Assembly (NCBI RefSeq): GCF_014202505.1
Contig: NZ_JACHGW010000002.1
Coordinates: 992,001-1,056,000 of the forward strand
DNA from: Armatimonas rosea
Lineage (GTDB): Bacteria; Armatimonadota; Armatimonadia; Armatimonadales; Armatimonadaceae
DNA length: 64,000 bases
Direction: 5' to 3'
In this document: piece by piece, positions 1-64,000 of the stretch
Layout: every line of letters starts with the position of its first letter
Numbering within the stretch: the first letter of the stretch is position 1
Made by a program: the position numbers and the translations under genes
Notes under the pieces: model-generated
Told to the model about the DNA's origin: nothing
What the model saw: the letters and a program-made list of their open reading frames with translations, nothing else
Database searches by the model: none

Positions 1-79
1 CCACTCCGAAAACTTCAGCTTGAAGTCGTGTCTCTTCCCATGTTCCTTCTCTTATCATCGCGATATTGTACATGATGAT

Positions 80-95
80 TAGACCAAGTGGTCTA
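80..95. promoter_or_regulatory. Operator-like palindrome upstream of the XRE regulator
   Basis: The sequence TAGACCAAGTGGTCTA has perfect 7-base arms around a 2-base centre and ends 32 bases before the start of the XRE-type gene. HTH regulators of this kind commonly bind such dyads in their own promoter, so autoregulation is the simplest reading. No consensus -35/-10 pair was recognised with certainty around it. Binding is an inference. Confidence 0.4.
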
Positions 96-127
96 CTTTG
101 TTGGCAAGGTGGCTCGGATAATGAGCC

Positions 128-418
128 ATGCCGAGAGGGGCCCCCCGTCTTCGTACCGAGCAAGATCAACAAAACCTGGTTGGTCCAACTGTCAAAGCCA
201 CCCGAAAGCAGCTTGCCCTGACTCAGGATGCGCTCTGTGCTCGCCTGGCAACGGCCACCTCAGGGCGCTGGAGCCCGACGATCTTCGACATCTACCGAAT
301 CGAGAGCCAGCGGCGCATCGTCTCCGACATGGAACTACTCGCTCTTGCGATAGCTCTGGAGTGTGACCTCTACGACCTGCTGGGTACGACCAAGGAAGCG
401 ACCACTCTCCCAGGTTAA
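128..418 (+). CDS. XRE-family helix-turn-helix DNA-binding protein
   Basis: This 96-residue protein is essentially one Cro/C1-type HTH domain. Residues of about 20-85 fit the five-helix pattern: LALTQDALCARLA for helices 2-3, then IYRIES for the helix 3/4 contact, then a hydrophobic segment that ends in LYDLLG. It has no other domain, so it is probably a repressor for its own promoter or for the neighbouring element genes. It converges on the serine recombinase gene and overlaps its 3' end by 4 bases. The start at 128 is chosen because the alternative frame that begins at 88 encodes only an antisense-like arginine-rich product. The family call is firm and the target is unknown. Confidence 0.75.
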   Translation: MPRGAPRLRTEQDQQNLVGPTVKATRKQLALTQDALCARLATATSGRWSPTIFDIYRIESQRRIVSDMELLALAIALECDLYDLLGTTKEATTLPG

Positions 419-2133
419 GACTGACTTGATTGTGCCGCGACCAACAGATAAGCTACTCGGGACAATTGAGACTCTTGTTTCAAAAGTTTGATTAACGGCT
501 CGTTAGGACTACCAAAAGCGACTTCCGAGATTTCGGGGGTCGTTTTTCCTTTACCAGAGCTACTTTCCACCAGTTTGAACGACTCATTTTCGTCCTCTCT
601 TAGAAAGAAGGGGGCAAGCTCTGGAAGTGGCTCTAGGAGCAGCTTTTTGCCGGTTTGATTCTCGTCCTCTCTCACGAGGATCATGCTCTGCGCAAAGCGG
701 CTCAGGATGCTTTGTTTGATTGTTGGTCCTCCCTCCTCGAAGCGCTGGCGGGCACGTGCTGCGAAACTGATAGTGTCATCCAGTTCTTTCAGTACCGCAC
801 CAATTGGCTTTCCTTGCCCCTGAACCTTCGCGTTTAACTTCACCAGCTCTGCTTGAAGCGACTCTTTCTTTTGCGAGTACTCCTTGGTCGTGATGCCCCC
901 CTCCAAGTGCAGATCCAGTAATCTCTCCAGACCTTTCTGTTTGCGCTCTATTTCTTGCTCAAAGCGCAGACGAGCGTCGGCCTGATCGCTGAGATGTTGC
1001 GGAGCCAGCTCCCGAATCATCTGCTTGAGCATCGCTTCCATGCCCTCAGGCAACTCCGCCCTGGCAAGGAAGGCGAGAACCTGGTCTTCCAGTGCCTCCT
1101 CCCGAACCCCGGTTCGGTCACAGGTTTTGTGGGCATTGGTGCAGTGGTAGTAAACATGCCCCTTGGCGCGGCTGGCAGTGACCATCGAGCCGCAGCGTCC
1201 ACAACGAATCATCCCCCTCAGGACAAACTCGTGCTTGCGGCGGCGAGAAACTCGGCCCCGTCCGAAGATCGCTTGCACCTTGTCGAACTCATCTTCAGAG
1301 ATCATGGGAGTGTGAATTCCTGGGTAGGTCGTGTCCTTGAAACGGCACTGCCCCATGTAGAAGGGATTCCCAAGCACTTCATAAAAGCGTTTGGCGGAAA
1401 TGGGCCTTGCTGGATGCTTCTTGTAGGGGCGGCAGCGGTAACCCCATGTATCGTTGAGGGTATCAAGTACCTTTACCGGGGGCACTCCCAGCAGAATGAG
1501 ATCGAAGGCTTTTCGCAGAAGGGGAAAGCGCTCGAGGTCTTCAATGACGCTTTTGCGCCCCGTGACGGGGTCACGGTAGTTCAGATACCCCTCAGGGGCA
1601 CGGGAGAGCCACTGCCCTTCGGCGCGGCGGGTGATGAACTTCTCGGTGACTTCGTGCGAGAGCTTGTCCACGTAGTATTTTGCCTGGGAGAAGATCATGG
1701 AGAGCATAAACTTACCCTCAGGCGAGTTCTCAAAGTTGTAGCCGGAGCCAAAGCATATATCCGCAAGCTTCTTCCTATCCAGTAGATCAAGCACTCGCCC
1801 ACCATCCACAGCGTTGCGAGCGAGTCGGTCGGGATGCCAGGTAAGGATTCCCTCCGCTTCCCCCGCCTCAATGCGCCGTACCATCTCCATGAACTTCGGG
1901 CGATTGTCAGCGAGCTTGGCAGAGCGGGACTCCTCAATCGTCTCAACTATCTGTATGCCACGCTCAGTAGCTAGCTTTCGGCAGATACTGATCTGATCGT
2001 TGATGCTGTAGAGCTGCTTATCTTCCCGGTCAGTAGATTTACGGGCATAGAGGAAGTAGCGCGGGGCACCTCTATGGCTCGAAGGGGCGGCTTTCCTGGT
2101 CGTCGGGGATACTTTCCTGGTCGTGGCGTACAT
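415..2133 (-). CDS. Large serine recombinase (resolvase/invertase superfamily)
   Basis: The 572-residue protein has the layout of a large serine integrase. An N-terminal resolvase domain begins YFLYARKSTD, the usual Y-x-R-x-S motif with the nucleophilic serine near residue 34, and contains the conserved WHPDRLARN. A recombinase domain follows at about residues 185-290 (SAKRFYEVLGNPFYMGQ), then a zinc-ribbon at about residues 315-350 with CGRC and a later pair of cysteines, then a coiled-coil tail. Such enzymes carry out integration and excision of mobile elements by a 2-base staggered cut at attP and attB. No matching att core was found beside it. It could be the integrase of an element nested in this region, because the tRNA scar at 44979 suits a tyrosine integrase better. 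Confidence 0.93.
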   Translation of the reverse strand: MYATTRKVSPTTRKAAPSSHRGAPRYFLYARKSTDREDKQLYSINDQISICRKLATERGIQIVETIEESRSAKLADNRPKFMEMVRRIEAGEAEGILTWHPDRLARNAVDGGRVLDLLDRKKLADICFGSGYNFENSPEGKFMLSMIFSQAKYYVDKLSHEVTEKFITRRAEGQWLSRAPEGYLNYRDPVTGRKSVIEDLERFPLLRKAFDLILLGVPPVKVLDTLNDTWGYRCRPYKKHPARPISAKRFYEVLGNPFYMGQCRFKDTTYPGIHTPMISEDEFDKVQAIFGRGRVSRRRKHEFVLRGMIRCGRCGSMVTASRAKGHVYYHCTNAHKTCDRTGVREEALEDQVLAFLARAELPEGMEAMLKQMIRELAPQHLSDQADARLRFEQEIERKQKGLERLLDLHLEGGITTKEYSQKKESLQAELVKLNAKVQGQGKPIGAVLKELDDTISFAARARQRFEEGGPTIKQSILSRFAQSMILVREDENQTGKKLLLEPLPELAPFFLREDENESFKLVESSSGKGKTTPEISEVAFGSPNEPLIKLLKQESQLSRVAYLLVAAQSSQS

Positions 2134-2275
2134 CCTGAGCGGTTACGTCTAGGTAGAGCTGGGCCAATCGGGTGAGGGTCTCCCGCGCCTCATCTCCCTC
2201 TAAGGCTACGCCAAAGTGGCGCTCGTACAAGAGCCGAAAGTGCTCGACATGGCTGGTCTTGGGCGTAAGATGCAT
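2072..2275 (-). CDS. Small conserved protein preceding the recombinase
   Basis: This is a 67-residue product whose core, HVEHFRLLYERHFG followed by RETLTRLAQLYLDV, resembles a family of very small helical proteins often encoded just before serine recombinases or in element backbones. Its 3' end overlaps the recombinase start by 62 bases in another frame, so the two are probably co-transcribed. The role is unknown. The C-terminal part (QDVRHDQESIPDDQES) is low-complexity and partly shaped by the overlapping gene. It could be a regulatory upstream reading frame. Confidence 0.55.
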   Translation of the reverse strand: MHLTPKTSHVEHFRLLYERHFGVALEGDEARETLTRLAQLYLDVTAQDVRHDQESIPDDQESRPFEP

Positions 2276-2312
2276 GGCGAGCGTGAGTGTAGCTCAAAAA
2301 GAAAACTCTCTT

Positions 2313-2363
2313 CAAAAAGCGTCCCAGAGCAGGGATTGCGTCCCGCCATCGGGACGCTTTTTG
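2313..2363. terminator. Three-arm GCGTCCC hairpin region (terminator or attenuator)
   Basis: CAAAAAGCGTCCC at 2313-2325 pairs over 13 bases with GGGACGCTTTTTG at 2351-2363. An internal GCGTCCC at 2338-2344 competes for the same partner with a 6-base loop. On the + strand the short hairpin is followed by TTTTT, which is a standard intrinsic terminator. On the - strand the outer pair also ends in T5 and lies in the leader of the 2275/2133 genes. The two mutually exclusive folds are what an attenuator would need, but simple bidirectional termination explains the sequence too. Confidence 0.6.
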
Positions 2364-2481
2364 CATAGATTTTTCATCTACGTTAACCTAAAAACCGAAC
2401 AGAAACCGAACTGTTTTCTGCTTCACCATCACGAGCAGCGCGCGCTTTCCTGATGCCTATTTCTGCCGTAGCACATCGTCT

Positions 2482-2865
2482 ATGACGCCCTCACCCTCTC
2501 TCCCTACTCAGGCCGTTCCTGATGTCGAAGGTCCTGTGCCTCCACACAACCGCATTCCGCTCATCATGGCGCACACCAGGCGCTACGCCTTTCGTGGCCT
2601 GCCCAACCTGGCTCGCGACGCGGGGATTAGCCGCTCTGCTCTCTATCGCCTCGTTCAAGAGGAGACCTGCCCCACGCTGGATCAGGTACTGCGCCTTGTC
2701 AGGGCGCTCTCAAAAGCCCTGGGAAAGCCGCTCGACACCGATGAGGTCTTCTGTATCGGCGGGAGCTATCCCACCGCCTCGGTCTGCGCTCTCTGTGACT
2801 GCAAAGGATGCCGCCCAGACTTGGCATACAGCTCCCCAAGCAGGCTCCCCATCTATTTCTCATAA
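2482..2865 (+). CDS. HTH DNA-binding protein (XRE/Cro-like)
   Basis: The 127-residue protein has a central HTH: LPNLARDAGISRSALYRLV followed by LDQVLRLVRALSKALGKPL, typical of Cro/C1-type domains. A proline-rich N-terminus of about 28 residues precedes it, so the start could instead be the internal methionine of MAHTRRY. The tail contains four cysteines (CALCDCKGC), which might bind metal. It is followed 9 bases later by an Mrr-like nuclease gene and is probably its regulator or simply the first gene of that operon. Confidence 0.7.
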   Translation: MTPSPSLPTQAVPDVEGPVPPHNRIPLIMAHTRRYAFRGLPNLARDAGISRSALYRLVQEETCPTLDQVLRLVRALSKALGKPLDTDEVFCIGGSYPTASVCALCDCKGCRPDLAYSSPSRLPIYFS

Positions 2866-2874
2866 CGCTCTATC

Positions 2875-3501
2875 ATGTCTCACTCTCAAACCTATTCGCG
2901 CCCGCAGCTTCGTAGCCGTCTTCATGAGCAGCTTACTGCGGGCAACTTCCATCTCTTCGCCTCGGTCTGCCAGGACGTTTTGAAAGCCATTGGCTGTCAG
3001 GAGGTTCGCTTGGCGGGACGGCTTCGATTTAAGGGTAAGAACCAGGGTGGGGGCTACGACCTGGAAGCAACGCTCCCCGGCCCACTACCTCGCCCCGTGG
3101 TAGTGCAACTCAAGCAGTTCCGCTCGCAGCGCGTCTTTCAGCGCAGTATTGATGAGCTACGCGGCGCGGCCCTACGAGCCGGAGCCGCCGAGGCAATTCT
3201 CATTACCAGTGGCCCCCTGTCACGCGTGCTTCAGGATACACGGGCAAAGCTCACCAAATCTCCAGTTCCTGTGCGCCTGATTGACGGTCAGGAACTGCTA
3301 GACCTACTGCTCGCTCATGAGATAGGGGTCATGCAGATCGAGGAGACGCTGGTCTTTGATGATGCCTACTTCGCTCGCCTTGCCAAAGCCTGTGTGGATC
3401 AAGGTCTCCAGGAGTCTTACCGAAAAGTGCGAGATAAGTCCCCAACGCTCACCATTCGCTTTGAGCGGCGTGGACGGGTACGCTATCAGTTTCTTCCCTA
3501 G
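2875..3501 (+). CDS. Mrr-like restriction endonuclease-fold protein
   Basis: The 208-residue protein contains the PD-(D/E)xK pattern of Mrr-type nucleases. GGGYDLEAT supplies the acidic residue, followed about 15 residues later by VVVQLKQF (the QxK motif), then a helix with VFQRSIDELRGAALRAGA and a strand AILITSG. These positions fit a catalytic D...QxK core at residues of about 58-85. Family members cleave modified or foreign DNA, or act in element maintenance. No methyltransferase lies beside it, so a type IV-like role is possible. The next gene starts directly after the stop codon, so the genes are co-transcribed. Confidence 0.7.
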   Translation: MSHSQTYSRPQLRSRLHEQLTAGNFHLFASVCQDVLKAIGCQEVRLAGRLRFKGKNQGGGYDLEATLPGPLPRPVVVQLKQFRSQRVFQRSIDELRGAALRAGAAEAILITSGPLSRVLQDTRAKLTKSPVPVRLIDGQELLDLLLAHEIGVMQIEETLVFDDAYFARLAKACVDQGLQESYRKVRDKSPTLTIRFERRGRVRYQFLP

Positions 3502-4029
3502 ATGACTTGGCCCACTCATCTCTCAGGAGGTATTGCAGCCGCTCTGATGCTGGGGCCGCTGCTGGGGGCGGAAAGCATCGCACCAACGCTCCTGGGAGCG
3601 ATAGTGGGGGCGCTCCTGCCCGATCTTGACGCTGACCAGTCCCGCCTTAGCAACACCTACATGTTTGGAAGCCACCCCCTCCGCCTTCCCGCCCAAATTC
3701 TCCATAGAGCACTGGGACACCGGGGAGCCCTACATTCCTTCCTCGGCATGATGCTTTTCTGTAGCGCACTCGGTATTCCTCTCCTTATCCTGGGACTGGG
3801 ATATGTCGCACTCGGCGTGACGTTAGGTTTTCTCTCCCACCTCCTGCTCGATGCCTGCACAAAATCGGGGGTTCCTCTGCTCTGGCCTGATAGGACTCGC
3901 CTCCACCTCCTGCCGTCCTGGCTCTTAGTTACCACAGGCTCAAAGGCCGAGGACGTTGTCTTTGCGCTCCTTGCCGCCGTAAACCTCTATGCGCTCGTGC
4001 ACATTGCACTCACCGCTCTTGATTTCTAA
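3502..4029 (+). CDS. YdjM-type membrane-bound metal-dependent hydrolase (DUF457)
   Basis: This 175-residue protein shows the DUF457/YdjM pattern. An early THLSGG is followed by a hydrophobic helix, LLPDLDADQS, then HRGALHSFLG, two more membrane helices, and a late GFLSHLLLDACTKSG. The conserved histidines and aspartates are the presumed metal ligands at the membrane face. In Escherichia coli the homologue is SOS-regulated, but the substrate is not known. The gene follows the Mrr-like gene with no spacer. The family call is good and the function in this element is unknown. Confidence 0.8.
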   Translation: MTWPTHLSGGIAAALMLGPLLGAESIAPTLLGAIVGALLPDLDADQSRLSNTYMFGSHPLRLPAQILHRALGHRGALHSFLGMMLFCSALGIPLLILGLGYVALGVTLGFLSHLLLDACTKSGVPLLWPDRTRLHLLPSWLLVTTGSKAEDVVFALLAAVNLYALVHIALTALDF

Positions 4030-4039
4030 CTTACCCCCT

Positions 4040-4255
4040 ATGTCTATGTCCCCAATCTCTACAGCCACACTCCTGGAAGCGGCCCTCGTTGTCGCGCTGG
4101 AGCAAGCCATTCGCCTGGTCGTGCGACTCCTGCCACTGATTCGCCTGCTCGCTCCCTCCCTGCGATTCTCGGAAAAGCGCCGCCTTCTGCGCGCACTGGA
4201 TCGGCTTCATAAAGCCGAGAAGGGGGCGGAGGCCCAGCTCACCACGTTCTCATAG
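4040..4255 (+). CDS. Small hypothetical amphipathic protein
   Basis: This is a 71-residue product whose start is taken at 4040, ten bases after the preceding stop, rather than at an earlier ATG that lies inside the upstream gene. The N-terminal half is hydrophobic (LEAALVVALEQAIRLVVRLL) and the C-terminal half is basic and helical (EKRRLLRALDRLHKAEKG). It is not recognised. Its position inside a compact run of co-oriented genes is the main support for it being real. Confidence 0.45.
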   Translation: MSMSPISTATLLEAALVVALEQAIRLVVRLLPLIRLLAPSLRFSEKRRLLRALDRLHKAEKGAEAQLTTFS

Positions 4256-4281
4256 GAGACCTCTTCATAATTTCTTCCACC

Positions 4282-5115
4282 ATGTCACCACTTCCCAAGT
4301 TCCTTCACCATGCTTCCGTAGATCAGGCTCCGTTCCTGATGCAACAGACACGGGTTGACAGCCATCCCATAAATCAGATCGTTGTCACGGCTGCCTTACG
4401 TACCTCAGGATTTCTTACCCAGCTCTCCGATACTCAGCTTCGCCTGTTCGTTACCTTGCTGACCTTCCAAAAACCCTCGGGTGCAGTGAGGGCAACTGCA
4501 CGCGAGCTTGCCCATACCCTGGGCCAGCACGAGGATATAACCCGTACCAACCTCGACATCTTGCAGAAGGTGAAGTGGGGAGGGGCGGCGATTCTTTACT
4601 GCACGCAGGATCACTACCACCCCTCCAAGCAGGTGCTCGCTCCCCTGATCATTCCCGCTCCCAAGCCCGCGCCGCCACAACCACGCGTCCCGATGGCAAC
4701 CCGTGAGCAGGTCATCCGCCATTCGCAGCAGACCTATGGCCGTCCTATCGAGGAAGTCAGGCGTGAGATAGAGCGCCAGCTCGCTCCGGTGGGGCTGGAG
4801 AATCTCAGCAAAGATGAGGCTGAGGGGGTGCACCTGCTCATGAAGCAGGGAGTTTCCCAGGATCAGGCGAGGCTTGTGGTGGCATCCGTACTCCTTGAGG
4901 AAATCCGTCAGCAGATCGCCTGGCTTCCGTACCGGGCTGCGAAAACTCCCGCTCGCTACCTGGTGGCTGCGTGTTTGGATCACTACGCTCCGCCGCGTGG
5001 CTACGAGCTGCCCAAGGTAGATATAGAACCGGGCCTCGATATTGGAGTTCAGGCAGCGGACTCCTCCACTCCCTTCACGGTGCCTGAGTCATCCCTCACG
5101 GTGCCTGAGTCATGA
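4282..5115 (+). CDS. Winged-helix replication-type protein, hypothetical
   Basis: The 277-residue protein has an N-terminal HTH-like region (LSDTQLRLFVTLLTFQ, then VRATARELAHTLG and DITRTNLDILQKV) like those of plasmid or phage replication initiators and replisome organisers. A proline-rich linker near residue 125 leads to a helical second domain (residues of about 140-245). The last residues contain a duplicated TVPES segment. It overlaps the next gene by ATGA, so the two are translationally coupled. It may be a replication or partition factor of the element; this is inferred from fold and context. Confidence 0.55.
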   Translation: MSPLPKFLHHASVDQAPFLMQQTRVDSHPINQIVVTAALRTSGFLTQLSDTQLRLFVTLLTFQKPSGAVRATARELAHTLGQHEDITRTNLDILQKVKWGGAAILYCTQDHYHPSKQVLAPLIIPAPKPAPPQPRVPMATREQVIRHSQQTYGRPIEEVRREIERQLAPVGLENLSKDEAEGVHLLMKQGVSQDQARLVVASVLLEEIRQQIAWLPYRAAKTPARYLVAACLDHYAPPRGYELPKVDIEPGLDIGVQAADSSTPFTVPESSLTVPES

Positions 5116-5453
5116 GAGTGACGGGTGGGTTTACTGCACTGCCCAATACCTTGATAACACTGCTCCCCGGCCTGTCTGGGGCGCAGTGGAAGGTGCTTTG
5201 TGTCGTGGTGCGCCAGACTATAGGGCGGCAGCGTCGGCAGGCTCCCATCGCCCACCGCTACCTGGTGGGGGCTACAGGGCTTGCCTCCAGCACCGTTAGC
5301 GAGGCGATCTCCCTCCTCGTATCCGAGGGTATCCTAGTCGTACTGGATGGCAACGGGCGTGAGCTTGGCAGTGCTCTTCAACGCCAGCGCCGAGGGCTAC
5401 TGACTTTTCGCCTCCATCCTGACTTTGAGGTTGCAGATACGGTAGAGACGTAG
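5112..5453 (+). CDS. Winged-helix protein like phage replication protein O N-terminus
   Basis: The 113-residue protein begins GGFTALPNTLITLL and continues SGAQWKVLCVVVRQT, then a recognition helix LASSTVSEAISLLVSEGIL. This is the usual pattern of the replication protein O / RepA-type winged helix that binds origin DNA. It consists only of this domain. Coupling to the preceding gene by a 4-base overlap suggests a two-protein replication module. No iterons were recognised in the flanking DNA. Confidence 0.65.
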   Translation: MRVTGGFTALPNTLITLLPGLSGAQWKVLCVVVRQTIGRQRRQAPIAHRYLVGATGLASSTVSEAISLLVSEGILVVLDGNGRELGSALQRQRRGLLTFRLHPDFEVADTVET

Positions 5454-5463
5454 CAATCAGACA

Positions 5464-5808
5464 ATGGGATACTCCAAACGTAGGCAGAGACTGCGCCAGC
5501 TCCGCCAACATGTCAGCGCCAAGAGGGAGGTACGGCAAGAGGGAGGGGCTTGCGTACCACCTGCAAACTATCCCGAAAATCGGTGTCGAAAATCCTGGAC
5601 ATATAAAGAAAGGGATATGTGCTCTGCGCTAGAGGGGGCGGCGGGCCAGGTAGCGCCCGCCCGCCGCTCACTCTACAGTGTGGATCAGGCAGGCAGGCGC
5701 TGGGAGATAGATACCAGCACCATGAGCGAGCGGGCCTATCAAGCTCTACTGGCTACTTTTCAAGAGACTGTCTCACCATCAGCCGATAGAGACCACACCG
5801 AAACGTAG
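5464..5808 (+). CDS. Hypothetical protein
   Basis: This is a 114-residue, strongly basic N-terminal sequence (KRRQRLRQLRQHVSAKR) with a C-terminal segment SLYSVDQAGRRWEIDTSTM that resembles short plasmid-borne proteins. No domain is recognised. The 3' end runs 56 bases into the convergent SARP-AAA gene. The start 11 bases after the previous stop fits the operon. The call as a gene is moderate at best. Confidence 0.35.
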   Translation: MGYSKRRQRLRQLRQHVSAKREVRQEGGACVPPANYPENRCRKSWTYKERDMCSALEGAAGQVAPARRSLYSVDQAGRRWEIDTSTMSERAYQALLATFQETVSPSADRDHTET

Positions 5809-7456
5809 CTTGTTTACTACTGCGGCCCTGAAGGATGCCCAGGCTCCGTAGCTCCCAGAAAGCACGCTCTTCACAGGGCTGCCCAGCCAGAGTTGTCATC
5901 AGGGCCGCAGCGAGTGCTGGCTGCTGTTCCAGAAGTGCCTGCAAACGGTGCAAGTGACTACGGAATATCTCGCTCTCAAGTGGCGCTTCCAGTAGCCCAG
6001 CGACGGAATGCTGTTTACGGGCAAGCACGGCGAAGGTACGGCTAAGAAGAGCAGGATGACCTCTGAGTAGATCGATGAGGGCCTCCCGTTCCCGAGTTAA
6101 TAGGGAGGCTCCCGAGAGCTCATACAGATGCAGAGACTCTTGGTAGGTAAAGTCCTCGGTCTCAATCGCAACTCCAATATTAAAGGGAGACTGGTGCAAA
6201 TCTTTGATGTACAGATGCGGCTCACGGGAGCAGACAAGAATCAGCGAGAGACCAGACCACGGACTGGGATGGAGAGCATGAAGAGAGTGCCAGCTTCGCA
6301 GTTGGGCAAAGAACGTTTCCTGGTAGGGTTTGCCAAAGACACGATCCAGACCATCGATAGCCCAAATTAGCCTACCCGGGGAAAGGAACTGTAGCTGATC
6401 CTGAAGCAGTTCTGTGAGCATCACAGCGGGGGGCAACTCACTCATCCAGATATCTTGTAACTGGCCCGTTTCTTTTAAGGCTAAGAGTAGTGAGGAGGCG
6501 AGGTGACGACAGAGCTGCTCGGCATTCGCAAGATCCTCTTCATCCAGCAATGTCAAATCGGTATAGATGGACAGTTGACCACTCTGGCGATGCTGATTGA
6601 GCCCACGGGCTAGTAGCGAGGATTTCCCCGTCTGACGTGGGCCTTTTATGAGAATGGTCCACTGCCCTTCGTACAAAGCACGTTGTAGCGACTGATCCAC
6701 AGGACGTTCAATATAGTGCTGATCCTCCAGTGACATTGGCCCCTTGGCAATGACCTGTGCGGCTTCACGCGATTCTTTAGGATGACCCAACTGTGCAAGA
6801 AGCTTCTGGATACGTGAATCAGGTTTCTCGCGCTTAAGGGTGAGGTATTGGTGATAGCGCTCTGCACTCTGCCTTGCCATCACATGCTCACCTCGCTGCT
6901 CCTGCGCCAAGAGTAGGTCATACCAGCCTTGCTGGTACTCAGGATGGATACTCGTTGCTACGAAAGCAAGCTGAGAGGCGCTGACGAAGTCTCCCCGTGA
7001 AGCAGCAATCTGGCACTGCTGGCGTACTTGCTCCAGATAGAGTAGCTTTCGCTTCTCACGCTCCTTTTGAAACCAAGTGTCATCTGGGCTGTCCCAGCCC
7101 TCTAAAAATGGGCCGGTGTAGAGTGCCAATGCTTCCCGTCGTTGGTGAGGATCTGAAGCCAGGATCAAGCTGTCGAAGCGCTCCATATCTGAAGAGATAG
7201 GCTGGGTTAGCGATAGGAGCTGGTTCTGCGACCGAATGATCTCTTCACCAAGTGCTTCACGCACCTCAGCTATTGCTTTACGGAGGGTTGCGTCACCGGT
7301 ATCCCCCCACACGTTCTCGATAACAAAAGGAGCAGCGACCGGCTTGTTCTGTGCCACCAGAAAAGCAAGGAGGCGGTCAGAGCGGCGCAGTGCCAAAGCA
7401 ACGGGTTTTCCATCACGACAAACCTCAAAAGGGCCAAAAAACGTCAGTGAAATCAT
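5753..7456 (-). CDS. SARP-like wHTH/BTAD regulator fused to an AAA ATPase
   Basis: The 567-residue protein starts with an OmpR-like winged helix (LTFFGPFEVCRDGKPV, then RRSDRLLAFLV) and a bacterial transcriptional activation domain of TPR-like helices to about residue 220. An AAA-like ATPase follows: YIERPVDQSLQRAL, Walker A GPRQTGKSS near residues 272-280 and Walker B LIWAIDGLDRV near 365. It ends in a helical region. SARP-type proteins activate transcription, and the ATPase presumably gates that activity. The gene starts inside the end of the AAA-WD40 gene (ATGA overlap). Both ATPases share a PFN-(I/V)-G...IE...FT signature, so they probably arose by duplication and work together. Confidence 0.8.
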   Translation of the reverse strand: MISLTFFGPFEVCRDGKPVALALRRSDRLLAFLVAQNKPVAAPFVIENVWGDTGDATLRKAIAEVREALGEEIIRSQNQLLSLTQPISSDMERFDSLILASDPHQRREALALYTGPFLEGWDSPDDTWFQKEREKRKLLYLEQVRQQCQIAASRGDFVSASQLAFVATSIHPEYQQGWYDLLLAQEQRGEHVMARQSAERYHQYLTLKREKPDSRIQKLLAQLGHPKESREAAQVIAKGPMSLEDQHYIERPVDQSLQRALYEGQWTILIKGPRQTGKSSLLARGLNQHRQSGQLSIYTDLTLLDEEDLANAEQLCRHLASSLLLALKETGQLQDIWMSELPPAVMLTELLQDQLQFLSPGRLIWAIDGLDRVFGKPYQETFFAQLRSWHSLHALHPSPWSGLSLILVCSREPHLYIKDLHQSPFNIGVAIETEDFTYQESLHLYELSGASLLTREREALIDLLRGHPALLSRTFAVLARKQHSVAGLLEAPLESEIFRSHLHRLQALLEQQPALAAALMTTLAGQPCEERAFWELRSLGILQGRSSKQATFRCGLYRLMVRQSLEK

Positions 7457-10400
7457 GGCTTTTGTATCTTTTTCGGGGACTCTGCTTGCGCGGTAGTGGG
7501 GAACTCAACCTTTACCTCACCCCCTCCTGGCGGGATGCTCTGTAGCATCTTTTGGCTTTGCAGGAGGCATGCTTCCGCAGTAATGGGTAGGACGCGAGCA
7601 AGTCCGTCCTCACTGGCAACGACAATCCAATGACTATCCGGTGAGAAGCGAACGGTGTTGATCTTTTTAGCTGAGATGGGCACTACCAAGGCAGGACGTG
7701 GAGTTTCCCCCCGACGTAGTGCCTCCCGTGCTTCGGGCCATCTCCATAGGCTAACCGTGCCCTCACTACGCAGACCAGCAATTCCCGCCACAGCCAGCCA
7801 ACGAGCATCTGGAGAAAAATTAACCGAACTAATATCACTGCCGCGAATGTTGAGCTCACCATAAAGCCGCTTGGCTTTCCAATCCCAAATACGAACTTTC
7901 CCATCCGTCTCACCAACAACAACGTGCTGCTCATCTGGAGTGAACTCTACATCCCAGGGCCGTGTAGGAGTTCTTAGTTTCAGCTCGCGCCCTGCTGGAG
8001 CAAGGGATGTCAAGAGATTTCCCGTGGAGACATCAAAGACACGTGTACTACCATCGCTACAAGCAGCCGCCACCCAGCGAGCACTTCGGGCTGCTCGGAG
8101 GGAATAAACAGGTGCATCAACAAAAATCTCACGTAGACGATGCCAGTCTCTCGTGTCCCAAACCTTAATTGTCTTATCTTGGCTGCCCGAAATCAGCAGA
8201 TCCTGCTCAGGGCAATAACTAAAATTTTGGATAGCTGCCTTATGGGCATTGATCCGCAAAAGTGGCTTGAACCCTTCTAGGACAACACGATTACTGCCCT
8301 GCCTTCTCAGCTCACCTTGGCGCTTCCACACCTGAATTTGTCCTCGTCGAGTCGCGGCAACAAATTGATCCGTTTTTTTAAGAAAAGCAGATTGATGCAT
8401 TGCTGGCATGGTGAATGATTTTATTTCATTCCCATTTTCATCTAGGTTAGGAATCCCTTCCCACTGCAAAAGGGCAGTATCTAGGCTACTGAGACGTATG
8501 TGTCCTTCTTTCGTCGCGGTCAATAGGGACTTTCCATCTGATGCAAACTCAGCATGTAGAGGTGTGCCAAAGCCATTAGGAATCAGTGGGAGGCTGATCT
8601 GCCATATTTGAACGGCATAATCACTACCTACAATCGAAAAAGCATGATTTTCTGGCGACGTGACAATATTATAGATTTTTTCATAGGTGTCTTCATAGGT
8701 CACAAATAAAGTCTGGCTCAGTAATGATTCTTGGCTTGTGCCATAATTCCACATCTGTACGACATTTGCATCCGTCAAACCAAGTATCATCTCTCCCATC
8801 CGATTAACCTGAGTGATCTTGCCTCGGATATCTTGATAGCCTGGTACAACGGGAAAGTCTTGATTCCAGTTCCAGACGGCGAACATGCCATTTTTGCGAG
8901 CAAAAACCACATCATGAGGACCTGAATTCAGCAGTGATGTGATGGGACTATCATCATTAATCGGGCTATCATCTTTCGTTCTTGGGTCTTTGAGTGGCTC
9001 ACCCGTCTCCACATTCCACGGCTGGAAGACACCATCCGAGCTGCCCAAAAGGAGCCCGGTGGTTGTAGGTATACTCCCCTCACGGTCCACTCCAAAATCA
9101 GCGCAGGTAATCTCGCCAGAGCTCCCCTTGATCTCCACTGTTTTGCCGGTCAATAAATTATGAAGCATCCCCCCTGATCCCGGTTGCGAGTAAAAAAGAT
9201 ATTTACTATCTCCAGAGATAGCGATGATAGGTGTTCGTTGAAGTCCCGACTTGAAGACGTGAATCGACTTGGATAAACCTTGCTGAAGATCACGAAGGTG
9301 TACTTCACCATTCATGGCCCCCAGAATCAGCCAGTGCCCATCGGCGGAAATCCGTGCGTAGCCAAGAGTGCCCTGGATATTGGTGGGAAGCCACTGGAGC
9401 ACTTTACCTGTGTGCGTATCGAGAATTACCGCCCAGGCACTTTCTCCGGCAACGAGGAGACGCCTCCCATCAGGAAAGAAGCATTGTGAGCGTGGCACAA
9501 AGGGGAGGGTCACCCGAAGACGACGAAAGAACGGACGGCTGATGAGTGACCTCAGGTTCGTCAATGATTCTGTTTGCAGCAGAGCAGATTGTTGCATGTT
9601 TTCCTGTACCTGCTGACGAACATAGCTCAACAGCTCACGATCCTCATCAACCGTTCGAGCTGTGCCAAACCGTTGCAGGAGCTGACGACGTGATTGGGTT
9701 AGTTGGCGCTGTTGTTGCTCCGCTCGCTGAACCTGCACTTGAATCTTGGAGAGATCCCTCTGCTTCGTGATAATCGAAGCATTGAGCTGGGCAACTCTGA
9801 TACGGCTATCACTCTGAAGGCGCTTTTTCTCATCCACTAGCCGCTGCTTTTCTCGTTGCATACCAGTGAGATCACGACGCATCTGCTCCATTGTCTGCTC
9901 TAAGCTGAGACGCTTCCCCTGTAACTCTTTTAGCTCCCCGCTGGCCTGAGCAAGCTCTCCCTGCACTAGAGAAAGCTGTTTGCTTGTTGTATGTTCTTTG
10001 ATCGTTGCCTGGTCTGCTCGCCGTGCCTCTCTAGTCAATAGCCCCCCAAGGATGACGAGTCCCGTCAGTGCCCCATAGAAAGCCGTGGCACGGCGAACTC
10101 CCTGTTGCATCGCCTTCTTCTGGCGTAGCAGTTCTGCGGGGAGCAGAGCCTCATGTACCCAGCGCTTCCCAAAGAGAGATTGGTAGATGCGATTGCGGAC
10201 ATGAAGCCGTCCGCCTTTAGGGATGACAAGGCCACTCAAGCGCAACTGGGCGGCCACAGAATCGGTAGGGTCGTAGGCCGTTGGCCCTTGAAGGACTTGA
10301 AGGTAAAGGCTCAAAAGTGCATTGGGATCGGCATTTCCCAGCACGCGTTCACGGACAAAGGTAACATTTTTGTCTTTCTCCCACGCCTCCTCACTAAAGA

Positions 10401-11367
10401 ATTGCTCTTTGCAGAGGCGATCTACATCCCGGACACTCTGGACGTTGCTATCGCGCACAGCAAGACACAGGCTCTGTGTTAGATAAGGATGCCCACCGGT
10501 CCAGTACAGTACACGCCGCAATAGCTGTACTCGGTTTGCTCCCAAACCAGCCAGGAGCGGAGCTGCTTCCTCCTCGGTAAAGTTTGTAATTTCAATCTGT
10601 GTCCCGACATTGAATGGCGTGATCTTGATGTCGTTAATAAGTTGGGAGGGAGTCACCGCACCCGCCAAGCAGAACACAAGACGATCTAGTGGAGGATGGT
10701 CGAAGCGATGCTGGTAGAGCTCTCGAATCGCCCCAAGAAAAGCCTGTGTAGGAAACGTCAAGTTCTGAAGTGCATCTATCTCATCTAGAAAGAGATAGAG
10801 CCTCCCAGTTAGGCGTGGTAGCACGATAGTCTCTAGCGCCTGCCGCCACCGAGTCAGGGGGGCCAGTTCGGGCAAGGAGCGCCAGAGCGTCATACACTCC
10901 TCTGTCGTCTGTGTTGTGTGTGAGATTCCCCTGAGCATGGCGAGATACCATTGCCCTGCTTGTAGGTCAGAGGAGCAAAGACCGCTCATATCAAGCAGAA
11001 CAGTCGTATGGCCCTGCTGACGTAGCTGGTGACCACAACGAGCAAGCAGTGATGTCTTGCCCACCTGACGTGTGTCGAGAAGGTAACAAAGCTCACCACA
11101 CTCCAAAGCCGTAAGCAGCTGTGAGTCAGCCTGACGCACCACGTAGGAAGGGGCATTGACGCCTAATGCCCCTCCCGTAACAAAGAAGGAGCTTTTAGGG
11201 GATAAGGCATCAACAGGCTCTTCAGAACTCACAGGCGCATTGTACTGCCTCTTTTTTGCGAAAATCAGCGGGGTACAAAATCGGTACAGATTCGTCCTTA
11301 ATATCTCGTCTACTGCCCGTAGAGTTGCTCTAGTATCTCGTTTGAGGAGTAGGTTAGAGCACAGCAT
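7453..11367 (-). CDS. AAA ATPase with membrane segment, coiled coil and WD40 repeats
   Basis: The 1304-residue protein has an AAA-like ATPase at about residues 70-400 (YVVRQADSQL; Walker A DTRQVGKTS near 98-106; Walker B LYLFLDEID near 190-198). One hydrophobic helix follows near 427-445 (ALTGLVILGGLL), then a coiled coil to about 560 rich in E, Q, K and R, then WD40-like repeats to the end, for example ISGSQDKTIKVWDTRDW and VVGETDGKVRIWDWK. The layout is that of a membrane-anchored sensor in which the propeller recognises something and the ATPase passes the signal on. Partner choice is suggested by the 4-base overlap with the SARP-AAA gene. A GTG at 11232 (VSSEEP) is a plausible alternative start. 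Confidence 0.82.
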   Translation of the reverse strand: MLCSNLLLKRDTRATLRAVDEILRTNLYRFCTPLIFAKKRQYNAPVSSEEPVDALSPKSSFFVTGGALGVNAPSYVVRQADSQLLTALECGELCYLLDTRQVGKTSLLARCGHQLRQQGHTTVLLDMSGLCSSDLQAGQWYLAMLRGISHTTQTTEECMTLWRSLPELAPLTRWRQALETIVLPRLTGRLYLFLDEIDALQNLTFPTQAFLGAIRELYQHRFDHPPLDRLVFCLAGAVTPSQLINDIKITPFNVGTQIEITNFTEEEAAPLLAGLGANRVQLLRRVLYWTGGHPYLTQSLCLAVRDSNVQSVRDVDRLCKEQFFSEEAWEKDKNVTFVRERVLGNADPNALLSLYLQVLQGPTAYDPTDSVAAQLRLSGLVIPKGGRLHVRNRIYQSLFGKRWVHEALLPAELLRQKKAMQQGVRRATAFYGALTGLVILGGLLTREARRADQATIKEHTTSKQLSLVQGELAQASGELKELQGKRLSLEQTMEQMRRDLTGMQREKQRLVDEKKRLQSDSRIRVAQLNASIITKQRDLSKIQVQVQRAEQQQRQLTQSRRQLLQRFGTARTVDEDRELLSYVRQQVQENMQQSALLQTESLTNLRSLISRPFFRRLRVTLPFVPRSQCFFPDGRRLLVAGESAWAVILDTHTGKVLQWLPTNIQGTLGYARISADGHWLILGAMNGEVHLRDLQQGLSKSIHVFKSGLQRTPIIAISGDSKYLFYSQPGSGGMLHNLLTGKTVEIKGSSGEITCADFGVDREGSIPTTTGLLLGSSDGVFQPWNVETGEPLKDPRTKDDSPINDDSPITSLLNSGPHDVVFARKNGMFAVWNWNQDFPVVPGYQDIRGKITQVNRMGEMILGLTDANVVQMWNYGTSQESLLSQTLFVTYEDTYEKIYNIVTSPENHAFSIVGSDYAVQIWQISLPLIPNGFGTPLHAEFASDGKSLLTATKEGHIRLSSLDTALLQWEGIPNLDENGNEIKSFTMPAMHQSAFLKKTDQFVAATRRGQIQVWKRQGELRRQGSNRVVLEGFKPLLRINAHKAAIQNFSYCPEQDLLISGSQDKTIKVWDTRDWHRLREIFVDAPVYSLRAARSARWVAAACSDGSTRVFDVSTGNLLTSLAPAGRELKLRTPTRPWDVEFTPDEQHVVVGETDGKVRIWDWKAKRLYGELNIRGSDISSVNFSPDARWLAVAGIAGLRSEGTVSLWRWPEAREALRRGETPRPALVVPISAKKINTVRFSPDSHWIVVASEDGLARVLPITAEACLLQSQKMLQSIPPGGGEVKVEFPTTAQAESPKKIQKP

Positions 11368-11384
11368 CGGCCACCACGATTAAA

Positions 11385-14300
11385 ATGAAAATATCAAAAC
11401 TCGTCACTCAATTTTGCCTATCAACAATCCTAGTCATAGGAGTTGCTAGTAGATCACTCGGTCAAGTAGTTCCTACCGAAACCTACAATATGCAGGTAAT
11501 TGAGTCTCCCGAGTTCGCGCGTGTGGCTCCAAACGCATCCCCTAATCTTACGGGATTGAATGACTTAGGTCAGGTTATTGGACATGTTTATAACAATCAA
11601 AGTCGAGATTATCACTCGTTTGTTTGGAAACCCTATATAAATGGTGATGGAAGTAGTGCATACTCCCTTGTTTTCACAAAGGAAGTTTTACCTCCAGTAA
11701 GCCTGTTAACTATTGTGAATTCAACAAATAGTATGAAGGCGTTAAGTATTAACAATCAAGGGATTATTTCAGGCTCATTTGTGACGTTCAGTGATTTTGG
11801 GTTTTGGGATTGCCCGGCTCTATGGGATGCTAACGATGGACACTCTATATTTCTTGAGCAAGCACCTAGTGAATGGGCATTCTGGACGGGGGCTGCTGAT
11901 AAAATAAATAACTATGGGACTATTACGGGGCTTTCATCACGCATTTTTGGAGAGAGAGGTGCTGTCTGGAAACTTAATTATGGTAGTTATGGACAGGTTA
12001 CTGATGTTTCCTATGTGCGTATTCATGGTGGATTTGGTACTTTTGACAGAGGTCTAGCAGGATTAAATGATCAGGATCAAGGGACTGGGAATTTCGGATC
12101 TCCGAATAATACTGCATGGAAAGCAAAAAACATACGGAATCCTTCGATACCTGCTATTGGTGATGATTATACAGAATTAAGTTATCCAAATGCATCATCA
12201 ATAATATCATCAGGTATAAACTTAAAAGGAGAGATTGGAGGTACAGCTACGTTAAACCCTGATGTTCGATCTGGTTCCAATGACGATGGTTTTCGTGTTG
12301 TATTTTGGGACACGAATAATTCAAGCACAGTAGTGACGACGGGTGAATGTTCAGGGATCAATAACTCGGGGAGTATCGTTGGGAATCATCATGGGCAAAG
12401 TGGCAATGTCGGTGTGACCGAGAATGATTGGTTCCCTTTTATTTGGGATAAAACCAAAGGCATACGTCGCACAGTAATATCTGACCCGAAATGGGAAGTG
12501 AGAAGTATTGTATCCATAAATAATGTGGGGCAAGTATTAGCCTATGCTATCAAGGACGGGAATTATTCATCAACTTTTCCTGTTCTTTTAACTCCCGTGA
12601 ATTTTCAACAGGAAGTGATTCTGCCATCAAGCGAAATTAGTCTTAAGTCATCTGATATACCAAATGGAGCGGAACGTGAAGTGGATGGGATTGTTTGCGA
12701 CAACCTCAGTGGGATGAATCCTACTCTTCTCAACAAACTCTCAGTACATCTTCCTCCTTCCTACAATAATGCCAGGGTATATGTGTCTCCAATCGGTACA
12801 AATCCTGGCAGCGTAAAAACTAGCATTGGAGGGTTTACGTATTACCCGCCTGATGAATACAATGAGAACCCAACACCGGCGAGTGTTGATGATCTCACAA
12901 AACCAGCGAAGCGAAAAATCACTCTTGCTATATACATAGATGATCCTGATTCTAGTGATGGGCAACGTGTTGCATACAAGGATATTATTTTAGCTCGCCC
13001 TCCGGTCGTACTCGTTCATGGAATCAATAGTAATATTGATTCATGGAATGAATTTATGATTAATATACAAAATCAAAACTTTGCGGATCCATTTGGAATT
13101 AGAATGCCTTTTGTAACTGTAGATAACGCTAATTTCGAAGGCAGTTTTAATGGAAATGGCCCTATCGAAATTTGTTCTAATAATTTAGAGAAAGCAATAT
13201 CTGACTGTTTGTTTATGTTAAGAAATGGCATCGAAATTCCAAATGGCTCGTTTGGTTTTGCCTATGGTACAAGTAACTCACGAGTTAGTTTTACGGACTA
13301 TAAAAACTTACACTTAGCATCGAAGCGGGTAGATGTTGTAGGATGGAGTTATGGCGGCCTTGTTACGCGATGGTATTTAGCCTCTAAAGGTATTCGTAGT
13401 GAGGCAAAAGATTCACGATCTTGGTACAAGTTAAATTTTGAAAAAACTGAGGAGTCACATGTCACAGATTATGATTCCCAAAAAGATATTCGGAAATTCA
13501 TTACGATTGCAAGTATGTGGCGTGGAGTTCCTCTCTGCAATTATTCTAATGAAGCAAGATCAACAGTTTTTCAGCAGATAAATTTCGGTAATGCACCATT
13601 TCTCTTTAATAATAATTTTGATGGGATAATAAATAGAGGTATACCGTGGCTAGGCGAATTTACTAATATATTTTTGGATAAATATTCAATAGAAGTAATG
13701 GCTGTTGATAGTCCATGGATGCGATACTTGATTTATGGGACGAGTAATTCGGTTAAAGATACAAGTACTCCATTTATTCAAGATGTGGCTTATGGTGCAA
13801 TAGCTGGTGATAATAATGATTATTTAGCACTAAGAGATTCATATGAATTATTTAACTCGATTCAATCACCGACTTGGTTTCCATATTTGGAAATGGAATA
13901 CTTTAAAAGTGAGAAAAATGAGAAATATAATCTTAACGACGGGATTGTCCCATTATGGAGTGCTATAATCCCGGGTAAAACTTTTGTGGTTAATGAAAAT
14001 CACAATAGTATTGTGAAAAATAAGATTGTTGCAACTAAAGCCCTGATCTGGTTGTCAGCTAATCCTGATGTTTCAGGTGTTAATTCAGATGACAAATTAA
14101 GTATGGGTAATATACTCAATGATGTTTGGAATAGGACTAGTAATCTGATGTCACGAAGTTCGACACTGTTCTCATGGGACTTTGATAAATTAGGTATGGC
14201 GCCTTCACGGCAAAATGATATTTATAAACAGATCAATGGTGTTGGGAGAATAAATCCTGTTGCTGTTCGAGAAATCAGGAGTGTTTCGGCGACTAACTTG

Positions 14301-14921
14301 AAACCTCGCAGTGCAGACATTGATTTTATTACGGCGACAAGAGCTGATTCGATAATTGAATTAAAATATATCGACAATATTTCTGGGGAACAAAAAAATC
14401 ATCCTACGATCAAAATATATAAGGATGCAAAAGCCCATAAAACTACATTTGACGACTTGAAACCGAATACTCAGTATTTTGTGCGAGTCAAAGGGCAGAT
14501 TTATAATGTTTCTAATGGTTCAATTATTCTGAAGAACTACTCAGATAATGATCCGTTCTTTTCAAATTATGGTTTCATGACCCCAAGAGAATCAGATTCG
14601 CAATTATCAATCTCTTGGGTTAGAGGATCAACAACTATAGTGAACTCAGATATTGCTTTCAAACTGCGATTTTTATGTTCTCTTGGAGAGATACGAGATT
14701 TAAACATTACAAACATTGAATATACGAATTCTAGTGTCGGTACAAAAGACATATCACCATCATCTAATATTGATATTAGCAATGGAAATTCTCAGTTCGT
14801 AAATGTCTCCGCGAGTACATTGTCATCATTTTCAAACTTATCGTGTAAAGTAAGATATCGTTATAGAAATGCAAACGGTGATCTCATAAATGCTTCGACT
14901 GCATGGTTAAAGGTGAAATAA
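11385..14921 (+). CDS. Secreted HAF-repeat protein with alpha/beta-hydrolase (lipase-like) domain
   Basis: The 1178-residue protein opens with a signal peptide (hydrophobic core FCLSTILVIGVA, cleavage near SLGQ). Residues of about 50-400 hold at least six repeats of the form (I/L)N-x-x-G-x-(I/V)-x-G...FxW, the HAF extracellular repeat, which should form a propeller. Around residue 538 an alpha/beta hydrolase begins: VVLVHGIN with His545-Gly546, and the nucleophile elbow GWSYGG at Ser655. The C-terminal third resembles fibronectin type III strands (NTQYFVRV). Secretion and the fold suggest a lipase or esterase on the cell surface. The base composition is much more AT-rich than in the flanking genes. 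It is divergent from the AAA-WD40 gene and adjoins a PEP-CTERM gene. Confidence 0.75.
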   Translation: MKISKLVTQFCLSTILVIGVASRSLGQVVPTETYNMQVIESPEFARVAPNASPNLTGLNDLGQVIGHVYNNQSRDYHSFVWKPYINGDGSSAYSLVFTKEVLPPVSLLTIVNSTNSMKALSINNQGIISGSFVTFSDFGFWDCPALWDANDGHSIFLEQAPSEWAFWTGAADKINNYGTITGLSSRIFGERGAVWKLNYGSYGQVTDVSYVRIHGGFGTFDRGLAGLNDQDQGTGNFGSPNNTAWKAKNIRNPSIPAIGDDYTELSYPNASSIISSGINLKGEIGGTATLNPDVRSGSNDDGFRVVFWDTNNSSTVVTTGECSGINNSGSIVGNHHGQSGNVGVTENDWFPFIWDKTKGIRRTVISDPKWEVRSIVSINNVGQVLAYAIKDGNYSSTFPVLLTPVNFQQEVILPSSEISLKSSDIPNGAEREVDGIVCDNLSGMNPTLLNKLSVHLPPSYNNARVYVSPIGTNPGSVKTSIGGFTYYPPDEYNENPTPASVDDLTKPAKRKITLAIYIDDPDSSDGQRVAYKDIILARPPVVLVHGINSNIDSWNEFMINIQNQNFADPFGIRMPFVTVDNANFEGSFNGNGPIEICSNNLEKAISDCLFMLRNGIEIPNGSFGFAYGTSNSRVSFTDYKNLHLASKRVDVVGWSYGGLVTRWYLASKGIRSEAKDSRSWYKLNFEKTEESHVTDYDSQKDIRKFITIASMWRGVPLCNYSNEARSTVFQQINFGNAPFLFNNNFDGIINRGIPWLGEFTNIFLDKYSIEVMAVDSPWMRYLIYGTSNSVKDTSTPFIQDVAYGAIAGDNNDYLALRDSYELFNSIQSPTWFPYLEMEYFKSEKNEKYNLNDGIVPLWSAIIPGKTFVVNENHNSIVKNKIVATKALIWLSANPDVSGVNSDDKLSMGNILNDVWNRTSNLMSRSSTLFSWDFDKLGMAPSRQNDIYKQINGVGRINPVAVREIRSVSATNLKPRSADIDFITATRADSIIELKYIDNISGEQKNHPTIKIYKDAKAHKTTFDDLKPNTQYFVRVKGQIYNVSNGSIILKNYSDNDPFFSNYGFMTPRESDSQLSISWVRGSTTIVNSDIAFKLRFLCSLGEIRDLNITNIEYTNSSVGTKDISPSSNIDISNGNSQFVNVSASTLSSFSNLSCKVRYRYRNANGDLINASTAWLKVK

Positions 14922-15560
14922 ATGAAACATAAGAACATTTTGCTTGCGATAATTATCATTATGTTTACTATAAAACAAGCTGGGGCTCAAAATTGGATAT
15001 TGAACTTTGCAGATTCAGACACTGGATTGCCTATTGATACACTAAATGTTAGTGTCGGGAATTCTGTATCATTGTACGGAATTATTTATAATACCACTGG
15101 AACGAATACGTCAACTAATGGTATGGGAGATATTGCACTTCCTACAAGTCTAGAATTTGGCGGTTTTGGTTGGATACTAAATCCAGGCCAGTCAGATCTT
15201 GAGGCTGTTTTTTCACCTAACCCGCTGATCCCCGGTTTTCCTGTAGTTGAGGGCAGCTTGGACGGTATTACACCAGGAACATCAAATCTAATAAATTTCG
15301 GGACTTTCCAGGTTGCCAATTTCGAACCAGGCACTTATAGTCAATCTTTTGTTGCTAGTGCATATCCATATAATATTGAAGATTTTGTTGAATTTGGAGA
15401 TATATTCGGCACATTGAAAATAAATATAACTCCTTACAGTACATCAAGTGCGCCAGAACCAAGCTGCATTATTTTATATATTATTGGTTTTATTTTATTA
15501 AATATTAAAATTTTAAAAACCAACCAATATTCTCGTCTTTCATCAGAAAATAATGAATAG
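14922..15560 (+). CDS. PEP-CTERM sorting-signal protein
   Basis: This 212-residue protein has a signal peptide (ILLAIIIIMFTIKQAGAQ), a beta-rich middle part without a recognised catalytic site, and a C-terminal APEPS followed by a membrane helix and basic residues. That tripartite end is the PEP-CTERM signal processed by exosortase. The gene starts on the base after the stop of the HAF-lipase gene, so both are co-expressed exported proteins. It shares their AT-rich composition. The biological role is not known. Confidence 0.78.
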   Translation: MKHKNILLAIIIIMFTIKQAGAQNWILNFADSDTGLPIDTLNVSVGNSVSLYGIIYNTTGTNTSTNGMGDIALPTSLEFGGFGWILNPGQSDLEAVFSPNPLIPGFPVVEGSLDGITPGTSNLINFGTFQVANFEPGTYSQSFVASAYPYNIEDFVEFGDIFGTLKINITPYSTSSAPEPSCIILYIIGFILLNIKILKTNQYSRLSSENNE

Positions 15561-15804
15561 AGAAACAAGCAATGATTACCAATGTTGACAATATGAAATC
15601 TGAAATAGGTGAATCGAGTCTTGATTTATATGCTTTTATGATTCTTACAAGCGATTTTGCAATTAAATAGATCGGGCCGGAGTAAACTAATAAATAAATG
15701 ATGATTTTTACTATGCCTGCATTTGTAAAGGCGAAAAACGCTAACAAAGGGATGGTGTCATTCATAGTGGCAATGATGCTTTTATGATTATTATCATAAA
15801 TCAT
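15505..15804 (-). CDS. Small predicted membrane protein
   Basis: The 99-residue product has three hydrophobic stretches (PLLAFFAFTNAGIVKIIIYLL, a second helix through GPIYLIAKSLV, and DFILSTLVIIACFSIHYFLM). Its 3' end overlaps the PEP-CTERM gene by 56 bases on the opposite strand. No family is recognised. Hydrophobic patterns are easy to obtain by chance in AT-rich DNA, so confidence is limited. Confidence 0.4.
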   Translation of the reverse strand: MIYDNNHKSIIATMNDTIPLLAFFAFTNAGIVKIIIYLLVYSGPIYLIAKSLVRIIKAYKSRLDSPISDFILSTLVIIACFSIHYFLMKDENIGWFLKF

Positions 15805-15970
15805 TGTGATTTAATTGCAAATTTTAAAGATATTGAATCAGGTAGGTGATCGATCAGAGTTGTATGGCCTTAATAAATCATTTGGTAACAAGAAAAAGGT
15901 AAATGCCATTATAATGACAAGACTGAATTGGCTGCGGGTATATACTCCGGAGTTTGTTACGGTCGGATAA

Positions 15971-16162
15971 TTATTTATTTTTGCGAATATGGAGTAATTC
16001 TCTGATAAGTTCTGAAAGACCTCCTGGTTGCTCTTTTCCCCACTCTATCAAGTCCTCATCTATCAACACAGTCACAGGCCGGACGTTTTGCAACCTTTTA
16101 CTGGGGCCTGGTTTACGTTTAGTCGGTGGGGATGGTGGGGTCTGAGTCAGGGAGTTGAGCAT
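15971..16162 (-). CDS. Ribbon-helix-helix (CopG/MetJ-like) small regulator
   Basis: This is a 63-residue protein whose second half reads VTVLIDEDLIEWGKEQPGGLSELIRELLHI. This is the beta strand, helix A, turn and helix B order of ribbon-helix-helix DNA-binding domains, with the typical GGLSELIR start of helix B. A basic proline-rich tail of about 25 residues precedes it. Such proteins act as dimeric repressors in plasmid copy control or toxin-antitoxin pairs. No toxin is evident beside it. Confidence 0.6.
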   Translation of the reverse strand: MLNSLTQTPPSPPTKRKPGPSKRLQNVRPVTVLIDEDLIEWGKEQPGGLSELIRELLHIRKNK

Positions 16163-16379
16163 TATTGGTGTACTTCTTCTTACACTACTAGAATGACAGA
16201 TATTTCATCATTGTCAATTATATATTTAATACATGATAAATACTTGACAGTCATGTATGAATTGTGTAGGTTATGGTTGTTGGAGGGAAAGAAATCAACT
16301 CCAACAGCCAGATCATTAACAATTCGCCTATGACAGAATAGTCAAAACCGACCTACTTTATCAGCATAAGATCATTCTA

Positions 16380-16502
16380 ATGGTCATTACAGCCTTCATT
16401 GCAGCATTCATTGCTTGGAGCATCACAAATGCGATGCCAGTACGCCGGAGGTTGGTCGCTGACATCACAGCGCCTAACAAAAAACGGAGACCCCGCCGCT
16501 AA
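16380..16502 (+). CDS. Possible 40-residue single-pass membrane peptide
   Basis: An ATG at 16380 opens a 40-codon frame encoding one hydrophobic helix (VITAFIAAFIAWSI) followed by a very basic tail (APNKKRRPRR). A stable hairpin with a UUCG loop lies 22 bases after its stop, as expected for a short independent transcript. No homologue is recognised. It may equally be chance. Confidence 0.3.
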   Translation: MVITAFIAAFIAWSITNAMPVRRRLVADITAPNKKRRPRR

Positions 16503-16524
16503 GCTAGGGACACTCCGCTAATTG

Positions 16525-16552
16525 GACGGTAGCAGGTTCGCCTGCTGCCGTC
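16525..16552 (+). terminator. 12-bp hairpin with UUCG loop
   Basis: GACGGTAGCAGG and CCTGCTGCCGTC pair over 12 positions, one of them G-T, around a TTCG tetraloop. Such loops are unusually stable. The downstream T content is weak (TAGCCCTTCTG), so termination is possible but not certain. It separates the short reading frame at 16380 from the next gene. Confidence 0.4.
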
Positions 16553-16602
16553 TAGCCCTTCTGCAACTTCAACGCAGTCTCTCATTAATTTAGCTTCTTA
16601 TT

Positions 16603-17004
16603 ATGAAATCCATGCAATCAAGAGAGTCCGAAGAACTTACCCTTATCGAATTACCAGATCCTGTCTTTTTGGAAACAATAGATGAAAAAATGCTTCATTA
16701 TGTACCAGATATGAACTCGTTTCCAGATGCTTGCTTCTCTCCTGGTGAGGTATATGTATCAGAACATCTTGTTCAATGTCTGAATAGCTGTAACCTTCCA
16801 CTGCATTTTCTATTCGAACAGCATCTGTCCTGTATAGGAACCTTGATTAATGGTGATGCTCTTTTCGATCCAAACCAATATAAGCCCGAGCGTCATGATG
16901 GCAAGAGTATCTTGACACGACGATTCGTCATGTTGGACGAATTAGTAGATGTCTGGATGGTGACGAGTGCAGATCGCCAACGAACCAAGATGTTCATTCT
17001 CTAA
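16603..17004 (+). CDS. Hypothetical plasmid-type protein, paralogue of 19291-19584
   Basis: The 133-residue protein is not a named family, but its second half can be aligned by eye to the 97-residue protein at 19291. Both have a (P/L)G-x-VY-V opening strand, a helix ending in LLxRH or LFEQH, a GKSIL/GGRVL turn, and an ending of the form (V/I)WMVTSADR. Short proteins of this shape occur in plasmids and actinobacterial-type elements. It ends 33 bases before a strong terminator, so it is probably transcribed alone. Function is unknown. Confidence 0.6.
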   Translation: MKSMQSRESEELTLIELPDPVFLETIDEKMLHYVPDMNSFPDACFSPGEVYVSEHLVQCLNSCNLPLHFLFEQHLSCIGTLINGDALFDPNQYKPERHDGKSILTRRFVMLDELVDVWMVTSADRQRTKMFIL

Positions 17005-17037
17005 TCCTCCAAGCCAGCGTTTCTAAGTCCCAACCTA

Positions 17038-17075
17038 GCGTCCCTCCTGCACGTCCCGCAGGAGGGACGCTTTTT
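17038..17075 (+). terminator. Intrinsic terminator
   Basis: GCGTCCCTCCTGC pairs perfectly over 13 bases with GCAGGAGGGACGC around a 7-base loop and is followed by TTTTT. It lies just after the stop of the 133-residue gene. The outer half, GGGACGCTTTTTGCA, is the same as at the 2313-2363 hairpin. Confidence 0.88.
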
Positions 17076-17213
17076 GCAGGCTCGTCTGCGGCCATCTATG
17101 CTACCCTTGCGCGGCGAGGTAATGGCCTGCCACATCACCAAACGGGCCGGACGCCGCGCACCCTGACCACTCCGGTCAGTACCTTAACAACCCCCTGAAA
17201 GGAACTCGTTTCC

Positions 17214-18257
17214 ATGACTCTCACCCTAGATGGAGTCTGTGATCGCGTGAGCGCAGACGACACAGGAAAGCACGACCACCTCGTGTCAGTGCACGAACTC
17301 TCCCTGCAAAACGGCAGGCTTTACTTCCCAGGAGCAGACGACGACGGTTTCGGCTTCGCTCTCTCCCCTTGGGCGATGGGACAAGCCTGCACTCGCCTCG
17401 GCATGCCCGCCGCCTACTTTGCCAAGTGCCCTCCCGAGCTCCAAGATCGTCAGTTCAACTACTGGCGCTCCCTGGACGAAGAGGCGCGCAAGAAAGCAGG
17501 GGGCGATGGCGGAGACACTTGGACGATACGCGCCAAGAACGCCACCGTCCGCGGGGTGCTCTCGGCGCGCTACGAGAAGCTCGACAACCGCCAGCTCGTA
17601 AACGCCTTACAGCCCGCTCTGGCGGGCACGGAGTATCAGGTAAAGCTCTTCGATCTCTGTGACGAAGGCTTCCACCTGCGCGTCATCGACCCAAGGATGT
17701 CCAGACTGGCTTTACCCGGCGATCCCCTGGTTGTGGCGATCCATATCGCCAACAGCGAAGTAGGGCTTCGGGCGGTTACGATAGATGCCTGCATCTTCAG
17801 GCAAGTCTGTTCAAATGGGCTTCTCAGGAAGATGGCGGGAAAGAGCCTCTTGCGCCAGCGGCATATCCATGTCGCGCAGGAAGCGTTCGTCCCTTCGCTC
17901 CAGGAAGCCATTGGCCAAGCACGGCTCGTGGCGGCGGCGTTCATCGAGCAGATGATCCTCTCCACCAAGACGGTCGTACCAGACCCGGCAAGAGCCATTG
18001 AGATACTGGCCGATGCTTGGAAGCTCTCCAAGCAGACAGCCGAGTACATCAAGTTCGGTTTGCTGGGCGAGGCGCACCAGGAGAGCATGTATGGGCTACT
18101 GAATGCGGTGACCAACGCCGCGCAGAGGCTCCCTGTCGAGGGTCGTGTCGAGCTGGAGACACTGGCAAGCATCCTGATCGACACCAACGACACCCGGCGA
18201 GAAAGTGCCTCGCTACGGCAGCGCATTCTCACGCCACGGGCACTGGTGGGCGCATGA
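17214..18257 (+). CDS. DUF932 phage/plasmid-like protein
   Basis: The 347-residue protein fits the DUF932 family of phage and plasmid proteins. The core includes LSPWAMGQACTRLGMPAAYF, the R-A-x-LS-x-R-Y-x-x-(L/I)-D-N motif (GVLSARYEKLDN), and a C-terminal half with ACIFRQVCSNG. Family members are common in plasmids and conjugative elements but have no established biochemical role. GAAAGGAA lies 10 bases before the ATG; the same sequence precedes several genes of this element. A dyad TGACC-N5-GGTCA at 17164-17178 lies in the leader. It heads a run of eight genes, mostly overlapping by four bases. Confidence 0.85.
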   Translation: MTLTLDGVCDRVSADDTGKHDHLVSVHELSLQNGRLYFPGADDDGFGFALSPWAMGQACTRLGMPAAYFAKCPPELQDRQFNYWRSLDEEARKKAGGDGGDTWTIRAKNATVRGVLSARYEKLDNRQLVNALQPALAGTEYQVKLFDLCDEGFHLRVIDPRMSRLALPGDPLVVAIHIANSEVGLRAVTIDACIFRQVCSNGLLRKMAGKSLLRQRHIHVAQEAFVPSLQEAIGQARLVAAAFIEQMILSTKTVVPDPARAIEILADAWKLSKQTAEYIKFGLLGEAHQESMYGLLNAVTNAAQRLPVEGRVELETLASILIDTNDTRRESASLRQRILTPRALVGA

Positions 18258-18640
18258 GTGGCAAGAAACAGCCTATCGTTCCGACGATGGACAAACGCAT
18301 CTTGACGCTCTACCTACGCCTGCTGGCTCTCGCTGGTGAGCTGAGAAATCGTGCCTCGTTTGGCTGTGTGCACCTCTTTACGGAGGAGTACGTTGTCCAA
18401 GCACACGCTTCGTGGAGATTGGAGCTGAAGGTTCCCGAGTTGGACGACTACCATCGCCAGCCCGAGGGAGCCGACTACCTCCCGATCCCACCGAGCGCAG
18501 AAGAGGCACTGGAGCTCTTGGAGCGAATCGTCACGACTTGTCGCGGCGTTCGTGGCCTGGAGTCTCCAACCGTTCCAGCTGTGGCCGATCTCCTAGAGGC
18601 GGAACAGCTTCTACAGCGGCGACCACCCCAGCGGCGATAA
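18254..18640 (+). CDS. Hypothetical protein of the DUF932 operon
   Basis: The start at 18254 is chosen because its ATG overlaps the stop of the DUF932 gene (ATGA), giving 128 residues. An upstream frame extension inside that gene is not credible. The protein is mostly helical with no recognised motif (ILTLYLRLLALAGEL near the start, AEEALELLERIVTT in the middle). It is probably a small accessory protein of the element. Confidence 0.55.
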   Translation: MSGKKQPIVPTMDKRILTLYLRLLALAGELRNRASFGCVHLFTEEYVVQAHASWRLELKVPELDDYHRQPEGADYLPIPPSAEEALELLERIVTTCRGVRGLESPTVPAVADLLEAEQLLQRRPPQRR

Positions 18641-18734
18641 CTCCGCTCTCGTTTCCCCAAATCCCCGGGCCATGCTGCCCGGTGACGGGAAGTTCATGGC
18701 TCGGACCTTTTTCGTATTGAAAGGAACCAAACCC

Positions 18735-19103
18735 ATGAACTTGGACGAGGCGAGGCAACTCGCCAACGTCAACGAGCGGGCGCAGCGACTCTTCGAGGAC
18801 GGATACCGAATCCGCTCCCTCGACGGGAACCTGCACCTGATCCGTAAGCAGCACGGAGCCACGTACACCCTGGATCGAGCCGAAAAGAGCTGCACCTGTC
18901 CGTTCTTCACCAAGAACAGTGGGCGCTACTCCTGCAAGCATTTTCTGGGATTCAAGAAGCTCGTCCTGTCTCAGCGCTTCCACTTAGCAACTCTCAGCGC
19001 ACGCTGGGAGGCTGAGGAGCAAGCGGCCACCATCGAGCAGGTGTTCCTGAGCGCTTCTCGCGTCCTGTCTGCCCGTCTGGAGGTACCACTTTGTCTCTCC
19101 TAA
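18735..19103 (+). CDS. SWIM zinc-finger protein
   Basis: The 122-residue protein contains the SWIM pattern C-x-C-x(n)-C-x-H, here CTCPFFTK...YSCKHFLGF near residues 55-78. SWIM domains bind zinc and mediate DNA or protein contact. The start at 18735 (MNLDEARQ) is preferred to 18672 because GAAAGGAACC lies just upstream, matching the ribosome-binding sites of neighbouring genes. No catalytic domain is attached. The role in the element is unknown. Confidence 0.75.
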   Translation: MNLDEARQLANVNERAQRLFEDGYRIRSLDGNLHLIRKQHGATYTLDRAEKSCTCPFFTKNSGRYSCKHFLGFKKLVLSQRFHLATLSARWEAEEQAATIEQVFLSASRVLSARLEVPLCLS

Positions 19104-19294
19104 CGATCTCCCGCTACAAAGGCGGGAGGCATTGGGCAGTCCGAGAAGCTGACACGGGCACCATCGTTGTCGTGGCGGTCTACCGAAAGGGCGCTGCCGA
19201 AGTCGTGCGACGGCTTACGGGACAAGTCCCAGAGCCAACCAAGCGCAAACGGCGCGAGACCTTCGTCTATGAAGCAAAGGGAGAAACCACATGA
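19091..19294 (+). CDS. Small hypothetical protein (TTG start)
   Basis: This is a 67-residue product starting with TTG inside the 3' end of the SWIM gene and ending with ATGA overlap into the next gene. It begins ISRYKGGRHWAVREADTGTI and has a basic tail. It is not recognised. Tight overlap on both sides supports it. Confidence 0.5.
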   Translation: MSLLTISRYKGGRHWAVREADTGTIVVVAVYRKGAAEVVRRLTGQVPEPTKRKRRETFVYEAKGETT

Positions 19295-19584
19295 GCGTCT
19301 ATCAGCGGCCCATCAAGTTCTCTCTGGGCAAGGTCTATGTCACCACTGCCGCAGTCGAGGCCCTGATCCGTAACGATGAGGAGCTGATGCACCTACTCAA
19401 GCGGCATCGAGAAGGCGACTACGGCGCGGAGATGTGCTACGACGACCGAGTCGTAAACGAGGAGTCTATCAAGCGCGGTGGACGTGTTCTCTCAAACTAT
19501 ACGCTCAAGGATAAGACAGTCATCTGGATCATCACAAGCGCAGGCTGGCAAGAGACGGTCGCAATGGTCAGGGAGGAGTACTGA
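19291..19584 (+). CDS. Small plasmid-type protein, paralogue of 16603-17004
   Basis: The 97-residue protein reads LGKVYVTTAAVEAL, then LLKRHREGDYG, then a GGRVLSNYTL turn and VIWIITSAGWQETV. Short proteins of this pattern are widespread on plasmids and mobile elements and are sometimes wrongly labelled as restriction subunits. It aligns with the 133-residue protein at 16603. Its start overlaps the previous gene by four bases and its stop is 1 base before the next start. Confidence 0.65.
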   Translation: MSVYQRPIKFSLGKVYVTTAAVEALIRNDEELMHLLKRHREGDYGAEMCYDDRVVNEESIKRGGRVLSNYTLKDKTVIWIITSAGWQETVAMVREEY

Positions 19585-19585
19585 G

Positions 19586-20044
19586 ATGAACCTGGCCGAC
19601 CCCACGGATGAGGCGGGAGTCATCTTCCTGAGCCTCACCGATCAGGTCTTCACCTTCACTGACGCGACCGGCACACAGTGGCACTGGAACGCGAGCGCAG
19701 GAATGCGGCTTGTGGAGCAGACCCCCCGGTCTCCACGAGAGTTCTGGCCGAGCGAGCACGGGATAGACCTGGCGCACCTTCGGGAGCGCTACGCCGATCT
19801 CGATGAAGAGCATGCAAAGACAGTCGATCTGTCCAAACCCATTCTCTTCATTCCCTTTAAGGGTGGCACTTCGGTGCTGATCGACGGATGGCACCGCCTG
19901 TACCGAGCGGTCTCTGAGGGAGTGGACTGGTTGCCTTGCTACGAGCTCACCCCACAAGAAGCCGAGCAGGTGCTCGTCATGAAGATTCCGCCACGCCCCA
20001 AGCTGGCACCGATGGAAACCAAGAAAGGACCGCGAAAGCCTTGA
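19586..20044 (+). CDS. ParB-nuclease-like small protein with intact DGWHR motif
   Basis: The 152-residue protein starts at 19586, after a GGAGG in the preceding gene's end. It contains LIDGWHRLYRAVSEG near residues 105-120, which resembles the D-G-x-H-R core of ParB/DGQHR-like domains. The family is usually small and of unknown role. The next gene encodes a clear paralogue in which this motif has been lost, so the two were duplicated in tandem. The stop overlaps the next TTG start. Confidence 0.6.
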   Translation: MNLADPTDEAGVIFLSLTDQVFTFTDATGTQWHWNASAGMRLVEQTPRSPREFWPSEHGIDLAHLRERYADLDEEHAKTVDLSKPILFIPFKGGTSVLIDGWHRLYRAVSEGVDWLPCYELTPQEAEQVLVMKIPPRPKLAPMETKKGPRKP

Positions 20045-20502
20045 AACCAGTTACTTTGACTCCTCCTGGAGTCACTGACCGGGAGGCGCTTATCGCCTCC
20101 AAGATAGAGGAGTACGGAGCCTTTGGCGACGTGATCCTCAGGGAGGATCTCTTCGGCCATACCTACCTGTGGAACGTTGGGCACGCCGCCCATATCGTCA
20201 CCACAAGCAAGAGGCCAGAGAGCCCACTCACTCTAGCGGACTACGGCATTACGGAGGAGCTTTGTCGGCAGTGGCGACCTGACATGGACGAGGAGCGGGC
20301 TATGAGCCTTGACCTCTCCGTACCGCAGATCATCGCAATGCTGGAAGATCGCACGGTGATCCTGTGCTGCTGGATGCGGCTTTTCAGAGCAGTCAGGGAG
20401 GGAGTCCTAGAGCTTCCCGCCTACTGGCTCAGTGCCGAGGATGCGGAAGGCTGTCTGGTCTTTCACCTTGCACCCGAACAATCGGAAGGAGAGGAACCGT
20501 GA
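20041..20502 (+). CDS. Paralogue of 19586-20044 with degenerate motif
   Basis: The 153-residue protein starts at TTG 20041 (TTGA overlap, with GAAAGGA upstream). It can be aligned with the preceding protein along most of its length: TYLWN for WHWN, MDEERAMSLDLS for LDEEHAKTVDLS, and MRLFRAVREGVLELPAY for HRLYRAVSEGVDWLPCY. The D-G-x-H residues of the sister protein are replaced by LCCWM, so the presumed active or binding site is gone. It could be a regulatory partner of its sister. Confidence 0.6.
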   Translation: MKPVTLTPPGVTDREALIASKIEEYGAFGDVILREDLFGHTYLWNVGHAAHIVTTSKRPESPLTLADYGITEELCRQWRPDMDEERAMSLDLSVPQIIAMLEDRTVILCCWMRLFRAVREGVLELPAYWLSAEDAEGCLVFHLAPEQSEGEEP

Positions 20503-21056
20503 AGAAGACACTGGATCAGCGCTTCGAGCTGGAAGACAGCAAGCAGCGTAAGGCCGACTGTCGGGTGCGGGTCTTCGTGCCTGTCCCTGACGAAGAAATG
20601 TCCGATGCGGTCGTTCTGGTGAGTTGGTCTCCCTCAGAGCCCGATTTCCCTACCGGCCCCTGGCTGGAGACCATCGTATCCGGTTTCCGTGGTGGCCTAG
20701 CCGACGTGCAGAGTGAGCTGGACTTCCTGCTCATAGAGCACTACGTAGGTCGCAAGTACCAGATGGGCAATGTCCTGATGGACTTCGATGAGGAGCTGGG
20801 ACTGGTACTCTTCAAGAACACCGTTCCCAACTGCAACAGCCCCGCCACCAACTTACGGGTTGGCAAGAGGAAACCCAAGGCGGCAGACAATGCCCCTGCG
20901 GTACGCGAGCGTCGCCTGCTCCACTGGACTCCCCTTTGCCGCGAGGCAGTCGAGGACGTGGTGGGCGAGTCGTTGGATGCTCCAGAACCTCCAGCAATGC
21001 TCACCGATAGCTCGGGGGTCATCTACACAGTTCAGGAGAGGTTAGTAGCAGTATGA
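20499..21056 (+). CDS. Hypothetical protein, last gene of the DUF932 operon
   Basis: The 185-residue protein is read from GTG 20499, which overlaps the previous stop (GTGA) behind a GGAGAGG ribosome site. No domain is recognised. It has a central acidic segment (VLMDFDEELGLVLF) and a basic linker (GKRKPKAADN). An intrinsic terminator lies 70 bases downstream and closes the operon. Confidence 0.5.
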   Translation: MKKTLDQRFELEDSKQRKADCRVRVFVPVPDEEMSDAVVLVSWSPSEPDFPTGPWLETIVSGFRGGLADVQSELDFLLIEHYVGRKYQMGNVLMDFDEELGLVLFKNTVPNCNSPATNLRVGKRKPKAADNAPAVRERRLLHWTPLCREAVEDVVGESLDAPEPPAMLTDSSGVIYTVQERLVAV

Positions 21057-21125
21057 CCAGAAAACGAAGCTAAAAAATAATCGAGAATCACGAGGTCACA
21101 TAATCGAGGATCACAATGTCACAAA

Positions 21126-21157
21126 CCCCGCAGGCAAACGCACTGCGGGGCTTTTTT
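21126..21157 (+). terminator. Intrinsic terminator of the DUF932 operon
   Basis: CCCCGCAG pairs with CTGCGGGG around a 9-base loop and is followed by C and TTTTTT. It lies between the end of the + operon and the convergent - operon. Confidence 0.88.
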
Positions 21158-21249
21158 GAGGAGGTTCGCTTGTAAGTGCTTGCAATCACCCGAGCCGCAG
21201 CCCCCATGACCACCCGAGCAAACACTAAGAACTGTGGTGTCTCTTTAGG

Positions 21250-21642
21250 CTACTTAGTTCCGCTGGGCTTATGAGCAGGGAGCTTCCACGGCTGCCTTGA
21301 GAGGCGCCATCCGTTTTGCTGCATTTCTTCAATCATTTTCCGCATAGACTCTTGCCCACGTTTCTGATCCTCTTTGCCCTGCTTGGAGTTGAGGTACCAC
21401 TGATACTGTGGGGAGGCAAAATATGCTTTCGCAGCTCTCTCCTTACGTTCCACTTCCTGCTCCAGGTGCCTGATGCCGAAGAAGATAAACAGACAGAAAA
21501 TCACAAATAGCCATCCCGCCACTTGCCAGCAGCCACAACCCGAAGAGGGCGCTGATCGTGGGGAGGTAGTACGTGGCGTGGGGGCAGCAGGTGGAAGAAA
21601 GCCGCTTGGCATATAGAACTCGTCATCATTTTGTTTGCTCAT
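21250..21642 (-). CDS. Small single-pass membrane protein
   Basis: The 130-residue protein starts at 21642 behind GAAAGGATC; an upstream start would run into the preceding gene. A disordered proline/serine-rich N-terminus leads to one membrane helix (WQVAGWLFVIFCLFIFFGI) near residues 40-60 and a charged helical C-terminus. It overlaps the replication-relaxation gene by 4 bases and is the last gene of the conjugation-type operon. It may anchor an element protein at the membrane. Confidence 0.5.
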   Translation of the reverse strand: MSKQNDDEFYMPSGFLPPAAPTPRTTSPRSAPSSGCGCWQVAGWLFVIFCLFIFFGIRHLEQEVERKERAAKAYFASPQYQWYLNSKQGKEDQKRGQESMRKMIEEMQQNGWRLSRQPWKLPAHKPSGTK

Positions 21643-22610
21643 GGGAGAGATCCTTTCGTTATTGCGGGAGGTAGGAGTGGTACAAGTGCCGCCTGATTGG
21701 GCTGTTGCCAAAGAGGGGCACTCCAGACGCTGGGAGATAAATCGGAGGCAACCACGAGATAGAAGTGCTGGGCGATACCGCTCTCGCCGGTAATGTCCCC
21801 TATCTGCGCGGCTAGGGAGTCGCGGCGCACGGCATCAGGAACCGTCACAATGACACGGGTGCGAGTGGTACCCAGCACCGCCGGAATCAGGGAGGGGGTG
21901 GCAAAGAGGCCGTAGTAGCCCAATACCTTCTCCCGCCAGCGAGTCACCCCCCGCTCTGTTCCCCGATCCACTTCGACAAAGGCACTCAGCTTTCTCCCAG
22001 GGGCAAGGCTCCCCAACCCCACCTGAAACCAGGCGTCGGGATGTAGCTCACAGGCAGAGGTGCTCTGTGTCGCAGGGAGGGTCAGATATGCTTCTTTGGC
22101 CTCGTGCCACTGAGCAGGCTCGCTTTCCCAGATGCGGCGGCTCTGCTCCAGCCACACAAATACATCACGAATCGCCAGCTCATGGGCCAGATAGAACGAG
22201 TTGCGCGGACCGTACTTAGGCGACTGCCTCTCACGTTGCTCCTTGGAGATCAGCCCCCCTTCGAAAAGGAGATTGCGCCCATCCCGAGTGAGAACATAGA
22301 GATTTGGAGCCGAGCCAAAGAGCAAGGAGGAATCATTTATCGCCTCGCTGCCTGTCAGGGCAAGTCGTGAGACAGCGATCACGTCCAGTAGACCAGCGTC
22401 ATAAAGGGCACGGGTGTGTCCACGAATCGCCTTCTCAGGGGCCGGAAGCAGGAGTGCCAGCTGCTTGGCGGTGAGAACCCTCTGCTCGGCCAGGTAGCGT
22501 AAGATCGCGAGTCGGCGCGGTGTGACCTGCACTCGCTGCCCCTGCTCCTGACACCGTTCAAAACGCTTTCGCCGTGGGCGCGGCGCTTCCTGTTTAGATG
22601 CTTCCATCAT
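21639..22610 (-). CDS. Replication-relaxation family protein
   Basis: The 323-residue protein begins with a winged helix (TPRRLAILRYLAEQRVLTAK, then GHTRALYDAGLL) followed by a nuclease-like fold: LYVLTRDGRNLL, LAHELAIRDVFVWLE and SAFVEVDRGTERG. This is the pattern of the replication-relaxation family found on plasmids and integrative elements, thought to take part in initiation of element DNA transfer or replication. It overlaps the upstream VirD4-like ATPase gene by 17 bases. The ExD-like residues in FVEVDRGTE could be catalytic. Confidence 0.8.
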   Translation of the reverse strand: MMEASKQEAPRPRRKRFERCQEQGQRVQVTPRRLAILRYLAEQRVLTAKQLALLLPAPEKAIRGHTRALYDAGLLDVIAVSRLALTGSEAINDSSLLFGSAPNLYVLTRDGRNLLFEGGLISKEQRERQSPKYGPRNSFYLAHELAIRDVFVWLEQSRRIWESEPAQWHEAKEAYLTLPATQSTSACELHPDAWFQVGLGSLAPGRKLSAFVEVDRGTERGVTRWREKVLGYYGLFATPSLIPAVLGTTRTRVIVTVPDAVRRDSLAAQIGDITGESGIAQHFYLVVASDLSPSVWSAPLWQQPNQAALVPLLPPAITKGSLP

Positions 22611-24651
22611 CGTCCTCCTGTGGTGTAGGAATAGGCTTCAGAACCGGCGTATCGCCTGGAGGGACGACTTCTGGTGGTGACGATTTTCGCCTCTGGCGCG
22701 CTGCTGGTCTCTCGTCGGTAGTGGGGGCATTTTCCGGCACGGGCACTTGCTCCTCCATGAGCTGTTTCCTGCGCTCTTCACGCTCCCGGTGATCTTGGGC
22801 GATTCGCTCCGGTGGCTGTCCGCCCGACTGGAGCACCGCGCGAAGATAGGCTTGAAATGGCTCGGAGTCGGTATCAGGCAAATCCGTGTCGAGGGTGCGG
22901 AGTAAATGGACATCCCCATCGAGGTAGGCCGCGATGCTTTGCTTGCCCATCCTTTGGAGCCGCCCCATCCAGAACTCATTTAAATCGCTGATGCTGCGCT
23001 GCTGAACCCGAGGAGTGCCCGGTTGGGGAAACTGAATCACAAGCCGCACCACATCCGATCCGCTGAAGTGAAAGTCTTTCCAAGGAGCGAGACCCTTGAG
23101 GTAGGTTCGGAGCGCGACATTTTGACCCGTGAGGGGGTCACGTGTGTAGAGTCGCAGTATCCCGTGTGCACCGACAATCCTCTCCAGCGCCAGCAAGAGT
23201 ACATTGTCGTCCTGCCCACTAGTGCTGGTCTCGTAAAGATCGGCAAGGGCTACGCGGCGCTGAAAGTCTTCCCAGTCCTCGGAAGAGATTCTGAGCGGCT
23301 CACCCTCGTCATCCAAAACCTCTTGTGTCCAGCTAACTGGCTCTAGTTCGGCTTCGCCACGCCCCCGGCCTGTTGCGCAGTTCACTGTGATAGAGGCAGC
23401 ACTGGGGGCACTTCCTGCTGAGAATGTTGAGGTCACCAGTCGTGCATCTTGAGGCCCGAGCCGGAAGAAAACTCGTGTGGATGCACTGCTCATCAAGCGG
23501 GTCTGAAGCTCGCTGGAGAGCTGGCTGAAGTTCTGGGTGGCGACCTGGAGCCGAAGCCGCTTGGAGCGAGCCAAGGTAACGATGGACTCCAGCACCGAGG
23601 TCGATAGAAAGGGGATCAGTTGACCCAATTCATCTATCGCGAGCACCACAGCACGAGCACCACCATCGGGTTTCTGGAGCATCGCCTGGTAGAGACTATT
23701 GACCAGCAGGCCGCCCAGGAAATGTGCCTCTTTGACCCCAAGCAGAACCTCATCCATGTGGACAACAACGATGCGTTGCTCCTGCCAGAGTAACGGCAAC
23801 GAGAGCGAGTTGGACTGTGCACACAGCAGCGCCCGGAAGTAGCTGGAGTACGATAGGGTCTGGAGCTTGTTCTGAAGCGCGGCGAGGGTCAGGGTCTGGT
23901 CACTCTGAGAGAGCTGTCCAAAGCGGGCAAAGAACTCCCGAATCTGGCTGATAATGAAAGGGTCCGCTGCTTCCACGGGGGCGTGAACCAGTACGTCACG
24001 ATAGCGCGAGTCCCCCAGGCAGTGCATCAGCTCTAGGAGCGACATGTTCCCATGTAAGAAGAGCAACAGGAGCAGGTTCTCAAGGAAGGGCCGCATTCGC
24101 GCTCCCAGTTCCCCAACCAGTCCTTCAAAGAGCGAACTGAACTGCTTGGCCGCCTGAATCGGATTGCGCCCAGGTTCAGCCAGGAACAGATTCCAGCCCG
24201 GTACACCGATGGACTCGAACTGTGGGGCAAGATAGGCAATCTTCTCGGGGGGTATCCCAAGTTCCAAGGCAAGTGCCATGACCTGATGGATCGTATCGGG
24301 CTTGGGGTCGAGCATCACCACAGAATCGCCTTGTTCCAGTTGCTGGCGCAGGAGCGAGAGGTACAGGCGAGACTTGCCCATACCCGACCCTCCCAGGATC
24401 AGAAGATGCCTGTCAGCTACACCCTCTCTGCCGCTGGTTATTCCGATCTTCTCATCCCCTTGCTGCTGCGCCACTAATGCTTCAGGGGGCAATAACTCGG
24501 GGTACTGCTGTCCAAGCCAGGCCCGAAAATAGGGAGTGCTCTTGTGGCGCACTAGTTTGTGGCTAGTAGTACGGATCACTGGGAGTTGCTCGGTCAGCCC
24601 TGTGAGTCGCGTTCCCAGATAGATTCTGGGAGGCATCGAATTATCTTTCAT
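22594..24651 (-). CDS. VirD4/TraD-like ATPase (type IV coupling protein-like)
   Basis: The 685-residue protein has Walker A GGSGMGKS at residues 87-94, preceded by RHLLILG, and Walker B AVVLAIDELGQ near residue 330, followed by ARSKRLRLQVATQNFSQL and an arginine-rich RVFFRLG. That order is typical of FtsK/VirD4-type hexameric DNA pumps of conjugative elements. No N-terminal membrane helices are seen, so it is a soluble coupling-type protein. A disordered proline-rich tail follows residue 640. Together with the replication-relaxation gene it marks the transfer or processing module. No relaxase was recognised in the window. Confidence 0.82.
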   Translation of the reverse strand: MKDNSMPPRIYLGTRLTGLTEQLPVIRTTSHKLVRHKSTPYFRAWLGQQYPELLPPEALVAQQQGDEKIGITSGREGVADRHLLILGGSGMGKSRLYLSLLRQQLEQGDSVVMLDPKPDTIHQVMALALELGIPPEKIAYLAPQFESIGVPGWNLFLAEPGRNPIQAAKQFSSLFEGLVGELGARMRPFLENLLLLLFLHGNMSLLELMHCLGDSRYRDVLVHAPVEAADPFIISQIREFFARFGQLSQSDQTLTLAALQNKLQTLSYSSYFRALLCAQSNSLSLPLLWQEQRIVVVHMDEVLLGVKEAHFLGGLLVNSLYQAMLQKPDGGARAVVLAIDELGQLIPFLSTSVLESIVTLARSKRLRLQVATQNFSQLSSELQTRLMSSASTRVFFRLGPQDARLVTSTFSAGSAPSAASITVNCATGRGRGEAELEPVSWTQEVLDDEGEPLRISSEDWEDFQRRVALADLYETSTSGQDDNVLLLALERIVGAHGILRLYTRDPLTGQNVALRTYLKGLAPWKDFHFSGSDVVRLVIQFPQPGTPRVQQRSISDLNEFWMGRLQRMGKQSIAAYLDGDVHLLRTLDTDLPDTDSEPFQAYLRAVLQSGGQPPERIAQDHREREERRKQLMEEQVPVPENAPTTDERPAARQRRKSSPPEVVPPGDTPVLKPIPTPQEDDDGSI

Positions 24652-25010
24652 CAGTTGTCTCCTAAAGTGAACCGCGCCGTAGTGTGGAACTGGATCGCGC
24701 CGTCGTATGGAATCGCGCCACGCAACGCACCCCGCGCCCCTCGGCGCTAGCCGATAGGGTGAGTTCTTCTCTTTGTCGAGGAGAGGGGATCGAGGATGAG
24801 CAAGGTTTTCTTTCGGCAGAAAAAGAAACCAAGCTTGTCAGAGTGAGACGAACAGAGACTGAAAGAGAAGAACTGTCTCATGGGCTGCTCGTCCCCGCTC
24901 CATCGTCAAATGGGGCGATTTCTGGGCATAGACCCGGTCAGCCGATAAACCGGGTTCCTGCCCTGCTCGCAACCCTGGTTATTGTCGCTCCGTGCGTTTA
25001 CAAAACTAGG
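24652..25010. other. 359-base gap between element genes, with repeats
   Basis: No gene is seen. Near 24665-24720 the unit CGCGCCGT-N-GT-N-TGGAA recurs two to three times. An inverted repeat ACCCGGT-N10-ACCGGGT lies at 24932-24955, and CGTGCGTTTA occurs at 24991-25000 and again at 25014-25023. The gap sits just upstream of the coupling-type ATPase. It could hold a promoter or an origin of transfer; neither is proven. Confidence 0.4.
24932..24955. repeat. 7-bp inverted repeat near coupling-protein gene
   Basis: ACCCGGT at 24932-24938 and ACCGGGT at 24949-24955 are perfect inverted arms with a 10-base spacer. The position beside DNA-transfer genes is what an oriT hairpin or a regulator site would have. 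Confidence 0.4.
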
Positions 25011-25781
25011 CTACGTGCGTTTACGCATCGCCACGGCTTCGGTGAGAATCTCCTCGACCACCAACTTTGGGAAGCGCTCTTTGAGGCCCTCTTCCCAGTC
25101 TCGCCATGCCTGCTTCTGGCGCTCTTTGGGTAGAGTGTCAAACCGATCCACCGCCTTCTTTGCCAGCTTTTGAATCTGCTCCTCCGTGAGCGCATTGCTC
25201 ATAGTGTTCTCAGGATGAGACTGTCCTTTGCTGGGAAAGCTCTGAGCAGATACGGGTGTGAAAGTATCTTCATCTGCCCATCCATTGGGTGCAGGCGTGG
25301 GAGCCGAAGCGGGAGGTGAACCCTGAATCTGCCGGGGAGCAGTACCCTCCAGCGGTCGTTTCAGCCGGGTCTGACGGATTCTTTCATGCTCCAGCAATCC
25401 CCGCTCAACCTCGCGCATCTGCTCGATGTAAGCCACCGCCTGGTCAGGAGGGAGACTGTAGACGGTCTGGCGGACCTGGGTTTCGTGCTGCCAGTCCAAG
25501 AACTCACAGCCCGCAATCAGGAGTTGCTTTTGCCCCTCGATCTTAACCAGCATCCTCTTCCACTCGTTTCGCTGGCACTCAATGGCGTGATTCATCTCGT
25601 CCAACTCTTGACGACGGAGTGCCATAAGCCGCTGATGCTCCGCTGCTTCTTTTCTTTGGTGCGCCTCGACCACCCGCTGATTTGCCTTGATCTGGCGCAC
25701 CTCAAACTCAGACTGCTTCTCAACGCGCTTTGTCTCAAAGCCCATAAAGAACGTTTCCCAGAACCCCATATCCTCTGCCAT
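25011..25781 (-). CDS. Coiled-coil hypothetical protein
   Basis: The 256-residue protein opens MGFWETFFMGFETKRVEKQ and then forms a long charged helix with heptads to about residue 90. A short helical hairpin (SLPPDQAVAYIEQMREVERG) follows, then a proline/serine linker, then a C-terminal helical domain (QIQKLAKKAVDRFDTLPKE). It is not recognised. It follows the TRIP13-like gene by 37 bases on the same strand, so it may be a partner of the HORMA/TRIP13 pair or of the transfer ATPase. Confidence 0.6.
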   Translation of the reverse strand: MAEDMGFWETFFMGFETKRVEKQSEFEVRQIKANQRVVEAHQRKEAAEHQRLMALRRQELDEMNHAIECQRNEWKRMLVKIEGQKQLLIAGCEFLDWQHETQVRQTVYSLPPDQAVAYIEQMREVERGLLEHERIRQTRLKRPLEGTAPRQIQGSPPASAPTPAPNGWADEDTFTPVSAQSFPSKGQSHPENTMSNALTEEQIQKLAKKAVDRFDTLPKERQKQAWRDWEEGLKERFPKLVVEEILTEAVAMRKRT

Positions 25782-25818
25782 AGCCTCTCTCCTCTCAGAC
25801 TTCCGACCTATCCAACTT

Positions 25819-27156
25819 TCAGACTTCTTGCGTTCGAACGGCTTGCTGAAGTCGCTCGCGTGCCAGCTCGCTCGTCACCGGGACTCCCTTTTGTATAGCC
25901 GTGACAAAGGCCGCTTGGAGCCCACGTTCGATGTCGCGTGGGGTCATGCCCTCCGAGGCTTTCACCAAGGCTGGGATCGCTTTGCTTTCCGAGATCCATG
26001 CCCCGATGAGTGCGGCGCGGGCTTCAGGACCGGGACGCTGGAAGCTGTAGATTCGGGTGCAACGGCGCTGAACGGCAGGGTCAATCGCGTCGAGTCTATT
26101 AGTCGTCAGGATAATCAGGAAGCGGCCTTTGTCCTGTGTGGGAAGGGCATCCAGGCACTGAAGAATGGTGCTGGTTGCTGCTCGGTCTTCCTGATGGCTG
26201 GCGGACTCGCTTCGGCGCATGACGATGGCATCTGCTTCTTCCAGAATGAGTACCTTCAGACCATCGTCAGGGAGAGCAAGTAGTCCCTCAAAAGCGCGGC
26301 GCACTTCCTGAGAGAACGCCCCCACCAGACCGTTTCCTCGTGTCTCAGTTCCCACTGTCAGTACCGCCCCCGTAATCCCTCGCAGTCGGCAGTAGCTGTC
26401 CGCGATCACCCGTGAGAGAGCGGATTTACCTGTGCCTGGATCACCATTGAAGAGAAAGAGCGGAACGGTACTGGTGAAGGTGGCTTGCATCCCCGGTGGA
26501 AGACTCTGCTGGGTGCGCTCCGCCCACTGCTCCAGTTGCTGGTCGTAGAAGCAGGTCAAGTACCAGAGGACTTCCTGATGGATCGCCTCCATCCCGACCA
26601 GCCGACTGCCCAGGCTCGCCATTTCCTCAGAAGGTAGTGACTGAACCAGGGCATTGCTCGTGGAGTTCTTCTTCCCTCCATCCCCAAAAACTTTCCCACC
26701 GCCCGTGACCATTCGGGTTGAATGGGTCGTTAAGCGCGAGACCGTCGAGCGAGTAGGGGGTGGTTCCTGTCGCTTGGGGAGAAATCCTGAGTGCTCAAAG
26801 TGCGCAAGTCGAATTGGGAGTGTCCCCCGCTCCGATGGCATGGGAGGTTCTCCTGCCAACTCTACGGTGACTGCATAGAGTGGCGGGATACGGAAGGTAA
26901 ACTGGGTTGCTTCAGGCTGCTCGGCGAGTAGCTTTGGCAGTCGCGCTATGATGGTTTCCTTGAGCTTCTCCTGCCAGGCCGCGTCTGCTTGGGCATCCTC
27001 AGTGAGAGTAACTTGTACCTGCCAGTGCGGTGGTAAGGGGACTGTCGCGGGTGGCTCCACACGAAGGCGCGAAGGCACCAGCATAGGTGTGGGTAATGTC
27101 GCTTTCTGCGGTTCGTCTCCAAACAGCAAGCTCTTAACAATTCGTTTTAAACTCAT
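25819..27156 (-). CDS. TRIP13/Pch2-like AAA+ ATPase
   Basis: The 445-residue protein has an N-terminal domain of about 170 residues and then an AAA+ module. It shows Walker A GDPGTGKS at 238-245, Walker B LILEEAD at 303-309, sensor 1 TTNR at 351-354 and a paired arginine RR near 364. Between Walker A and B it has GNGLVGAFSQEVRRAFEG, and after Walker B an ASHQEDRAATSTILQCLDAL segment. Both match the TRIP13/Pch2 subgroup that remodels HORMA proteins better than generic AAA+ proteins. Walker B carries LEEAD in place of the usual IDEAD, which keeps the catalytic glutamate position. A HORMA-like protein is encoded two genes upstream, which supports the assignment. TRIP13-like function is inferred. 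Confidence 0.75.
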   Translation of the reverse strand: MSLKRIVKSLLFGDEPQKATLPTPMLVPSRLRVEPPATVPLPPHWQVQVTLTEDAQADAAWQEKLKETIIARLPKLLAEQPEATQFTFRIPPLYAVTVELAGEPPMPSERGTLPIRLAHFEHSGFLPKRQEPPPTRSTVSRLTTHSTRMVTGGGKVFGDGGKKNSTSNALVQSLPSEEMASLGSRLVGMEAIHQEVLWYLTCFYDQQLEQWAERTQQSLPPGMQATFTSTVPLFLFNGDPGTGKSALSRVIADSYCRLRGITGAVLTVGTETRGNGLVGAFSQEVRRAFEGLLALPDDGLKVLILEEADAIVMRRSESASHQEDRAATSTILQCLDALPTQDKGRFLIILTTNRLDAIDPAVQRRCTRIYSFQRPGPEARAALIGAWISESKAIPALVKASEGMTPRDIERGLQAAFVTAIQKGVPVTSELARERLQQAVRTQEV

Positions 27157-27176
27157 GATCAGGTGTCCTTTCTGTG

Positions 27177-27587
27177 CTAGACATCATTGATATTGAAGAG
27201 ATCGTCGCTCACGTCCGGGGAGATTGGCGGTCTGTAGGGAGGCTGAGGCACTGCCACTTGTGGTGCTGTGTTGGCGGCGAGCGGGCGTACTGCCACAGGA
27301 ATCTGGATATCACCACTATGCGTTCCCATGAGGGCTCGGGAGATGCTAATTTGCAAATCGAGCGCATCCTGGATGGGAGCCAGCCCTTCCTGTGCGAGTA
27401 CCTGAAGTGTGGTCTGCGTCAGCTCTGCCATCTGTCCGGTCAGGTCTTCGCGGACACTGAACCCCTCGCTCTGTCCAGCAGGCACCGAGTAGAACTCCTC
27501 TAGGGTAATATGCCCCATCTGGGTCTTGCCATCTGCCTCCAAGACAATCAGGACAATGGACTGTTGCGATACAGAATCATTTGACAT
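27177..27587 (-). CDS. Small protein between HORMA and TRIP13-like genes
   Basis: This 136-residue protein has a beta-rich start (SIVLIVLEADGKTQMGHI), a helical middle (MAELTQTTLQVLAQEG) and a disordered proline-rich tail ending DVSDDLFNINDV. It is not recognised. Its place between the two genes and the flexible tail make it a candidate client that supplies a closure-motif peptide to the HORMA protein. That is a guess from context. Confidence 0.55.
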   Translation of the reverse strand: MSNDSVSQQSIVLIVLEADGKTQMGHITLEEFYSVPAGQSEGFSVREDLTGQMAELTQTTLQVLAQEGLAPIQDALDLQISISRALMGTHSGDIQIPVAVRPLAANTAPQVAVPQPPYRPPISPDVSDDLFNINDV

Positions 27588-27599
27588 GATATTTTCTCC

Positions 27600-28142
27600 T
27601 TATCGATAGCGGGTGGCATAGTCAGAATCGTAGTCATCGTCGGCCAAAAGAATCCGATCCATCCCATAGCCCCCGCTACCGTAGCTTCCATAGGTGCTCC
27701 TCCTCAAGTTGGCTGGAACGGTCAAGGCAGAAGCACTGCCCCATTTCAGACGGCGGAACCACTCGTCACAGGTGCTCTTGGGAAGATTGGGGTTGCGCTT
27801 AATTACCAGCCTGAGCTGGACATCGGAGGGGAGACTGCTTGGCAACGGAGGACTGTCGGGGGAGGGGCCGCTGGAGCCGCGCCCCTCCTGGAGAATGACA
27901 TAGGCGTACTCACGCACCAGAGTGTTTCCCCGGTAGAACTGGAGGTGGATCGAGGAGATGATGTCATTGAGTGCTAGAAGGGATAGGTCTACAATCGTGT
28001 CGTCTAGGTTGAACGACGGGTTGATGCTTCTCCCCCGAGCAAACTGAGCTATGGTCGCTATCTCCCGCCCCATGTTCGCTATGACTGAGCGGACGTCTGA
28101 GGCAGTAATATTGCGCACCGTGACCTGTGTAGCAGAAGGCAT
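27600..28142 (-). CDS. Bacterial HORMA-domain protein (bacHORMA family 1-like)
   Basis: The 180-residue protein starts at 28142 behind GAAAGGAAA. The layout fits bacterial HORMA proteins: a first helix with DVRSVIANMGREIATIAQ, a DDTIVDLSLLA helix, strands IHLQFYRGNTLV and EYAYVILQEG, a strand VQLRLVIKRN, then the late LKWGSAS and a glycine/tyrosine-rich seat-belt segment ending GYGMDR. In CBASS such proteins bind peptides and activate cGAS-like enzymes, and TRIP13 disassembles them. A TRIP13-like ATPase lies on the same operon, but no nucleotidyltransferase is in the window. Family assignment is by pattern only. Confidence 0.65.
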   Translation of the reverse strand: MPSATQVTVRNITASDVRSVIANMGREIATIAQFARGRSINPSFNLDDTIVDLSLLALNDIISSIHLQFYRGNTLVREYAYVILQEGRGSSGPSPDSPPLPSSLPSDVQLRLVIKRNPNLPKSTCDEWFRRLKWGSASALTVPANLRRSTYGSYGSGGYGMDRILLADDDYDSDYATRYR

Positions 28143-28285
28143 GCTGATGTTTCCTTTCAACAGTTACCGGAGCGGTTTCCCCGCTCCTTACCGGGGCCAT
28201 TACCCCGGTGATTGTCCGTAGGATAGGGGGAGGGGTTTCAACGCTACCAGCAACCCGAGGAGGAAAAATTCAACGCTCACTCAAA

Positions 28286-31261
28286 ATGGAGAGAACGATG
28301 CCGCAGAAAATTCGCCCAACTGAGTCAGAGAATGTTGACTCCTTCTCCTACGCCTTCTTGGGACAGCTGGAGTTCAAGCGTGGCGGTCAGGTGGTAGTGC
28401 CAAAACAGGCTAGGCCCCTCGATCTTGCCCGACTGGGTTACCTTGCCTGGATGGGGGGAAGGTGCTCCGTCAGCACCTTTGCCACAACATGCTTCCCTCT
28501 GGGATCGGGCGGAGCGCGGGATGTCAGTCCGTCTGGTCTGGTCAGCCGCTGGAAGAACCGTGTTTGCTCAGATCTCGGGCCGGTGGTGGCTCGTGAGGGG
28601 CAAGATTTGGTGTTTCCTGTCTCGCCGTCCAACTGTGACCTTATGGCACTGCGCTACATCAGCCTAAAAGAGCGCCCAACACGCCTGGAATTGGAGGCAG
28701 CACTCTCCCCGGTGAATGGGTCGCTGTTTGGCAAACTCGGCGATGGGCGCAACGACGACTCACCTTTTGTTGTCGAGCTAAGGACGAAGGTTGGTGAGTG
28801 GTATACCGACCTACTCGCCCGGCTTCTGACCGAATTTCTCCCTGTCGATCCTGAGGCAGTACGCCAGTTTCTCCTGCGTCGCCGGGACGAAGTGCAGGAG
28901 CCACAACCCGAGCTGAGTGCGGCACTGGCAGTGGCTCTGCTCTTTGTACAAGAGCGCCAGACAGCAGAAAACCTGCTGGTTGAGCGCCACCCAGCACAGA
29001 TGAAAGCTCATGGGATAGAGGACTTCATCAAGGAGCAGCTCCCTAAACTGGAGCAGAACTGGATCGAGTCGCTGACACGGGCAGTCCAAACTAACCTTGC
29101 CACCCATGCCTATCTGAGAGCTCATAAGTCCCGCCAGCAACAGCGGCTCATTGGGCGTCAGGTTCCCCCAGTGGCTCGCCGTGTCTTGCAGGAGCGCGTG
29201 TTATGTCTGGTCGGGGCGGCAGGAGTGGGAAAAACTGCCCTGAGTCTCGAAGTCGCCTACGAGCTGCTCTCACACTTTAAAGGGGCCTTTTTCGCAACCC
29301 TCCGCACGCTTCATCAGATCGCAGAAATCTGGCAGGAGCTGGGAGAACAGCTCAAGCTCACCTGTCGAGACGATGGTAACTGGGAGGGAACAGTACGCAC
29401 CTACTTGCGTGGCTCTACTACTCTCCTGGTTCTTGATAACTGTGAACAGATTCCTGGGATAGCAGCGATCATCCTCTCCCTCCAAGAGGAGTGCCCGCAA
29501 CTCTCCCTGCTGGCGACTTCGCGGATTCCACTGGATGGAATTCAAGCACTTGTTGTCGAGCCACTCAGTGACACCGATACTGAAGCACTTCTCAAGCGCA
29601 CTCTGCGGCGGCTCGTAGATCGGGGCGAGCTTCCTGAGAACTGGCAGGCACTGAAAGAACTCCACGGTGGGATTCCCCTGCTGATTGAAGCCGTCGCAGG
29701 TGCGCTCCAATACGCCAGCGTGGATCAGCTCTTGGACATTGGCCCTTGTCCTTTTGCAGCCATTGACGATGACACGGAAGCTCGTCGGCTTTGGTGGATG
29801 TATAGCTGCCTCAGCAAGCAGGAAAAGCAACTCTTTCGTTTTTTGGGCTTACCCGTTCTGAGCTTTGATGGGGAGCTGGTTCAAGTGCTACTTGGCGACG
29901 AGTATGATGGGTATCAGTCCATGCGGGTTCTGAAGCGGCTGTTAACTCGTCAGCTTGTACATTCGGAGCCTGAAGAACCGGATGGGGCGCGTTGGTACTA
30001 CCTCCTCCCCCCGGTTCAGCGGCTGGCACAAGCCCTGCTCAAACAGGCCCCAGCAGAGATGGCACTTGGTGAGAAGCGCTGTGCTCACTACTACGAACGG
30101 CTAGCATATTCCCTTGAAGATCCCGAAGAAGGCACGGATTTTAAGCGTGAACAGCATCTCCGAACCCTGCGTCGGCTTGATCGCCTGTGGGACGACACCC
30201 GTCTGGCACTTGCCTGGTGGCAGAACTCTGGCCGGGAAGACAAGGACATAGCGGCTCAGGGAGTGGAGTTTGCTATAAATCTCACCACCTTCTGGGAGCA
30301 GCGCCAGCTCTGGCGCGAGGGGGAGTTGTGGCTGCGGAGAATGCGCAATGGTTTACAGGCACTACCGCCTGACGTCGAAGCTCGTCGCCTGACTGGACTG
30401 GGCAATATGCTCCTGCGCCTCGGTCAGCGCAAGGAATCGCGTGAGTGTAAAGAGCAAAGTCTTACCCTCTACCGAGAGCTGGAAGACCATGTTCAGATAG
30501 GGGTTTTGCTCTCAGACCTGGGCGCGGTCGCCTTTGAAGGAAGTGAGCTAGAGACGGCGCACCTCCATCTGACCGAGGCCGTCGAAGTGCTCCGCCGACA
30601 CCGCTACGTAAGCATCCGTGCCGAGGTGGGCTATGCAAAGGCAATCAACAACTTGGGGATGACTTGGGGGCTGCTTCAGGGAGACTTTGATAAAGCCTGT
30701 GAGTACCTGCGCGAGAGCCTCCAGCTTAAGCACGATAGGCTGGCAACTGCCGGAAGCCTTGGGGAAACCCTGCTGAACCTGGCAGTGATGACTGGCCGTT
30801 TGGGTGAATTTGCAGAAGCGATGAGCTATCTGGATCAGGCAGAAACGCTCTTCATTGAGTCTGGGATGCAGTGGGCAGTAGCCTACGTGGTCTGTGGACG
30901 CGGCGATATCTGGTGTCGGACAGGAGCACTCGATCAGGCAGAGGCGGCCTTCCACCAAGCAGCGAAGAGCTTGTGGGAACTTAGGGACAAGAAATCGATT
31001 GCCTCGTGCGTCGAGGGCCTTGTACAAGTTGCGGCACATAAGAACGATTGGAGGTATGTTACTCGACTCTGGGCCGTGGCTGAGTGGCTACGGCAAAGGT
31101 ACAAGTCTCCCCGTTTTCCGGTGGATCAGGTGGAATTCGAGCAGCTCTTAAGGCAGGCAGAGGATGCTTTTCAAGGAACCTTTTCCACAGACATGTCCTC
31201 AGACTCACTATCGGAAGTGGTGTTTGCTGGGTTGCCGGGTATACTTTTGGCTGATGTCTGA
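28286..31261 (+). CDS. wHTH-STAND (NB-ARC-like) ATPase-TPR regulator
   Basis: The protein is about 991 residues from the start at 28286; 28208 and 28298 are also possible. 28286 is preferred because the divergent HORMA gene lies close. The N-terminus resembles a SARP-type winged helix (YAFLGQLEFKRGG). A STAND ATPase has Walker A GAAGVGKT at 310-317, Walker B TLLVLDNCEQ near 388, LLATSR and GIPLLIEAVAG. TPR-like helices fill the last 350 residues (for example ETLLNLAVMTGRLGEFAEAM). Its last 8 bases overlap the DUF4007 gene, so it heads the modification-island operon and probably senses and activates it. Confidence 0.8.
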   Translation: MERTMPQKIRPTESENVDSFSYAFLGQLEFKRGGQVVVPKQARPLDLARLGYLAWMGGRCSVSTFATTCFPLGSGGARDVSPSGLVSRWKNRVCSDLGPVVAREGQDLVFPVSPSNCDLMALRYISLKERPTRLELEAALSPVNGSLFGKLGDGRNDDSPFVVELRTKVGEWYTDLLARLLTEFLPVDPEAVRQFLLRRRDEVQEPQPELSAALAVALLFVQERQTAENLLVERHPAQMKAHGIEDFIKEQLPKLEQNWIESLTRAVQTNLATHAYLRAHKSRQQQRLIGRQVPPVARRVLQERVLCLVGAAGVGKTALSLEVAYELLSHFKGAFFATLRTLHQIAEIWQELGEQLKLTCRDDGNWEGTVRTYLRGSTTLLVLDNCEQIPGIAAIILSLQEECPQLSLLATSRIPLDGIQALVVEPLSDTDTEALLKRTLRRLVDRGELPENWQALKELHGGIPLLIEAVAGALQYASVDQLLDIGPCPFAAIDDDTEARRLWWMYSCLSKQEKQLFRFLGLPVLSFDGELVQVLLGDEYDGYQSMRVLKRLLTRQLVHSEPEEPDGARWYYLLPPVQRLAQALLKQAPAEMALGEKRCAHYYERLAYSLEDPEEGTDFKREQHLRTLRRLDRLWDDTRLALAWWQNSGREDKDIAAQGVEFAINLTTFWEQRQLWREGELWLRRMRNGLQALPPDVEARRLTGLGNMLLRLGQRKESRECKEQSLTLYRELEDHVQIGVLLSDLGAVAFEGSELETAHLHLTEAVEVLRRHRYVSIRAEVGYAKAINNLGMTWGLLQGDFDKACEYLRESLQLKHDRLATAGSLGETLLNLAVMTGRLGEFAEAMSYLDQAETLFIESGMQWAVAYVVCGRGDIWCRTGALDQAEAAFHQAAKSLWELRDKKSIASCVEGLVQVAAHKNDWRYVTRLWAVAEWLRQRYKSPRFPVDQVEFEQLLRQAEDAFQGTFSTDMSSDSLSEVVFAGLPGILLADV

Positions 31262-32189
31262 TTTTCCCACCCCGGCAACCTTCTCAGGACACGAGACGTT
31301 TACTTTCCGTTACCCTTGGCTCAAAAAAGGCGTAGATGGTGTTAGGGCGGACTCGGCGATTTTTCAGCGTGATGAGGCAATTGTCAAGCTGGGAGTCGGG
31401 AAGAATATGGTGACCTCGATCCGGCACTGGTGCCTGGCGACGGGAATGATCCAGGAGAAAAAGCCTGACAAGGAGCGGCGGCGTATGCTGGAGCGTTCGG
31501 AGCTGGGAACCCGCCTTCTTTCTGATAATGGCTGGGATGCTTATCTAGAGCGTGAGGCTACCCTCTGGCTACTTCACTGGCAACTTGTGACGAATCCGAA
31601 CCGAGCTACTACGTGGCATGGGGCATTTCATCTGTTTAACGAGCCGGAATTTACCCGTAAGAGTTTGGCGAATTTTCTGATGCGTTTGGCTGAGGAGAAG
31701 AACTGGGGGCGGGTGTCGCCGGGAACAGTGGAGAGCGATGTGGCGTGTTTCATCCGAACCTACGTGCCAGTGAAACGGGGCGTGACCTCGACCCAAGAAG
31801 ACACGCTAGACTGCCCGCTGACAGAGCTGGCGCTGCTCCAGATGATTCCTGGCGACAAAGACGAAGACCATCGTTATCGGTTTCAGACACGCCCCAAGCG
31901 CGGCTTGTCGCCTGCGATCTTTGCCTACGCGCTGGCGAGCTTCTGGGAGCAGCACTACCCGAACCAGGGCACGTTGAGCCTGCGGGAGATTTTGCACGGC
32001 GCGGGAAGTCCTGGCCGGGCGTTCCGGCTCGACGAGCAGAGCGTCTTGAACTATCTTGATGCGCTATCTGAGGCGACGGGTGGGGCACTGGGATTTGAAG
32101 ACACGGCGCTGATTCGTCAGGCGGTGCGAGTGCGGACGGTTCATCCGTTGGAGATTTTGGAGAGGTTCTATGTCAAAGCCGCTGTCTGA
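31254..32189 (+). CDS. DUF4007 protein, associated with Dnd-type islands
   Basis: The 311-residue protein starts at 31254, overlapping the regulator stop. It begins FSGHETFTFRYPWLKKG, then RDEAIVKLGVGKNMVTSIRHWC, then a long helical region with LWLLHWQLVTN and TWHGAFHLFN. This pattern defines DUF4007, a family recurrent beside phosphorothioation-type genes and of unknown activity. The first domain looks like a winged helix, so it may bind DNA. It overlaps the ATPase gene by 20 bases. Confidence 0.82.
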   Translation: MSDFPTPATFSGHETFTFRYPWLKKGVDGVRADSAIFQRDEAIVKLGVGKNMVTSIRHWCLATGMIQEKKPDKERRRMLERSELGTRLLSDNGWDAYLEREATLWLLHWQLVTNPNRATTWHGAFHLFNEPEFTRKSLANFLMRLAEEKNWGRVSPGTVESDVACFIRTYVPVKRGVTSTQEDTLDCPLTELALLQMIPGDKDEDHRYRFQTRPKRGLSPAIFAYALASFWEQHYPNQGTLSLREILHGAGSPGRAFRLDEQSVLNYLDALSEATGGALGFEDTALIRQAVRVRTVHPLEILERFYVKAAV

Positions 32190-35100
32190 GTTAGTTGTTT
32201 TACGACGGCGGTTCTTGCGGTCAGTGAGTTTGGAGCGGGATGCACGAAGCCGCACGGGGCTAGATGGCTACATTCCAACCGCCACCGCGCTGACGGCTCG
32301 CGCTCGCATCGAGGCCGGGCTGGCCGACCCGTCGTCACGTGCCGTGAGTATCACAGGAGCCTACGGCACCGGAAAATCGGCGTTCGCGCTCTACCTAGTG
32401 CATCAGCTTTGTCTTGCGCCGCACGGAGAAAAGTCTGAAGGGTTATTACCGGTTCTGGTGACGGGCGGACGGGAACCGCTGATTCCGGCACTCTATCGTG
32501 CCTTGGAAGCCGCTGTGTCCGGTCAGCCTTCGCTGGAGGCCCCATCACTCACTGCGCGGGAACTGGCCGAGCAGTTTGGTAGTAAGGCAAAGGAAGCAAA
32601 AAAGCGAATTCCGGGTTGTCAGGGGCTTCTGGTGGTCGTGGACGAGCTCGGGAAGTTTCTGGAGTTCGCAGCAGATCACCCGAATGAGAGTGACCCATTG
32701 GCTTTGCAGGAGCTTGCCGAGCTTGCCACCCGCTCCGAAGTGCCGATTCTCGTTGTCACAGTTCTACATCAAGCGTTCGATGAGTACGCCCAGTCGCTCG
32801 GCACGGTTCGACGGGCAGAGTGGCAGAAGGTGCAGGGGCGCTTCCTTGATATTCCGTTCGGGGATGGTGCTGAAGAGACTGTCCGACTTATCGGGGAAGC
32901 CTTTGAAGGCGAGGTTCCGAAAGCCAAGCCTCGTGCGAAGCGCCAGGTGAAAGCGGCTCGTGCGCTCAATATCGTACCGCGCTCATTGGACACTGACGAC
33001 GAGGCTACAGCCGTTTTCCTTGGGGCGAGTGCGCTTCACCCGCTTACCCTGCTGGCGCTCCCTCATGTCTTTAAGCGGTTTGGTCAGAGCGAGCGGACGC
33101 TCTTTTCTTTTCTCAACTCCGACGAGCCACAGGGGTTCGGCGCGTTTCTGCGAAATCATGGCCCCGAAGCGCAGTTCCGGCTCGATGCGGTCTACGACTA
33201 CGTTTTCGCGACGCTGGCTTCTACTATTTACTCGATGCCAGGTTACAGTAAGCTCTGGAGTCAGATTCAGGAAGCTGTCTCTCGTTGCGAAGGACGCGGC
33301 GATCTCCTTGAAGCGCGAATCGTCAAGACAGTCGGGGTTCTGCATCTTCTGGGCGATTCAGCTAGGCTCCCCGCCTCTGCTGGTGTGATTGCTTTTGCCC
33401 TTGAGGAGATCGCTTCTGTTGACGAAGTGACGGCGGCGCTTGAGCGGCTGACTCGTGCCACCATCCTGACTTTCCGGGTGTTCAAGAATGCCTACCTGCC
33501 CTACGAAGGGAGCGATATTGATGTAGACGAGCGCTTGGGGGTCGCACGAGCGGCGCTCGGCAACATCGCTTCTCCCGCATCGGTCGTCGCCAAACGGATC
33601 GCGCTCTCTCCGGTGATCGCGCGGCGGCATTCCTATGTGTACGGAGTCCTTCGCTTCTTCGAGATGCAGCTCTGCACGCCCGAGGAGCTGTCGAAAGCAA
33701 TTACGAAGGAACCTGCTCACGCTGACGGCAAGCTCGTGCTTTGCTTGGCGACTGAGAAAGCCCAGCAAGAGACTAGTGTTGCGCTGGCACAGTCTCTGAC
33801 CACCGAGCGTCCGCATGTGGTCGTGGCGGCGTGCCTGGTCGGCGAGACGCTGAACGAGGCGGCCCTAGCGGTCGAGGCGCTGGCTTGGGTTCAGGACAAT
33901 ACACCGGAGCTGAGTCAGGATTCCATCGCGAAACGCGAAGTCGCCGAGCGCCACCGTGAGGCTATGCAGGCGCTTGAAGCGCACTGGGAAGGGCTGCTCA
34001 CGCCTGAGTCGTCCACCGTTTTTGTGTGGGTGGGCGAGCCACGTACAGGCGACCTTCAGCCGCTGCTCTCGAATGCTTTTGATGCTGCGTTCCACCTCTC
34101 GCCGATCATTCGCAACGAGCTGCTCAACCGTCGTAATCTTTCGTCCACAGCAGCGGCGGCGCGGCGCAATCTGATCGAGGCAATGATTGTGCGGAGCGAT
34201 CAGGAGAACCTTGGGATTACAGGCTTTCCTGCGGAGCGGATGATGTACGATACGCTCCTGAAAGCTACTGGGCTTCACGGCTTACACAGAGCGAGCGGTG
34301 AGTACGACTTTCTGACGACCAAGCCAACAGACCTAACTATCCGTCCGACGTTGAAGGCCATCGAAGACTATTTGCTCGGTGGTGATCTGACTCCGAAACC
34401 GGTGATAGGGCTTTACTCTCTTCTCCAGAAACGGCCTTACGGATTGACGGAGGGAGTTGCCCCGCTCCTTATGATTCTGGCGTTGCTTCGCTGGGAAGAT
34501 GAGATCCTGCTCTACCGAGCGAGCGAGTTGATTCCTCAGTTTGATGCCCCCACAGCAGAATGGCTTCTACGTCGCCCTCAGGACTACACCGTTTTGGGAA
34601 TTCGGATGAGCGGTGAACGTCAGGCAGTAGTCCAGCGCTTCGCCAGAACGCTTCTTCGGCCCAAAGAAGGTCATACCCTGGTGAACATCACCCGCCGTCT
34701 GTACGGGTGGTATCGTCGCCTGCCCCACTACACACGGGTGACATTGCGACTGAGTGCGAGAGCAAAAGCTTTGCGTGAGAACTTCAAGGAGGCGAAAAAC
34801 CCCGAACAGCTCTTCTTTGTCGAGATGCCTCGAAGTCTCGGAGTACGACCTTTCACGGCGAGTTCCGATGATGAGAACGTCGAGACGTTTTTTGCAGCCT
34901 GGGGCGAGGTTAATACTGAAATCACGGGAGCCTATGATGCGTTGCTGAAGCGACTGGAAAAAAACCTTCTGGATGCGTTTGAGGAGTCCGAGGTAGACGA
35001 TGTTCGTCAGCGGGCACGGGCACTGGAGGGGCGTGTTCTGGAGCGCCGACTGATTGGGTTCGTTACAAGGTTGTCGGAGCCGTCTTTGGAGGGAAACGCT

Positions 35101-35493
35101 TGGATTGAGTCGGTGGCTTCGGCGGTTGTGGAGCGCGACCCTGAACTTTGGGGAGACGATGAGGAGACGATCTTCTATCAGAATTTGCCGCAGCTTCTCT
35201 CCGGTTTCCATGATGCCGAGGACATGGCCTACTCGATGGATCAGGCACAGCGTGATGGTGACGATGAAGAGCGCGTCGCCTTACGAATCTCTGTGGCTGA
35301 AATGGGTAAAGTGGAGACTCCCGCCCGTGTGCTTTTGTTGACGCGCCACAAGTCTGGTGAGGCGGAACAAGCCGTCGCGCAGATTCGTGAGCAAGCAAAG
35401 GATGTTCTGAGTAAACTCCAGCCGAAGGTACGCGCCGCTGCGGTGGCGTATCTTATGCGTGAGCTACTACAGGAGACAGAGGTAAGCAAATGA
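32170..35493 (+). CDS. Large P-loop ATPase of the modification island
   Basis: The 1107-residue protein has Walker A GAYGTGKS at residues 63-70, preceded by RAVSITG, and Walker B LLVVVDELGK at about 153-162. It then has VTVLHQAFDEYAQ and EWQKVQGRFLDIPF, a pattern also seen in the large ATPases of BREX-like and Dnd-like islands. The remainder is helical with a second region near residue 700 (ETYDFLTTKP-like and PTAEWLLRRP). No SMC-type coiled coil or zinc hook was seen, so it is not a canonical DndD. It couples to the DUF4007 and PAPS-reductase genes by overlaps of 20 and 4 bases. Confidence 0.75.
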   Translation: MSKPLSELVVLRRRFLRSVSLERDARSRTGLDGYIPTATALTARARIEAGLADPSSRAVSITGAYGTGKSAFALYLVHQLCLAPHGEKSEGLLPVLVTGGREPLIPALYRALEAAVSGQPSLEAPSLTARELAEQFGSKAKEAKKRIPGCQGLLVVVDELGKFLEFAADHPNESDPLALQELAELATRSEVPILVVTVLHQAFDEYAQSLGTVRRAEWQKVQGRFLDIPFGDGAEETVRLIGEAFEGEVPKAKPRAKRQVKAARALNIVPRSLDTDDEATAVFLGASALHPLTLLALPHVFKRFGQSERTLFSFLNSDEPQGFGAFLRNHGPEAQFRLDAVYDYVFATLASTIYSMPGYSKLWSQIQEAVSRCEGRGDLLEARIVKTVGVLHLLGDSARLPASAGVIAFALEEIASVDEVTAALERLTRATILTFRVFKNAYLPYEGSDIDVDERLGVARAALGNIASPASVVAKRIALSPVIARRHSYVYGVLRFFEMQLCTPEELSKAITKEPAHADGKLVLCLATEKAQQETSVALAQSLTTERPHVVVAACLVGETLNEAALAVEALAWVQDNTPELSQDSIAKREVAERHREAMQALEAHWEGLLTPESSTVFVWVGEPRTGDLQPLLSNAFDAAFHLSPIIRNELLNRRNLSSTAAAARRNLIEAMIVRSDQENLGITGFPAERMMYDTLLKATGLHGLHRASGEYDFLTTKPTDLTIRPTLKAIEDYLLGGDLTPKPVIGLYSLLQKRPYGLTEGVAPLLMILALLRWEDEILLYRASELIPQFDAPTAEWLLRRPQDYTVLGIRMSGERQAVVQRFARTLLRPKEGHTLVNITRRLYGWYRRLPHYTRVTLRLSARAKALRENFKEAKNPEQLFFVEMPRSLGVRPFTASSDDENVETFFAAWGEVNTEITGAYDALLKRLEKNLLDAFEESEVDDVRQRARALEGRVLERRLIGFVTRLSEPSLEGNAWIESVASAVVERDPELWGDDEETIFYQNLPQLLSGFHDAEDMAYSMDQAQRDGDDEERVALRISVAEMGKVETPARVLLLTRHKSGEAEQAVAQIREQAKDVLSKLQPKVRAAAVAYLMRELLQETEVSK

Positions 35494-36371
35494 CGGAGGA
35501 TGAGAATACAGTACACCTGCTTGGTATTTCCGGGGGCAAGGATAGCGCCGCTCTCGCGGTCTACATGCGGGATCGTGTGCCGCAGATGCAGTATTTCTTC
35601 TGCGATACAGGCGAGGAACTTCCAGAGACCTATGAATATCTGGCGATGCTCGAAACCTATCTTGGCAAGCCTATCAAGCGTCTGAACCCAGATAGACAGT
35701 TCAAACACTATTTGGCAATCTACTCTCCTGGTGGTGATCTTGATCCTGATACGGGACTTCCACCTGCACCTTATTTACCCTCACAGCGAATGCGTTGGTG
35801 TACTGCCCAACTCAAACTCAAGCCTTTTGAAAAATGGGTGGATGAGGAGTTTTCAGGGAAGCGTATCATGTCCTATGTAGCGATTCGTGCCGACGAGGAC
35901 CGAGATGGCTATATCTCCCACAAAACCAATATCCAGGCGATCTACCCTTTCAAGGAAGCAGGGTTGGGTAAGGCCGATGTATACCAGATTCTTGAAGAGC
36001 GCGGTGTGGGCGTTCCACGTTACTATGAATGGCGGACACGAAGCGGGTGCTACTTCTGCTTTTTCCAGCGTAAGGCAGAGTGGATAGGTCTGAAAGAGCG
36101 TCACCCCGACCTTTTTGAGCGGGCCAAGCAATATGAGAAGGTGATTCGCGATCCCGAGACGGGCGAAGTAATCAAGCGTTACTCCTGGGCTCAGGGGGAG
36201 ACCCTTGAAGAGATGGAGCAGCCTGAACGTATTATTGAGATCAAACAGAGGCATGAGAAGTATCTGGAAGAGGAAAAGCGCCGTAACAAATCTACGCGCC
36301 TTCTGGACATTTTTGAAGATGCCCTTGATGACGAAGACGATACACTGCCCTGCCAAATCTGCAACTTGTGA
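35490..36371 (+). CDS. DndC-like PAPS-reductase-family enzyme
   Basis: The 293-residue protein starts with the N-type ATP-pyrophosphatase loop SGGKDS at residues 14-19 and has the PAPS-reductase pattern FFCDTGEELPETYEYL. Cysteines occur at RWCTAQLK, in CYFC (residues of about 189-192), and in CQICNL at the very end, enough to hold an iron-sulfur cluster as in DndC. DndC activates the DNA backbone for sulfur insertion. Here the canonical DndA, DndD and DndE partners are missing from the window, so the chemistry could be phosphorothioation or something related. The ATGA overlap with the upstream ATPase gene indicates coupling. Confidence 0.85.
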   Translation: MTEDENTVHLLGISGGKDSAALAVYMRDRVPQMQYFFCDTGEELPETYEYLAMLETYLGKPIKRLNPDRQFKHYLAIYSPGGDLDPDTGLPPAPYLPSQRMRWCTAQLKLKPFEKWVDEEFSGKRIMSYVAIRADEDRDGYISHKTNIQAIYPFKEAGLGKADVYQILEERGVGVPRYYEWRTRSGCYFCFFQRKAEWIGLKERHPDLFERAKQYEKVIRDPETGEVIKRYSWAQGETLEEMEQPERIIEIKQRHEKYLEEEKRRNKSTRLLDIFEDALDDEDDTLPCQICNL

Positions 36372-36381
36372 CCTTCCATAA

Positions 36382-36996
36382 ATGGCGATTACTTCCGACG
36401 AATTCAAACGAATCCTGATTAAGTTCCGGGACGAGGAGCCGCATTCTTTTTACTTTGAGCCGCGTTTGGATCGGTTGATGGATTCTGAGGAGTGTCAGGG
36501 GTTTTCTGCGGTGCTTCATGAGTCAGGGAGGCGGTGGGAAAGACGACCCGCCACAGCAACACTGGCGACTATGTTGCCCGACGAGCGCGGCATCTACATG
36601 TTTGTTTGGTGCCCTGCTCTTTCGCTTTTGTGTGATGAAGCCTCCGATTCCAAGACTCCCCGTGCCGAGCGCTTTCGCTATGTTCTCTACGTCGGAAAGG
36701 CTGGAGTCGAGGAAGGTAAAACTGACACGTTAAAAGAACGCTTCAAGAGCGGCTACGCAAGATACATAGGCAACGATCCAAGCCCACTTTGGACGGAGAA
36801 GGTTCCCGATGACCCGAAGCGTGATCAACTTCTCTCTCGTTATCTCTCACTTCGTCCGTTGGAATTTTGGTACATAATCTTGAAAGATATGAAGGAAATC
36901 CACACATTCGAGAAGAAACTGATCAAAACGCTGAACCCGCCACTCAACAAGCAGCATGGTCGGCGACTGAGAATCGGGAAACCCGAACCGGCATGA
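36382..36996 (+). CDS. GIY-YIG nuclease-like protein (first copy)
   Basis: The 204-residue protein shows the GIY-YIG core: ERGIYMFVW for the first strand, YVLYVGKAG for the second, a helix TLKERFKSGYARY, then LEFWYI and EKKLIKTLNPPLNKQ as the glutamate-bearing and last segments. GIY-YIG enzymes cut DNA with a single metal, and some accompany modification systems as the restriction arm. It lies directly before the DGQHR gene. A second pair in the same order lies at 44699-42978, divergent in sequence but the same in plan. Confidence 0.75.
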   Translation: MAITSDEFKRILIKFRDEEPHSFYFEPRLDRLMDSEECQGFSAVLHESGRRWERRPATATLATMLPDERGIYMFVWCPALSLLCDEASDSKTPRAERFRYVLYVGKAGVEEGKTDTLKERFKSGYARYIGNDPSPLWTEKVPDDPKRDQLLSRYLSLRPLEFWYIILKDMKEIHTFEKKLIKTLNPPLNKQHGRRLRIGKPEPA

Positions 36997-37006
36997 CAAA
37001 CGTAGA

Positions 37007-38296
37007 ATGAGTAACAAGACCTTCATACCAGCTTTTCAGTGTAACGTCGGGGACTGGAAATACTACATCTGCACGATGAAATATGGCGAGGTCGCCCGCC
37101 AGGTCCAGTTTGCCTTCGAGCTGGGCAAGAATGATGAGCTCGGGCAGCTCATTCAGCGGGGCATCACCAGCCGAACCAAAGAGATCACGGACTACATTCT
37201 TACCTCAGAGCATCGCTTTCTGGGTGGCTTGGTCATTGCGGCCTGGGGCGGAGAACCGACCTATACACCACTCTCAATTGATGATCCAGACGGTTTTCTC
37301 AAAGGTCTCGACCGAGGTTTCGGCGTACTGACCTTCGACGGAACCCAGGCGTACTTTGTGCTCGACGGTCAACACCGCCTGAAAGCCATCAAGGACGCTT
37401 GCCGCAAGAACCCAGACATCGGGAAAGAGGACATCTGTGTTCTGATCGTCACGCACTACGACACGACGGATGGTCGGGTTCGGACGCGCCGCCTCTTCTC
37501 CAACATCAACCGTAACGCCAAGCAAACCGCTATCGCCGAGAACATCGCGCTTGACGAAGACGATGCGCTTGCGATCCTGACACGTCGCCTGCTGGAAGAG
37601 CATCTCTTTCTCAGCGAGCCCCGCCGCGTCCGGGTGATTCTCTCTACCACCGACGACGGGGAGGTCAAGCTCGCACCGGGTAGCGTACCTCAGTCCGACC
37701 CCAAGGCGCTCACTACCTTTACCGTGCTCTATGATCTGCTCAAGTCCCTGGCCTACGACCAGCCCAAAGAGATTCAGGATCGAGCACACCGCCCCGACGA
37801 CGATCTTCTGGAAGCCGCCTACTCCGTTTTCGTACAGCGCTTGGACGATCTCTTCAAGCACTGCGGCGACATCCAGACGAAGCTAGAAGCAGCGACGAAC
37901 GCGAAAGACATCCGCGCTCCACGCAACCAGGAAGCCAACGGCCACCCTTTCATGCGCCCTGTGGTACAGAAAGCCGTCGCTCGTGCCGTCTCAGAGATCG
38001 TCACCGAGGAGCTGCTCACTTGGCCCGAGGTCATGACGCGCTTAGAGGCTCTGGAATGGAGTATGGGTGCTGCTCCGTGGATCGCCGTCTTCAGTCCTGA
38101 TAGCGGCAAGATGCTGACGGGCAAAGACAACACTGAACTGCTCGTGCGCCTGCTTAGGGTTCATCTCGCCCCCGAGTCCAAGAGCGACATTCAGCGTGCC
38201 CGAAAGAGCTACAAAGATATTCGCGGGGGTATGTACCCCATTTCTGAAGAAGACTTGACTAAGAACTTAGTTACGGGCGGCAAGCCCGAAATGTAA
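37007..38296 (+). CDS. DGQHR-domain protein, DndB-like (first copy)
   Basis: The 429-residue protein contains VLDGQHRLKAI near residue 120, the hallmark of the DGQHR family that includes DndB. It also has RRLFSNINRNAKQT and ALDEDDALAILTRRLLEE, common to that family. DndB acts as a regulator of Dnd gene expression and of modification in known systems. Here it follows the GIY-YIG gene by 10 bases and ends 14 bases before the membrane protein gene. Roughly collinear with the 412-residue protein at 42978. Confidence 0.85.
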   Translation: MSNKTFIPAFQCNVGDWKYYICTMKYGEVARQVQFAFELGKNDELGQLIQRGITSRTKEITDYILTSEHRFLGGLVIAAWGGEPTYTPLSIDDPDGFLKGLDRGFGVLTFDGTQAYFVLDGQHRLKAIKDACRKNPDIGKEDICVLIVTHYDTTDGRVRTRRLFSNINRNAKQTAIAENIALDEDDALAILTRRLLEEHLFLSEPRRVRVILSTTDDGEVKLAPGSVPQSDPKALTTFTVLYDLLKSLAYDQPKEIQDRAHRPDDDLLEAAYSVFVQRLDDLFKHCGDIQTKLEAATNAKDIRAPRNQEANGHPFMRPVVQKAVARAVSEIVTEELLTWPEVMTRLEALEWSMGAAPWIAVFSPDSGKMLTGKDNTELLVRLLRVHLAPESKSDIQRARKSYKDIRGGMYPISEEDLTKNLVTGGKPEM

Positions 38297-38310
38297 TAGG
38301 AGAAGAGAAA

Positions 38311-39147
38311 ATGAAGCAACCAAGTAAACCAATGCAATGGGCTAGAAGTGCTATCGAGAATAACCTTACTATTCTTACAATACTTGCAGTCATTATTGGT
38401 GTTGGGCTTCGTTACATTGCTGACCCTCATACATTCTCTAATAATAAAGAAATCATTAAAGAGATTGGTAATTTTATTTTAATTACTTTTGTTGTCGGGT
38501 TCATTTATGAAAATTTTGTAAACTATCGATACAAACACGAATTTATTCATGAAATAGAAAATATACTTAGTAACAAGTTCAATCTGCCGATCTCTAAGGT
38601 ATATTTGCAACGGCCTGAGCTAAATGAAAAGGCCGAGCTGATGAAGCAGGCCACCAAAGAGATTATCGAATTTGGAACGGCACTTCGGACTTTTACAAGC
38701 TACATGAAATCAAACCTCAGCTTTCATACCTCCGACGGGCAGGCAGGGAGATACCGTGACTTGATCGAACAGCGTCTGTCCGAAGGGATAGTCATTCGAT
38801 GCATGGTACTCTCCCCGGAGGTAGCAGCGGTGCTAGAGCCATATGAACCAGGGCTGAAGGCCAAGATAGAAGAGTCACTTACCTATCTCCTGGAGTTCCA
38901 AAAGAGTGTGGAAGGAAAAGGTACTTTTGAGGTGATCCAGTATCGTACTATTCCAAGATATGCAGCGATCTGTATTGATGGTGAGCAGAAAGGTAGCAAG
39001 ATGTTGTTAAGTCCATATGTGCCTAACGTGGAGAATGCTAAGGTTCCAGCATACTTGATCGAAAAAACTAAAGAGGAAACATTGTTTCAAGTATATTGGA
39101 TTAGTATTAAAAATATTATTAAAGATCAAAAAAAGGAAGTCTTATAA
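38311..39147 (+). CDS. Two-helix membrane protein with possible PLD-like C-terminal domain
   Basis: The 278-residue protein has two N-terminal membrane helices (ILTILAVIIGVGLRYIA and NFILITFVVGFIYENFV) and a cytoplasmic region. The latter reads EIIEFGTALRTFTSYM, then LIEQRLSEGIVIRCMVLSP, then AAICIDGEQKGSKMLL. This is like degenerate phospholipase-D-like sensor domains in which HKD motifs are lost. It starts behind AGGAGAAGAG after the DGQHR gene and is AT-rich, unlike it. It is probably an effector or sensor. It could be an unrelated cargo gene. Confidence 0.55.
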   Translation: MKQPSKPMQWARSAIENNLTILTILAVIIGVGLRYIADPHTFSNNKEIIKEIGNFILITFVVGFIYENFVNYRYKHEFIHEIENILSNKFNLPISKVYLQRPELNEKAELMKQATKEIIEFGTALRTFTSYMKSNLSFHTSDGQAGRYRDLIEQRLSEGIVIRCMVLSPEVAAVLEPYEPGLKAKIEESLTYLLEFQKSVEGKGTFEVIQYRTIPRYAAICIDGEQKGSKMLLSPYVPNVENAKVPAYLIEKTKEETLFQVYWISIKNIIKDQKKEVL

Positions 39148-39149
39148 TC

Positions 39150-40163
39150 ATGGCGATGCTTGAAGGGCCTGAACATTCCTCTGTATCTGAGGGTGATGAG
39201 GTTTTTAAATGGATAACTGAGAATATTAACTTCTTGATAGTTACTGCTGCCGATGCCGAAGCAGAAGCATTGTGGCATCCATGGCCGAGTGCTGCTATAG
39301 AAGAGCTTCCAGGTTTTTCAAAGAATTTTTTTTCGGCAGAGCATGGGGTTTTACAACCGTCACTATCTGTTTTGGGTGATGAGAGTCCTAAAATTATATT
39401 ATTAGATATCTCTGGACCTGATTTTTATGTTGGCAGTATAGGCAATGAATGTATGGTCGCACATACACATTTGACATCACAAGGTTCACAAGCACTAGGA
39501 GATACCCTGTCATCAGCAGTGGAGTTGTTTAAGAATTTAAAAATAGTTTATATGTCGGGTATGCTTGGAGGATTCCATTCTATTGAAGGTACTTGCATAG
39601 GTTCCACAATATTATCAGACAATATTTCGGGGAAATATGGACAAAAAATGGGAGATATTGTTATATGTGATTCAGTTTTTGTTCCAGAAAGCAAAAAACC
39701 TATAAAATTTACAAGTAACATTGGGAATAGAATTTTTCAGAAATATTCAACAAATTTTAAAAATGCAGTAAAAACTATAAATATTCATTGTGGCCCAATA
39801 CTTTGTGTTCCTGAAGTTATAAGGGAGCATGAAGAGAGAGAACGGTTAAGAGAAAGATATGGGATCAATAAAGATAAGACACCATTGTCTTTAGGTTTTG
39901 AAATGGAAAGTAAAGCATTGCTTGATATTGAAAAGAATTACGCAGAACAACCACATTTGCCGCAAATATATACAATTTTAGCAAAAAGTATTAGTGATTG
40001 GGGAGTAGGAAAACCTGAAGAAGGAAATGAAGGCAGAAAAGAACATGAGAAAGAAAGAGCTTTTGCTTCTAGATCATCGATACTTTTTTTGATTTATCTT
40101 CTAAGTCAAAAAAATGCATTTAATTTCGTAAAAGATTTTAAAAAAAAAGTAACGATTTTGTAG
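39150..40163 (+). CDS. Nucleoside-phosphorylase-like domain, 5' part of a split STAND protein
   Basis: The 337-residue product is a purine/uridine phosphorylase-like domain: FLIVTAADAEAEAL near the start, YMSGMLGGF for the phosphate-loop region, and GFEMESKALL near residue 249, the E-M-E ribose-binding segment. Such domains appear as N-terminal effectors of NB-ARC proteins and are thought to deplete nucleosides or NAD. The frame ends VTIL and stop just after nine consecutive A. The downstream NB-ARC frame is open right up to this run, so the gene is most likely one protein split by a -1 shift (see the slippery-run entry). Confidence 0.72.
   Translation: MAMLEGPEHSSVSEGDEVFKWITENINFLIVTAADAEAEALWHPWPSAAIEELPGFSKNFFSAEHGVLQPSLSVLGDESPKIILLDISGPDFYVGSIGNECMVAHTHLTSQGSQALGDTLSSAVELFKNLKIVYMSGMLGGFHSIEGTCIGSTILSDNISGKYGQKMGDIVICDSVFVPESKKPIKFTSNIGNRIFQKYSTNFKNAVKTINIHCGPILCVPEVIREHEERERLRERYGINKDKTPLSLGFEMESKALLDIEKNYAEQPHLPQIYTILAKSISDWGVGKPEEGNEGRKEHEKERAFASRSSILFLIYLLSQKNAFNFVKDFKKKVTIL
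40140..40148 (+). other. A9 run: frameshift or slippage site joining the PNP and NB-ARC frames
   Basis: Frame of the PNP-like gene reads TTT AAA AAA AAA GTA and stops at 40161-40163. The NB-ARC frame is -1 relative to it, begins after a TAA at 40139 and stays open through SNDFVASKFRV, then RDNFLGELEIAL and the P-loop. A -1 slip (or one extra A in the transcript) on this run fuses the two. It could be a programmed shift, transcriptional slippage, a true mutation or a sequencing error. Confidence 0.7.
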
Positions 40164-40264
40164 CATCTAAATTCAGAGTTAATCATAGACAAAAATGGTC
40201 GTTTATAAATCGAGATAATTTCCTAGGAGAATTAGAAATAGCTCTAAAGCAAAATGATGTTGCA

Positions 40265-42229
40265 TTGGTTGGTATGGGGGGTATTGGAAAGACGCAGATG
40301 GCTCTCAAACTTTGTGAGGCATCTGCATTGAACTATCCTTTGGGGATAATCTGGCTTCGTGCTGATACTGAAGATAATCTCATTATTGACTTAAATAAAG
40401 CTGCCCATATGGAAGCTGCACGTCCTTTTATTTCAGCATCTATCGTTGAAACAAAAGCATCAGCCCTAAGCTTCTGCGAAGCATTGTCGAAACGTGACGG
40501 ATTTCTTATAGTTTTTGACAATGTTGATTCGTGGGAAACAATTGTCGAGTTCTACAATGTTCTTACTAGAGATAGGACAGACAATAAAGGGGGACGTTTT
40601 CTTATTACAACACGCCTACGCGACATGAATCCTGTAGGTTCGCGCGATCTGAAAAATATAAAAATCAAATATTTAGCAACGTTTAGTACAACATTGGGGG
40701 CTGAACTGATTTTCTTGCGCCGAGGACGGCCTGCTGAGAGTGAGGAGGAGCGTAGAGAAGCTGAGGAATTATCAAGACGATTGGGTGGTTTGCCTCTTGC
40801 GCTAGACCAGGCAGGGGCGTATCTGGCACTTCCGGACACTACGATAGATGAGTATCTAAACGAATATGAGAAGTCAGGTACCAACGGGGGAGCTAATTTA
40901 CGGGATGAGCGGGCACCGGGGCATAATCCGCAGACCGACAATGAGAAATATCTAGAGCATGAGTCGGTTCGTCGGACGTATAAAATTGCTCTGGACTGGC
41001 TGAGGTTGGAGTCCGCGGACTCCGTGACACTACTCAATCTTTGTGCATTTCTTGCACCCGATAACATTCCTGAATTCCTATTTACGGATGATCGTAACAA
41101 GGAGTATTTTGGAAAGACTTATTTTAAGAGTGTCCGACATGCAGCGGTTCGTCTGTCTTTATTAGAACACGACGCAACTGAGAAAACACTTTCGATGCAC
41201 CGCGTAGTGCAGGATGTAGCACGGGATTTGATTGGAGAAAAAGAAGAAAGCATGTGGATAGAACGCGTAGTAGATATTATTCGCGTGGCTTCTGACGATG
41301 AATGGCATGAAAATTGGTGGGAAAAACAGTTGCTTATTCCACACTGGGATTTTTGTACAAGGCATTCGATTCGAAATAATATATTTACATTATCTTCAAT
41401 ATGGATCATGTCTAATTTTTCATTAATGGAAGCATATTTAGAAAATGTAAATGATTCGAAGAATATTGCGAGGATTATAATGAATAAATATAAGCATGAA
41501 GATATTCATTCCATAGAATTATGGAACGTTTTGGGGATGATTTTTAGAATTAATGCAGATTTAGAGGAAAAGGAAGCATGTTTTAGGGAAGCTGAAGCAT
41601 GTTTTAGGGAAGCTTTGAGAATCATGAATAAAAATCAATATGATAATAATTCTCTAAAAATCTCAATATATAATAATTTGGCTGGAATTCTGCGGAATAG
41701 ACCGGATGTTTTAAAAAACGGCATCGTCTTGAAGCCTGAAGTTATAAAAGAATCAGCAGAATTATTTAATAGTGCTATCGAAATAGCAAGAATAGAGCAT
41801 GGAGATGACAGCCCAAATTTAGCTGCACCATATAATAACATGGCAGGATTATACCGGATTCTAAAATCTTATGACGAATCAGAAAAATATTTTAAAAAAT
41901 CAATACAAATATCCATCGAGAAAAATAAAAATCATATATTTGATTTCAATCTAGCTAGTTATTTTAAAAACATTGGATTTTTAATGAAAGAAATAAATAA
42001 TATTAATGAATCTGAAGAATATTACGGAATTAGCTTATGGATATATCTTAATATTGATTCCATAAATCCAAATAATGCAAAAATTGCAAATAATCTTGAG
42101 GATTGGATTGAAATTCGTAAAAAATCTAAATTTAATATAAATTATATTTACGAATATCATCCTTATCGTGTAAAGATTGAGGATTTAATAAATTTAATCA
42201 AAAAGAGATATCCAAATATCAAAATATAA
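40265..42229 (+). CDS. NB-ARC ATPase with TPR repeats, 3' part of the split STAND protein
   Basis: The annotated frame begins at TTG 40265, directly inside the P-loop (VGMGGIGKTQ), which cannot be a natural start. In-frame codons upstream to 40142 supply the normal NB-ARC lead-in (WSFINRDNFLGELEIAL). Walker B is FLIVFDNVD, the sensor is FLITTR, and GLPLALDQAGAYL is the GLPL motif. TPR-like helices fill the last 300 residues, including a 7-residue tandem duplication EACFREA. The expected product with the PNP part is about 1030 residues. It follows the modification island on the same strand. Confidence 0.8.
   Translation: MVGMGGIGKTQMALKLCEASALNYPLGIIWLRADTEDNLIIDLNKAAHMEAARPFISASIVETKASALSFCEALSKRDGFLIVFDNVDSWETIVEFYNVLTRDRTDNKGGRFLITTRLRDMNPVGSRDLKNIKIKYLATFSTTLGAELIFLRRGRPAESEEERREAEELSRRLGGLPLALDQAGAYLALPDTTIDEYLNEYEKSGTNGGANLRDERAPGHNPQTDNEKYLEHESVRRTYKIALDWLRLESADSVTLLNLCAFLAPDNIPEFLFTDDRNKEYFGKTYFKSVRHAAVRLSLLEHDATEKTLSMHRVVQDVARDLIGEKEESMWIERVVDIIRVASDDEWHENWWEKQLLIPHWDFCTRHSIRNNIFTLSSIWIMSNFSLMEAYLENVNDSKNIARIIMNKYKHEDIHSIELWNVLGMIFRINADLEEKEACFREAEACFREALRIMNKNQYDNNSLKISIYNNLAGILRNRPDVLKNGIVLKPEVIKESAELFNSAIEIARIEHGDDSPNLAAPYNNMAGLYRILKSYDESEKYFKKSIQISIEKNKNHIFDFNLASYFKNIGFLMKEINNINESEEYYGISLWIYLNIDSINPNNAKIANNLEDWIEIRKKSKFNINYIYEYHPYRVKIEDLINLIKKRYPNIKI
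41573..41614 (+). repeat. Perfect 21-bp tandem duplication in the TPR region
   Basis: The 21-base unit at 41573-41593 is repeated exactly at 41594-41614 and keeps the frame, duplicating residues EACFREA. It looks like a recent replication-slippage event inside a helical repeat. Confidence 0.85.
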
Positions 42230-42231
42230 TT

Positions 42232-42257
42232 CACCCAGCCAGATACCTGGCTGGGTG
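42232..42257. terminator. Bidirectional terminator-like hairpin
   Basis: CACCCAGCCAG pairs perfectly with CTGGCTGGGTG around ATAC, with AT-rich flank on the left. It lies 2 bases after the stop of the NB-ARC gene and downstream of the convergent secreted-protein gene, so it may end both transcripts. Confidence 0.65.
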
Positions 42258-42311
42258 GAGATCGCCGTAATCCAATTAATGGGTTTTAAACCATTATAGA
42301 TAATCTTATTG

Positions 42312-42803
42312 TTACCGTGGTATTGGAATTGGATAATTATCCTGACTCCACTGCCCACCAGAATTAGCTTTTCCATCACGCACCATTGTTTGTACTAACA
42401 TTTGCGTCGCAGTTCTATCAGTTGTTACATCAAAATCTGCCCTCAGCGCTTTCATGCCTGCATCATATCTTCCTGAAAGAGGTTGAACCCCATCATATTT
42501 TTTAGAATCTTTATTACTATGATAGTAGCAGTGGCAGACGTGCGTTGGGTATTTTGTTGCATATTTCGAAGTTATATCAACACCATTTTCATATGTTCGG
42601 TAGTACACAGAATCAACCTGTCCGTATGTCCCAGCCTTATATCCCACGATTTGAATTCCTGTCCATGGAGTTTGAGCTTTAGCCACCGGACGATGAAGAA
42701 GTATGGTCGGCGCAGCAATCAAAGCCACGAGACCAAGAACACCTATTCCCACCCTGTGAGGTTGGGACAGGCGAGTTTGCAGAGATGTACGAGACAAGTT
42801 CAT
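42312..42803 (-). CDS. Small secreted or membrane-anchored protein
   Basis: The 163-residue protein starts at 42803 (MNLSRTS), behind GGAGGATAA. A hydrophobic segment VGIGVLGLVALIAAPTILL ends with a probable signal cleavage site AKAQ. The mature part has a tyrosine-rich region and CHCYYHSN, and contains no known catalytic motif. It is convergent with the NB-ARC gene. Function is unknown. Confidence 0.5.
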   Translation of the reverse strand: MNLSRTSLQTRLSQPHRVGIGVLGLVALIAAPTILLHRPVAKAQTPWTGIQIVGYKAGTYGQVDSVYYRTYENGVDITSKYATKYPTHVCHCYYHSNKDSKKYDGVQPLSGRYDAGMKALRADFDVTTDRTATQMLVQTMVRDGKANSGGQWSQDNYPIPIPR

Positions 42804-42977
42804 TTTGATTATCCTCCATGTAGAAGGACACTGAATTGAACTAAAAAGTTGCATGCGAAAAGAAATATTTTATGCTGATTTGTTTATTGATTGTTCTTTA
42901 ATATCAATAAAATATTTTTAATATTAAAATATAATAATGAAATCTAACTAAAATTTTCAATTGGAAATATATTATAA

Positions 42978-44216
42978 TTAAGGTTGATAACTGGCAAGTT
43001 CTCGTTCCAGCCAAACCTCTCCGCGCCGCATTGTGGCGAGTTGCCCTCCTGCTTGCTTGAGCATCAGCGCCGTGGCGACGGTCTTGTTTGGAGAGTTCAC
43101 CATCCGGTTCAGCGACGGACTCCAGAGAATCTGGTACCATAACTCATCAGAGAGATTCATCGGAGCTTGAAAGACAGCAGCGACGGCGCCCTCAGTGGAC
43201 AGCCCTTCGTTCTTCCGATAGCGGATCGTGCGGAAGATAATATCCAGACCCACGGGACGGAAGAGAAGATGCCCACCGTCCTTATTTCGATAGGGAGCCG
43301 ACGCGATCTCGACTTCCTGAGCCTCAGCGAACGTGCGAAGCTCGGGACAATGCGCCTTGATCGCTTCCCATAGTTCTACCGCCCGCTCATAGAAAGAATC
43401 CAACTCCTCATCGTTCGGGCGTTGTCTCAGATACGCTGCCCAGCCGCGCGCACTCGTGGGCTTCAGATAGAAATCCAGCGCGTTGTAGAGGGTCTCAACA
43501 GTCGTCAAACTCCTGGTGTCAGACGTGGACAACGAGCGGGTTTTGGCGAGTGAAAGACGGTCTTTGAGAAGCGGGTACTCCTCCATCAACCGTCGAACCG
43601 TGACCGCAATCGCATCGTCTTCATCGAGCGCGATCTTCTCCATCGGGCTGACCGCTTTGGCATACTTGTTCAGGGTCGTGAACAGCCGCCTGGTGCGTTG
43701 TAGCCCCTCCTGTGTTGTCTTGTGGCCGACAAACAGCACTGATACTTCATCTGTTGTGAGGTCAGGTCGCTTTTCCAGAGCCTTCTTGATACCTGCCATG
43801 CGATGCTGGCCATCAATAGCAAAGAGTTTCTCCGTTCCCTCCAGGCGCAGATAGCCAACAATACCCTCGGTGTTCTCCCCAGGCCCCTCGGGAAATTCAC
43901 GGTTGCCGCGCACATCGAGTTCGTACCACTCGGGCGAACCGCCGTACACCCCGATCACAAGTCCATTGAAAAACCGTTCATCGTTGTCTGGCTGGAGCAA
44001 ATAGGCCGCGATTTTCGTAGCATGCCCTTCTTCAATTTCCCGCTGGATCAATTTAGAGAGTGTCTTGCTTTGGTGAGCTCCTGGAATCTCACTTACTCGG
44101 CTCACCCTGTCGCGCAGGTCTCCCAGACGCATACAGGCGATGTAGTACACTCGATCACCCATCTTAGCACGGAGCGCAGGCAGGGTAAGCGCGGACAATT
44201 TTTTTTCTTCAGGCAT
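42978..44216 (-). CDS. DGQHR-domain protein, DndB-like (second copy)
   Basis: The 412-residue protein contains LFAIDGQHRMAGIKKALE near residue 135 and RTRRLFTTLNKYAKAVS, followed by KIALDEDDAIAVTVRRLMEE. These match the first copy at 37007 in order and spacing, but the two have clearly diverged. It follows its GIY-YIG gene by 3 bases on the - strand. It may regulate or guide the modification, or belong to a separate system that shares parts with the main island. Confidence 0.82.
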   Translation of the reverse strand: MPEEKKLSALTLPALRAKMGDRVYYIACMRLGDLRDRVSRVSEIPGAHQSKTLSKLIQREIEEGHATKIAAYLLQPDNDERFFNGLVIGVYGGSPEWYELDVRGNREFPEGPGENTEGIVGYLRLEGTEKLFAIDGQHRMAGIKKALEKRPDLTTDEVSVLFVGHKTTQEGLQRTRRLFTTLNKYAKAVSPMEKIALDEDDAIAVTVRRLMEEYPLLKDRLSLAKTRSLSTSDTRSLTTVETLYNALDFYLKPTSARGWAAYLRQRPNDEELDSFYERAVELWEAIKAHCPELRTFAEAQEVEIASAPYRNKDGGHLLFRPVGLDIIFRTIRYRKNEGLSTEGAVAAVFQAPMNLSDELWYQILWSPSLNRMVNSPNKTVATALMLKQAGGQLATMRRGEVWLERELASYQP

Positions 44217-44219
44217 GTC

Positions 44220-44699
44220 TCAAAAGGCTCCTACGACTGGGCGGAGGGAGGCGGGAAACCGACTCGGACTATTACAAGGCGGAAGGAACGCTTCCATCAA
44301 GTCATCTTCCAGAGTGGTGATGTCGGCTTGCGGCGCTTCTGTGTAGCAGAACCACAGATGCGAGTTGTAAAGGTTCAGCAACCGGAAAATCCTGGGCCGT
44401 CCACTTTCGCGTCGTTCTGTACTTAGATACTCCCCGAAACGCCGCCGAAGATCGGATGCCTGCCCAACGTACATCAAGTAGCTACTAAACGGATGCCCAG
44501 CTACCCCAGAAACTAGAATCAGTGTGTAGACCCCGGAACGATCTGGGATACTTACCTGGTTCCCTGCCTCCAGGCGATATTCTTGCCATCGGCAAGGCAC
44601 CCGATTCCGGTACGCCATCCATTGGCGGGGCCACATACGCATATCGTGAGTATGCTTCTTCAGCTCGTCCTGCTCTTCAATGACATCCTCTACAGCCAT
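44220..44699 (-). CDS. GIY-YIG nuclease-like protein (second copy)
   Basis: The 159-residue protein has RSGVYTLILVSGV for the first strand, YLMYVGQASDLRRRFGEYL for the second strand and helix, HLWFCYTE, and LEDDLMEAFLPPCNSP. The core matches GIY-YIG with the glutamate in LEDDLME. It is shorter than the first copy at 36382 and lacks much of its N-terminal region. It is translated just before the second DGQHR gene. Confidence 0.75.
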   Translation of the reverse strand: MAVEDVIEEQDELKKHTHDMRMWPRQWMAYRNRVPCRWQEYRLEAGNQVSIPDRSGVYTLILVSGVAGHPFSSYLMYVGQASDLRRRFGEYLSTERRESGRPRIFRLLNLYNSHLWFCYTEAPQADITTLEDDLMEAFLPPCNSPSRFPASLRPVVGAF

Positions 44700-44978
44700 A
44701 TCGTCACCATAGAATTCGCTAAAAGGAGGCGATCTCCTTCTCTCGCGACAAACGCATCCGTTACCCTAGCCCCGAGTCCGAACGTTATGCACTCGTCCCA
44801 ACTTCGGGACGACCAAGCGCAGACTGGCTCCCTAGCCCCTGGTGCGACCAACAACACCAAAACCGCTGCCAACCAACCTTGAAAAATCGAAAAAATTAAG
44901 TACATCAATACACAGGTAGTAATTTTTGCATGATTATCGTGGTACCATCTGTTAGCATTTGTTATCCATGGCGGTTGC
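44700..44978. other. Gene-free leader region of the second GIY-YIG/DGQHR pair
   Basis: No convincing gene lies in these 279 bases. They should hold the promoter of the 44699 gene on the - strand. The right half becomes AT-rich and ends at the tRNA fragment. Confidence 0.4.
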
Positions 44979-45022
44979 GACTCTTAATCAGCGGGTCATA
45001 GGTTCGAGTCCTATACAACCCA
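44979..45022 (+). tRNA. 3' half of a tRNA-Lys(CTT) gene, probable attachment-site scar
   Basis: The 44 bases run from the 3' strand of the anticodon stem-loop (CTCTTAA, anticodon CTT at 44983-44985), through TCAGC, variable loop GGGTC and the T arm (ATAGG-TTCGAGT-CCTAT), to the acceptor ACAACCC and A73. No matching 5' acceptor GGGTTGT or D arm is found upstream. Mobile elements that integrate into tRNA genes use exactly this 3' half as att core and leave such a copy at the far end. CCA is not encoded. Confidence 0.7.
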
Positions 45023-45025
45023 TCC

Positions 45026-45070
45026 AAGAGCGGTTCTTATCAGTAACTGGTAAGAACCGCTCTTCGTTTT
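45026..45070 (+). terminator. Terminator after the tRNA-Lys remnant
   Basis: AAGAGCGGTTCTTA and TAAGAACCGCTCTT are 14-base perfect inverted arms around an 11-base loop, followed by CGTTTT. This is the native terminator of the disrupted tRNA gene and therefore marks chromosomal backbone. Confidence 0.85.
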
Positions 45071-45377
45071 GGGGCCTGACACTATTGACAATTGTTGCCT
45101 AAGTGACGGTGACAGTAAATACACTGGCTCAGATTTCCGCCACGACACCGTTCCGCTCCGCTCGCTCTTGGCTTCATTGGTTCCCATAATGCCTCCAAGA
45201 CGAGTTTGGCTTTGAGGGGGCGCTTACTCATGAGGTAGCTCGCGGCCGCCGACATAGCCTTTCCGTGCCTCCCTAAATCTAGAGACTGTCTCCTTTGCCG
45301 TATCGGGCAGGGGCTTCTGCCAGCCGAGCTTGAGCTCGATGACAGGCACGCGTCTGGCTTCCCAGTCACCACAACCT
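45071..45377. other. Stretch without a confident gene
   Basis: The - strand has a 96-codon frame (45082-45372) whose second half includes LKAKLVLEALWEP and CIYCHRHLGNNC, and another frame with RVPVIELKLGWQKPL just upstream of it. Neither gives a convincing full protein. A frameshifted remnant of a small gene is possible. Confidence 0.3.
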
Positions 45378-46625
45378 CTAGGATAAGGATCGTCTCTCAG
45401 ACAGGGGCATGAGGAGGTTCTTGTCCACTTGTAGCCACTGGTCGATCTCGGTGAGGGTGAAGCGGGCCTGAAGGAGGTAGGGGGGCTTGCCCCGACCTCC
45501 GGGATGGTTGGGGTGCTTCGAGCCGGGCTGTACCTCCCAGTGACCATAGCTGATGGCGACAATACAGCCATTGGGGAGCACTTCGAGGCCGGTATAGCCG
45601 CAGTCGCCGATATTGGCGTTGGTGGAGTTGCCGAAGTTACGGTGGAGGCGGATGCGGCAGTAACCCTCCCGGCTCTGCACAAGATCGTCCCAGGTACCCA
45701 CCCAGGCGACCCAGTCACCATGGCTGGGATTGGTGGGGTTGAGAGGGCTATAGTCGCGGAAACAGATGACAAGGCGGCCATCGGGGGCGTATCGCGCTGT
45801 ATGTCGCTCACCGGTCAGGGAGCCGGGGAGCTCGACCGGGTCGGACCACGTCGAGCCACGATCACGGGAGAAGCTAATCATCGCGTTGGTCTTTTTGTTT
45901 TGCGGGCGGAAGAGAAGGGCCATGGACGCCCCATCGGGGGAGACCACGGCACCCGCCTCGCAGAGGCCAGCGGCACGTGCACGCAGGCGCCCTCCCTCAC
46001 TAGCGAAGGGGATCGGTGTGAGCTGAGAGAAACGGCAGTCGAAGCCCCCTGGTGCTGTAGGATCGGCGACAAGCTCTAGCTCAACGGTAAAGTTGTCGAA
46101 GTTGAAGTCGTGGAAGATGCCGCGGAAGCGATCTCGCTGAGCGAGAGGCCAGAGCGAGGCGAGGGCGACAATCGCACCACGAGTGCCTTCCAGCCTCCAT
46201 TGTTTGCGGGGCGACCAGCTATTCCCTTGGTCGTCACTCCACATCCACTCCAGAATCCCTTTCGCTACCTGGCAGGTGACGAGAAGAACGCGCTCACGGC
46301 CACCGGGCAGGGGGAGCTTGTAGAGCGTAGGAACCTCAGGGACGGTCGCTACGTCCACTTCGACGGGGCACCACGTGTTGCCTCCGTTGTGGCTACGGCT
46401 AAGAAGCAGCTTTCCCTGGCCGTGCCCATCCGGGTACGCGGTGAGGAGGGTCTTGCCATCTTGGAAAAGCACGGTGGTCGGCTGTCCGAGATACTGCCCC
46501 TCGCGTCGGGCGACGACGGAGAGCGTCCAAGGAGCGGCAACAGCGAGGTCGAGCATTGGAAGGGAGTAGTCGCGGCGTACGCGGCGCTCCGTTTGTTCTG
46601 TAGAGGACTGTCTGGCTCTCTTCAT
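45378..46625 (-). CDS. Sialidase-fold (BNR/Asp-box) exo-glycosidase-like protein
   Basis: From the start at 46625 the protein is about 415 residues, though 46556 (MLDLAVAA) is also possible. It has at least three Asp-boxes, S-x-D/N-x-G-x-T/S-W: SHNGGNTWCP, SDDQGNSWSP and SRDRGSTWSDP. These mark a six-bladed propeller of the sialidase superfamily. It has no signal peptide. Divergent to the LacI gene, it shares the promoter region. In this pectin locus it probably acts on a neutral or acidic sugar rather than sialic acid. Confidence 0.7.
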   Translation of the reverse strand: MKRARQSSTEQTERRVRRDYSLPMLDLAVAAPWTLSVVARREGQYLGQPTTVLFQDGKTLLTAYPDGHGQGKLLLSRSHNGGNTWCPVEVDVATVPEVPTLYKLPLPGGRERVLLVTCQVAKGILEWMWSDDQGNSWSPRKQWRLEGTRGAIVALASLWPLAQRDRFRGIFHDFNFDNFTVELELVADPTAPGGFDCRFSQLTPIPFASEGGRLRARAAGLCEAGAVVSPDGASMALLFRPQNKKTNAMISFSRDRGSTWSDPVELPGSLTGERHTARYAPDGRLVICFRDYSPLNPTNPSHGDWVAWVGTWDDLVQSREGYCRIRLHRNFGNSTNANIGDCGYTGLEVLPNGCIVAISYGHWEVQPGSKHPNHPGGRGKPPYLLQARFTLTEIDQWLQVDKNLLMPLSERRSLS

Positions 46626-46753
46626 GGAATTAGGGACTTGATGGAGAGAGCGCACTCTCACATCTCCATCGCAACAGGCGTTATACCACCTCTCCCGGCG
46701 AGACGCAGAGCTTGGCGATGTCTTCGCTCACGACCGAACCAATCACCGCTAAC

Positions 46754-46782
46754 TTGACAGCTACTTACGAGGGAGGTATATT
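46754..46782 (+). promoter_or_regulatory. Near-consensus sigma-70 promoter of the LacI-type gene
   Basis: TTGACA at 46754-46759 and TATATT at 46777-46782 are separated by 17 bases. This is as close to the sigma-70 consensus as any site seen in the window. Transcription would start near 46789, just before the palindromes. Confidence 0.7.
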
Positions 46783-46790
46783 CCAAGTCA

Positions 46791-46819
46791 CGTTTGCATA
46801 AACGGTTTAGCAAGCCGTT
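46791..46819. promoter_or_regulatory. Operator-like palindromes before the LacI-type gene
   Basis: CGTTT-GCAT-AAACG (46791-46804) overlaps AACGGTTT-AGC-AAGCCGTT (46801-46819). The second has 7 of 8 arm positions matching. Both lie right after the predicted transcription start, where a LacI-family repressor would block initiation. Such arms are in the range of known LacI-family half-sites. Confidence 0.6.
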
Positions 46820-46830
46820 CAGGGACAAAG

Positions 46831-47868
46831 ATGCCTGTTTCACTACGCGAAGTTGCAGATCGTGCGGGGGTGGCCCGTGCGACGGTCTCCAGTGTCCTCA
46901 ATGGCCGGGGCGATAAGGTTCGGATCTCCTCCGAGGCGCAGGCACGCATCCGACGTGCCGCCTCAGAGCTGGGTTACCGACCCAACCGGCTGGCGCAGGG
47001 GCTCGGGAAAGGCCGCACGAATATAGTCGGGCTGATGATCGCCGGGCTGCGCAATCCGTTTTTTCTGAGCCTGATGGAGGCCGCCGAGGAGCGGGCTTTC
47101 CGCACGGGCTTTGATGTCCTGCCCGACTCCGCCTTCAAGCTGCGCGCCTCCTACGAAGCCGAGGGCAAGCTCGGGGGCTGGCCGATGGATGGCATCCTGA
47201 TCTGGGTCTCGCCCAACGAGCAGCTCTCGGACTTTTTAGGCACCCAGCGCGAGGAGCTTCCCGTGGTCTATCTAGGCTACCGACGGAGCGATGCGACTGA
47301 CTTTGTGGCTATCGACCGCGAGGGCGGTGCCCGTCAGCTCATGGAGCACCTCTGGGAGCGTGGCTACCGGCGTGTCGCTTACTTAGCCCCCGGAGCCCAC
47401 CTGCCCTCCAGCGACCCGCGCTTCTTGGCCTATCTCGATTTCTGCCAGCGTGCCCAGCAGGAGCCCGAGCGCCTTGGCAGCGAGCCCACCGATCCCATGT
47501 CGATCGTGACCCAGGCGTGGATGCGGGAGATGGGGCTCGACGCGGGGCTGGAGCTGGCGGCGCGCCGCCCCGAAGACCGCCCGGATGCCGTGGTCTGCCT
47601 CAATGACCTGGTGGCGATCGGTCTCTACAACGGCCTGCGGCGCGGTGGGCTGCGTGTGCCTGAGGACATTGCCGTGGCAGGCTTTGACGGCATCGACGAG
47701 GGGAGGTTCCTGGAGCGCCCACTGACCACGGTGGTGAGCCCCAGTGTGGCGCTCGTGGAGAGAGCCTTCGATGTCTTGACGGCCCGCCTCAGTGAAAAAG
47801 ACAAGACCGTACTCCCGCCGCAACAGGTGACGCTGCCCAGTGAGCTGCGTCTTGGGGAGACCACATGA
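46831..47868 (+). CDS. LacI-family transcriptional regulator
   Basis: The 345-residue protein starts with the LacI HTH: SLREVADRAGVARATVSSVLNG, then YRPNRLAQGLGKGRTNIVGLM for the hinge. A periplasmic-binding-protein-like effector domain follows, including DAVVCLNDLVAIGLYNGL and VAGFDGIDEGRFLERPLTTV. It should repress the pectin genes until a sugar ligand binds. The start at 46831 follows GGGACAAAG. Its own promoter carries operator-like palindromes, so autoregulation is likely. Confidence 0.95.
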   Translation: MPVSLREVADRAGVARATVSSVLNGRGDKVRISSEAQARIRRAASELGYRPNRLAQGLGKGRTNIVGLMIAGLRNPFFLSLMEAAEERAFRTGFDVLPDSAFKLRASYEAEGKLGGWPMDGILIWVSPNEQLSDFLGTQREELPVVYLGYRRSDATDFVAIDREGGARQLMEHLWERGYRRVAYLAPGAHLPSSDPRFLAYLDFCQRAQQEPERLGSEPTDPMSIVTQAWMREMGLDAGLELAARRPEDRPDAVVCLNDLVAIGLYNGLRRGGLRVPEDIAVAGFDGIDEGRFLERPLTTVVSPSVALVERAFDVLTARLSEKDKTVLPPQQVTLPSELRLGETT

Positions 47869-47903
47869 CAGTGTTAGTTACTCGCTCTTAAGGAGGAGCT
47901 TTT

Positions 47904-48686
47904 ATGAAGAAATCATCTCTATCCCAAGGGTTTACCCTTATCGAACTCTTAGTTGTGATCGCGATTATCGCCATCCTTGCGGCCATTCTCTTTCCCGTTT
48001 TTGCCCAGGCCCGTGAGAAAGCGCGACAGACGGCCTGCCTCTCGAACCAGAAGCAGCTCGGAGTCTCGTTCATGATGTATGTGCAGGACTACGACGAGAC
48101 CTTTCCTCCGGCGGACTACAATGGCCCGGGGCGAGTGAACTGGTACTCCATGATCGAGCCGTATATTGTCGCGGGCATCAAGACGGGGAGTCCTAGTCCG
48201 GGTCAGAAGCTCTCCATCTACTTCTGTCCCAGTATCGATGCTTTTGGAAAAGAAGACCCGACCTGGTTCACCCGCTCCGGCAACGCCCGGCCGATCCCGC
48301 TACGTAGCTATGGACCCAACTCGAACCTGATGCCCGCTGGCCGTAGTGCGACAGCCGCCAACCCCGTCGTGGTCAATAGCCTCGCCTCGGTAGGCTCTCC
48401 AGGGAGCCTGATCATGCTCGCCCCCTGTGGAGGGAGCATCCCCGAGGTCAGTGGCCGCGATGAAGTCGCGTACGCGTCGCGCAGTATCCACGAGCAGGGC
48501 TACATGCTGGCACGGCGGCGGCACATGGGAGGCGAGGTCTACACCATGGCCGATGGACATGCCAAGTACTTCAAGGCCCCGGATGACTACACCAAAGAGA
48601 GCCTGACGGGCGCCTGCTGGAAGTCTCCGACGCAAGATCCTAAGTACGCACGTTGCACAGCTTGGTTCAACGCACTCGGCGACTAA
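47904..48686 (+). CDS. DUF1559 prepilin-type N-terminal cleavage protein
   Basis: The 260-residue protein begins with a type IV prepilin leader [11 protein letters not shown] and the Armatimonadota-type [24 protein letters not shown]. It contains a C-terminal H-x-G/G-x-DGHAKYF segment ([12 protein letters not shown]). DUF1559 proteins are pseudopilin-like and usually occur in many copies per genome near carbohydrate genes. AAGGAGGAGC precedes the ATG by 6 bases. It is the strongest taxonomic clue in the window. Confidence 0.93.
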
Positions 48687-48691
48687 ATAAA

Positions 48692-50122
48692 ATGGTTCTA
48701 GAGAGTGGGGCGTTTGCCCACCACATCGAGCGCTTTAATGCGATGGAGGACGAGTCCCTTGTGCAGCTTATCCCCAATGCAAGAGCCTGGGAGTGGCTGG
48801 TGGCAAGTGCCCCGCTCTTTGAGTGCCCGGATACCCAGCTCACCGAGACCTACTACTTCCGCTGGTGGAGCTTTCGCAAGCACCTCAAGCAGACCCCTCA
48901 AGGCCGAATCCTCACCGAGTTTCTCGCTCCGGTGCGCCATGCGGGCGCGTTCAACTCGATCTCCTGCGCTCTGGGGCACCATATCGCCGAGGGACGCTGG
49001 CTCCGCGAGACGGCACTCCTGGATGAGTATGTCGCGTTCTGGTTTCGGGGCAACGAGGGCAAGCCGCAGCCGCACTTTCATAAGTTCAGTGGCTGGGTCC
49101 CCGCCGCGCTGGAGGCCCGTGGGAATGTCACGGGGAGCCACGCGCTCTTTACCACCCTTCTGGAGGACATGATCGCGGACTTTCACGCCTGGGAGAAAGA
49201 GCGGCTCGCTCCCGAGGGGCTCTTCTGGCAACATGATGTCAAGGATGGCATGGAGGAGTCGATCAGCGGCTCACGCACGGTCCAGAACCTGCGCCCGACC
49301 ATCAACGCCTACATGGTCGCCAGCGCCGCCGCTCTCGGACGAGTGGGCAAGCGCCCGGAGTTTATAGCAAGATCTCGCGAGCTTATTGCCAAGACCCAGG
49401 CACTCCTCTGGGACGAGAAGGCGCAGTTCTTTAAGGTCCGTCGCCCCGATGGCTCCCTCTCCGATGCACGCGAGGCAATTGGCTTCGTGCCCTGGCAGTT
49501 TGGGATCGCGGAGAGAAAGCACAGCGCCGCCTGGGCACAGCTCACCGACCCACAGGGCTTTGCCGCCCCGTTTGGCCTCACCACCGCGGAGCGCCGCCAC
49601 CCCAAGTTCCGCACGCACGGCACGGGAAAGTGCGAGTGGGACGGTGCCCTCTGGCCCTTTGCGACCTCGCAGACCCTCACGGGGCTGGCAAGTGCCCTGC
49701 GTCGCTTCAACAACCTGCCGATTCCCCGCCGCGCTTGGTTCGATGCCTTCCTCACCTACGCACGCAGTCACCAGCGCGAGGGCAAGCCCTATATCGGGGA
49801 GTACCAGGACGAGACAACGGGAGTCTGGATCAAGGGCGAGGAGCGGAGCCGCTACTACAACCACTCGACCTTCGCCGATCTCCTCATCACCGGCTTGGTG
49901 GGGCTCACCCCCCGCGCCGACCAGAAAATCGAGGTCGATCCGCTCCTGCCCGAAGGCACCTGGCCCTGGTTCTGCCTGGATGGCGTGGGCTACCACGGAC
50001 GCCTGCTCACCATTCTCTGGGACGCCACCGGGAGGCGCTACGGACGGGGGGCGGGCCTGCAAGTCCTCGCCGATGGCAAGAAACTCGGCCAGAGCAACCG
50101 GCTCAGAAAGCTAATCGTATGA
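48692..50122 (+). CDS. Alpha-toroid glycosidase (MGH1/GH63-like)
   Basis: The 476-residue protein starts at 48692 after the prepilin stop. It has tryptophan-rich helical repeats of an (alpha/alpha)6 barrel: YYFRWWSFRKHLKQ, FHKFSGWVPAALEA, WQHDVKDGMEESISG, RPTINAYMVASAAAL, and GTGKCEWDGALWPFATSQ near residue 330. This is like the mannosylglycerate-hydrolase/GH63-type family. No signal peptide is present. The conserved DGMEES and EWDGALWP acidic residues are the likely catalytic ones. Confidence 0.72.
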   Translation: MVLESGAFAHHIERFNAMEDESLVQLIPNARAWEWLVASAPLFECPDTQLTETYYFRWWSFRKHLKQTPQGRILTEFLAPVRHAGAFNSISCALGHHIAEGRWLRETALLDEYVAFWFRGNEGKPQPHFHKFSGWVPAALEARGNVTGSHALFTTLLEDMIADFHAWEKERLAPEGLFWQHDVKDGMEESISGSRTVQNLRPTINAYMVASAAALGRVGKRPEFIARSRELIAKTQALLWDEKAQFFKVRRPDGSLSDAREAIGFVPWQFGIAERKHSAAWAQLTDPQGFAAPFGLTTAERRHPKFRTHGTGKCEWDGALWPFATSQTLTGLASALRRFNNLPIPRRAWFDAFLTYARSHQREGKPYIGEYQDETTGVWIKGEERSRYYNHSTFADLLITGLVGLTPRADQKIEVDPLLPEGTWPWFCLDGVGYHGRLLTILWDATGRRYGRGAGLQVLADGKKLGQSNRLRKLIV

Positions 50123-50151
50123 CTGCCACCGCATCGTATGACGGTCACCGC
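50114..50151 (+). repeat. Imperfect 19-bp tandem repeat at gene end
   Basis: ATCGTATGACTGCCACCGC is followed directly by ATCGTATGACGGTCACCGC (2 mismatches). It spans the stop codon of the glycosidase gene and the spacer before the aldolase gene. It may be a slippage product or a weak regulator site. Confidence 0.6.
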
Positions 50152-50168
50152 GCGGAGGTGTTTCCCGG

Positions 50169-51008
50169 ATGAGTAAGTTTCTTACCGGTGTTGTTGTCCC
50201 CATGGTCACGCCCGTGACAGCGGAGGGGGCTGTGGATGTGCCCGCGGTCGGGCGGCTGGTGGAGCACCTGGTCACCGGCGGGGTCGATGGCATCTTTGTC
50301 CTCGGCACCACCGGCGAGGCACTCTCTGTCCCGCAGGCGGAGCGGGAGCGGCTGGTCGAGGCGACGGTGGCTGCCGCGCAGGGGCGTGTTCCCGTTGTCG
50401 CAGGGATCGCGTCCAACTGCTTTGCGGAGTCTTGCCAGGCCGCCCAGACCTACACTGCACTGGGAGTGGCCGCCGTGGTCGCGCACCTCCCGTTCTACTA
50501 CCCCCTCACCGACGAGCAGAGCGAGCACTGGTTCCTCACCCTCGCCGACACCCTCACGGTCCCGCTGCTGCTCTACAATATCCCCCAGACCACGCACCAG
50601 AGTATTGCCTTAGCGAGCATCGAGCGGCTGCGCCAGCACCCAAGGATCATCGGTATCAAGGACTCGTCCCCCGACGAAGCACGGATCGCGGCGCTCTTGG
50701 AGGCAGTCGGCGGGCTCCCGGACTTCACCGTGCTGATCGGGGCGGGGCTACGCTATGCCCAGGGGCTACGGCTCGGTGCCGATGGGATCGTCCCCAGCAC
50801 CGGCAACCTCGCCCCCGCGCTCTGCCATGCGCTCTGCACCGCCCCCGACACGGAGATCGAGCTCCTCCACCAAGAGCTCATGGCCTTGACGGCAACCTAC
50901 CAGGCGGGAAAGACTCTCGGGGAGTCGCTGGCGGCGCTCAAGGCGCTTCTCACCCTGCGCGGGCTCTGTGGTCCTGAGCTGCTCTTGCCTCTGCGGAGGG
51001 CGAGATGA
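50169..51008 (+). CDS. DapA/DHDPS-family aldolase
   Basis: The 279-residue TIM-barrel protein has GTTGEALSV, the tyrosine in LLLYNIPQTT and the Schiff-base lysine in IIGIKDSSPD. This is the class I aldolase set of the DapA superfamily. Family members include dihydrodipicolinate synthase and 2-keto-3-deoxy sugar acid aldolases. In a pectin locus a sugar-acid aldolase is more likely than lysine synthesis. The substrate cannot be read from sequence alone. Confidence 0.88.
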   Translation: MSKFLTGVVVPMVTPVTAEGAVDVPAVGRLVEHLVTGGVDGIFVLGTTGEALSVPQAERERLVEATVAAAQGRVPVVAGIASNCFAESCQAAQTYTALGVAAVVAHLPFYYPLTDEQSEHWFLTLADTLTVPLLLYNIPQTTHQSIALASIERLRQHPRIIGIKDSSPDEARIAALLEAVGGLPDFTVLIGAGLRYAQGLRLGADGIVPSTGNLAPALCHALCTAPDTEIELLHQELMALTATYQAGKTLGESLAALKALLTLRGLCGPELLLPLRRAR

Positions 51009-51967
51009 TCGAGGTCGAGGTTCCTCCGCTGGACTTTACCCAGACCACCGGCGGCCTGCCCCTCTGGCCAGGCGCCACCTCCGCGACCGTGGTCTCGGCA
51101 CCGGATTCGCTTGGCTGGACCTACCACCACCACCCGGATATTGCTTGCTGGAAGGGGCGGCTCTACGTGGCCTGGAACGCGTGCGAGCGCGACGAGGACA
51201 CGTGGCCGTCGCGCGAGCTCTACAGCATGTCGCAGGATGGCAAGCGCTGGAGCGCGCCACAAGAGCTCTTCCCGCAGGGGATTTCGACACCGCTCCGCAT
51301 GTACTTCTACCACTCTCCCGAGGGACGCTTCTTTGCCCTCGCGGGAAAGCGCGTGAGCCAGGAGCCAACCCGTGAGGCGACCAAAGGCCCGCTTGTCGCC
51401 CGCGAGCTCCACGCCGACCATACCCTCGGGCCGGTCTTCGACGGCGCGGAGCTTCAGGCAGACCCGCTGTTTCTCGCCCAGCAGGACTACGGTCGGCTGC
51501 TTCCCGAGGCGGGGGTCTTTGCAACCAGCAAGGCGCTGAGCTTTTTTCGGCGCGGCGACGGTGCCTGGGTCGCGGTGGGGAAGAAGCGCTGGGTTGCAAT
51601 CTCGCACGACGATGGCGCGACATGGACGGAGCCTGCCTGCCCACCGACCCTGATCACCAACATGGGAAAGGTCTGGGGCCAGCGCCTGCCCGGTGGCCGC
51701 TTCCTGCTTGCCTACAACCCGCACGAGCACTATCGCTTTCCGCTCGCCCTGGTCACCAGCGACGATGGCGTCCACTTTGGGAAGATGCAGGTCGCACACA
51801 CCGAGCTCCCCGCCCGCCGGTTTGAGGGGCTCCATAAGAGTATCGGGGCGAGCTACGCCCGTGGGCTCAGCCCCTGGTCCAGCGACGGCTCCCGGAGCGA
51901 GTCCTGCGCCTGGCTGGTCTATAGTATGCACAAAGAGGAGATCGTGGTGACATGCCTGCCTCTCTGA
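51005..51967 (+). CDS. Sialidase-fold (BNR-like) protein
   Basis: The 320-residue protein has weak Asp-box-like motifs (SMSQDGKRWSAP, SHDDGATWTEP, TSDDGVHFGKM). It overlaps the aldolase gene by ATGA and the GH127 gene by 16 bases. No signal peptide is present. It probably cleaves or binds a pectic oligosaccharide, with the fold assigned from the repeat pattern. Confidence 0.65.
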   Translation: MIEVEVPPLDFTQTTGGLPLWPGATSATVVSAPDSLGWTYHHHPDIACWKGRLYVAWNACERDEDTWPSRELYSMSQDGKRWSAPQELFPQGISTPLRMYFYHSPEGRFFALAGKRVSQEPTREATKGPLVARELHADHTLGPVFDGAELQADPLFLAQQDYGRLLPEAGVFATSKALSFFRRGDGAWVAVGKKRWVAISHDDGATWTEPACPPTLITNMGKVWGQRLPGGRFLLAYNPHEHYRFPLALVTSDDGVHFGKMQVAHTELPARRFEGLHKSIGASYARGLSPWSSDGSRSESCAWLVYSMHKEEIVVTCLPL

Positions 51968-53847
51968 GCCATGCCACGCGCTGGACCGACGGCTTCTGGG
52001 CGGAGCGGGTCGCGACCTGCCGCCAGAGGACGATCCCTGCGCTCTGGAAGCGGATGGAGGGCACCGAGCCGACCCACTACCTCCAGAACTTTCGGATCGC
52101 CGCCGGGCTGGTGACGGGCGGTCCTGAGGTGCGCCACCGGGGCGCGCCCTTCAACGACGGCGACTTCTACAAGTTGCTGGAAGCATCGTGCGCGAGCCTC
52201 GCCCAGCACCCCGATCCCGCGCTTGAAGCCAAGGTCGAGGAGGCTGTCGTGCTGATCGGGAAGGCGCAGCGCCCCGATGGCTATATCCACACTCGCTCGC
52301 AGATCAAGCAGCAAGCCCCGTTCTTAGAGCCCACCGACTTTGAGCTCTACAACATGGGGCACCTGCTGAGCGCCGCCTGCACGCACCACACGGTCACGGG
52401 CCGCGAGAGCTTTCTCACAATTGCCCGCAAGACCGCCGATTTTCTGGAGCGTGCCTTCGCCGCCCCAACCCCACAGCTCGCCCGGTTTGGCATCTGCCCA
52501 TCGCACTATCTCGGGCTCCTCCATCTCTACGACACCACCAAGGAGCCGCGCTACCTCGCCCTGGCCAAGCGCTTTGTGGACATGAAGGATATTGTGCCTG
52601 AGGTGGGGGCGGGCGACGACAACCAGGACCGCGTGCCCTTTCGCCAGCAGACCGAGGCGGTGGGGCATGCCGTCCGGGCGAACTACCTCTACGCCGGAGC
52701 CGCCGCGCTCTTTGCTCAGACGGGAGACCGGACGCTCTGGGCGGTGCTGGAGCGTGTCTGGGAGAGTGTCACCACTAAGAAGCTCTCGCTGACGGGCGGC
52801 TGTGGAGCGCTCTACGATGGGGCATCGCCGGATGGCTCGGAGGAGCAGAAGACCATCACACGGACGCACCAGGCCTACGGGCGCAGCTACCAGCTTCCCC
52901 ACCAGACCGCCCACAACGAGACCTGCGCCAGTGTCGGCCTCGTGCTCTGGGCCTGGGAGATGTTCCAGTGCCAGCCCGAGGTGCGCTACATCGACACGCT
53001 GGAGCAGGCGCTCTACAACACCGTTCTGGCGGGCGTGAGCCTCGGCGGCGATGCGTTTTTCTACAACAACCCCCTCCGCGCCCTGAAGCAACAGCCCGCC
53101 CCGCTCCGCTGGCCCCGCACCCGCGCGGCGTTCTTTAGCTCGTTTTGCTGCCCGCCCAATGTCGCCCGGACGGTTGCGCAGGTGAGCCGCTTTGCCTACA
53201 GCCAAGCCGAAAATGCGCTCTGGGTGAACCTCTATGGGAGCAATACGCTGGAGGCGGAGGGCATCAAACTTGTCCAGGAGACGCGCTACCCTTGGGACGG
53301 CACGGTGACCCTGACAATCACCCAGTGCCCGGAGACGCTCAAGCTGCGGATTCCTGCCTGGGCGGACGGCGCGAGCTTGGCCGTCAATGGCAAGCGCGTG
53401 CGTGAGAAGTGCCTCCCGGGCACCTACGCCACGCTCACCCGCGCCTGGAAAACCGGCGACCGAGTGACCTTGACGCTCCCCCTGCCCGTGCAGCTCATCG
53501 AAGCCCATCCCCTGGTCGAGGAGGCGCGCAACCAGCTTGCCGTCCAGCGTGGCCCGCTCATCTACTGCCTGGAGTCCGCAGACCTGCCGCCTCGCTCGTC
53601 GCTGCTGGATATCGCACTGCCCGGCACCGTACAGCTCACCCCGCGCTTCGATCCCGCGCTCCTTGGGGGCGTTGTCGTGCTGGAGGGCCGCGCCTTGGTG
53701 CGGGTGTCCTCGCCCAAAAACACCGAGGCGCTCTACCGGGTCTATAAGCCCACACCTCCCCGCTCGATTGACCTACGACTGGTTCCCTACTTTGCCTGGG
53801 GAAACCGGGGAAACTCGGAGATGTCGGTCTGGCTTCCCCATGCGTGA
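51952..53847 (+). CDS. GH127 beta-L-arabinofuranosidase-type (DUF1680)
   Basis: The 631-residue protein matches GH127: FNDGDFYKLLEA, DGYIHT, HNETCASVGLVLWAWEMF near residue 320 and FCCPPNVARTVAQVSRFAY near residue 400. The cysteines in the latter form the zinc-thiolate nucleophile site. GH127 removes beta-L-arabinofuranose from plant glycans. No signal peptide is seen, so the enzyme acts on imported oligosaccharides. A beta domain follows (PRFDPALLGGVVVLEGRALV). Confidence 0.92.
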   Translation: MPASLSHATRWTDGFWAERVATCRQRTIPALWKRMEGTEPTHYLQNFRIAAGLVTGGPEVRHRGAPFNDGDFYKLLEASCASLAQHPDPALEAKVEEAVVLIGKAQRPDGYIHTRSQIKQQAPFLEPTDFELYNMGHLLSAACTHHTVTGRESFLTIARKTADFLERAFAAPTPQLARFGICPSHYLGLLHLYDTTKEPRYLALAKRFVDMKDIVPEVGAGDDNQDRVPFRQQTEAVGHAVRANYLYAGAAALFAQTGDRTLWAVLERVWESVTTKKLSLTGGCGALYDGASPDGSEEQKTITRTHQAYGRSYQLPHQTAHNETCASVGLVLWAWEMFQCQPEVRYIDTLEQALYNTVLAGVSLGGDAFFYNNPLRALKQQPAPLRWPRTRAAFFSSFCCPPNVARTVAQVSRFAYSQAENALWVNLYGSNTLEAEGIKLVQETRYPWDGTVTLTITQCPETLKLRIPAWADGASLAVNGKRVREKCLPGTYATLTRAWKTGDRVTLTLPLPVQLIEAHPLVEEARNQLAVQRGPLIYCLESADLPPRSSLLDIALPGTVQLTPRFDPALLGGVVVLEGRALVRVSSPKNTEALYRVYKPTPPRSIDLRLVPYFAWGNRGNSEMSVWLPHA

Positions 53848-53859
53848 AAGAGAAACCCT

Positions 53860-55275
53860 ATGAAAAGACCTACCCCCCCCGCCCCCGTCCAACGGGGGAG
53901 CCTGCTCGTCACTGTCTTGGCGCTGGCCCTCTCGGCGCCCGCCCAGTCCCCGAAGCCCACGCTTGCCTTTCCGGGAGCCGAGGGAGCCGGCGCTCTCACC
54001 CCAGGTGGGCGGGGCGGGCGGGTGATCGAGGTCACGACCCTGGCCGACTCCGGGCCGGGGAGCCTGCGGGAGGCGCTTGCCGCGAGTGGGCGTCGCACCG
54101 TGGTCTTTCGTGTGGGAGGCACGATCGAGCTGAAGTCGCGTTTGTCCATCGACGAGCCCTATATCACGGTCGCGGGGCAGAGCGCCCCCGGCGATGGCAT
54201 CTGCATCAAGGGCGAGACCACGGAGATTAATACCCACGATGTGATTATCCGCTACCTGCGGTTCCGCCGCGGCGAGCTCAAGCGCCGCGACGATGCCCTG
54301 GGCGGCTACCCGCAGGGCAATATCATCCTGGACCACCTCTCGACAAGCTGGGGGCTGGATGAGAATATCTCCCTCTACCGCTGGATCGAGAAGGGCCCGG
54401 ACGGCAAAGACATCAAGCGCCCCACGACCAATGCGACCATCCAGTGGTGCATCTCCAGCGAGGCACTCGACCTCCACAACCACGCCTTTGGCGGGACACA
54501 GGGCGGCAAGAATGTCTCGATCCACCACAATCTCTTCGCGAGCAACACGGGGCGCAACCCGAGTATCGGCTACGGCGACCACGTGGACTTTCGCAACAAT
54601 GTCCTCTTCAACTGGCAGCACCGCACGATCGACGGCGGCGATGCGACGTCGCACTTGAATATCGTCAACAACTACTTCAAGCCCGGCCCGGCCTGCGGCG
54701 ACGGTGATATTCAGTTCCGTGTCTGCCGCCCCCAGCACCTGAACATGTTCGCCGAGGGGACGACCCTGGGCAAGTGGTATGTCGCGGGCAATGTGATGGA
54801 GGGCAACGACAAGGTGACGAAGAACAACTGGGATGGTGGCGTCCAGTTCGATGAGCCTGATATCAAGCGTCTTGGGAGCCTGGAGAAGGTGATCGAGCAG
54901 GTGCGCGGGAGTGCGCCCTGGGACTCCCCCAAGCTCACGGAGCAGAGCGCCGCAGAGGCGTACAAGCTCGTGCTGGAGGGAGTGGGGGCGACCCTCCCGA
55001 GGCGCGACTCCGTGGACAAGCGCATCATCGAGTCGGTGCGCACCGGAAAGACGACTGTGGGCAAGAACGGAATTCTCATCACGCCCGCCGATGCCGGCGG
55101 CTGGCCGAGCTACAAGGGCGGGAGCGCCCCCAAGGACAGCGACCACAACGGCCTCCCTGACACCTGGGAGAAGCGCTACAAGCTCAGCGACCCCAATGGC
55201 GATCCCGACGGCGACGGCTACACGAATCTCGAAGAGTATCTCAATGGAACCAACCCCCATCAAACAACCCCCTAG
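53860..55275 (+). CDS. Secreted pectate lyase-like protein (PL1 type)
   Basis: The 471-residue protein has a signal peptide (LLVTVLALALSAPAQ) and a right-handed parallel beta-helix: FPGAEGAG, TLADSGPGSLREAL, VAGQSAPGDG, DHLSTSWGLDENISL and VSIHHNLFASNTGRNPSIG. These are the PL1-type motifs around the calcium and catalytic arginine region (GRNPSIG). A calcium-binding repeat SDHNGLPDTWEKRYKLSDPNG-like ends the chain. The stop codon lies inside a tandem GC-rich repeat. It is the only clearly secreted enzyme in the cluster. Confidence 0.87.
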   Translation: MKRPTPPAPVQRGSLLVTVLALALSAPAQSPKPTLAFPGAEGAGALTPGGRGGRVIEVTTLADSGPGSLREALAASGRRTVVFRVGGTIELKSRLSIDEPYITVAGQSAPGDGICIKGETTEINTHDVIIRYLRFRRGELKRRDDALGGYPQGNIILDHLSTSWGLDENISLYRWIEKGPDGKDIKRPTTNATIQWCISSEALDLHNHAFGGTQGGKNVSIHHNLFASNTGRNPSIGYGDHVDFRNNVLFNWQHRTIDGGDATSHLNIVNNYFKPGPACGDGDIQFRVCRPQHLNMFAEGTTLGKWYVAGNVMEGNDKVTKNNWDGGVQFDEPDIKRLGSLEKVIEQVRGSAPWDSPKLTEQSAAEAYKLVLEGVGATLPRRDSVDKRIIESVRTGKTTVGKNGILITPADAGGWPSYKGGSAPKDSDHNGLPDTWEKRYKLSDPNGDPDGDGYTNLEEYLNGTNPHQTTP

Positions 55276-56266
55276 CCCCCGCCAGCCCCCTAGCCCCCGC
55301 CAGGCGGGGGAATTTATTAACGAGAACGCACCCTACCCGTCGTGCCATGCCTCGACAATCGCCGAGGTGGCTCCCGGCAAGCTCGTGGCGGCGTGGTTTG
55401 GTGGCACCAAGGAGCGCGACCCCGATGTCGGAATCTGGGTGGCGCGGCAAGAGAGCGGCGTCTGGCTTCCGGCCATCGAGGTCGCCAACGGGGTGCAGGC
55501 CGATGGCTCCCCACGCCTGCCCACCTGGAACCCCGTGCTTTTTGTCGCAGATCAGACACTCTGGCTCTTCTATAAAATCGGGCCGTCGCCGAGCACGTGG
55601 TGGGGAATGGTGACCCGGTCCCGCGATGGGGGCAAGCACTGGAGCAAGCCCGAGCGCCTCCCTGAGGGAATCTTAGGGCCGATCAAGAACAAGCCGGTCG
55701 TCCTCAAAGACGGGAGCTGGCTCGCTCCAAGTAGCACGGAGCCCGACGGCTGGAAGGTCCACTTTGAGCGCTCGACCGACAAGGGCAAGACCTGGACAAA
55801 GACGGAGCCGGTGGTGGGAAATGGCCTGGAGGCGATCCAGCCCAGTGTTCTGTCGCACAAAGACGGGCGGCTGCAAGCGGTCTGTCGGACGCGCAATGGT
55901 GTCCTGGCGAGCACCTGGTCCAAGGACCTGGGCAAGAGCTGGAGCCCGCTAGAGCGGCTCTCCCTACCCAACCCCAACTCCGGGACCGATGCCGTGACCC
56001 TCAAAGACGGACGCCACGTGCTGGTCTACAACCACTCCGCGCCGCCGCCGGAGCGCCCGACCAAGGGGGTGCGCTACCCGCTGGATGTGGCGGTCTCCAC
56101 CGATGGCCTAAGCTGGAAGCGGGCTCTCACCCTGGAAACCGAGCCTTGTGACGCGGGCTACGCCTACCCCGCAGTGATCCAGACGCGTGATGGCAAGATC
56201 CACATCACCTACACCTGGGACCGTAAGAAGATCAAGCACGTGGTCTTGGAGCCACGCGAGCTATGA
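55244..56266 (+). CDS. Sialidase-fold (BNR) exo-hydrolase-like protein
   Basis: The 340-residue protein is read from ATG 55244, 32 bases inside the pectate lyase 3' end. It has Asp-boxes SRDGGKHWSKP, STDKGKTWTKTEP and SKDLGKSWSP and the sialidase N-terminal NAPYPSCHASTIAEV followed by AWFGG. The first 20 residues (PPSPRQPPSPRQ) are encoded by a repeat and are probably not part of the fold. It is translationally coupled to GH78. Confidence 0.75.
   Translation: MEPTPIKQPPSPRQPPSPRQAGEFINENAPYPSCHASTIAEVAPGKLVAAWFGGTKERDPDVGIWVARQESGVWLPAIEVANGVQADGSPRLPTWNPVLFVADQTLWLFYKIGPSPSTWWGMVTRSRDGGKHWSKPERLPEGILGPIKNKPVVLKDGSWLAPSSTEPDGWKVHFERSTDKGKTWTKTEPVVGNGLEAIQPSVLSHKDGRLQAVCRTRNGVLASTWSKDLGKSWSPLERLSLPNPNSGTDAVTLKDGRHVLVYNHSAPPPERPTKGVRYPLDVAVSTDGLSWKRALTLETEPCDAGYAYPAVIQTRDGKIHITYTWDRKKIKHVVLEPREL
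55268..55310 (+). repeat. 18-bp tandem repeat plus hairpin at a gene junction
   Basis: CCCCCTAGCCCCCGCCAG occurs exactly twice, at 55268-55285 and 55286-55303, followed by GCGGGGG that pairs with the last CCCCCGC across CAG. The first unit contains the pectate lyase stop codon, and both units are translated as PPSPRQ in the overlapping sialidase-like gene. Confidence 0.8.
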
Positions 56267-58776
56267 TGCGCCCGATCGAGCTCCGCTGCGACGACTGGCC
56301 TGAGCCGCAGGCCCTCGGGATCGATAGCCCGCAGCCACGTCTCTCCTGGAAGCTGGAGGGCGCGGGCACGCAGAGCGCCTACCAAGTGCTAGTGGGCACC
56401 TCCCCGGAGCTCGCGGAGCTCTGGGACAGTGGCCGGGTGGCGTCTGCGGAGACTGTCTCAATCGACTACGCCGGCAAGCCCTTGGTATCGTCGCAGCGGG
56501 TCTTCTGGCGGGTGCGGGTCTGGGAGGGCACGGGGCAACCCGGTCCCTGGAGCCAGACCGCCGCGTTCACCATGGGGCTGCTGAGCCCGGCGGATCTTAA
56601 AGCGAGCTGGATTGTCGCGCCCGCCGCCACCGAGACACTGCTGCTACGCAAGGCATTCACGCTCCCCGGAGGGCTGAAGCGGGCGACGGTCCATGTGACA
56701 GGGCTGGGGCAGTTTGAGCTCCTGGTCAATGGGCAGAAGGTCGGCGAGAATCTTCTCTCGCCGGGCTGGACCAACTACAACAAGACGATTCTTTATGAGA
56801 CCTTCGACCTGACGGAGAGGCTCAAAGCGGGCGAGAATGTCTTGGGAATGCGCCTAGGCAACGGCATGTACAATGTCGTGCGGCGCAACCGCTTTGTCAA
56901 GTTCACCGGGACCTTTGGGCCGCTCCGTGCGCTGCTCCACCTGCGCCTGGAGCACGTCGATGGCCGCGTGGAGTTTATCGGCACCGACCCAAGCTGGAGC
57001 TGGCATCCGGGCGGGACGACCTTCTCCAATATCTACGGGGGCGAGGACTTCGACTCCCGCAAGGAGCCCACAGGCTGGAGCGCACCCGGCTTTTCGGAGC
57101 GCGATTGGACACCGGCGGTCGTGCTGATTCGCCCGCCGGGAACCCTCCGCGGCCTGAGTGTCTCCGCACCCCCGCTTCAGGTGATCGAGACTCGCAAGCC
57201 CCTTACTAAGATACATCCCCCCGATGGCTCCACGGTCTACGATCTGGGGCAGAACGCATCGTGGGTGCCCAGGATTCGGGTGAGTGGCCCCGCCGGAAGC
57301 ACGCTACGCCTCACGCCGTCGGAGGTTCTCGGCGACGATGGCAAGCCCAACCAGCGGACAATGGGCGGCGGCGACCGGGGCGGCACCTGGTGGCAGTACA
57401 CAAAATCCACCGATGCGCCCGAGGAGTGGTGCCCACGATTTCACTATGTGGGGAGCCGATTTTTTCAGGCGGCGGGCACGGCGCAGCTGGAGAGCCTGGA
57501 GGGGCAGCTTGTCCATGCCAGCGCCGCGCCGGTGGGGCACTTTGCCTGCTCCAACCCGCTTCTCAACCGGATTCGCGAGCTCGTCCGCTGGGCGCAGCGC
57601 TCCAACATGGTCTCGGTTCTGACAGACTGCCCCCACCGCGAGAAGCTGGGCTGGCTGGAGCAGTACCACCTCAATGGCCCCGCGATCCGCTACGAGTTTG
57701 ATGTCAGCCGACACTTTGTCAAGGGCATGAACGACATGGCCGATGCCCAGGATGCCAGCGGCCTGATCCCCAATATCGCCCCCGAGTTCACCAAGTTCGA
57801 GGGGACATTCCGTGCCGCCGCCGAGTGGGGGGCGGCCCTCTTGCTCGTCCCGCTCCAGCACTACCACTTCACCGGTGACCTGTCGCTGATCCGCAAGCAC
57901 TACCCCGCGATGCAACGCTACCTTGCGTACCTGACAAGCCGTGCCAAGGACGATATCCTCGCCGAGGGGCTGGGGGACTGGTACGACCAGGGGCCAAAGA
58001 AGCCTGGTGTCGCGCAGAACACGCCGCCGCCCATAACGGCAACGGCGTTTTATAGCTACCTCTCGCGCACACTGAGCCAGTTTGCCCAGCTCCTCGACAA
58101 GCGCGAGGATGCCACGCTCTACGCCACCCAAGCCGAGCGGGTGCGCCTCGCCTGGGTCAAGAGCTTTGGGACGCACGCATCGCAGTGTGCCTACGCGCTG
58201 GGGTTCGCCCTGGAGCTTGCGGTGCGTTCGGAGCGGGAGAGGCTTCTTGCCGCACTGATCGCGGATCTAGAGCGCAACGGCTGGGCGACCACAGCGGGCG
58301 ATGTGGGCTTTCGCTTTGTGCTTCGTGCGCTGGCCGATGCGGGGCGGAGCGATGTGGTCTACAAGCTACTCACCCAAGAGAGCAAGCCGGGCTATGCCTA
58401 CCAGCTCCAGAAGGGCGCGACCGCGCTCACCGAGGCGTGGGACGCCAACACGGGGGCATCGCACAACCACTTCATGCTGGGCCAGGTGACCGAGTGGCTC
58501 TATCACGACCTCGCCGGAATCCAGCCCGACCCGGCCCGACCTGGCTTCCGCCACACCCTCCTCAAGCCCGCATCTCTCCTCGAGCTGGACTGGGTCGAGG
58601 CACGCTACGACTCCATTCGTGGCACTGTCGGCCTGCGCTGGGAGCGGAGCGGCCAGCGGCTTCGAGTGCGCGCGACGGTTCCCGCCAACACGACCGCGAC
58701 TCTACTGCTGCCAGGCCGAGCCGCCGAGCCGCTTACCCCTGGCACCCACCAACGCGAGGTGATGCTCCATGCCTGA
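56263..58776 (+). CDS. GH78 alpha-L-rhamnosidase
   Basis: The 837-residue protein has the GH78 layout. An N-terminal beta-sandwich (VLVGTSPELAEL; FWRVRVWEGTG) and a second one (RLGNGMYNV) precede an (alpha/alpha)6 barrel with TDCPHREKLGWLEQ near residue 456, then YGMNDMADAQDASGL-like and EFTKFEGTFRAAAEWG. The DCPxRE and EWG acidic residues are catalytic in the family. It lacks a signal peptide. It would remove rhamnose from rhamnogalacturonan or flavonoid-like ends. Confidence 0.93.
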   Translation: MMRPIELRCDDWPEPQALGIDSPQPRLSWKLEGAGTQSAYQVLVGTSPELAELWDSGRVASAETVSIDYAGKPLVSSQRVFWRVRVWEGTGQPGPWSQTAAFTMGLLSPADLKASWIVAPAATETLLLRKAFTLPGGLKRATVHVTGLGQFELLVNGQKVGENLLSPGWTNYNKTILYETFDLTERLKAGENVLGMRLGNGMYNVVRRNRFVKFTGTFGPLRALLHLRLEHVDGRVEFIGTDPSWSWHPGGTTFSNIYGGEDFDSRKEPTGWSAPGFSERDWTPAVVLIRPPGTLRGLSVSAPPLQVIETRKPLTKIHPPDGSTVYDLGQNASWVPRIRVSGPAGSTLRLTPSEVLGDDGKPNQRTMGGGDRGGTWWQYTKSTDAPEEWCPRFHYVGSRFFQAAGTAQLESLEGQLVHASAAPVGHFACSNPLLNRIRELVRWAQRSNMVSVLTDCPHREKLGWLEQYHLNGPAIRYEFDVSRHFVKGMNDMADAQDASGLIPNIAPEFTKFEGTFRAAAEWGAALLLVPLQHYHFTGDLSLIRKHYPAMQRYLAYLTSRAKDDILAEGLGDWYDQGPKKPGVAQNTPPPITATAFYSYLSRTLSQFAQLLDKREDATLYATQAERVRLAWVKSFGTHASQCAYALGFALELAVRSERERLLAALIADLERNGWATTAGDVGFRFVLRALADAGRSDVVYKLLTQESKPGYAYQLQKGATALTEAWDANTGASHNHFMLGQVTEWLYHDLAGIQPDPARPGFRHTLLKPASLLELDWVEARYDSIRGTVGLRWERSGQRLRVRATVPANTTATLLLPGRAAEPLTPGTHQREVMLHA

Positions 58777-61282
58777 GCGCTTTGTTGACCTTGGCCCCGA
58801 TGGCAAGCTGGTCTACGAGACCGACTCGCGGGGCAACCGGGTGCCGGATTTTTCGTATGCCGGCTACCAGGGCGGTGGGATCGCTCTGCCCAACCCGAAA
58901 CCGACACAGACGCTTAAACCTGCTCCCGGCGACAGCACCGCACGAATCCAGGCCGCGCTCGACCGGGGTGGGGTGATCCTGCTCCTGCCAGGGCGCTACA
59001 AGATCAAGGGCCAGCTCCTCATCTGGCGCTCGGGGACGATCCTGCGCGGCACGGGGGCTCAGACAACTCTTGTCGCTACGGGAACTGGGCGGCGGACACT
59101 GATCGAGGTGCGAGGACACCCCCCCCTGGACTCCTCGTGGCCAATACACACGGTCACCGATGCCTATGTGCCCGTCAATGCCACGAAACTCACGCTCGAT
59201 ACCACCGTCGGCCTCTCAGTGGACAGCCAAATCAAGATCCGGCGGCCGAGCCCGAAAGCCTGGCTGGAGCGGATCGGGATGGCCTCGGTTCCCGGACGCC
59301 CCGCGCCGGGCTGGGCCGCCGACAAGATGAACGTGGTCTGGGAGCGGAGCATCGTCGCGATTGGCGGCAATACGCTTACCCTCGATGCCCCGCTCACCTG
59401 TGCCCTCGAACGGGAGCTTGGTGGCGCGGTAGTGCAGTTCACTCTGCCGCGGCGGGTCTCGGAGTGCGGGGTCGAGCACCTAATCTTGGAGTCGGAGTGG
59501 GATAAGGATAACCCGCACGACGAAGAGCACTCCTGGCAGGCAATCGCCCTAGAGTACGCCGAGGACTGCTGGGTAAAAAATAGTGTCGCGCGACATTTTG
59601 TCAGCTCCGCCGTGCGGGTGGGCGAGGAAAGCCGCCGGATCACGGTGCAGGACTGCGCCTGCCTTGCCCCTGTCTCGGAGGTCGCGGGCTACCGTCGCCA
59701 TGCGTTCTACACCGCCGGTCAGCAGACGCTCTTTCTGCGCTGCCGGTCGGAAGACGCCCGGCATGATTTCTGTGTTGGCTGGCTTGCAGCAGGGCCGAAT
59801 GCGTTTGTCCGTTGCCAGACAAAAAACTCCCACTCGTTCAGTGGCCCGATCGAGAGCTGGGCGACGGGAGTGCTCTTCGACAACCTTGAGATGGACGGTG
59901 GCGGGCTTGCCTTCGACAACCGCGAGCTCTGGGACAACGGGGTTGGGTGGGCGGCAGCGAACTGTCTCGCATGGCAGTGCACCGTCCCCCTCCTCACCGC
60001 TCGAACGCCGCCCGGAGCGCAGAACTGGGTGATCGGCTGCTGGGCACAGTTCGTCGGCGACGGTCTCTGGCGCGCTCCCAATGAGTTTGTCAAGCCCGAG
60101 AGTTTATACGAAGCCCAGCTCAAGGAGCGCCAACCCATTCCCGCCCCCCCTGACCCTCGCCCGCTATCCTCGGGCTGGGGGAGACCTTCTCCCCCGCAAG
60201 GTGGGGTTCGGGGCGAGCGACTCACCCTCGCCCACGGGCAGCTCTTGGTCGGGGGCAAGCCCCTTCAAGGCAAGCAGCGCGCGCTGACCTTCTGGCGGGG
60301 GCACCTCCAGCTGGGCCGCGCCGACGATGTCGGGCTGCACCTGACACGCTTCTCTCCCGGAAAGACCGAGCCGGTCGAGGCGCTGATCGAGGACATGCTG
60401 GCGAAAGACCAAGTGGCGCTGCGGCACAACTACGGCCTCTGGTACGACCGCCGCCGCGACGACCACGAGATGATCCGCCGGGTCGATGCCGAGGCCTTTG
60501 CACCCTTTCTGGAGCAGCCCTTTGCGCGAAGTGGCAAGGGAACAAGCTGGAATGGCCTCTCCCGCTACGACCTTGAAAAATACAACCCGTGGTACTTTGG
60601 GCGGCTCAAGGAGTTCGCCCGGCTCGCCGAGCAGAGCGGCCTGGTGCTGATCGCCAGCATGTACTTCCAGCACAATATCCTAGAGGCGGGGGCGCACTGG
60701 GCGGACTGCCCGTGGCGGCCCGTGAACAATATCAACAACACGGGCTTCCCCGAGCCGCCGCCCTACGCCGGCAAGAAGCGCATCTTCATGGCGAAGGCCT
60801 TCTACGACGAGACCCACCCGGTGCGTCGCCGGCTGCACCAGCGCTTCATCCGCCACCACCTGGACGTCTTGGCGGACTGTCCCAATGTCATCTTTCTGCT
60901 CTCCGAGGAGTTCTCCGGGCCGCTCCACTTCACGCAGTTCTGGCTGGAGACGATCGCGCAGTGGCGGCGGGAGACCAAGAAGCGCGTCTTGATTGGCCTG
61001 AGCGCCCCCAAAGATGTCCAGGATGCGATTCTGGCGAGCCCGAAGTACGCGGCGCAGGTGGATGTTATCGACTTCAAGTACTGGTGGCGTGCGGGCAGCA
61101 ATCTCTTTGCCCCCAAAGGAGATCAGGACCTCGCCCCTCGCCAACACGAGCGCGAGTACAAGGGCAAGCGCCCCGACTCTGTCGATCTGGCGGCGATGGC
61201 GGCGGAGTACAAGAAGCGCTTCCCCGAGAAAGCGATTCTCTCCGACTTCGGCAATATCCAACTCCTTGGAGGCTCACATTGA
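58769..61282 (+). CDS. DUF6298 protein: pectate-lyase-like beta helix plus glycosidase-like barrel
   Basis: The 837-residue protein begins with a beta-helix: ILLLPGRYKIKGQLLI and a run of turns to about residue 440. After a repeat-encoded hinge (PDPRPLSSGWGRPSPP) comes a GH-like TIM barrel: VALRHNYGLWYDRRRDDHEM, SRYDLEKYNPWYFGRLKEF, NVIFLLSEEFSGPLHF and VDVIDFKYWWRAG. This is the DUF6298 plan found in rhamnogalacturonan loci. The glutamates in LSEEFSG are the likely acid/base. The start overlaps GH78 by 8 bases. Confidence 0.8.
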   Translation: MPERFVDLGPDGKLVYETDSRGNRVPDFSYAGYQGGGIALPNPKPTQTLKPAPGDSTARIQAALDRGGVILLLPGRYKIKGQLLIWRSGTILRGTGAQTTLVATGTGRRTLIEVRGHPPLDSSWPIHTVTDAYVPVNATKLTLDTTVGLSVDSQIKIRRPSPKAWLERIGMASVPGRPAPGWAADKMNVVWERSIVAIGGNTLTLDAPLTCALERELGGAVVQFTLPRRVSECGVEHLILESEWDKDNPHDEEHSWQAIALEYAEDCWVKNSVARHFVSSAVRVGEESRRITVQDCACLAPVSEVAGYRRHAFYTAGQQTLFLRCRSEDARHDFCVGWLAAGPNAFVRCQTKNSHSFSGPIESWATGVLFDNLEMDGGGLAFDNRELWDNGVGWAAANCLAWQCTVPLLTARTPPGAQNWVIGCWAQFVGDGLWRAPNEFVKPESLYEAQLKERQPIPAPPDPRPLSSGWGRPSPPQGGVRGERLTLAHGQLLVGGKPLQGKQRALTFWRGHLQLGRADDVGLHLTRFSPGKTEPVEALIEDMLAKDQVALRHNYGLWYDRRRDDHEMIRRVDAEAFAPFLEQPFARSGKGTSWNGLSRYDLEKYNPWYFGRLKEFARLAEQSGLVLIASMYFQHNILEAGAHWADCPWRPVNNINNTGFPEPPPYAGKKRIFMAKAFYDETHPVRRRLHQRFIRHHLDVLADCPNVIFLLSEEFSGPLHFTQFWLETIAQWRRETKKRVLIGLSAPKDVQDAILASPKYAAQVDVIDFKYWWRAGSNLFAPKGDQDLAPRQHEREYKGKRPDSVDLAAMAAEYKKRFPEKAILSDFGNIQLLGGSH
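60156..60217 (+). repeat. Palindromic element inside the DUF6298 gene
   Basis: CTCGCCC (60156-60162) pairs with GGGCGAG (60211-60217) as an outer arm. GGGGGAGA-CCT-TCTCCCCC at 60177-60195 is a perfect inner hairpin. The element keeps the frame and encodes a proline/glycine hinge between two domains, as intragenic palindromes of other bacteria do. Confidence 0.7.
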
Positions 61283-62064
61283 GAATCGCGGTCTGTGACT
61301 GGATGATCCTCAAGCGCCAGAAGCTCGGGGCGTTTGGGCTCGCGCAAGAGCTCGGTGCCGATGGTGTCGAGGTGGACATGGGGCCGCTGGGGGATCGCCC
61401 GACTTTTGAGAACGCGCTCGCCCAGCCTGAGGTCCGTGAGCGGTTTCTGGCCGAGGCCAAGGCCCGCAAGCTGGAGATCTGCTCGCTGGCGATGAGCGGC
61501 TTCTATGCCCAGTCGTTTGCCGAGCGCCCCGGCGTGGTCGAGAAGATGGTGCCGGACTGCCTCGCCACCATGACCGCTCTGGGTGTCAAAGTAGCGTTCC
61601 TGCCCCTTGGGAAGCCCTGCGATCTGGTCGCACACCCCGAGCTGCGCCCCTTGGTGGTGGAGCGCTTGCGGATGGTCGGGAAGCTGGCGGAGAAGGCGGG
61701 CGTGGTGGTGGGAATCGAGACTGAGCTCGATGCCACTGGTGAGAAAAAGCTCCTCGATGAGCTCGGCTCACGCGCCATCCAGAGCTACTTCAACTTCTCC
61801 AACCCGCTCAAGAAAGGCCGAGATTTGCACCAAGAGCTGCGCCTACTGGGCCGCGAGCGCATCTGCCAGATCCACGCCACCGACGACGACGGCTACCTGC
61901 TGAGCGAGAACCCGCGCCTCGATATGCGGGCTGTCAAGGAGACGCTTGCCGAAATGCGCTGGGACGGCTGGCTGGTGGTCGAGCGCTCCCGGAGCGCACG
62001 CGATCCGCGCAATGTGAAGGCGAACTTCGGTGCCAACGTAAAGTATCTGAAAGGGATTTTTTGA
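61279..62064 (+). CDS. Sugar phosphate isomerase/epimerase-like TIM barrel
   Basis: The 261-residue protein is read from TTG 61279 (TTGA overlap), behind TTGGAGGC; a longer reading frame upstream is only a shadow. It matches the xylose-isomerase-like TIM barrel: ELGADGVEVDMGPL, KVAFLPLG, GVVVGIETEL with metal-ligand glutamate, YFNFSNPLKKG, and HATDDDGYLLSENPRLDMRAV. Enzymes of this fold interconvert sugars such as rhamnose, ribulose or xylulose. It likely processes a released monosaccharide. Confidence 0.82.
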   Translation: MRIAVCDWMILKRQKLGAFGLAQELGADGVEVDMGPLGDRPTFENALAQPEVRERFLAEAKARKLEICSLAMSGFYAQSFAERPGVVEKMVPDCLATMTALGVKVAFLPLGKPCDLVAHPELRPLVVERLRMVGKLAEKAGVVVGIETELDATGEKKLLDELGSRAIQSYFNFSNPLKKGRDLHQELRLLGRERICQIHATDDDGYLLSENPRLDMRAVKETLAEMRWDGWLVVERSRSARDPRNVKANFGANVKYLKGIF

Positions 62065-63509
62065 TGACAGAGCAGTGGGGGATTTCCGAGCTGGTTTTTA
62101 CCAATCCAACAACGGTAGAGTTCAGCCAGGGCACGCAGAGATTGACGATCTGGAGCTTCTGGGACGGCGATGGGCGCGAGATCGTGCGTTTCATGCCACC
62201 CACTCAGGGCGTCTGGAGCTGGGTTGCCGACAATAACAATGAGTTTGGTGAGCTGATAGTCGGGCCACCGTCGCCGGGCAACCACGGGCCGGTGCGGGTT
62301 CACAACACCTTCCACTTCGCCTACGCCGATGGCACGCCGTATCGCCAAATGGGGACGACCTGCTATGTCTGGAACCACCAGAGTGCCGCGCTCCAGGCCC
62401 AGACGCTGGAGACCCTGGCAAACGCGCCCTTCAACAAGATCCGCTTCTGTGTCTTTCCCAAGCACTACATCTACAATGAAAACGAGCCCGAGCTCTACCC
62501 GTTTGAGAAATTAGGGGAGGCAAAATGGGACTTCACACGCTTCAACCCTGCGTTCTTTGCCAAGCTGGAGGAGCAGATTGTCGCGCTGGGCAAGCTAGGG
62601 ATCGAGGCGGATGTGATCCTGCTGCACCCCTACGACGATGGCCGGTGGGGCTTTGATTGCATGCCTGCCGAGGCCGATGACCGGTACCTAAAGTACGTCA
62701 CCACCCGGCTCGCGGCGTTTCGCAATGTCTGGTTCTCCCTCGCCAATGAGTACGATTTCATGAAGGAGAAGACCGAGGCGGACTGGGACCGGTTTATCGG
62801 CATCGTCAAGAAAAACGACCCCTACGACCACCTGACATCGATTCACAATGGCACCGTCCTCTGGAACCACACCGACCCGCGCCTTAGCCACGCCAGTATC
62901 CAGAACGGCTCAGCGGTCGAGGATGCCGGGCGTGCCGTGCTCTACCGCGATGTCTACCGCAAGCCGATTGTCTTCGATGAGGTGATCTACGAAGGCGATA
63001 TCGAGCGCCGCTGGGGCCGCTTGACGGGAGAGGAGATGGTCAATCGCTTCTGGGAAGGAGCCGTGGCCGGCACGTATGTGGGGCACGGCGAGACGTTCTT
63101 GCACCACGATGACGTTCTCTGGTGGTCCAAGGGCGGTGTCCTGCACGGCAAGAGCCCCGCGCGGCTCGCGTTCCTGCGAGACGTCCTCCAGCACGCCCCC
63201 GAGCTAGAGCCGATCGACAAGTGGCACAACCAGCGCACCGGCGGCCAGCCCGGCCAGTTCTACCTGGTCTACCTCAGCAGCGCGGCCCCAAGCGAGTGGA
63301 CCTTCGCACTCCCCAAACCGGGCTTAGAGGAGGGAGTAACCTTTACCGCCGAGGTGCTCGACACCTGGAACAGGACCATCACACCGGTTGCGGGGACATT
63401 CATGACCAAGAAGCTCGATAACTACACGTTTGTCGATGCCACCGACCGGAAAATCCCGCTCCCCGGCCTCCCCTGGCAAGCCATCCGTCTGCGGAGGGTA
63501 GCCGCATGA
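62061..63509 (+). CDS. DUF5060/DUF4038-type glycoside hydrolase
   Basis: The 482-residue protein has a short N-terminal beta-sandwich (VEFSQGTQRLTIWSFWDGDG) as in DUF5060. A TIM barrel follows: DGTPYRQMGTTCYVWNHQ, NKIRFCVFPKHYIYNENEP, FRNVWFSLANEYDFM with the acid/base glutamate, and KPIVFDEVIYEGDIERRWG with the probable nucleophile. A C-terminal immunoglobulin-like domain ends it (VLDTWNRTITPVAGTF). This is close to the GH140/DUF4038 group. No signal peptide is present. Confidence 0.8.
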   Translation: MMTEQWGISELVFTNPTTVEFSQGTQRLTIWSFWDGDGREIVRFMPPTQGVWSWVADNNNEFGELIVGPPSPGNHGPVRVHNTFHFAYADGTPYRQMGTTCYVWNHQSAALQAQTLETLANAPFNKIRFCVFPKHYIYNENEPELYPFEKLGEAKWDFTRFNPAFFAKLEEQIVALGKLGIEADVILLHPYDDGRWGFDCMPAEADDRYLKYVTTRLAAFRNVWFSLANEYDFMKEKTEADWDRFIGIVKKNDPYDHLTSIHNGTVLWNHTDPRLSHASIQNGSAVEDAGRAVLYRDVYRKPIVFDEVIYEGDIERRWGRLTGEEMVNRFWEGAVAGTYVGHGETFLHHDDVLWWSKGGVLHGKSPARLAFLRDVLQHAPELEPIDKWHNQRTGGQPGQFYLVYLSSAAPSEWTFALPKPGLEEGVTFTAEVLDTWNRTITPVAGTFMTKKLDNYTFVDATDRKIPLPGLPWQAIRLRRVAA

Positions 63510-64000
63510 TCCCGGACATGACCCCGCCCCCTGCGCTTCGGGTAGACCTGAACTCCGACGGTGCCCGCGGCGATGTTCGCACGCCGGGCTGGGAGAACTG
63601 GGCACCCAAAGCGGGCACCAGTGCCACCCAGACCTTTGGCAAGCTGACCGTTACCCTCCGCGCACAGGATGGATTTTCGGTCGGCTGGTGGAAGGCGGGC
63701 TACGACACGGGGGCGACACTCACCAGCGACGGGGTGATGGTCAAGGGAGCGGGAAAGCTGGAGCTGGCATTTTCCGGCCTGACTCCGGGCAAGCACACAC
63801 TGGTGACCTACCACAACCGCCTGGAAAGCGAGCCCGCGGGCCAGCTTCGGCTCGGAGACCTGGCCGTGATCCCGACCGTTCGTACACTCGACGACCAGGA
63901 CGCGGCGACGGGCTTTGTGACGCTTGTGGCGGATCGCGACGGTAAGGCGACGGTGACGCTCGAAGGGACAAACCTGATCCTCAATGGCTTCGCTCTCGAT
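63506..64000 (+). CDS. Partial carbohydrate-binding-like protein, truncated by window end
   Basis: The gene starts at 63506 with ATGA overlap and is open to the last base (165 codons seen). The visible part is beta-rich: RVDLNSDGARGDVRTPGWENW, a G-x-x-x-x-TLVTYHNRLE strand and LVADRDGKATVTLEG. It resembles malectin- or CBM-like N-terminal domains that precede catalytic domains in pectin loci. The function of the whole protein is not seen. Confidence 0.6.
   Translation, partial: MIPDMTPPPALRVDLNSDGARGDVRTPGWENWAPKAGTSATQTFGKLTVTLRAQDGFSVGWWKAGYDTGATLTSDGVMVKGAGKLELAFSGLTPGKHTLVTYHNRLESEPAGQLRLGDLAVIPTVRTLDDQDAATGFVTLVADRDGKATVTLEGTNLILNGFALD

Follow-up and report, generated by a model that had tools for sequence, protein, structure and literature searches.

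A HORMA and TRIP13 gene pair with no detectable cyclase upstream of VirD4-like and Replic_Relax genes in Armatimonas rosea

Bacterial HORMA proteins and TRIP13-type ATPases have been described, in the literature that we found, together with CD-NTases in CBASS. In this type of system, the HORMA protein associates with the CD-NTase, and TRIP13 takes the active complex apart again (PMC10419184); a thresholding role has been attributed to the pair (PMC7159879). A sequence-only reading of the 64-kb stretch of DNA analyzed here (the window) reported a HORMA- and TRIP13-like pair within a transfer-type operon, between a VirD4-like ATPase and a divergent STAND regulator, and suggested that it might be a new HORMA-controlled system. 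A literature search of partial coverage turned up no account of a bacterial HORMA-TRIP13 system that lacks a cyclase. Analyses were performed on the window, on the 6.3-Mb genome from which it derives (G000; 98.2% complete), and on related elements.

Components of the operon

The genes lie on the minus strand between 21.2 and 28.1 kb in the transcription order HORMA, X, TRIP13, Y, VirD4-like, Replic_Relax (Table 1). Gaps of only 12, 20, and 37 bases separate the first four genes; two transcripts are possible, as approximately 360 bases part Y from the VirD4-like gene.

TABLE 1. Features of the locus, in positions of the window
Feature	Coordinates	Strand	Length	Basis or remarks
HORMA-domain protein (predicted)	27600..28142	(-)	180 aa	PF18138, PADLOC HORMA, hhalign, fold search
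X, no recognized family, proline-rich tail	27177..27587	(-)	136 aa	Between HORMA and TRIP13
TRIP13/Pch2-type AAA+ ATPase	25819..27156	(-)	445 aa	PADLOC TRIP13, PDB matches, ATPase motifs
Y, charged, probably coiled-coil, conserved C-terminal segment	25011..25781	(-)	256 aa	In all six elements
VirD4/TraG-like DNA-translocating ATPase	22594..24651	(-)	685 aa	NCBIfam, Pfam; orthologues in six elements
Replic_Relax (PF13814) protein	21639..22610	(-)	323 aa	HTH and conserved domain; 17-base overlap with VirD4-like gene
Protein with one hydrophobic stretch, operon end	21250..21711	(-)	153 aa	No homologue found in sister elements
SARP/STAND-TPR regulator, divergent	28208..31261	(+)		NB-ARC and TPR matches; 65 bases from HORMA
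Large serine recombinase, candidate integrase of element backbone	415..2133	(-)		Resolvase, Recombinase, and zinc-ribbon domains

The product of the first gene, whose reading frame has an alternative TTG start at 28160, matched PF18138 (bacHORMA_1) over profile positions 12 to 165 of 169 with a score of 24.4 bits (E=2.9e-5), which is below the gathering score of 35.6, and matched the PADLOC HORMA model at E=3e-5. Profile-profile comparison (hhalign) with eight CBASS HORMA proteins gave a probability of 94.7% (P=5.7e-8; 153 columns), while the neighboring protein X, utilized as a negative control, scored 0.06%. When an AlphaFold model was compared by Foldseek with 350,542 chains, ranks 1 to 14 were all HORMA proteins, the top match being the HORMA protein of E. 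coli MS115-1 (E=2.3e-3, probability 0.87, TM score only 0.29); as the model was of low confidence (pLDDT 42) and the TM scores were about 0.3, this search counts as support and not as proof. The equally poor model of X returned nothing. Chance resemblance of a weakly conserved protein that happens to lie beside a generic AAA+ ATPase would account for the subthreshold Pfam score, for the poor model, and for the failure of a second copy (on contig C9, described below) to match the Pfam model alone. This explanation is highly improbable, as independent profile, profile-profile, and fold comparisons concur, negative controls included, and the adjoining ATPase is specifically TRIP13-like. With these comparisons in agreement, the gene is predicted to encode a bacterial HORMA protein, as the sequence-only reading had held.

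For the AAA+ protein, the PADLOC TRIP13 model gave E=3.3e-47, and the best matches among solved structures were 6p8v (E. coli TRIP13; E=1.6e-23) and 6pb3 (Rhizobiales Pch2). This ranking ruled out a generic AAA+ ATPase of the FtsH, p97, or partition type, so that the earlier assignment to the TRIP13 type stands and a grouping with another clade was not observed. The Walker A motif, the catalytic Walker B Glu, the sensor 1 Asn, and the Arg fingers are all kept. The Arg that ends the sensor-2-like SDIRxRL motif of CBASS ATPases is changed to Gly or Ala in both copies present in this genome and, hence, the behavior of the ATPase could differ. The nearest relatives of the ATPase were CBASS ones, and the TRIP13 tree, for which outgroups were poor, was consistent with the two copies forming a pair of their own next to the CBASS clade. 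The N-terminal region is partly conserved between the window and C9 copies (E=1e-8). A long N-terminal extension was also seen in a CBASS TRIP13 protein of Nostoc plasmid pNPM2 (L061 5599-6879), unlike in the other seven proteins aligned.

No match to X was detected in Pfam, PADLOC, NCBIfam, or PHROG. A homologue is present in the C9 copy (z=15.6 versus shuffles), X was not found in the HORMA-less elements, and the gene occurs only together with HORMA and TRIP13. A p31comet-like HORMA identity for X was rejected, there being no profile similarity and no match to its low-confidence model. Y was found to be longest in the HORMA-bearing elements. The VirD4-like protein matched a CD1115-type VirD4-like NCBIfam model at E=6e-9 (below the cut-off), DUF87/HerA at E=3e-6, and TraG-D_C at 3e-4, and it also resembled the mads_8 ATPase of PADLOC (E=3e-13). 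The Replic_Relax protein scored 60.4 bits against PF13814 (cut-off, 25.3) and matched PHROG 9381, 'replication initiation by nicking', at E=1e-9; together with residues that are invariant in six copies (PDAW...VExDRGTERG...EK), this match suggests that the protein may cleave DNA. The 153-aa protein, for which no homologue was found in the sister elements, is probably outside the operon core. Domain matches bore out both neighbors named for the pair, the VirD4-like ATPase and the divergent SARP/STAND-TPR regulator.

Search for a cyclase and comparison with type III CBASS

Searches for a cyclase were negative at every level. No SMODS match was obtained anywhere in the genome at E<=0.1, a profile built from eight HORMA-linked cyclases found nothing in the genome at E<=1, and tblastn with seven cyclases detected none in the window or in contigs C9 and C10 (best E, 0.67). 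The same tblastn recovered, as positive controls, the cyclases of L080 (annotated as hypothetical) and L078 (frame-broken and unlisted) at E 1e-110 or better. The reported lack of a CD-NTase in the 64 kb was, therefore, confirmed and extends to C9, C10, and the genome. In the L078 locus (2029-2962; Bradyrhizobium guangzhouense plasmid), the CBASS cyclase beside HORMA was itself found to be split over two frames and unannotated.

Nor did Pfam, PADLOC, or NCBIfam reveal a nucleotide-activated effector (NucC, SAVED, or others) in the operon, and PADLOC found no complete system among its genes. By the missing defining cyclase, the unit would not be classed as type III CBASS. Type III CBASS consists of a CD-NTase, HORMA (Cap7), TRIP13 (Cap6), and an effector; it shares with the window unit homologous HORMA and TRIP13 genes in the same transcription order. 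The window unit differs in having no detectable CD-NTase or known effector, in an extra N-terminal region of TRIP13, in the coupling to Y, VirD4-like, and Replic_Relax genes, and in the position of X, which parts HORMA from TRIP13. In all of the inspected plasmid relatives of the ATPase (16/16), the cyclase was directly before HORMA, and HORMA and TRIP13 were adjacent.

A second copy and related elements

A search of the genome with the ATPase detected one further locus, on contig C9, with the order HORMA-X-TRIP13-Y, one extra gene, and then VirD4-like and Replic_Relax, which is otherwise the order of the window. The extra gene (L011 12819-13346), seen in the second copy only, encodes a 175-aa protein of no recognized family. 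Protein identities between the two copies were approximately 26% for HORMA, 35% for X, 41% for TRIP13, 31% for Y, 33% for VirD4-like, and 38% for Replic_Relax. Third codon positions were saturated (0.71 to 0.77 different), while second positions differed less (0.35 to 0.47); the order and all six genes have thus been maintained over a long divergence. There are exactly two TRIP13-type genes in the genome, both upstream of a Y-VirD4-Replic_Relax core. As the six-gene order recurs on a second contig, the pair does not lie near the VirD4-like gene by chance. Phylogenies of the VirD4-like proteins and of the Replic_Relax proteins did not settle whether the HORMA-bearing copies are sisters. No terminal overlap was detected for C9 or C10, so that these contigs were not shown to be circular plasmids.

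These findings bear on the explanation that the locus is a CBASS operon stripped of its cyclase and effector, or one served by a cyclase encoded elsewhere in the genome, with the VirD4-like and Replic_Relax genes as mere neighbors. While the nearest relatives of both HORMA and TRIP13 are indeed CBASS components, two copies with saturated silent sites nonetheless agree in gene order and in their non-CBASS neighbors, HORMA and TRIP13 are parted by X in each copy and not directly adjacent as in CBASS, and no cyclase was found in the genome, though the assembly may be incomplete. We regard this explanation as very unlikely.

Profile searches of 291 genomes of the phylum detected the Y-VirD4-Replic_Relax genes in four further elements, one on contig C10 of the same genome and the others in genomes G039, G015, and G038. 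None of these four loci carried HORMA, X, or TRIP13. Across the 291 genomes, the PF18138 and TRIP13 profiles found only the two loci of this genome; two further genomes gave TRIP13 scores of approximately 75 bits, the level of generic AAA proteins, compared to 343 to 349 for the two TRIP13 copies. The cyclase-free HORMA-X-TRIP13 unit was thus found in one genome, in two copies. As four elements keep the Y-VirD4-Replic_Relax genes without HORMA, X, and TRIP13, these three genes constitute an optional, separable cassette upstream of the DNA-processing operon of the element. Pattern scans of viral contigs for TRIP13, HORMA, VirD4-like, and Replic_Relax were empty, an absence that is weak evidence because such scans need short, near-exact peptides. 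Scans of genome contigs, with the same need for near-exact peptides, found no TRIP13 and, for Replic_Relax, only three MAG loci that were already known.

Upstream of Y in G038, the place of the cassette is filled by a SARP and STAND-WD40 gene pair, which represents another type of NTPase switch. Genes of the SARP/TPR type were also seen next to the C9, G015, and G038 copies. The STAND regulator remarked on beside the pair is a genuine neighbor, but as a feature of the element family at large it does not mark out the HORMA copies. A SARP-type protein paired with a large STAND ATPase recurs at 5753-11367 of the window, 8199-12958 of C9, 12511-17276 of C10, and 4175-9624 of L048. The L048 pair, whose STAND protein has WD40 repeats, lies directly upstream of Y-VirD4-Replic_Relax, where the window has HORMA-X-TRIP13. 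Genes for an Mrr-like nuclease, a YdjM-like hydrolase, RepO-like proteins, and a serine recombinase are partly common to the window, C9, and C10, and a distant homologue of the serine recombinase of the window was found near the C10 copy. Between window 17214-21056 and C10 46097-50211, flanking genes are 77 to 88% identical, but identity drops to 32 to 39% in the VirD4-like and Replic_Relax genes next to them. Flanks this similar abutting genes this divergent suggest that the operon has been exchanged as a module, with an abrupt border near 21.1 kb.

Possible output and regulation of the operon

A self-transmissible conjugative element would be recognized by a MOB relaxase and a VirB4-type ATPase. 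The relaxase search, which covered the VirD2-type family only (PF03432), gave no match in the genome, and VirB4 (PF12846) gave one match in the genome, on contig C3, that was below the cut-off. Self-transfer is, therefore, unsupported, and the description of the operon as one for transfer is the weaker part of the sequence-only reading. Its function may instead lie in replication, DNA processing, or mobilization, and we consider replication, mobilization, and intracellular DNA pumping to be as likely as self-transfer. Plasmid and ICE modules that combine a VirD4/TraG-like ATPase with PF13814 Replic_Relax are similar in placing Replic_Relax beside a coupling-type ATPase; the window unit differs from them in carrying the HORMA cassette and Y and in belonging to a genome where neither a VirD2-family relaxase nor a VirB4 match above the cut-off was found.

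These absences, the match of the VirD4-like protein to HerA-type DUF87, and the indications of replication given by Replic_Relax and PHROG 9381 would fit a role of HORMA and TRIP13 in maintenance of the element (partition, copy number, or an addiction-like function), the VirD4-like protein being a HerA/FtsK-type intracellular DNA pump. The integrated copy, in a 1.5-Mb contig, has no obvious need of partition, and we consider such a role unlikely.

Defence against phages or plasmids is a further explanation, in which HORMA would sense foreign DNA or protein and license an attack by the VirD4-like protein and a nuclease-like Replic_Relax protein, with TRIP13 as the off switch. Bacterial HORMA and TRIP13 are known from defence (PMC10419184, PMC7159879), an Ssp-like modification operon is also present in the window, the VirD4-like protein has the resemblance to mads_8 noted above, and the invariant Replic_Relax residues could be nuclease-like. 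Against this, PADLOC recognized no complete system among the operon genes, and the Y-VirD4-Replic_Relax core exists without the cassette and, in the window and C10, accompanies a serine recombinase and shared element genes; hence, the basic role of the core looks centered on the element. We consider defence unlikely, though less so than the maintenance role.

The reading that we prefer, with a confidence falling a little short of an even chance, is that a cyclase-free HORMA/TRIP13 switch gates the Y, VirD4-like, and Replic_Relax machine of integrative elements of Armatimonadota. HORMA would close on a client peptide, probably in X or Y, to form an active complex. The TRIP13 hexamer would reopen HORMA and so keep the complex inactive, pending an overriding signal such as DNA or entry into a new cell. 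Downstream, Y, the VirD4-like ATPase, and the Replic_Relax protein would form the gated machine, in place of the cyclic-nucleotide synthase of CBASS, and would handle the DNA of the element itself by replication, nicking, or mobilization. X and Y would be the most probable clients: X is found solely alongside the HORMA/TRIP13 pair, and Y heads the shared core and reaches its greatest length in the HORMA elements. Several points count against this reading: the unit is known from a single genome, two transcripts are possible, the ATPase could differ in behavior, no VirD2-family relaxase or VirB4 match above the cut-off was detected, and the core manages without the switch in the cassette-free copies. 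The suggestion of a new HORMA-controlled system has, accordingly, held in part: there is indeed a cyclase-free pair, and its association with the VirD4-like gene recurs, while the control is something that we infer from operon structure and knowledge of the families.

Several eukaryotic HORMA/TRIP13 switches act on DNA-linked machines. Those of Mad2, Rev7, and the HORMADs with TRIP13/Pch2 resemble the window unit in combining HORMA with a TRIP13 remodeller without a cyclic-nucleotide synthase; the window unit differs in that its HORMA is of the bacterial type and no p31comet was recognized (X is without HORMA similarity). A broader proposal, which we advance only tentatively and which may well not hold, is that a HORMA/TRIP13 switch independent of cyclic-nucleotide immunity gates a DNA-translocating and DNA-nicking machine of a mobile element and corresponds, in bacteria, to the HORMA switches with which eukaryotes act on DNA. 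If this is true, HORMA/TRIP13 would be a portable regulatory module in bacteria, maintained and duplicated without a cyclase on a DNA-processing operon; the locus would offer a simple system for finding a HORMA client and its closure motif; and the finding would bear on the origin of the DNA-acting HORMA switches of eukaryotes.

Other features of the window were also recorded. Ssp/Dnd-like phosphorothioation genes at 31164-38296 encode SspB/DUF4007, a 1,107-aa AAA protein, SspD, a GIY-YIG protein, and DndB; neither SspA nor SspE was noticed among them, no dedicated search having been made. A second, inverted DndB gene with a gene for a GIY-YIG-like protein lies at 42978-44699. The stretch at 11385-15560, which encodes secreted-looking proteins of 1,178 and 212 aa, is AT rich (approximately 36% GC around 12 to 16 kb versus 56% in the flanking DNA) and is probably a recent insertion.

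Follow-up and report, generated by a model that had tools for sequence, protein, structure and literature searches.

The question raised by this locus is what left half of a tRNA gene at the border between mobile and defence genes and a carbohydrate locus in Armatimonas rosea. The window, meaning the whole stretch of 64,000 nucleotides that was analysed, corresponds to C2:992001-1056000 of the genome of this bacterium (G000), and the fragment lies at C2:1036979-1037022 on the forward strand. It reads GACTCTTAATCAGCGGGTCATAGGTTCGAGTCCTATACAACCCA and is the 3' half of tRNA-Lys(CTT), comprising two anticodon-stem bases, the loop CTCTTAA, the 3' side of the anticodon stem, the T arm, the 3' strand of the acceptor stem and A73. 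The initial annotation had reported such a half without its 5' counterpart, and this was borne out, with the start placed two bases before the anticodon loop; the 5' half is absent at the fragment, and ARAGORN found no tRNA gene in the 64 kb. The flanking open reading frames of at least 150 aa are 44220-44699 and 45224-45811, and the fragment is outside any conserved coding domain. Three features make up the scar:

44979..45022, + strand: 3' half of tRNA-Lys(CTT) to A73, with 42 of 44 bases as in the intact gene
44979..44998, + strand: identical core of 20 bp, from the anticodon stem and loop onward, whose other copy is only in the intact tRNA
45026..45064, + strand: terminator-like hairpin with 18 pairs, a TAA loop and a weak T tract (CGTTTT)

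A terminator of 14 bp had been annotated behind the tRNA half. A hairpin does follow, but it is longer than that and is missing from the list given by a simple terminator scan. It would end the tRNA transcript.

If the fragment was an att site, an intact tRNA-Lys(CTT) gene beside an integrase was predicted elsewhere in the genome, with a core of about 44 bases repeated at the left end of the element. The gene and the integrase were located to the left of the window, on the same strand as the fragment, which lies downstream in the same orientation; the two cores begin 50,435 bp apart.

G000 C2:986515-986587 (L004 11515-11587), + strand: intact tRNA-Lys(CTT), called by ARAGORN
L004 11700-12725, starting 112 bp behind the intact tRNA: tyrosine integrase of 341 aa (PF00589, E 3.9e-18; PHROG integrase, E 1.1e-35)

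A search of the genome with the fragment returned one other true copy (C2:986544-986614, 62/71 bases alike, E 1.9e-18; E 6e-21 in a pairwise comparison of both tRNA copies), and the third row of this search was the hairpin matching itself on the opposite strand. The check for another core copy in the genome, on which the initial annotation had staked its reading, turned one up in the tRNA at C2:986515-986587. The predicted length of the core held in part: the copies agree at 42 of the 44 bases to A73 and at 45/47 to base 45025, but strict identity covers 20 bp. With up to one mismatch allowed, this 20-mer occurs at exactly two places in the 6.33-Mb genome, both on the + strand (reversed control 0), and neither the fragment search nor the 20-mer search found a third half-tRNA there. 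The two differences are C and G in the intact gene and T and A in the orphan, and they pair with each other, so that both copies keep the T stem. With the tRNA copies, the integrase and the unique core in place, the fragment is the end of an integrative element that targets a tRNA gene, is about 50.4 kb long and carries defence genes, and the annotated right boundary of a large element in tRNA-Lys(CTT) stands.

The annotation had also pointed to relatives, in which the same fragment should not occur without an element. The congener G001 has an intact gene next to metK at this tRNA and no second fragment, its only match to the fragment being that gene. metK is on the other side of the tRNA in both G000 and G001, with MetK proteins 93.6% identical, and the metK-side DNA of the two genomes is 83% identical over 1,569 columns, stopping 7 bases beyond the tRNA.

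The change of gene type at 44979-45070, from mobile and defence genes to a carbohydrate locus, is real as judged by the protein content on both sides:

1..44998: in-window part of the ~50.4-kb element, of which the left 5.4 kb (intact tRNA and integrase) lies left of the window
415..2133, - strand: large serine recombinase encoded within the element (PHROG integrase family, E 9.7e-77)
21639..22610, - strand: replication-relaxation (Replic_Relax) protein
22594..24651, - strand: TraG/VirD4-like coupling ATPase, with relatives in other elements of the integrase family
31164..32189, + strand: SspB (DUF4007), defence cargo
32170..35493, + strand: SspC, defence cargo
35490..36371, + strand: SspD, defence cargo
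42978..44216, - strand: DndB-family protein, the last recognised gene before the right end
45378..46661, - strand: BNR-repeat protein, with which the carbohydrate locus begins; no recognised gene lies between it and the scar

Other proteins of the element are an Mrr endonuclease, a Schlafen-type helicase, AAA and WD40 proteins, two NB-ARC/TPR proteins and, in all, two DndB-family proteins; right of the scar, the BNR protein is accompanied by a LacI regulator, a GH127 protein and an alpha-L-rhamnosidase, among others. The G+C content is 51.8% in window positions 1-44978, 64.0% in 45100-64000 and 60.3% left of the tRNA. SspB, SspC and SspD stand in the same order as in the SspBCD phosphorothioation-based defence, here as cargo, and PADLOC recognised no SspA in the 20 proteins submitted to it. 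A search for SspC in four relatives and one virus record gave no match; it had no positive control and is uninformative. Between 31164 and 38296, the Ssp genes are followed by genes for a GIY-YIG protein and a DndB-family protein, the second DndB-family gene being that at 42978-44216.

Although the fragment marks an element boundary, the att-site origin given in the initial annotation needs to be modified, as the half-tRNA looks like the left end of an older element and not like the displaced 3' half of the host with its terminator. The reason lies directly behind the hairpin:

45071..45134, + strand: putative remnant of an integrase promoter and leader, ending where the integrase start codon would stand

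Aligned with the tRNA-Lys element of G006, from its hairpin to its integrase start codon, this stretch has 46 identities, 18 mismatches and one gap in 65 columns, and the alignment stops at CAGAT(G). None of 100,000 shuffles reached the score (shuffle maximum 20.0 vs 25.5). In a scan of 13,910 tiles from the window and four own-genome loci, values above 15.5 were found only at the real left end of the element (28.5) and at the place of 45071-45134 (25.5). When five flanks were compared with nine left ends (45 comparisons, 1000 shuffles each), 0/1000 was obtained twice, for the right flank of the scar against G006 and for the G012 orphan half against L077. The lowest value after that, 6/1000, also occurred twice (G012 against L062 and the control flank G007 against L078); the control flanks G014 and G001 gave nothing below 80/1000, and G007 gave 12/1000 against the left end of G006. 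The values of the G007 control indicate that the method has some background, and the match of the window is well above it. Against the leader of the 50-kb element itself, the right flank of the scar matches weakly (67/1000 shuffles reach the score), and the leader match of 45071-45134 comes from one close relative, G006, which belongs to another genus of the same family.

Since the displaced half precedes what appears to be the promoter and leader of an integrase of the same family, the site would earlier have held an older element of that family. The alignments suggest that the half-tRNA at 44979-45022 is most likely the left end of this older, almost wholly deleted element rather than the original 3' half of the host, and that the boundary is probably a junction between two stacked elements, one of which is nearly gone. 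Taken together, we consider it likely that the fragment is the right junction of a tyrosine-integrase element of about 50.4 kb that was stacked on an older, since deleted element of the same family.

A simpler account would have only one element, with the half-tRNA and hairpin being the displaced 3' half of the host and its native terminator. All the basic signs of a single element are present, and simple scars do exist in the family, as the orphan half in G014 precedes a flank that is not leader-like. We regard this account as rather unlikely here, as the hairpin is followed by 64 bases that match the leader of an integrase and itself resembles the hairpins carried by elements. Its apical sequence is common to the hairpins behind the intact tRNA of G000 and behind the tRNA-Lys of G006, both on the element side, and is absent from the tRNA-Lys flanks of G001 and G007; between the two G000 copies the lower stem differs and the apical sequence is alike.

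The older element might instead persist rightward, with the carbohydrate locus as its cargo, and the gene order right of the scar is indeed unlike that behind the tRNA-Lys of G001. This is improbable, however, because the 64.0% G+C of this region resembles the rest of the genome (62.9-63.6% in L073-L075) and not the element, and because neither a trace of an integrase nor a further half-tRNA was found to the right. An older integrase right of the scar was sought by tblastn of the integrase against the window and with an HMM built from eight integrases of the family, applied to six-frame translations of 45001-64000, L074 and L075 (C2:1050001-1090000); neither search produced a hit below E 1. 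The genome searches with the fragment and the 20-mer found no right att site of an older element. As tblastn and the HMM found no integrase right of the scar, we call the second element of the stacked reading a remnant and not an array. A chance tRNA pseudogene or fragment without any element can practically be dismissed in view of the intact gene, the integrase, the orientation and the 50 kb of lower G+C in which mobility and defence genes lie, even though tRNA fragments are described to have other origins, such as CRISPR acquisition (PMC9897764).

Comparison with other genomes bears on how often this site is used. The fragment search matched 51 of 101 genomes, own included; 24 loci from other genomes (L009-L032) were analysed, and the best matches of the other 26 were left aside. 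ARAGORN found an intact tRNA in 23 of the 24 (tRNA-Asn in four), the exception being G009. Second matches occur in 12 genomes besides G000, and the three inspected are orphan halves in G012 and G014 and an intact tRNA-Lys(TTT) in G087. Five further half-tRNA-Lys loci were found in relatives, one of them with an empty-site counterpart in its genus: G009 and G011, sister species of one genus, are 95% identical over 167 bases from the flank into the anticodon loop, where the identity stops, G011 having the whole tRNA-Lys and G009 only half, and the flank continues at 79%. By this alignment, the two are an occupied and an unoccupied form of the site. In G014, a whole tRNA with an integrase is followed 144.5 kb downstream by an orphan half, the repeat covering 119 columns at 92%. 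The att copies of G014 thus share 119 bp, past the hairpin, with no sign of a second element, so that some likeness beyond the tRNA can stem from a long attP. The halves of G009, G012 and G014 start to match the whole gene at CTCTTAA or one base ahead of it, that of G000 two bases ahead; their common start is the anticodon loop. As far as these comparisons go, the tRNA-Lys gene is a recurrent and stackable integration site.

The G014 element (C1:4158531-4303051; L062 8531-9753, L086 3051) has a related integrase and spans 144.5 kb at tRNA-Lys(CTT) in a one-contig genome from the same taxonomic order, and both it and the 50-kb element have an Mrr-YdjM gene pair and a coupling ATPase. A decayed site is seen in G012 (L059 419-3100): a whole tRNA-Lys is followed by two genes that resemble AbrB and Doc, as judged by eye from their translations, and 2.5 kb further on by an orphan half with a hairpin and a leader-like remnant.

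No colinear empty site with the right flank of G000 was found in the congener G001, because the genes that neighbour the tRNA in G001 lie on C1 in G000. In G001 the tRNA-Lys is followed by GNAT, Lrp and aminotransferase genes, which in G000 sit at C1:344.8-347.0 kb. The comparison of G000 L073 14742-17048 (C1) with G001 L053 4694-6935 indicates a rearrangement with one breakpoint at the tRNA 3' end. The LacI protein of the right flank has relatives of up to 48% identity in the four genomes searched, none of which adjoins tRNA-Lys, and a partial LacI match lies at G006 C93:11064, about 13 kb from the tRNA-Lys of that genome. Among the right-flank proteins, only the pilin-like one at 47904-48686 matched near the tRNA-Lys of a relative (G006), over a 59-residue stretch at 90%.

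PMC4383910 describes, in its account of tRNA-targeted islands, that the attP of tyrosine integrases carries the 3' part of a tRNA, that on recombination the gene is made whole again at one end while its former 3' part ends up at the other, and that the anticodon loop is one named integration sub-site. At the present locus, the attP of the element, consisting of half a tRNA-Lys and the hairpin, would have been recombined by the integrase with the anticodon loop of the tRNA-Lys(CTT) gene already in place. On the left, next to the integrase, the 3' half brought in by the element would have completed a new tRNA, while the half that it replaced would have moved to the right end. This displaced half was probably already borne by an element, as it seems to precede promoter and leader sequence of a further integrase from this family, and of the older element only some 150 bp at the left end would then have remained. 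A repaired site, with the whole tRNA and the right-hand half and hairpin, would be expected to continue into GGGGCCTGACACTATTGA. The strand exchange, the order of arrival and the loss of the older element are what we infer; the two tRNA copies, the integrase, their orientation and spacing, the uniqueness of the core and the likeness of 64 bases to an element left end are observed. By the layout, the changed T-stem pair would have entered with the present element.

A half-tRNA integration scar is a known kind of event, here mapped in a little-studied bacterial group. Islander islands, as outlined in PMC4383910, have a whole tRNA and a displaced 3' fragment at their ends, a tyrosine integrase and a length of 2-200 kb. 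The same is found here, with the whole tRNA and the fragment on one contig, the integrase inside, the fragment downstream on the same strand and 50.4 kb between them. Crossover at the anticodon sub-site and tandem arrays are described there too. Unlike the islands as outlined in that paper, the displaced fragment here seems to be that of a deleted neighbour and not that of the host. Of the features of a tandem array, the half-tRNA, the hairpin and the leader-like 45071-45134 are present and the integrase of a second element was not found; as an Islander tandem, by the description in PMC4383910, needs an integrase in each member, the remnant would count as a single island. The description of integrative mobilizable elements (IMEs) in PMC5704250 has accretion onto decayed elements as frequent. 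In accretion on a CIME, as given there, a new element enters an att site used by a related decayed one, as would be the case here, but the older element here would have lost far more than genes for integration and transfer, as no more than about 150 bp of its left end is recognised. The 50-kb element is like an IME in its site-specific integrase and in its coupling-protein-like ATPase with an adjoining replication-relaxation protein, mobilization being putative; it differs in that no classical relaxase was recognised, nor any conjugation apparatus, among the proteins scanned (a subset of the open reading frames). It is an ordinary tRNA-integrated element with defence cargo, and its right-hand half-tRNA is probably a two-layer scar.

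A literature search on tRNA-integrated islands of Armatimonadetes, judged by titles and opening lines, returned nothing on such elements. The ends of a 50-kb element with defence genes are now known exactly, in a phylum for which few descriptions of mobile elements exist. An erased element may be recognised from a remnant of about 150 bp, in which a half-tRNA is followed by an integrase leader, and island mapping calls for caution, since a displaced tRNA half may not be the original one of the host.

Relatives of the 341-aa integrase were collected if they were at least 32% identical along most of its length; with a truncated copy (L085) added and duplicate records merged, they make up 12 loci. 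Short or broken copies in G006 C12 and C86, G002 and G008 were left out, as were many matches at about 22-33% that resemble ordinary Xer-type recombinases. A whole tRNA stands directly upstream in nine of the 12 loci: tRNA-Lys(CTT) in three (G000, G006 C93 and G014), tRNA-Thr in two (TGT in G006 C114, CGT in L085) and tRNA-Gln(CTG) in four (L077, L078, L082 and L089). In two loci (L079, L080) a 3' half of tRNA-Lys directly precedes an intact integrase, and one (L083, the same as G016 C77) has no tRNA upstream. Eight of nine integrase-relative loci are assigned to Armatimonadetes, Armatimonadaceae or Chthonomonas, and the ninth only to 'bacterium'. The plasmid and phage collections gave 108 and 10 matching records, respectively, all below 60% identity and at 22-27% in the best eight of each; the virus collection gave three matches, one of them 55% identical. 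An anticodon stem of CTG/CAG was considered as a signature of the integrase, being found in 8/9 tRNA targets (TTG/CAA in L089), but such stems are common in tRNAs and it was rejected. Inspection by eye revealed no convincing right-end motif common to the elements.

With integrases 35-61% identical to the 341-aa one and a coupling ATPase in several members, these elements may form a family of their own. We lean, if only slightly, towards the view that the Armatimonadota have such an integrative-element family, which stacks in tRNA-Lys(CTT), cuts the anticodon loops of tRNA-Lys, -Thr and -Gln and leaves halves behind as a layered record. As a Lys-type element brings its own tRNA half and hairpin, each arrival would replace the 3' half and terminator of the host tRNA-Lys. 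If this is true, displaced halves could be read as a layered record of past elements even after their loss.

Several smaller observations were made on these elements. The record with the 55% identical integrase (L090, IMGVR_UViG_3300005286_000518, 44,159 bp) is listed as viral; it starts with this integrase and holds a relative of the coupling ATPase, and it may be an integrative element rather than a virus. Two further relatives of the coupling ATPase (35-38%) in G000, at C9:50701-52347 and C10:57318-59348, perhaps belong to more elements or plasmids. The serine recombinase at 415-2133 (-) possibly marks a second, nested element, and the AAA ATPase at 25819-27156 (-) is close to the PADLOC models TRIP13 and IetA. 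Two stretches inside the 50-kb element, 11385-15560 and 38311-43000, have a G+C content of about 34-40%, and a protein of 1178 aa without a confident family is encoded at 11385-14921.
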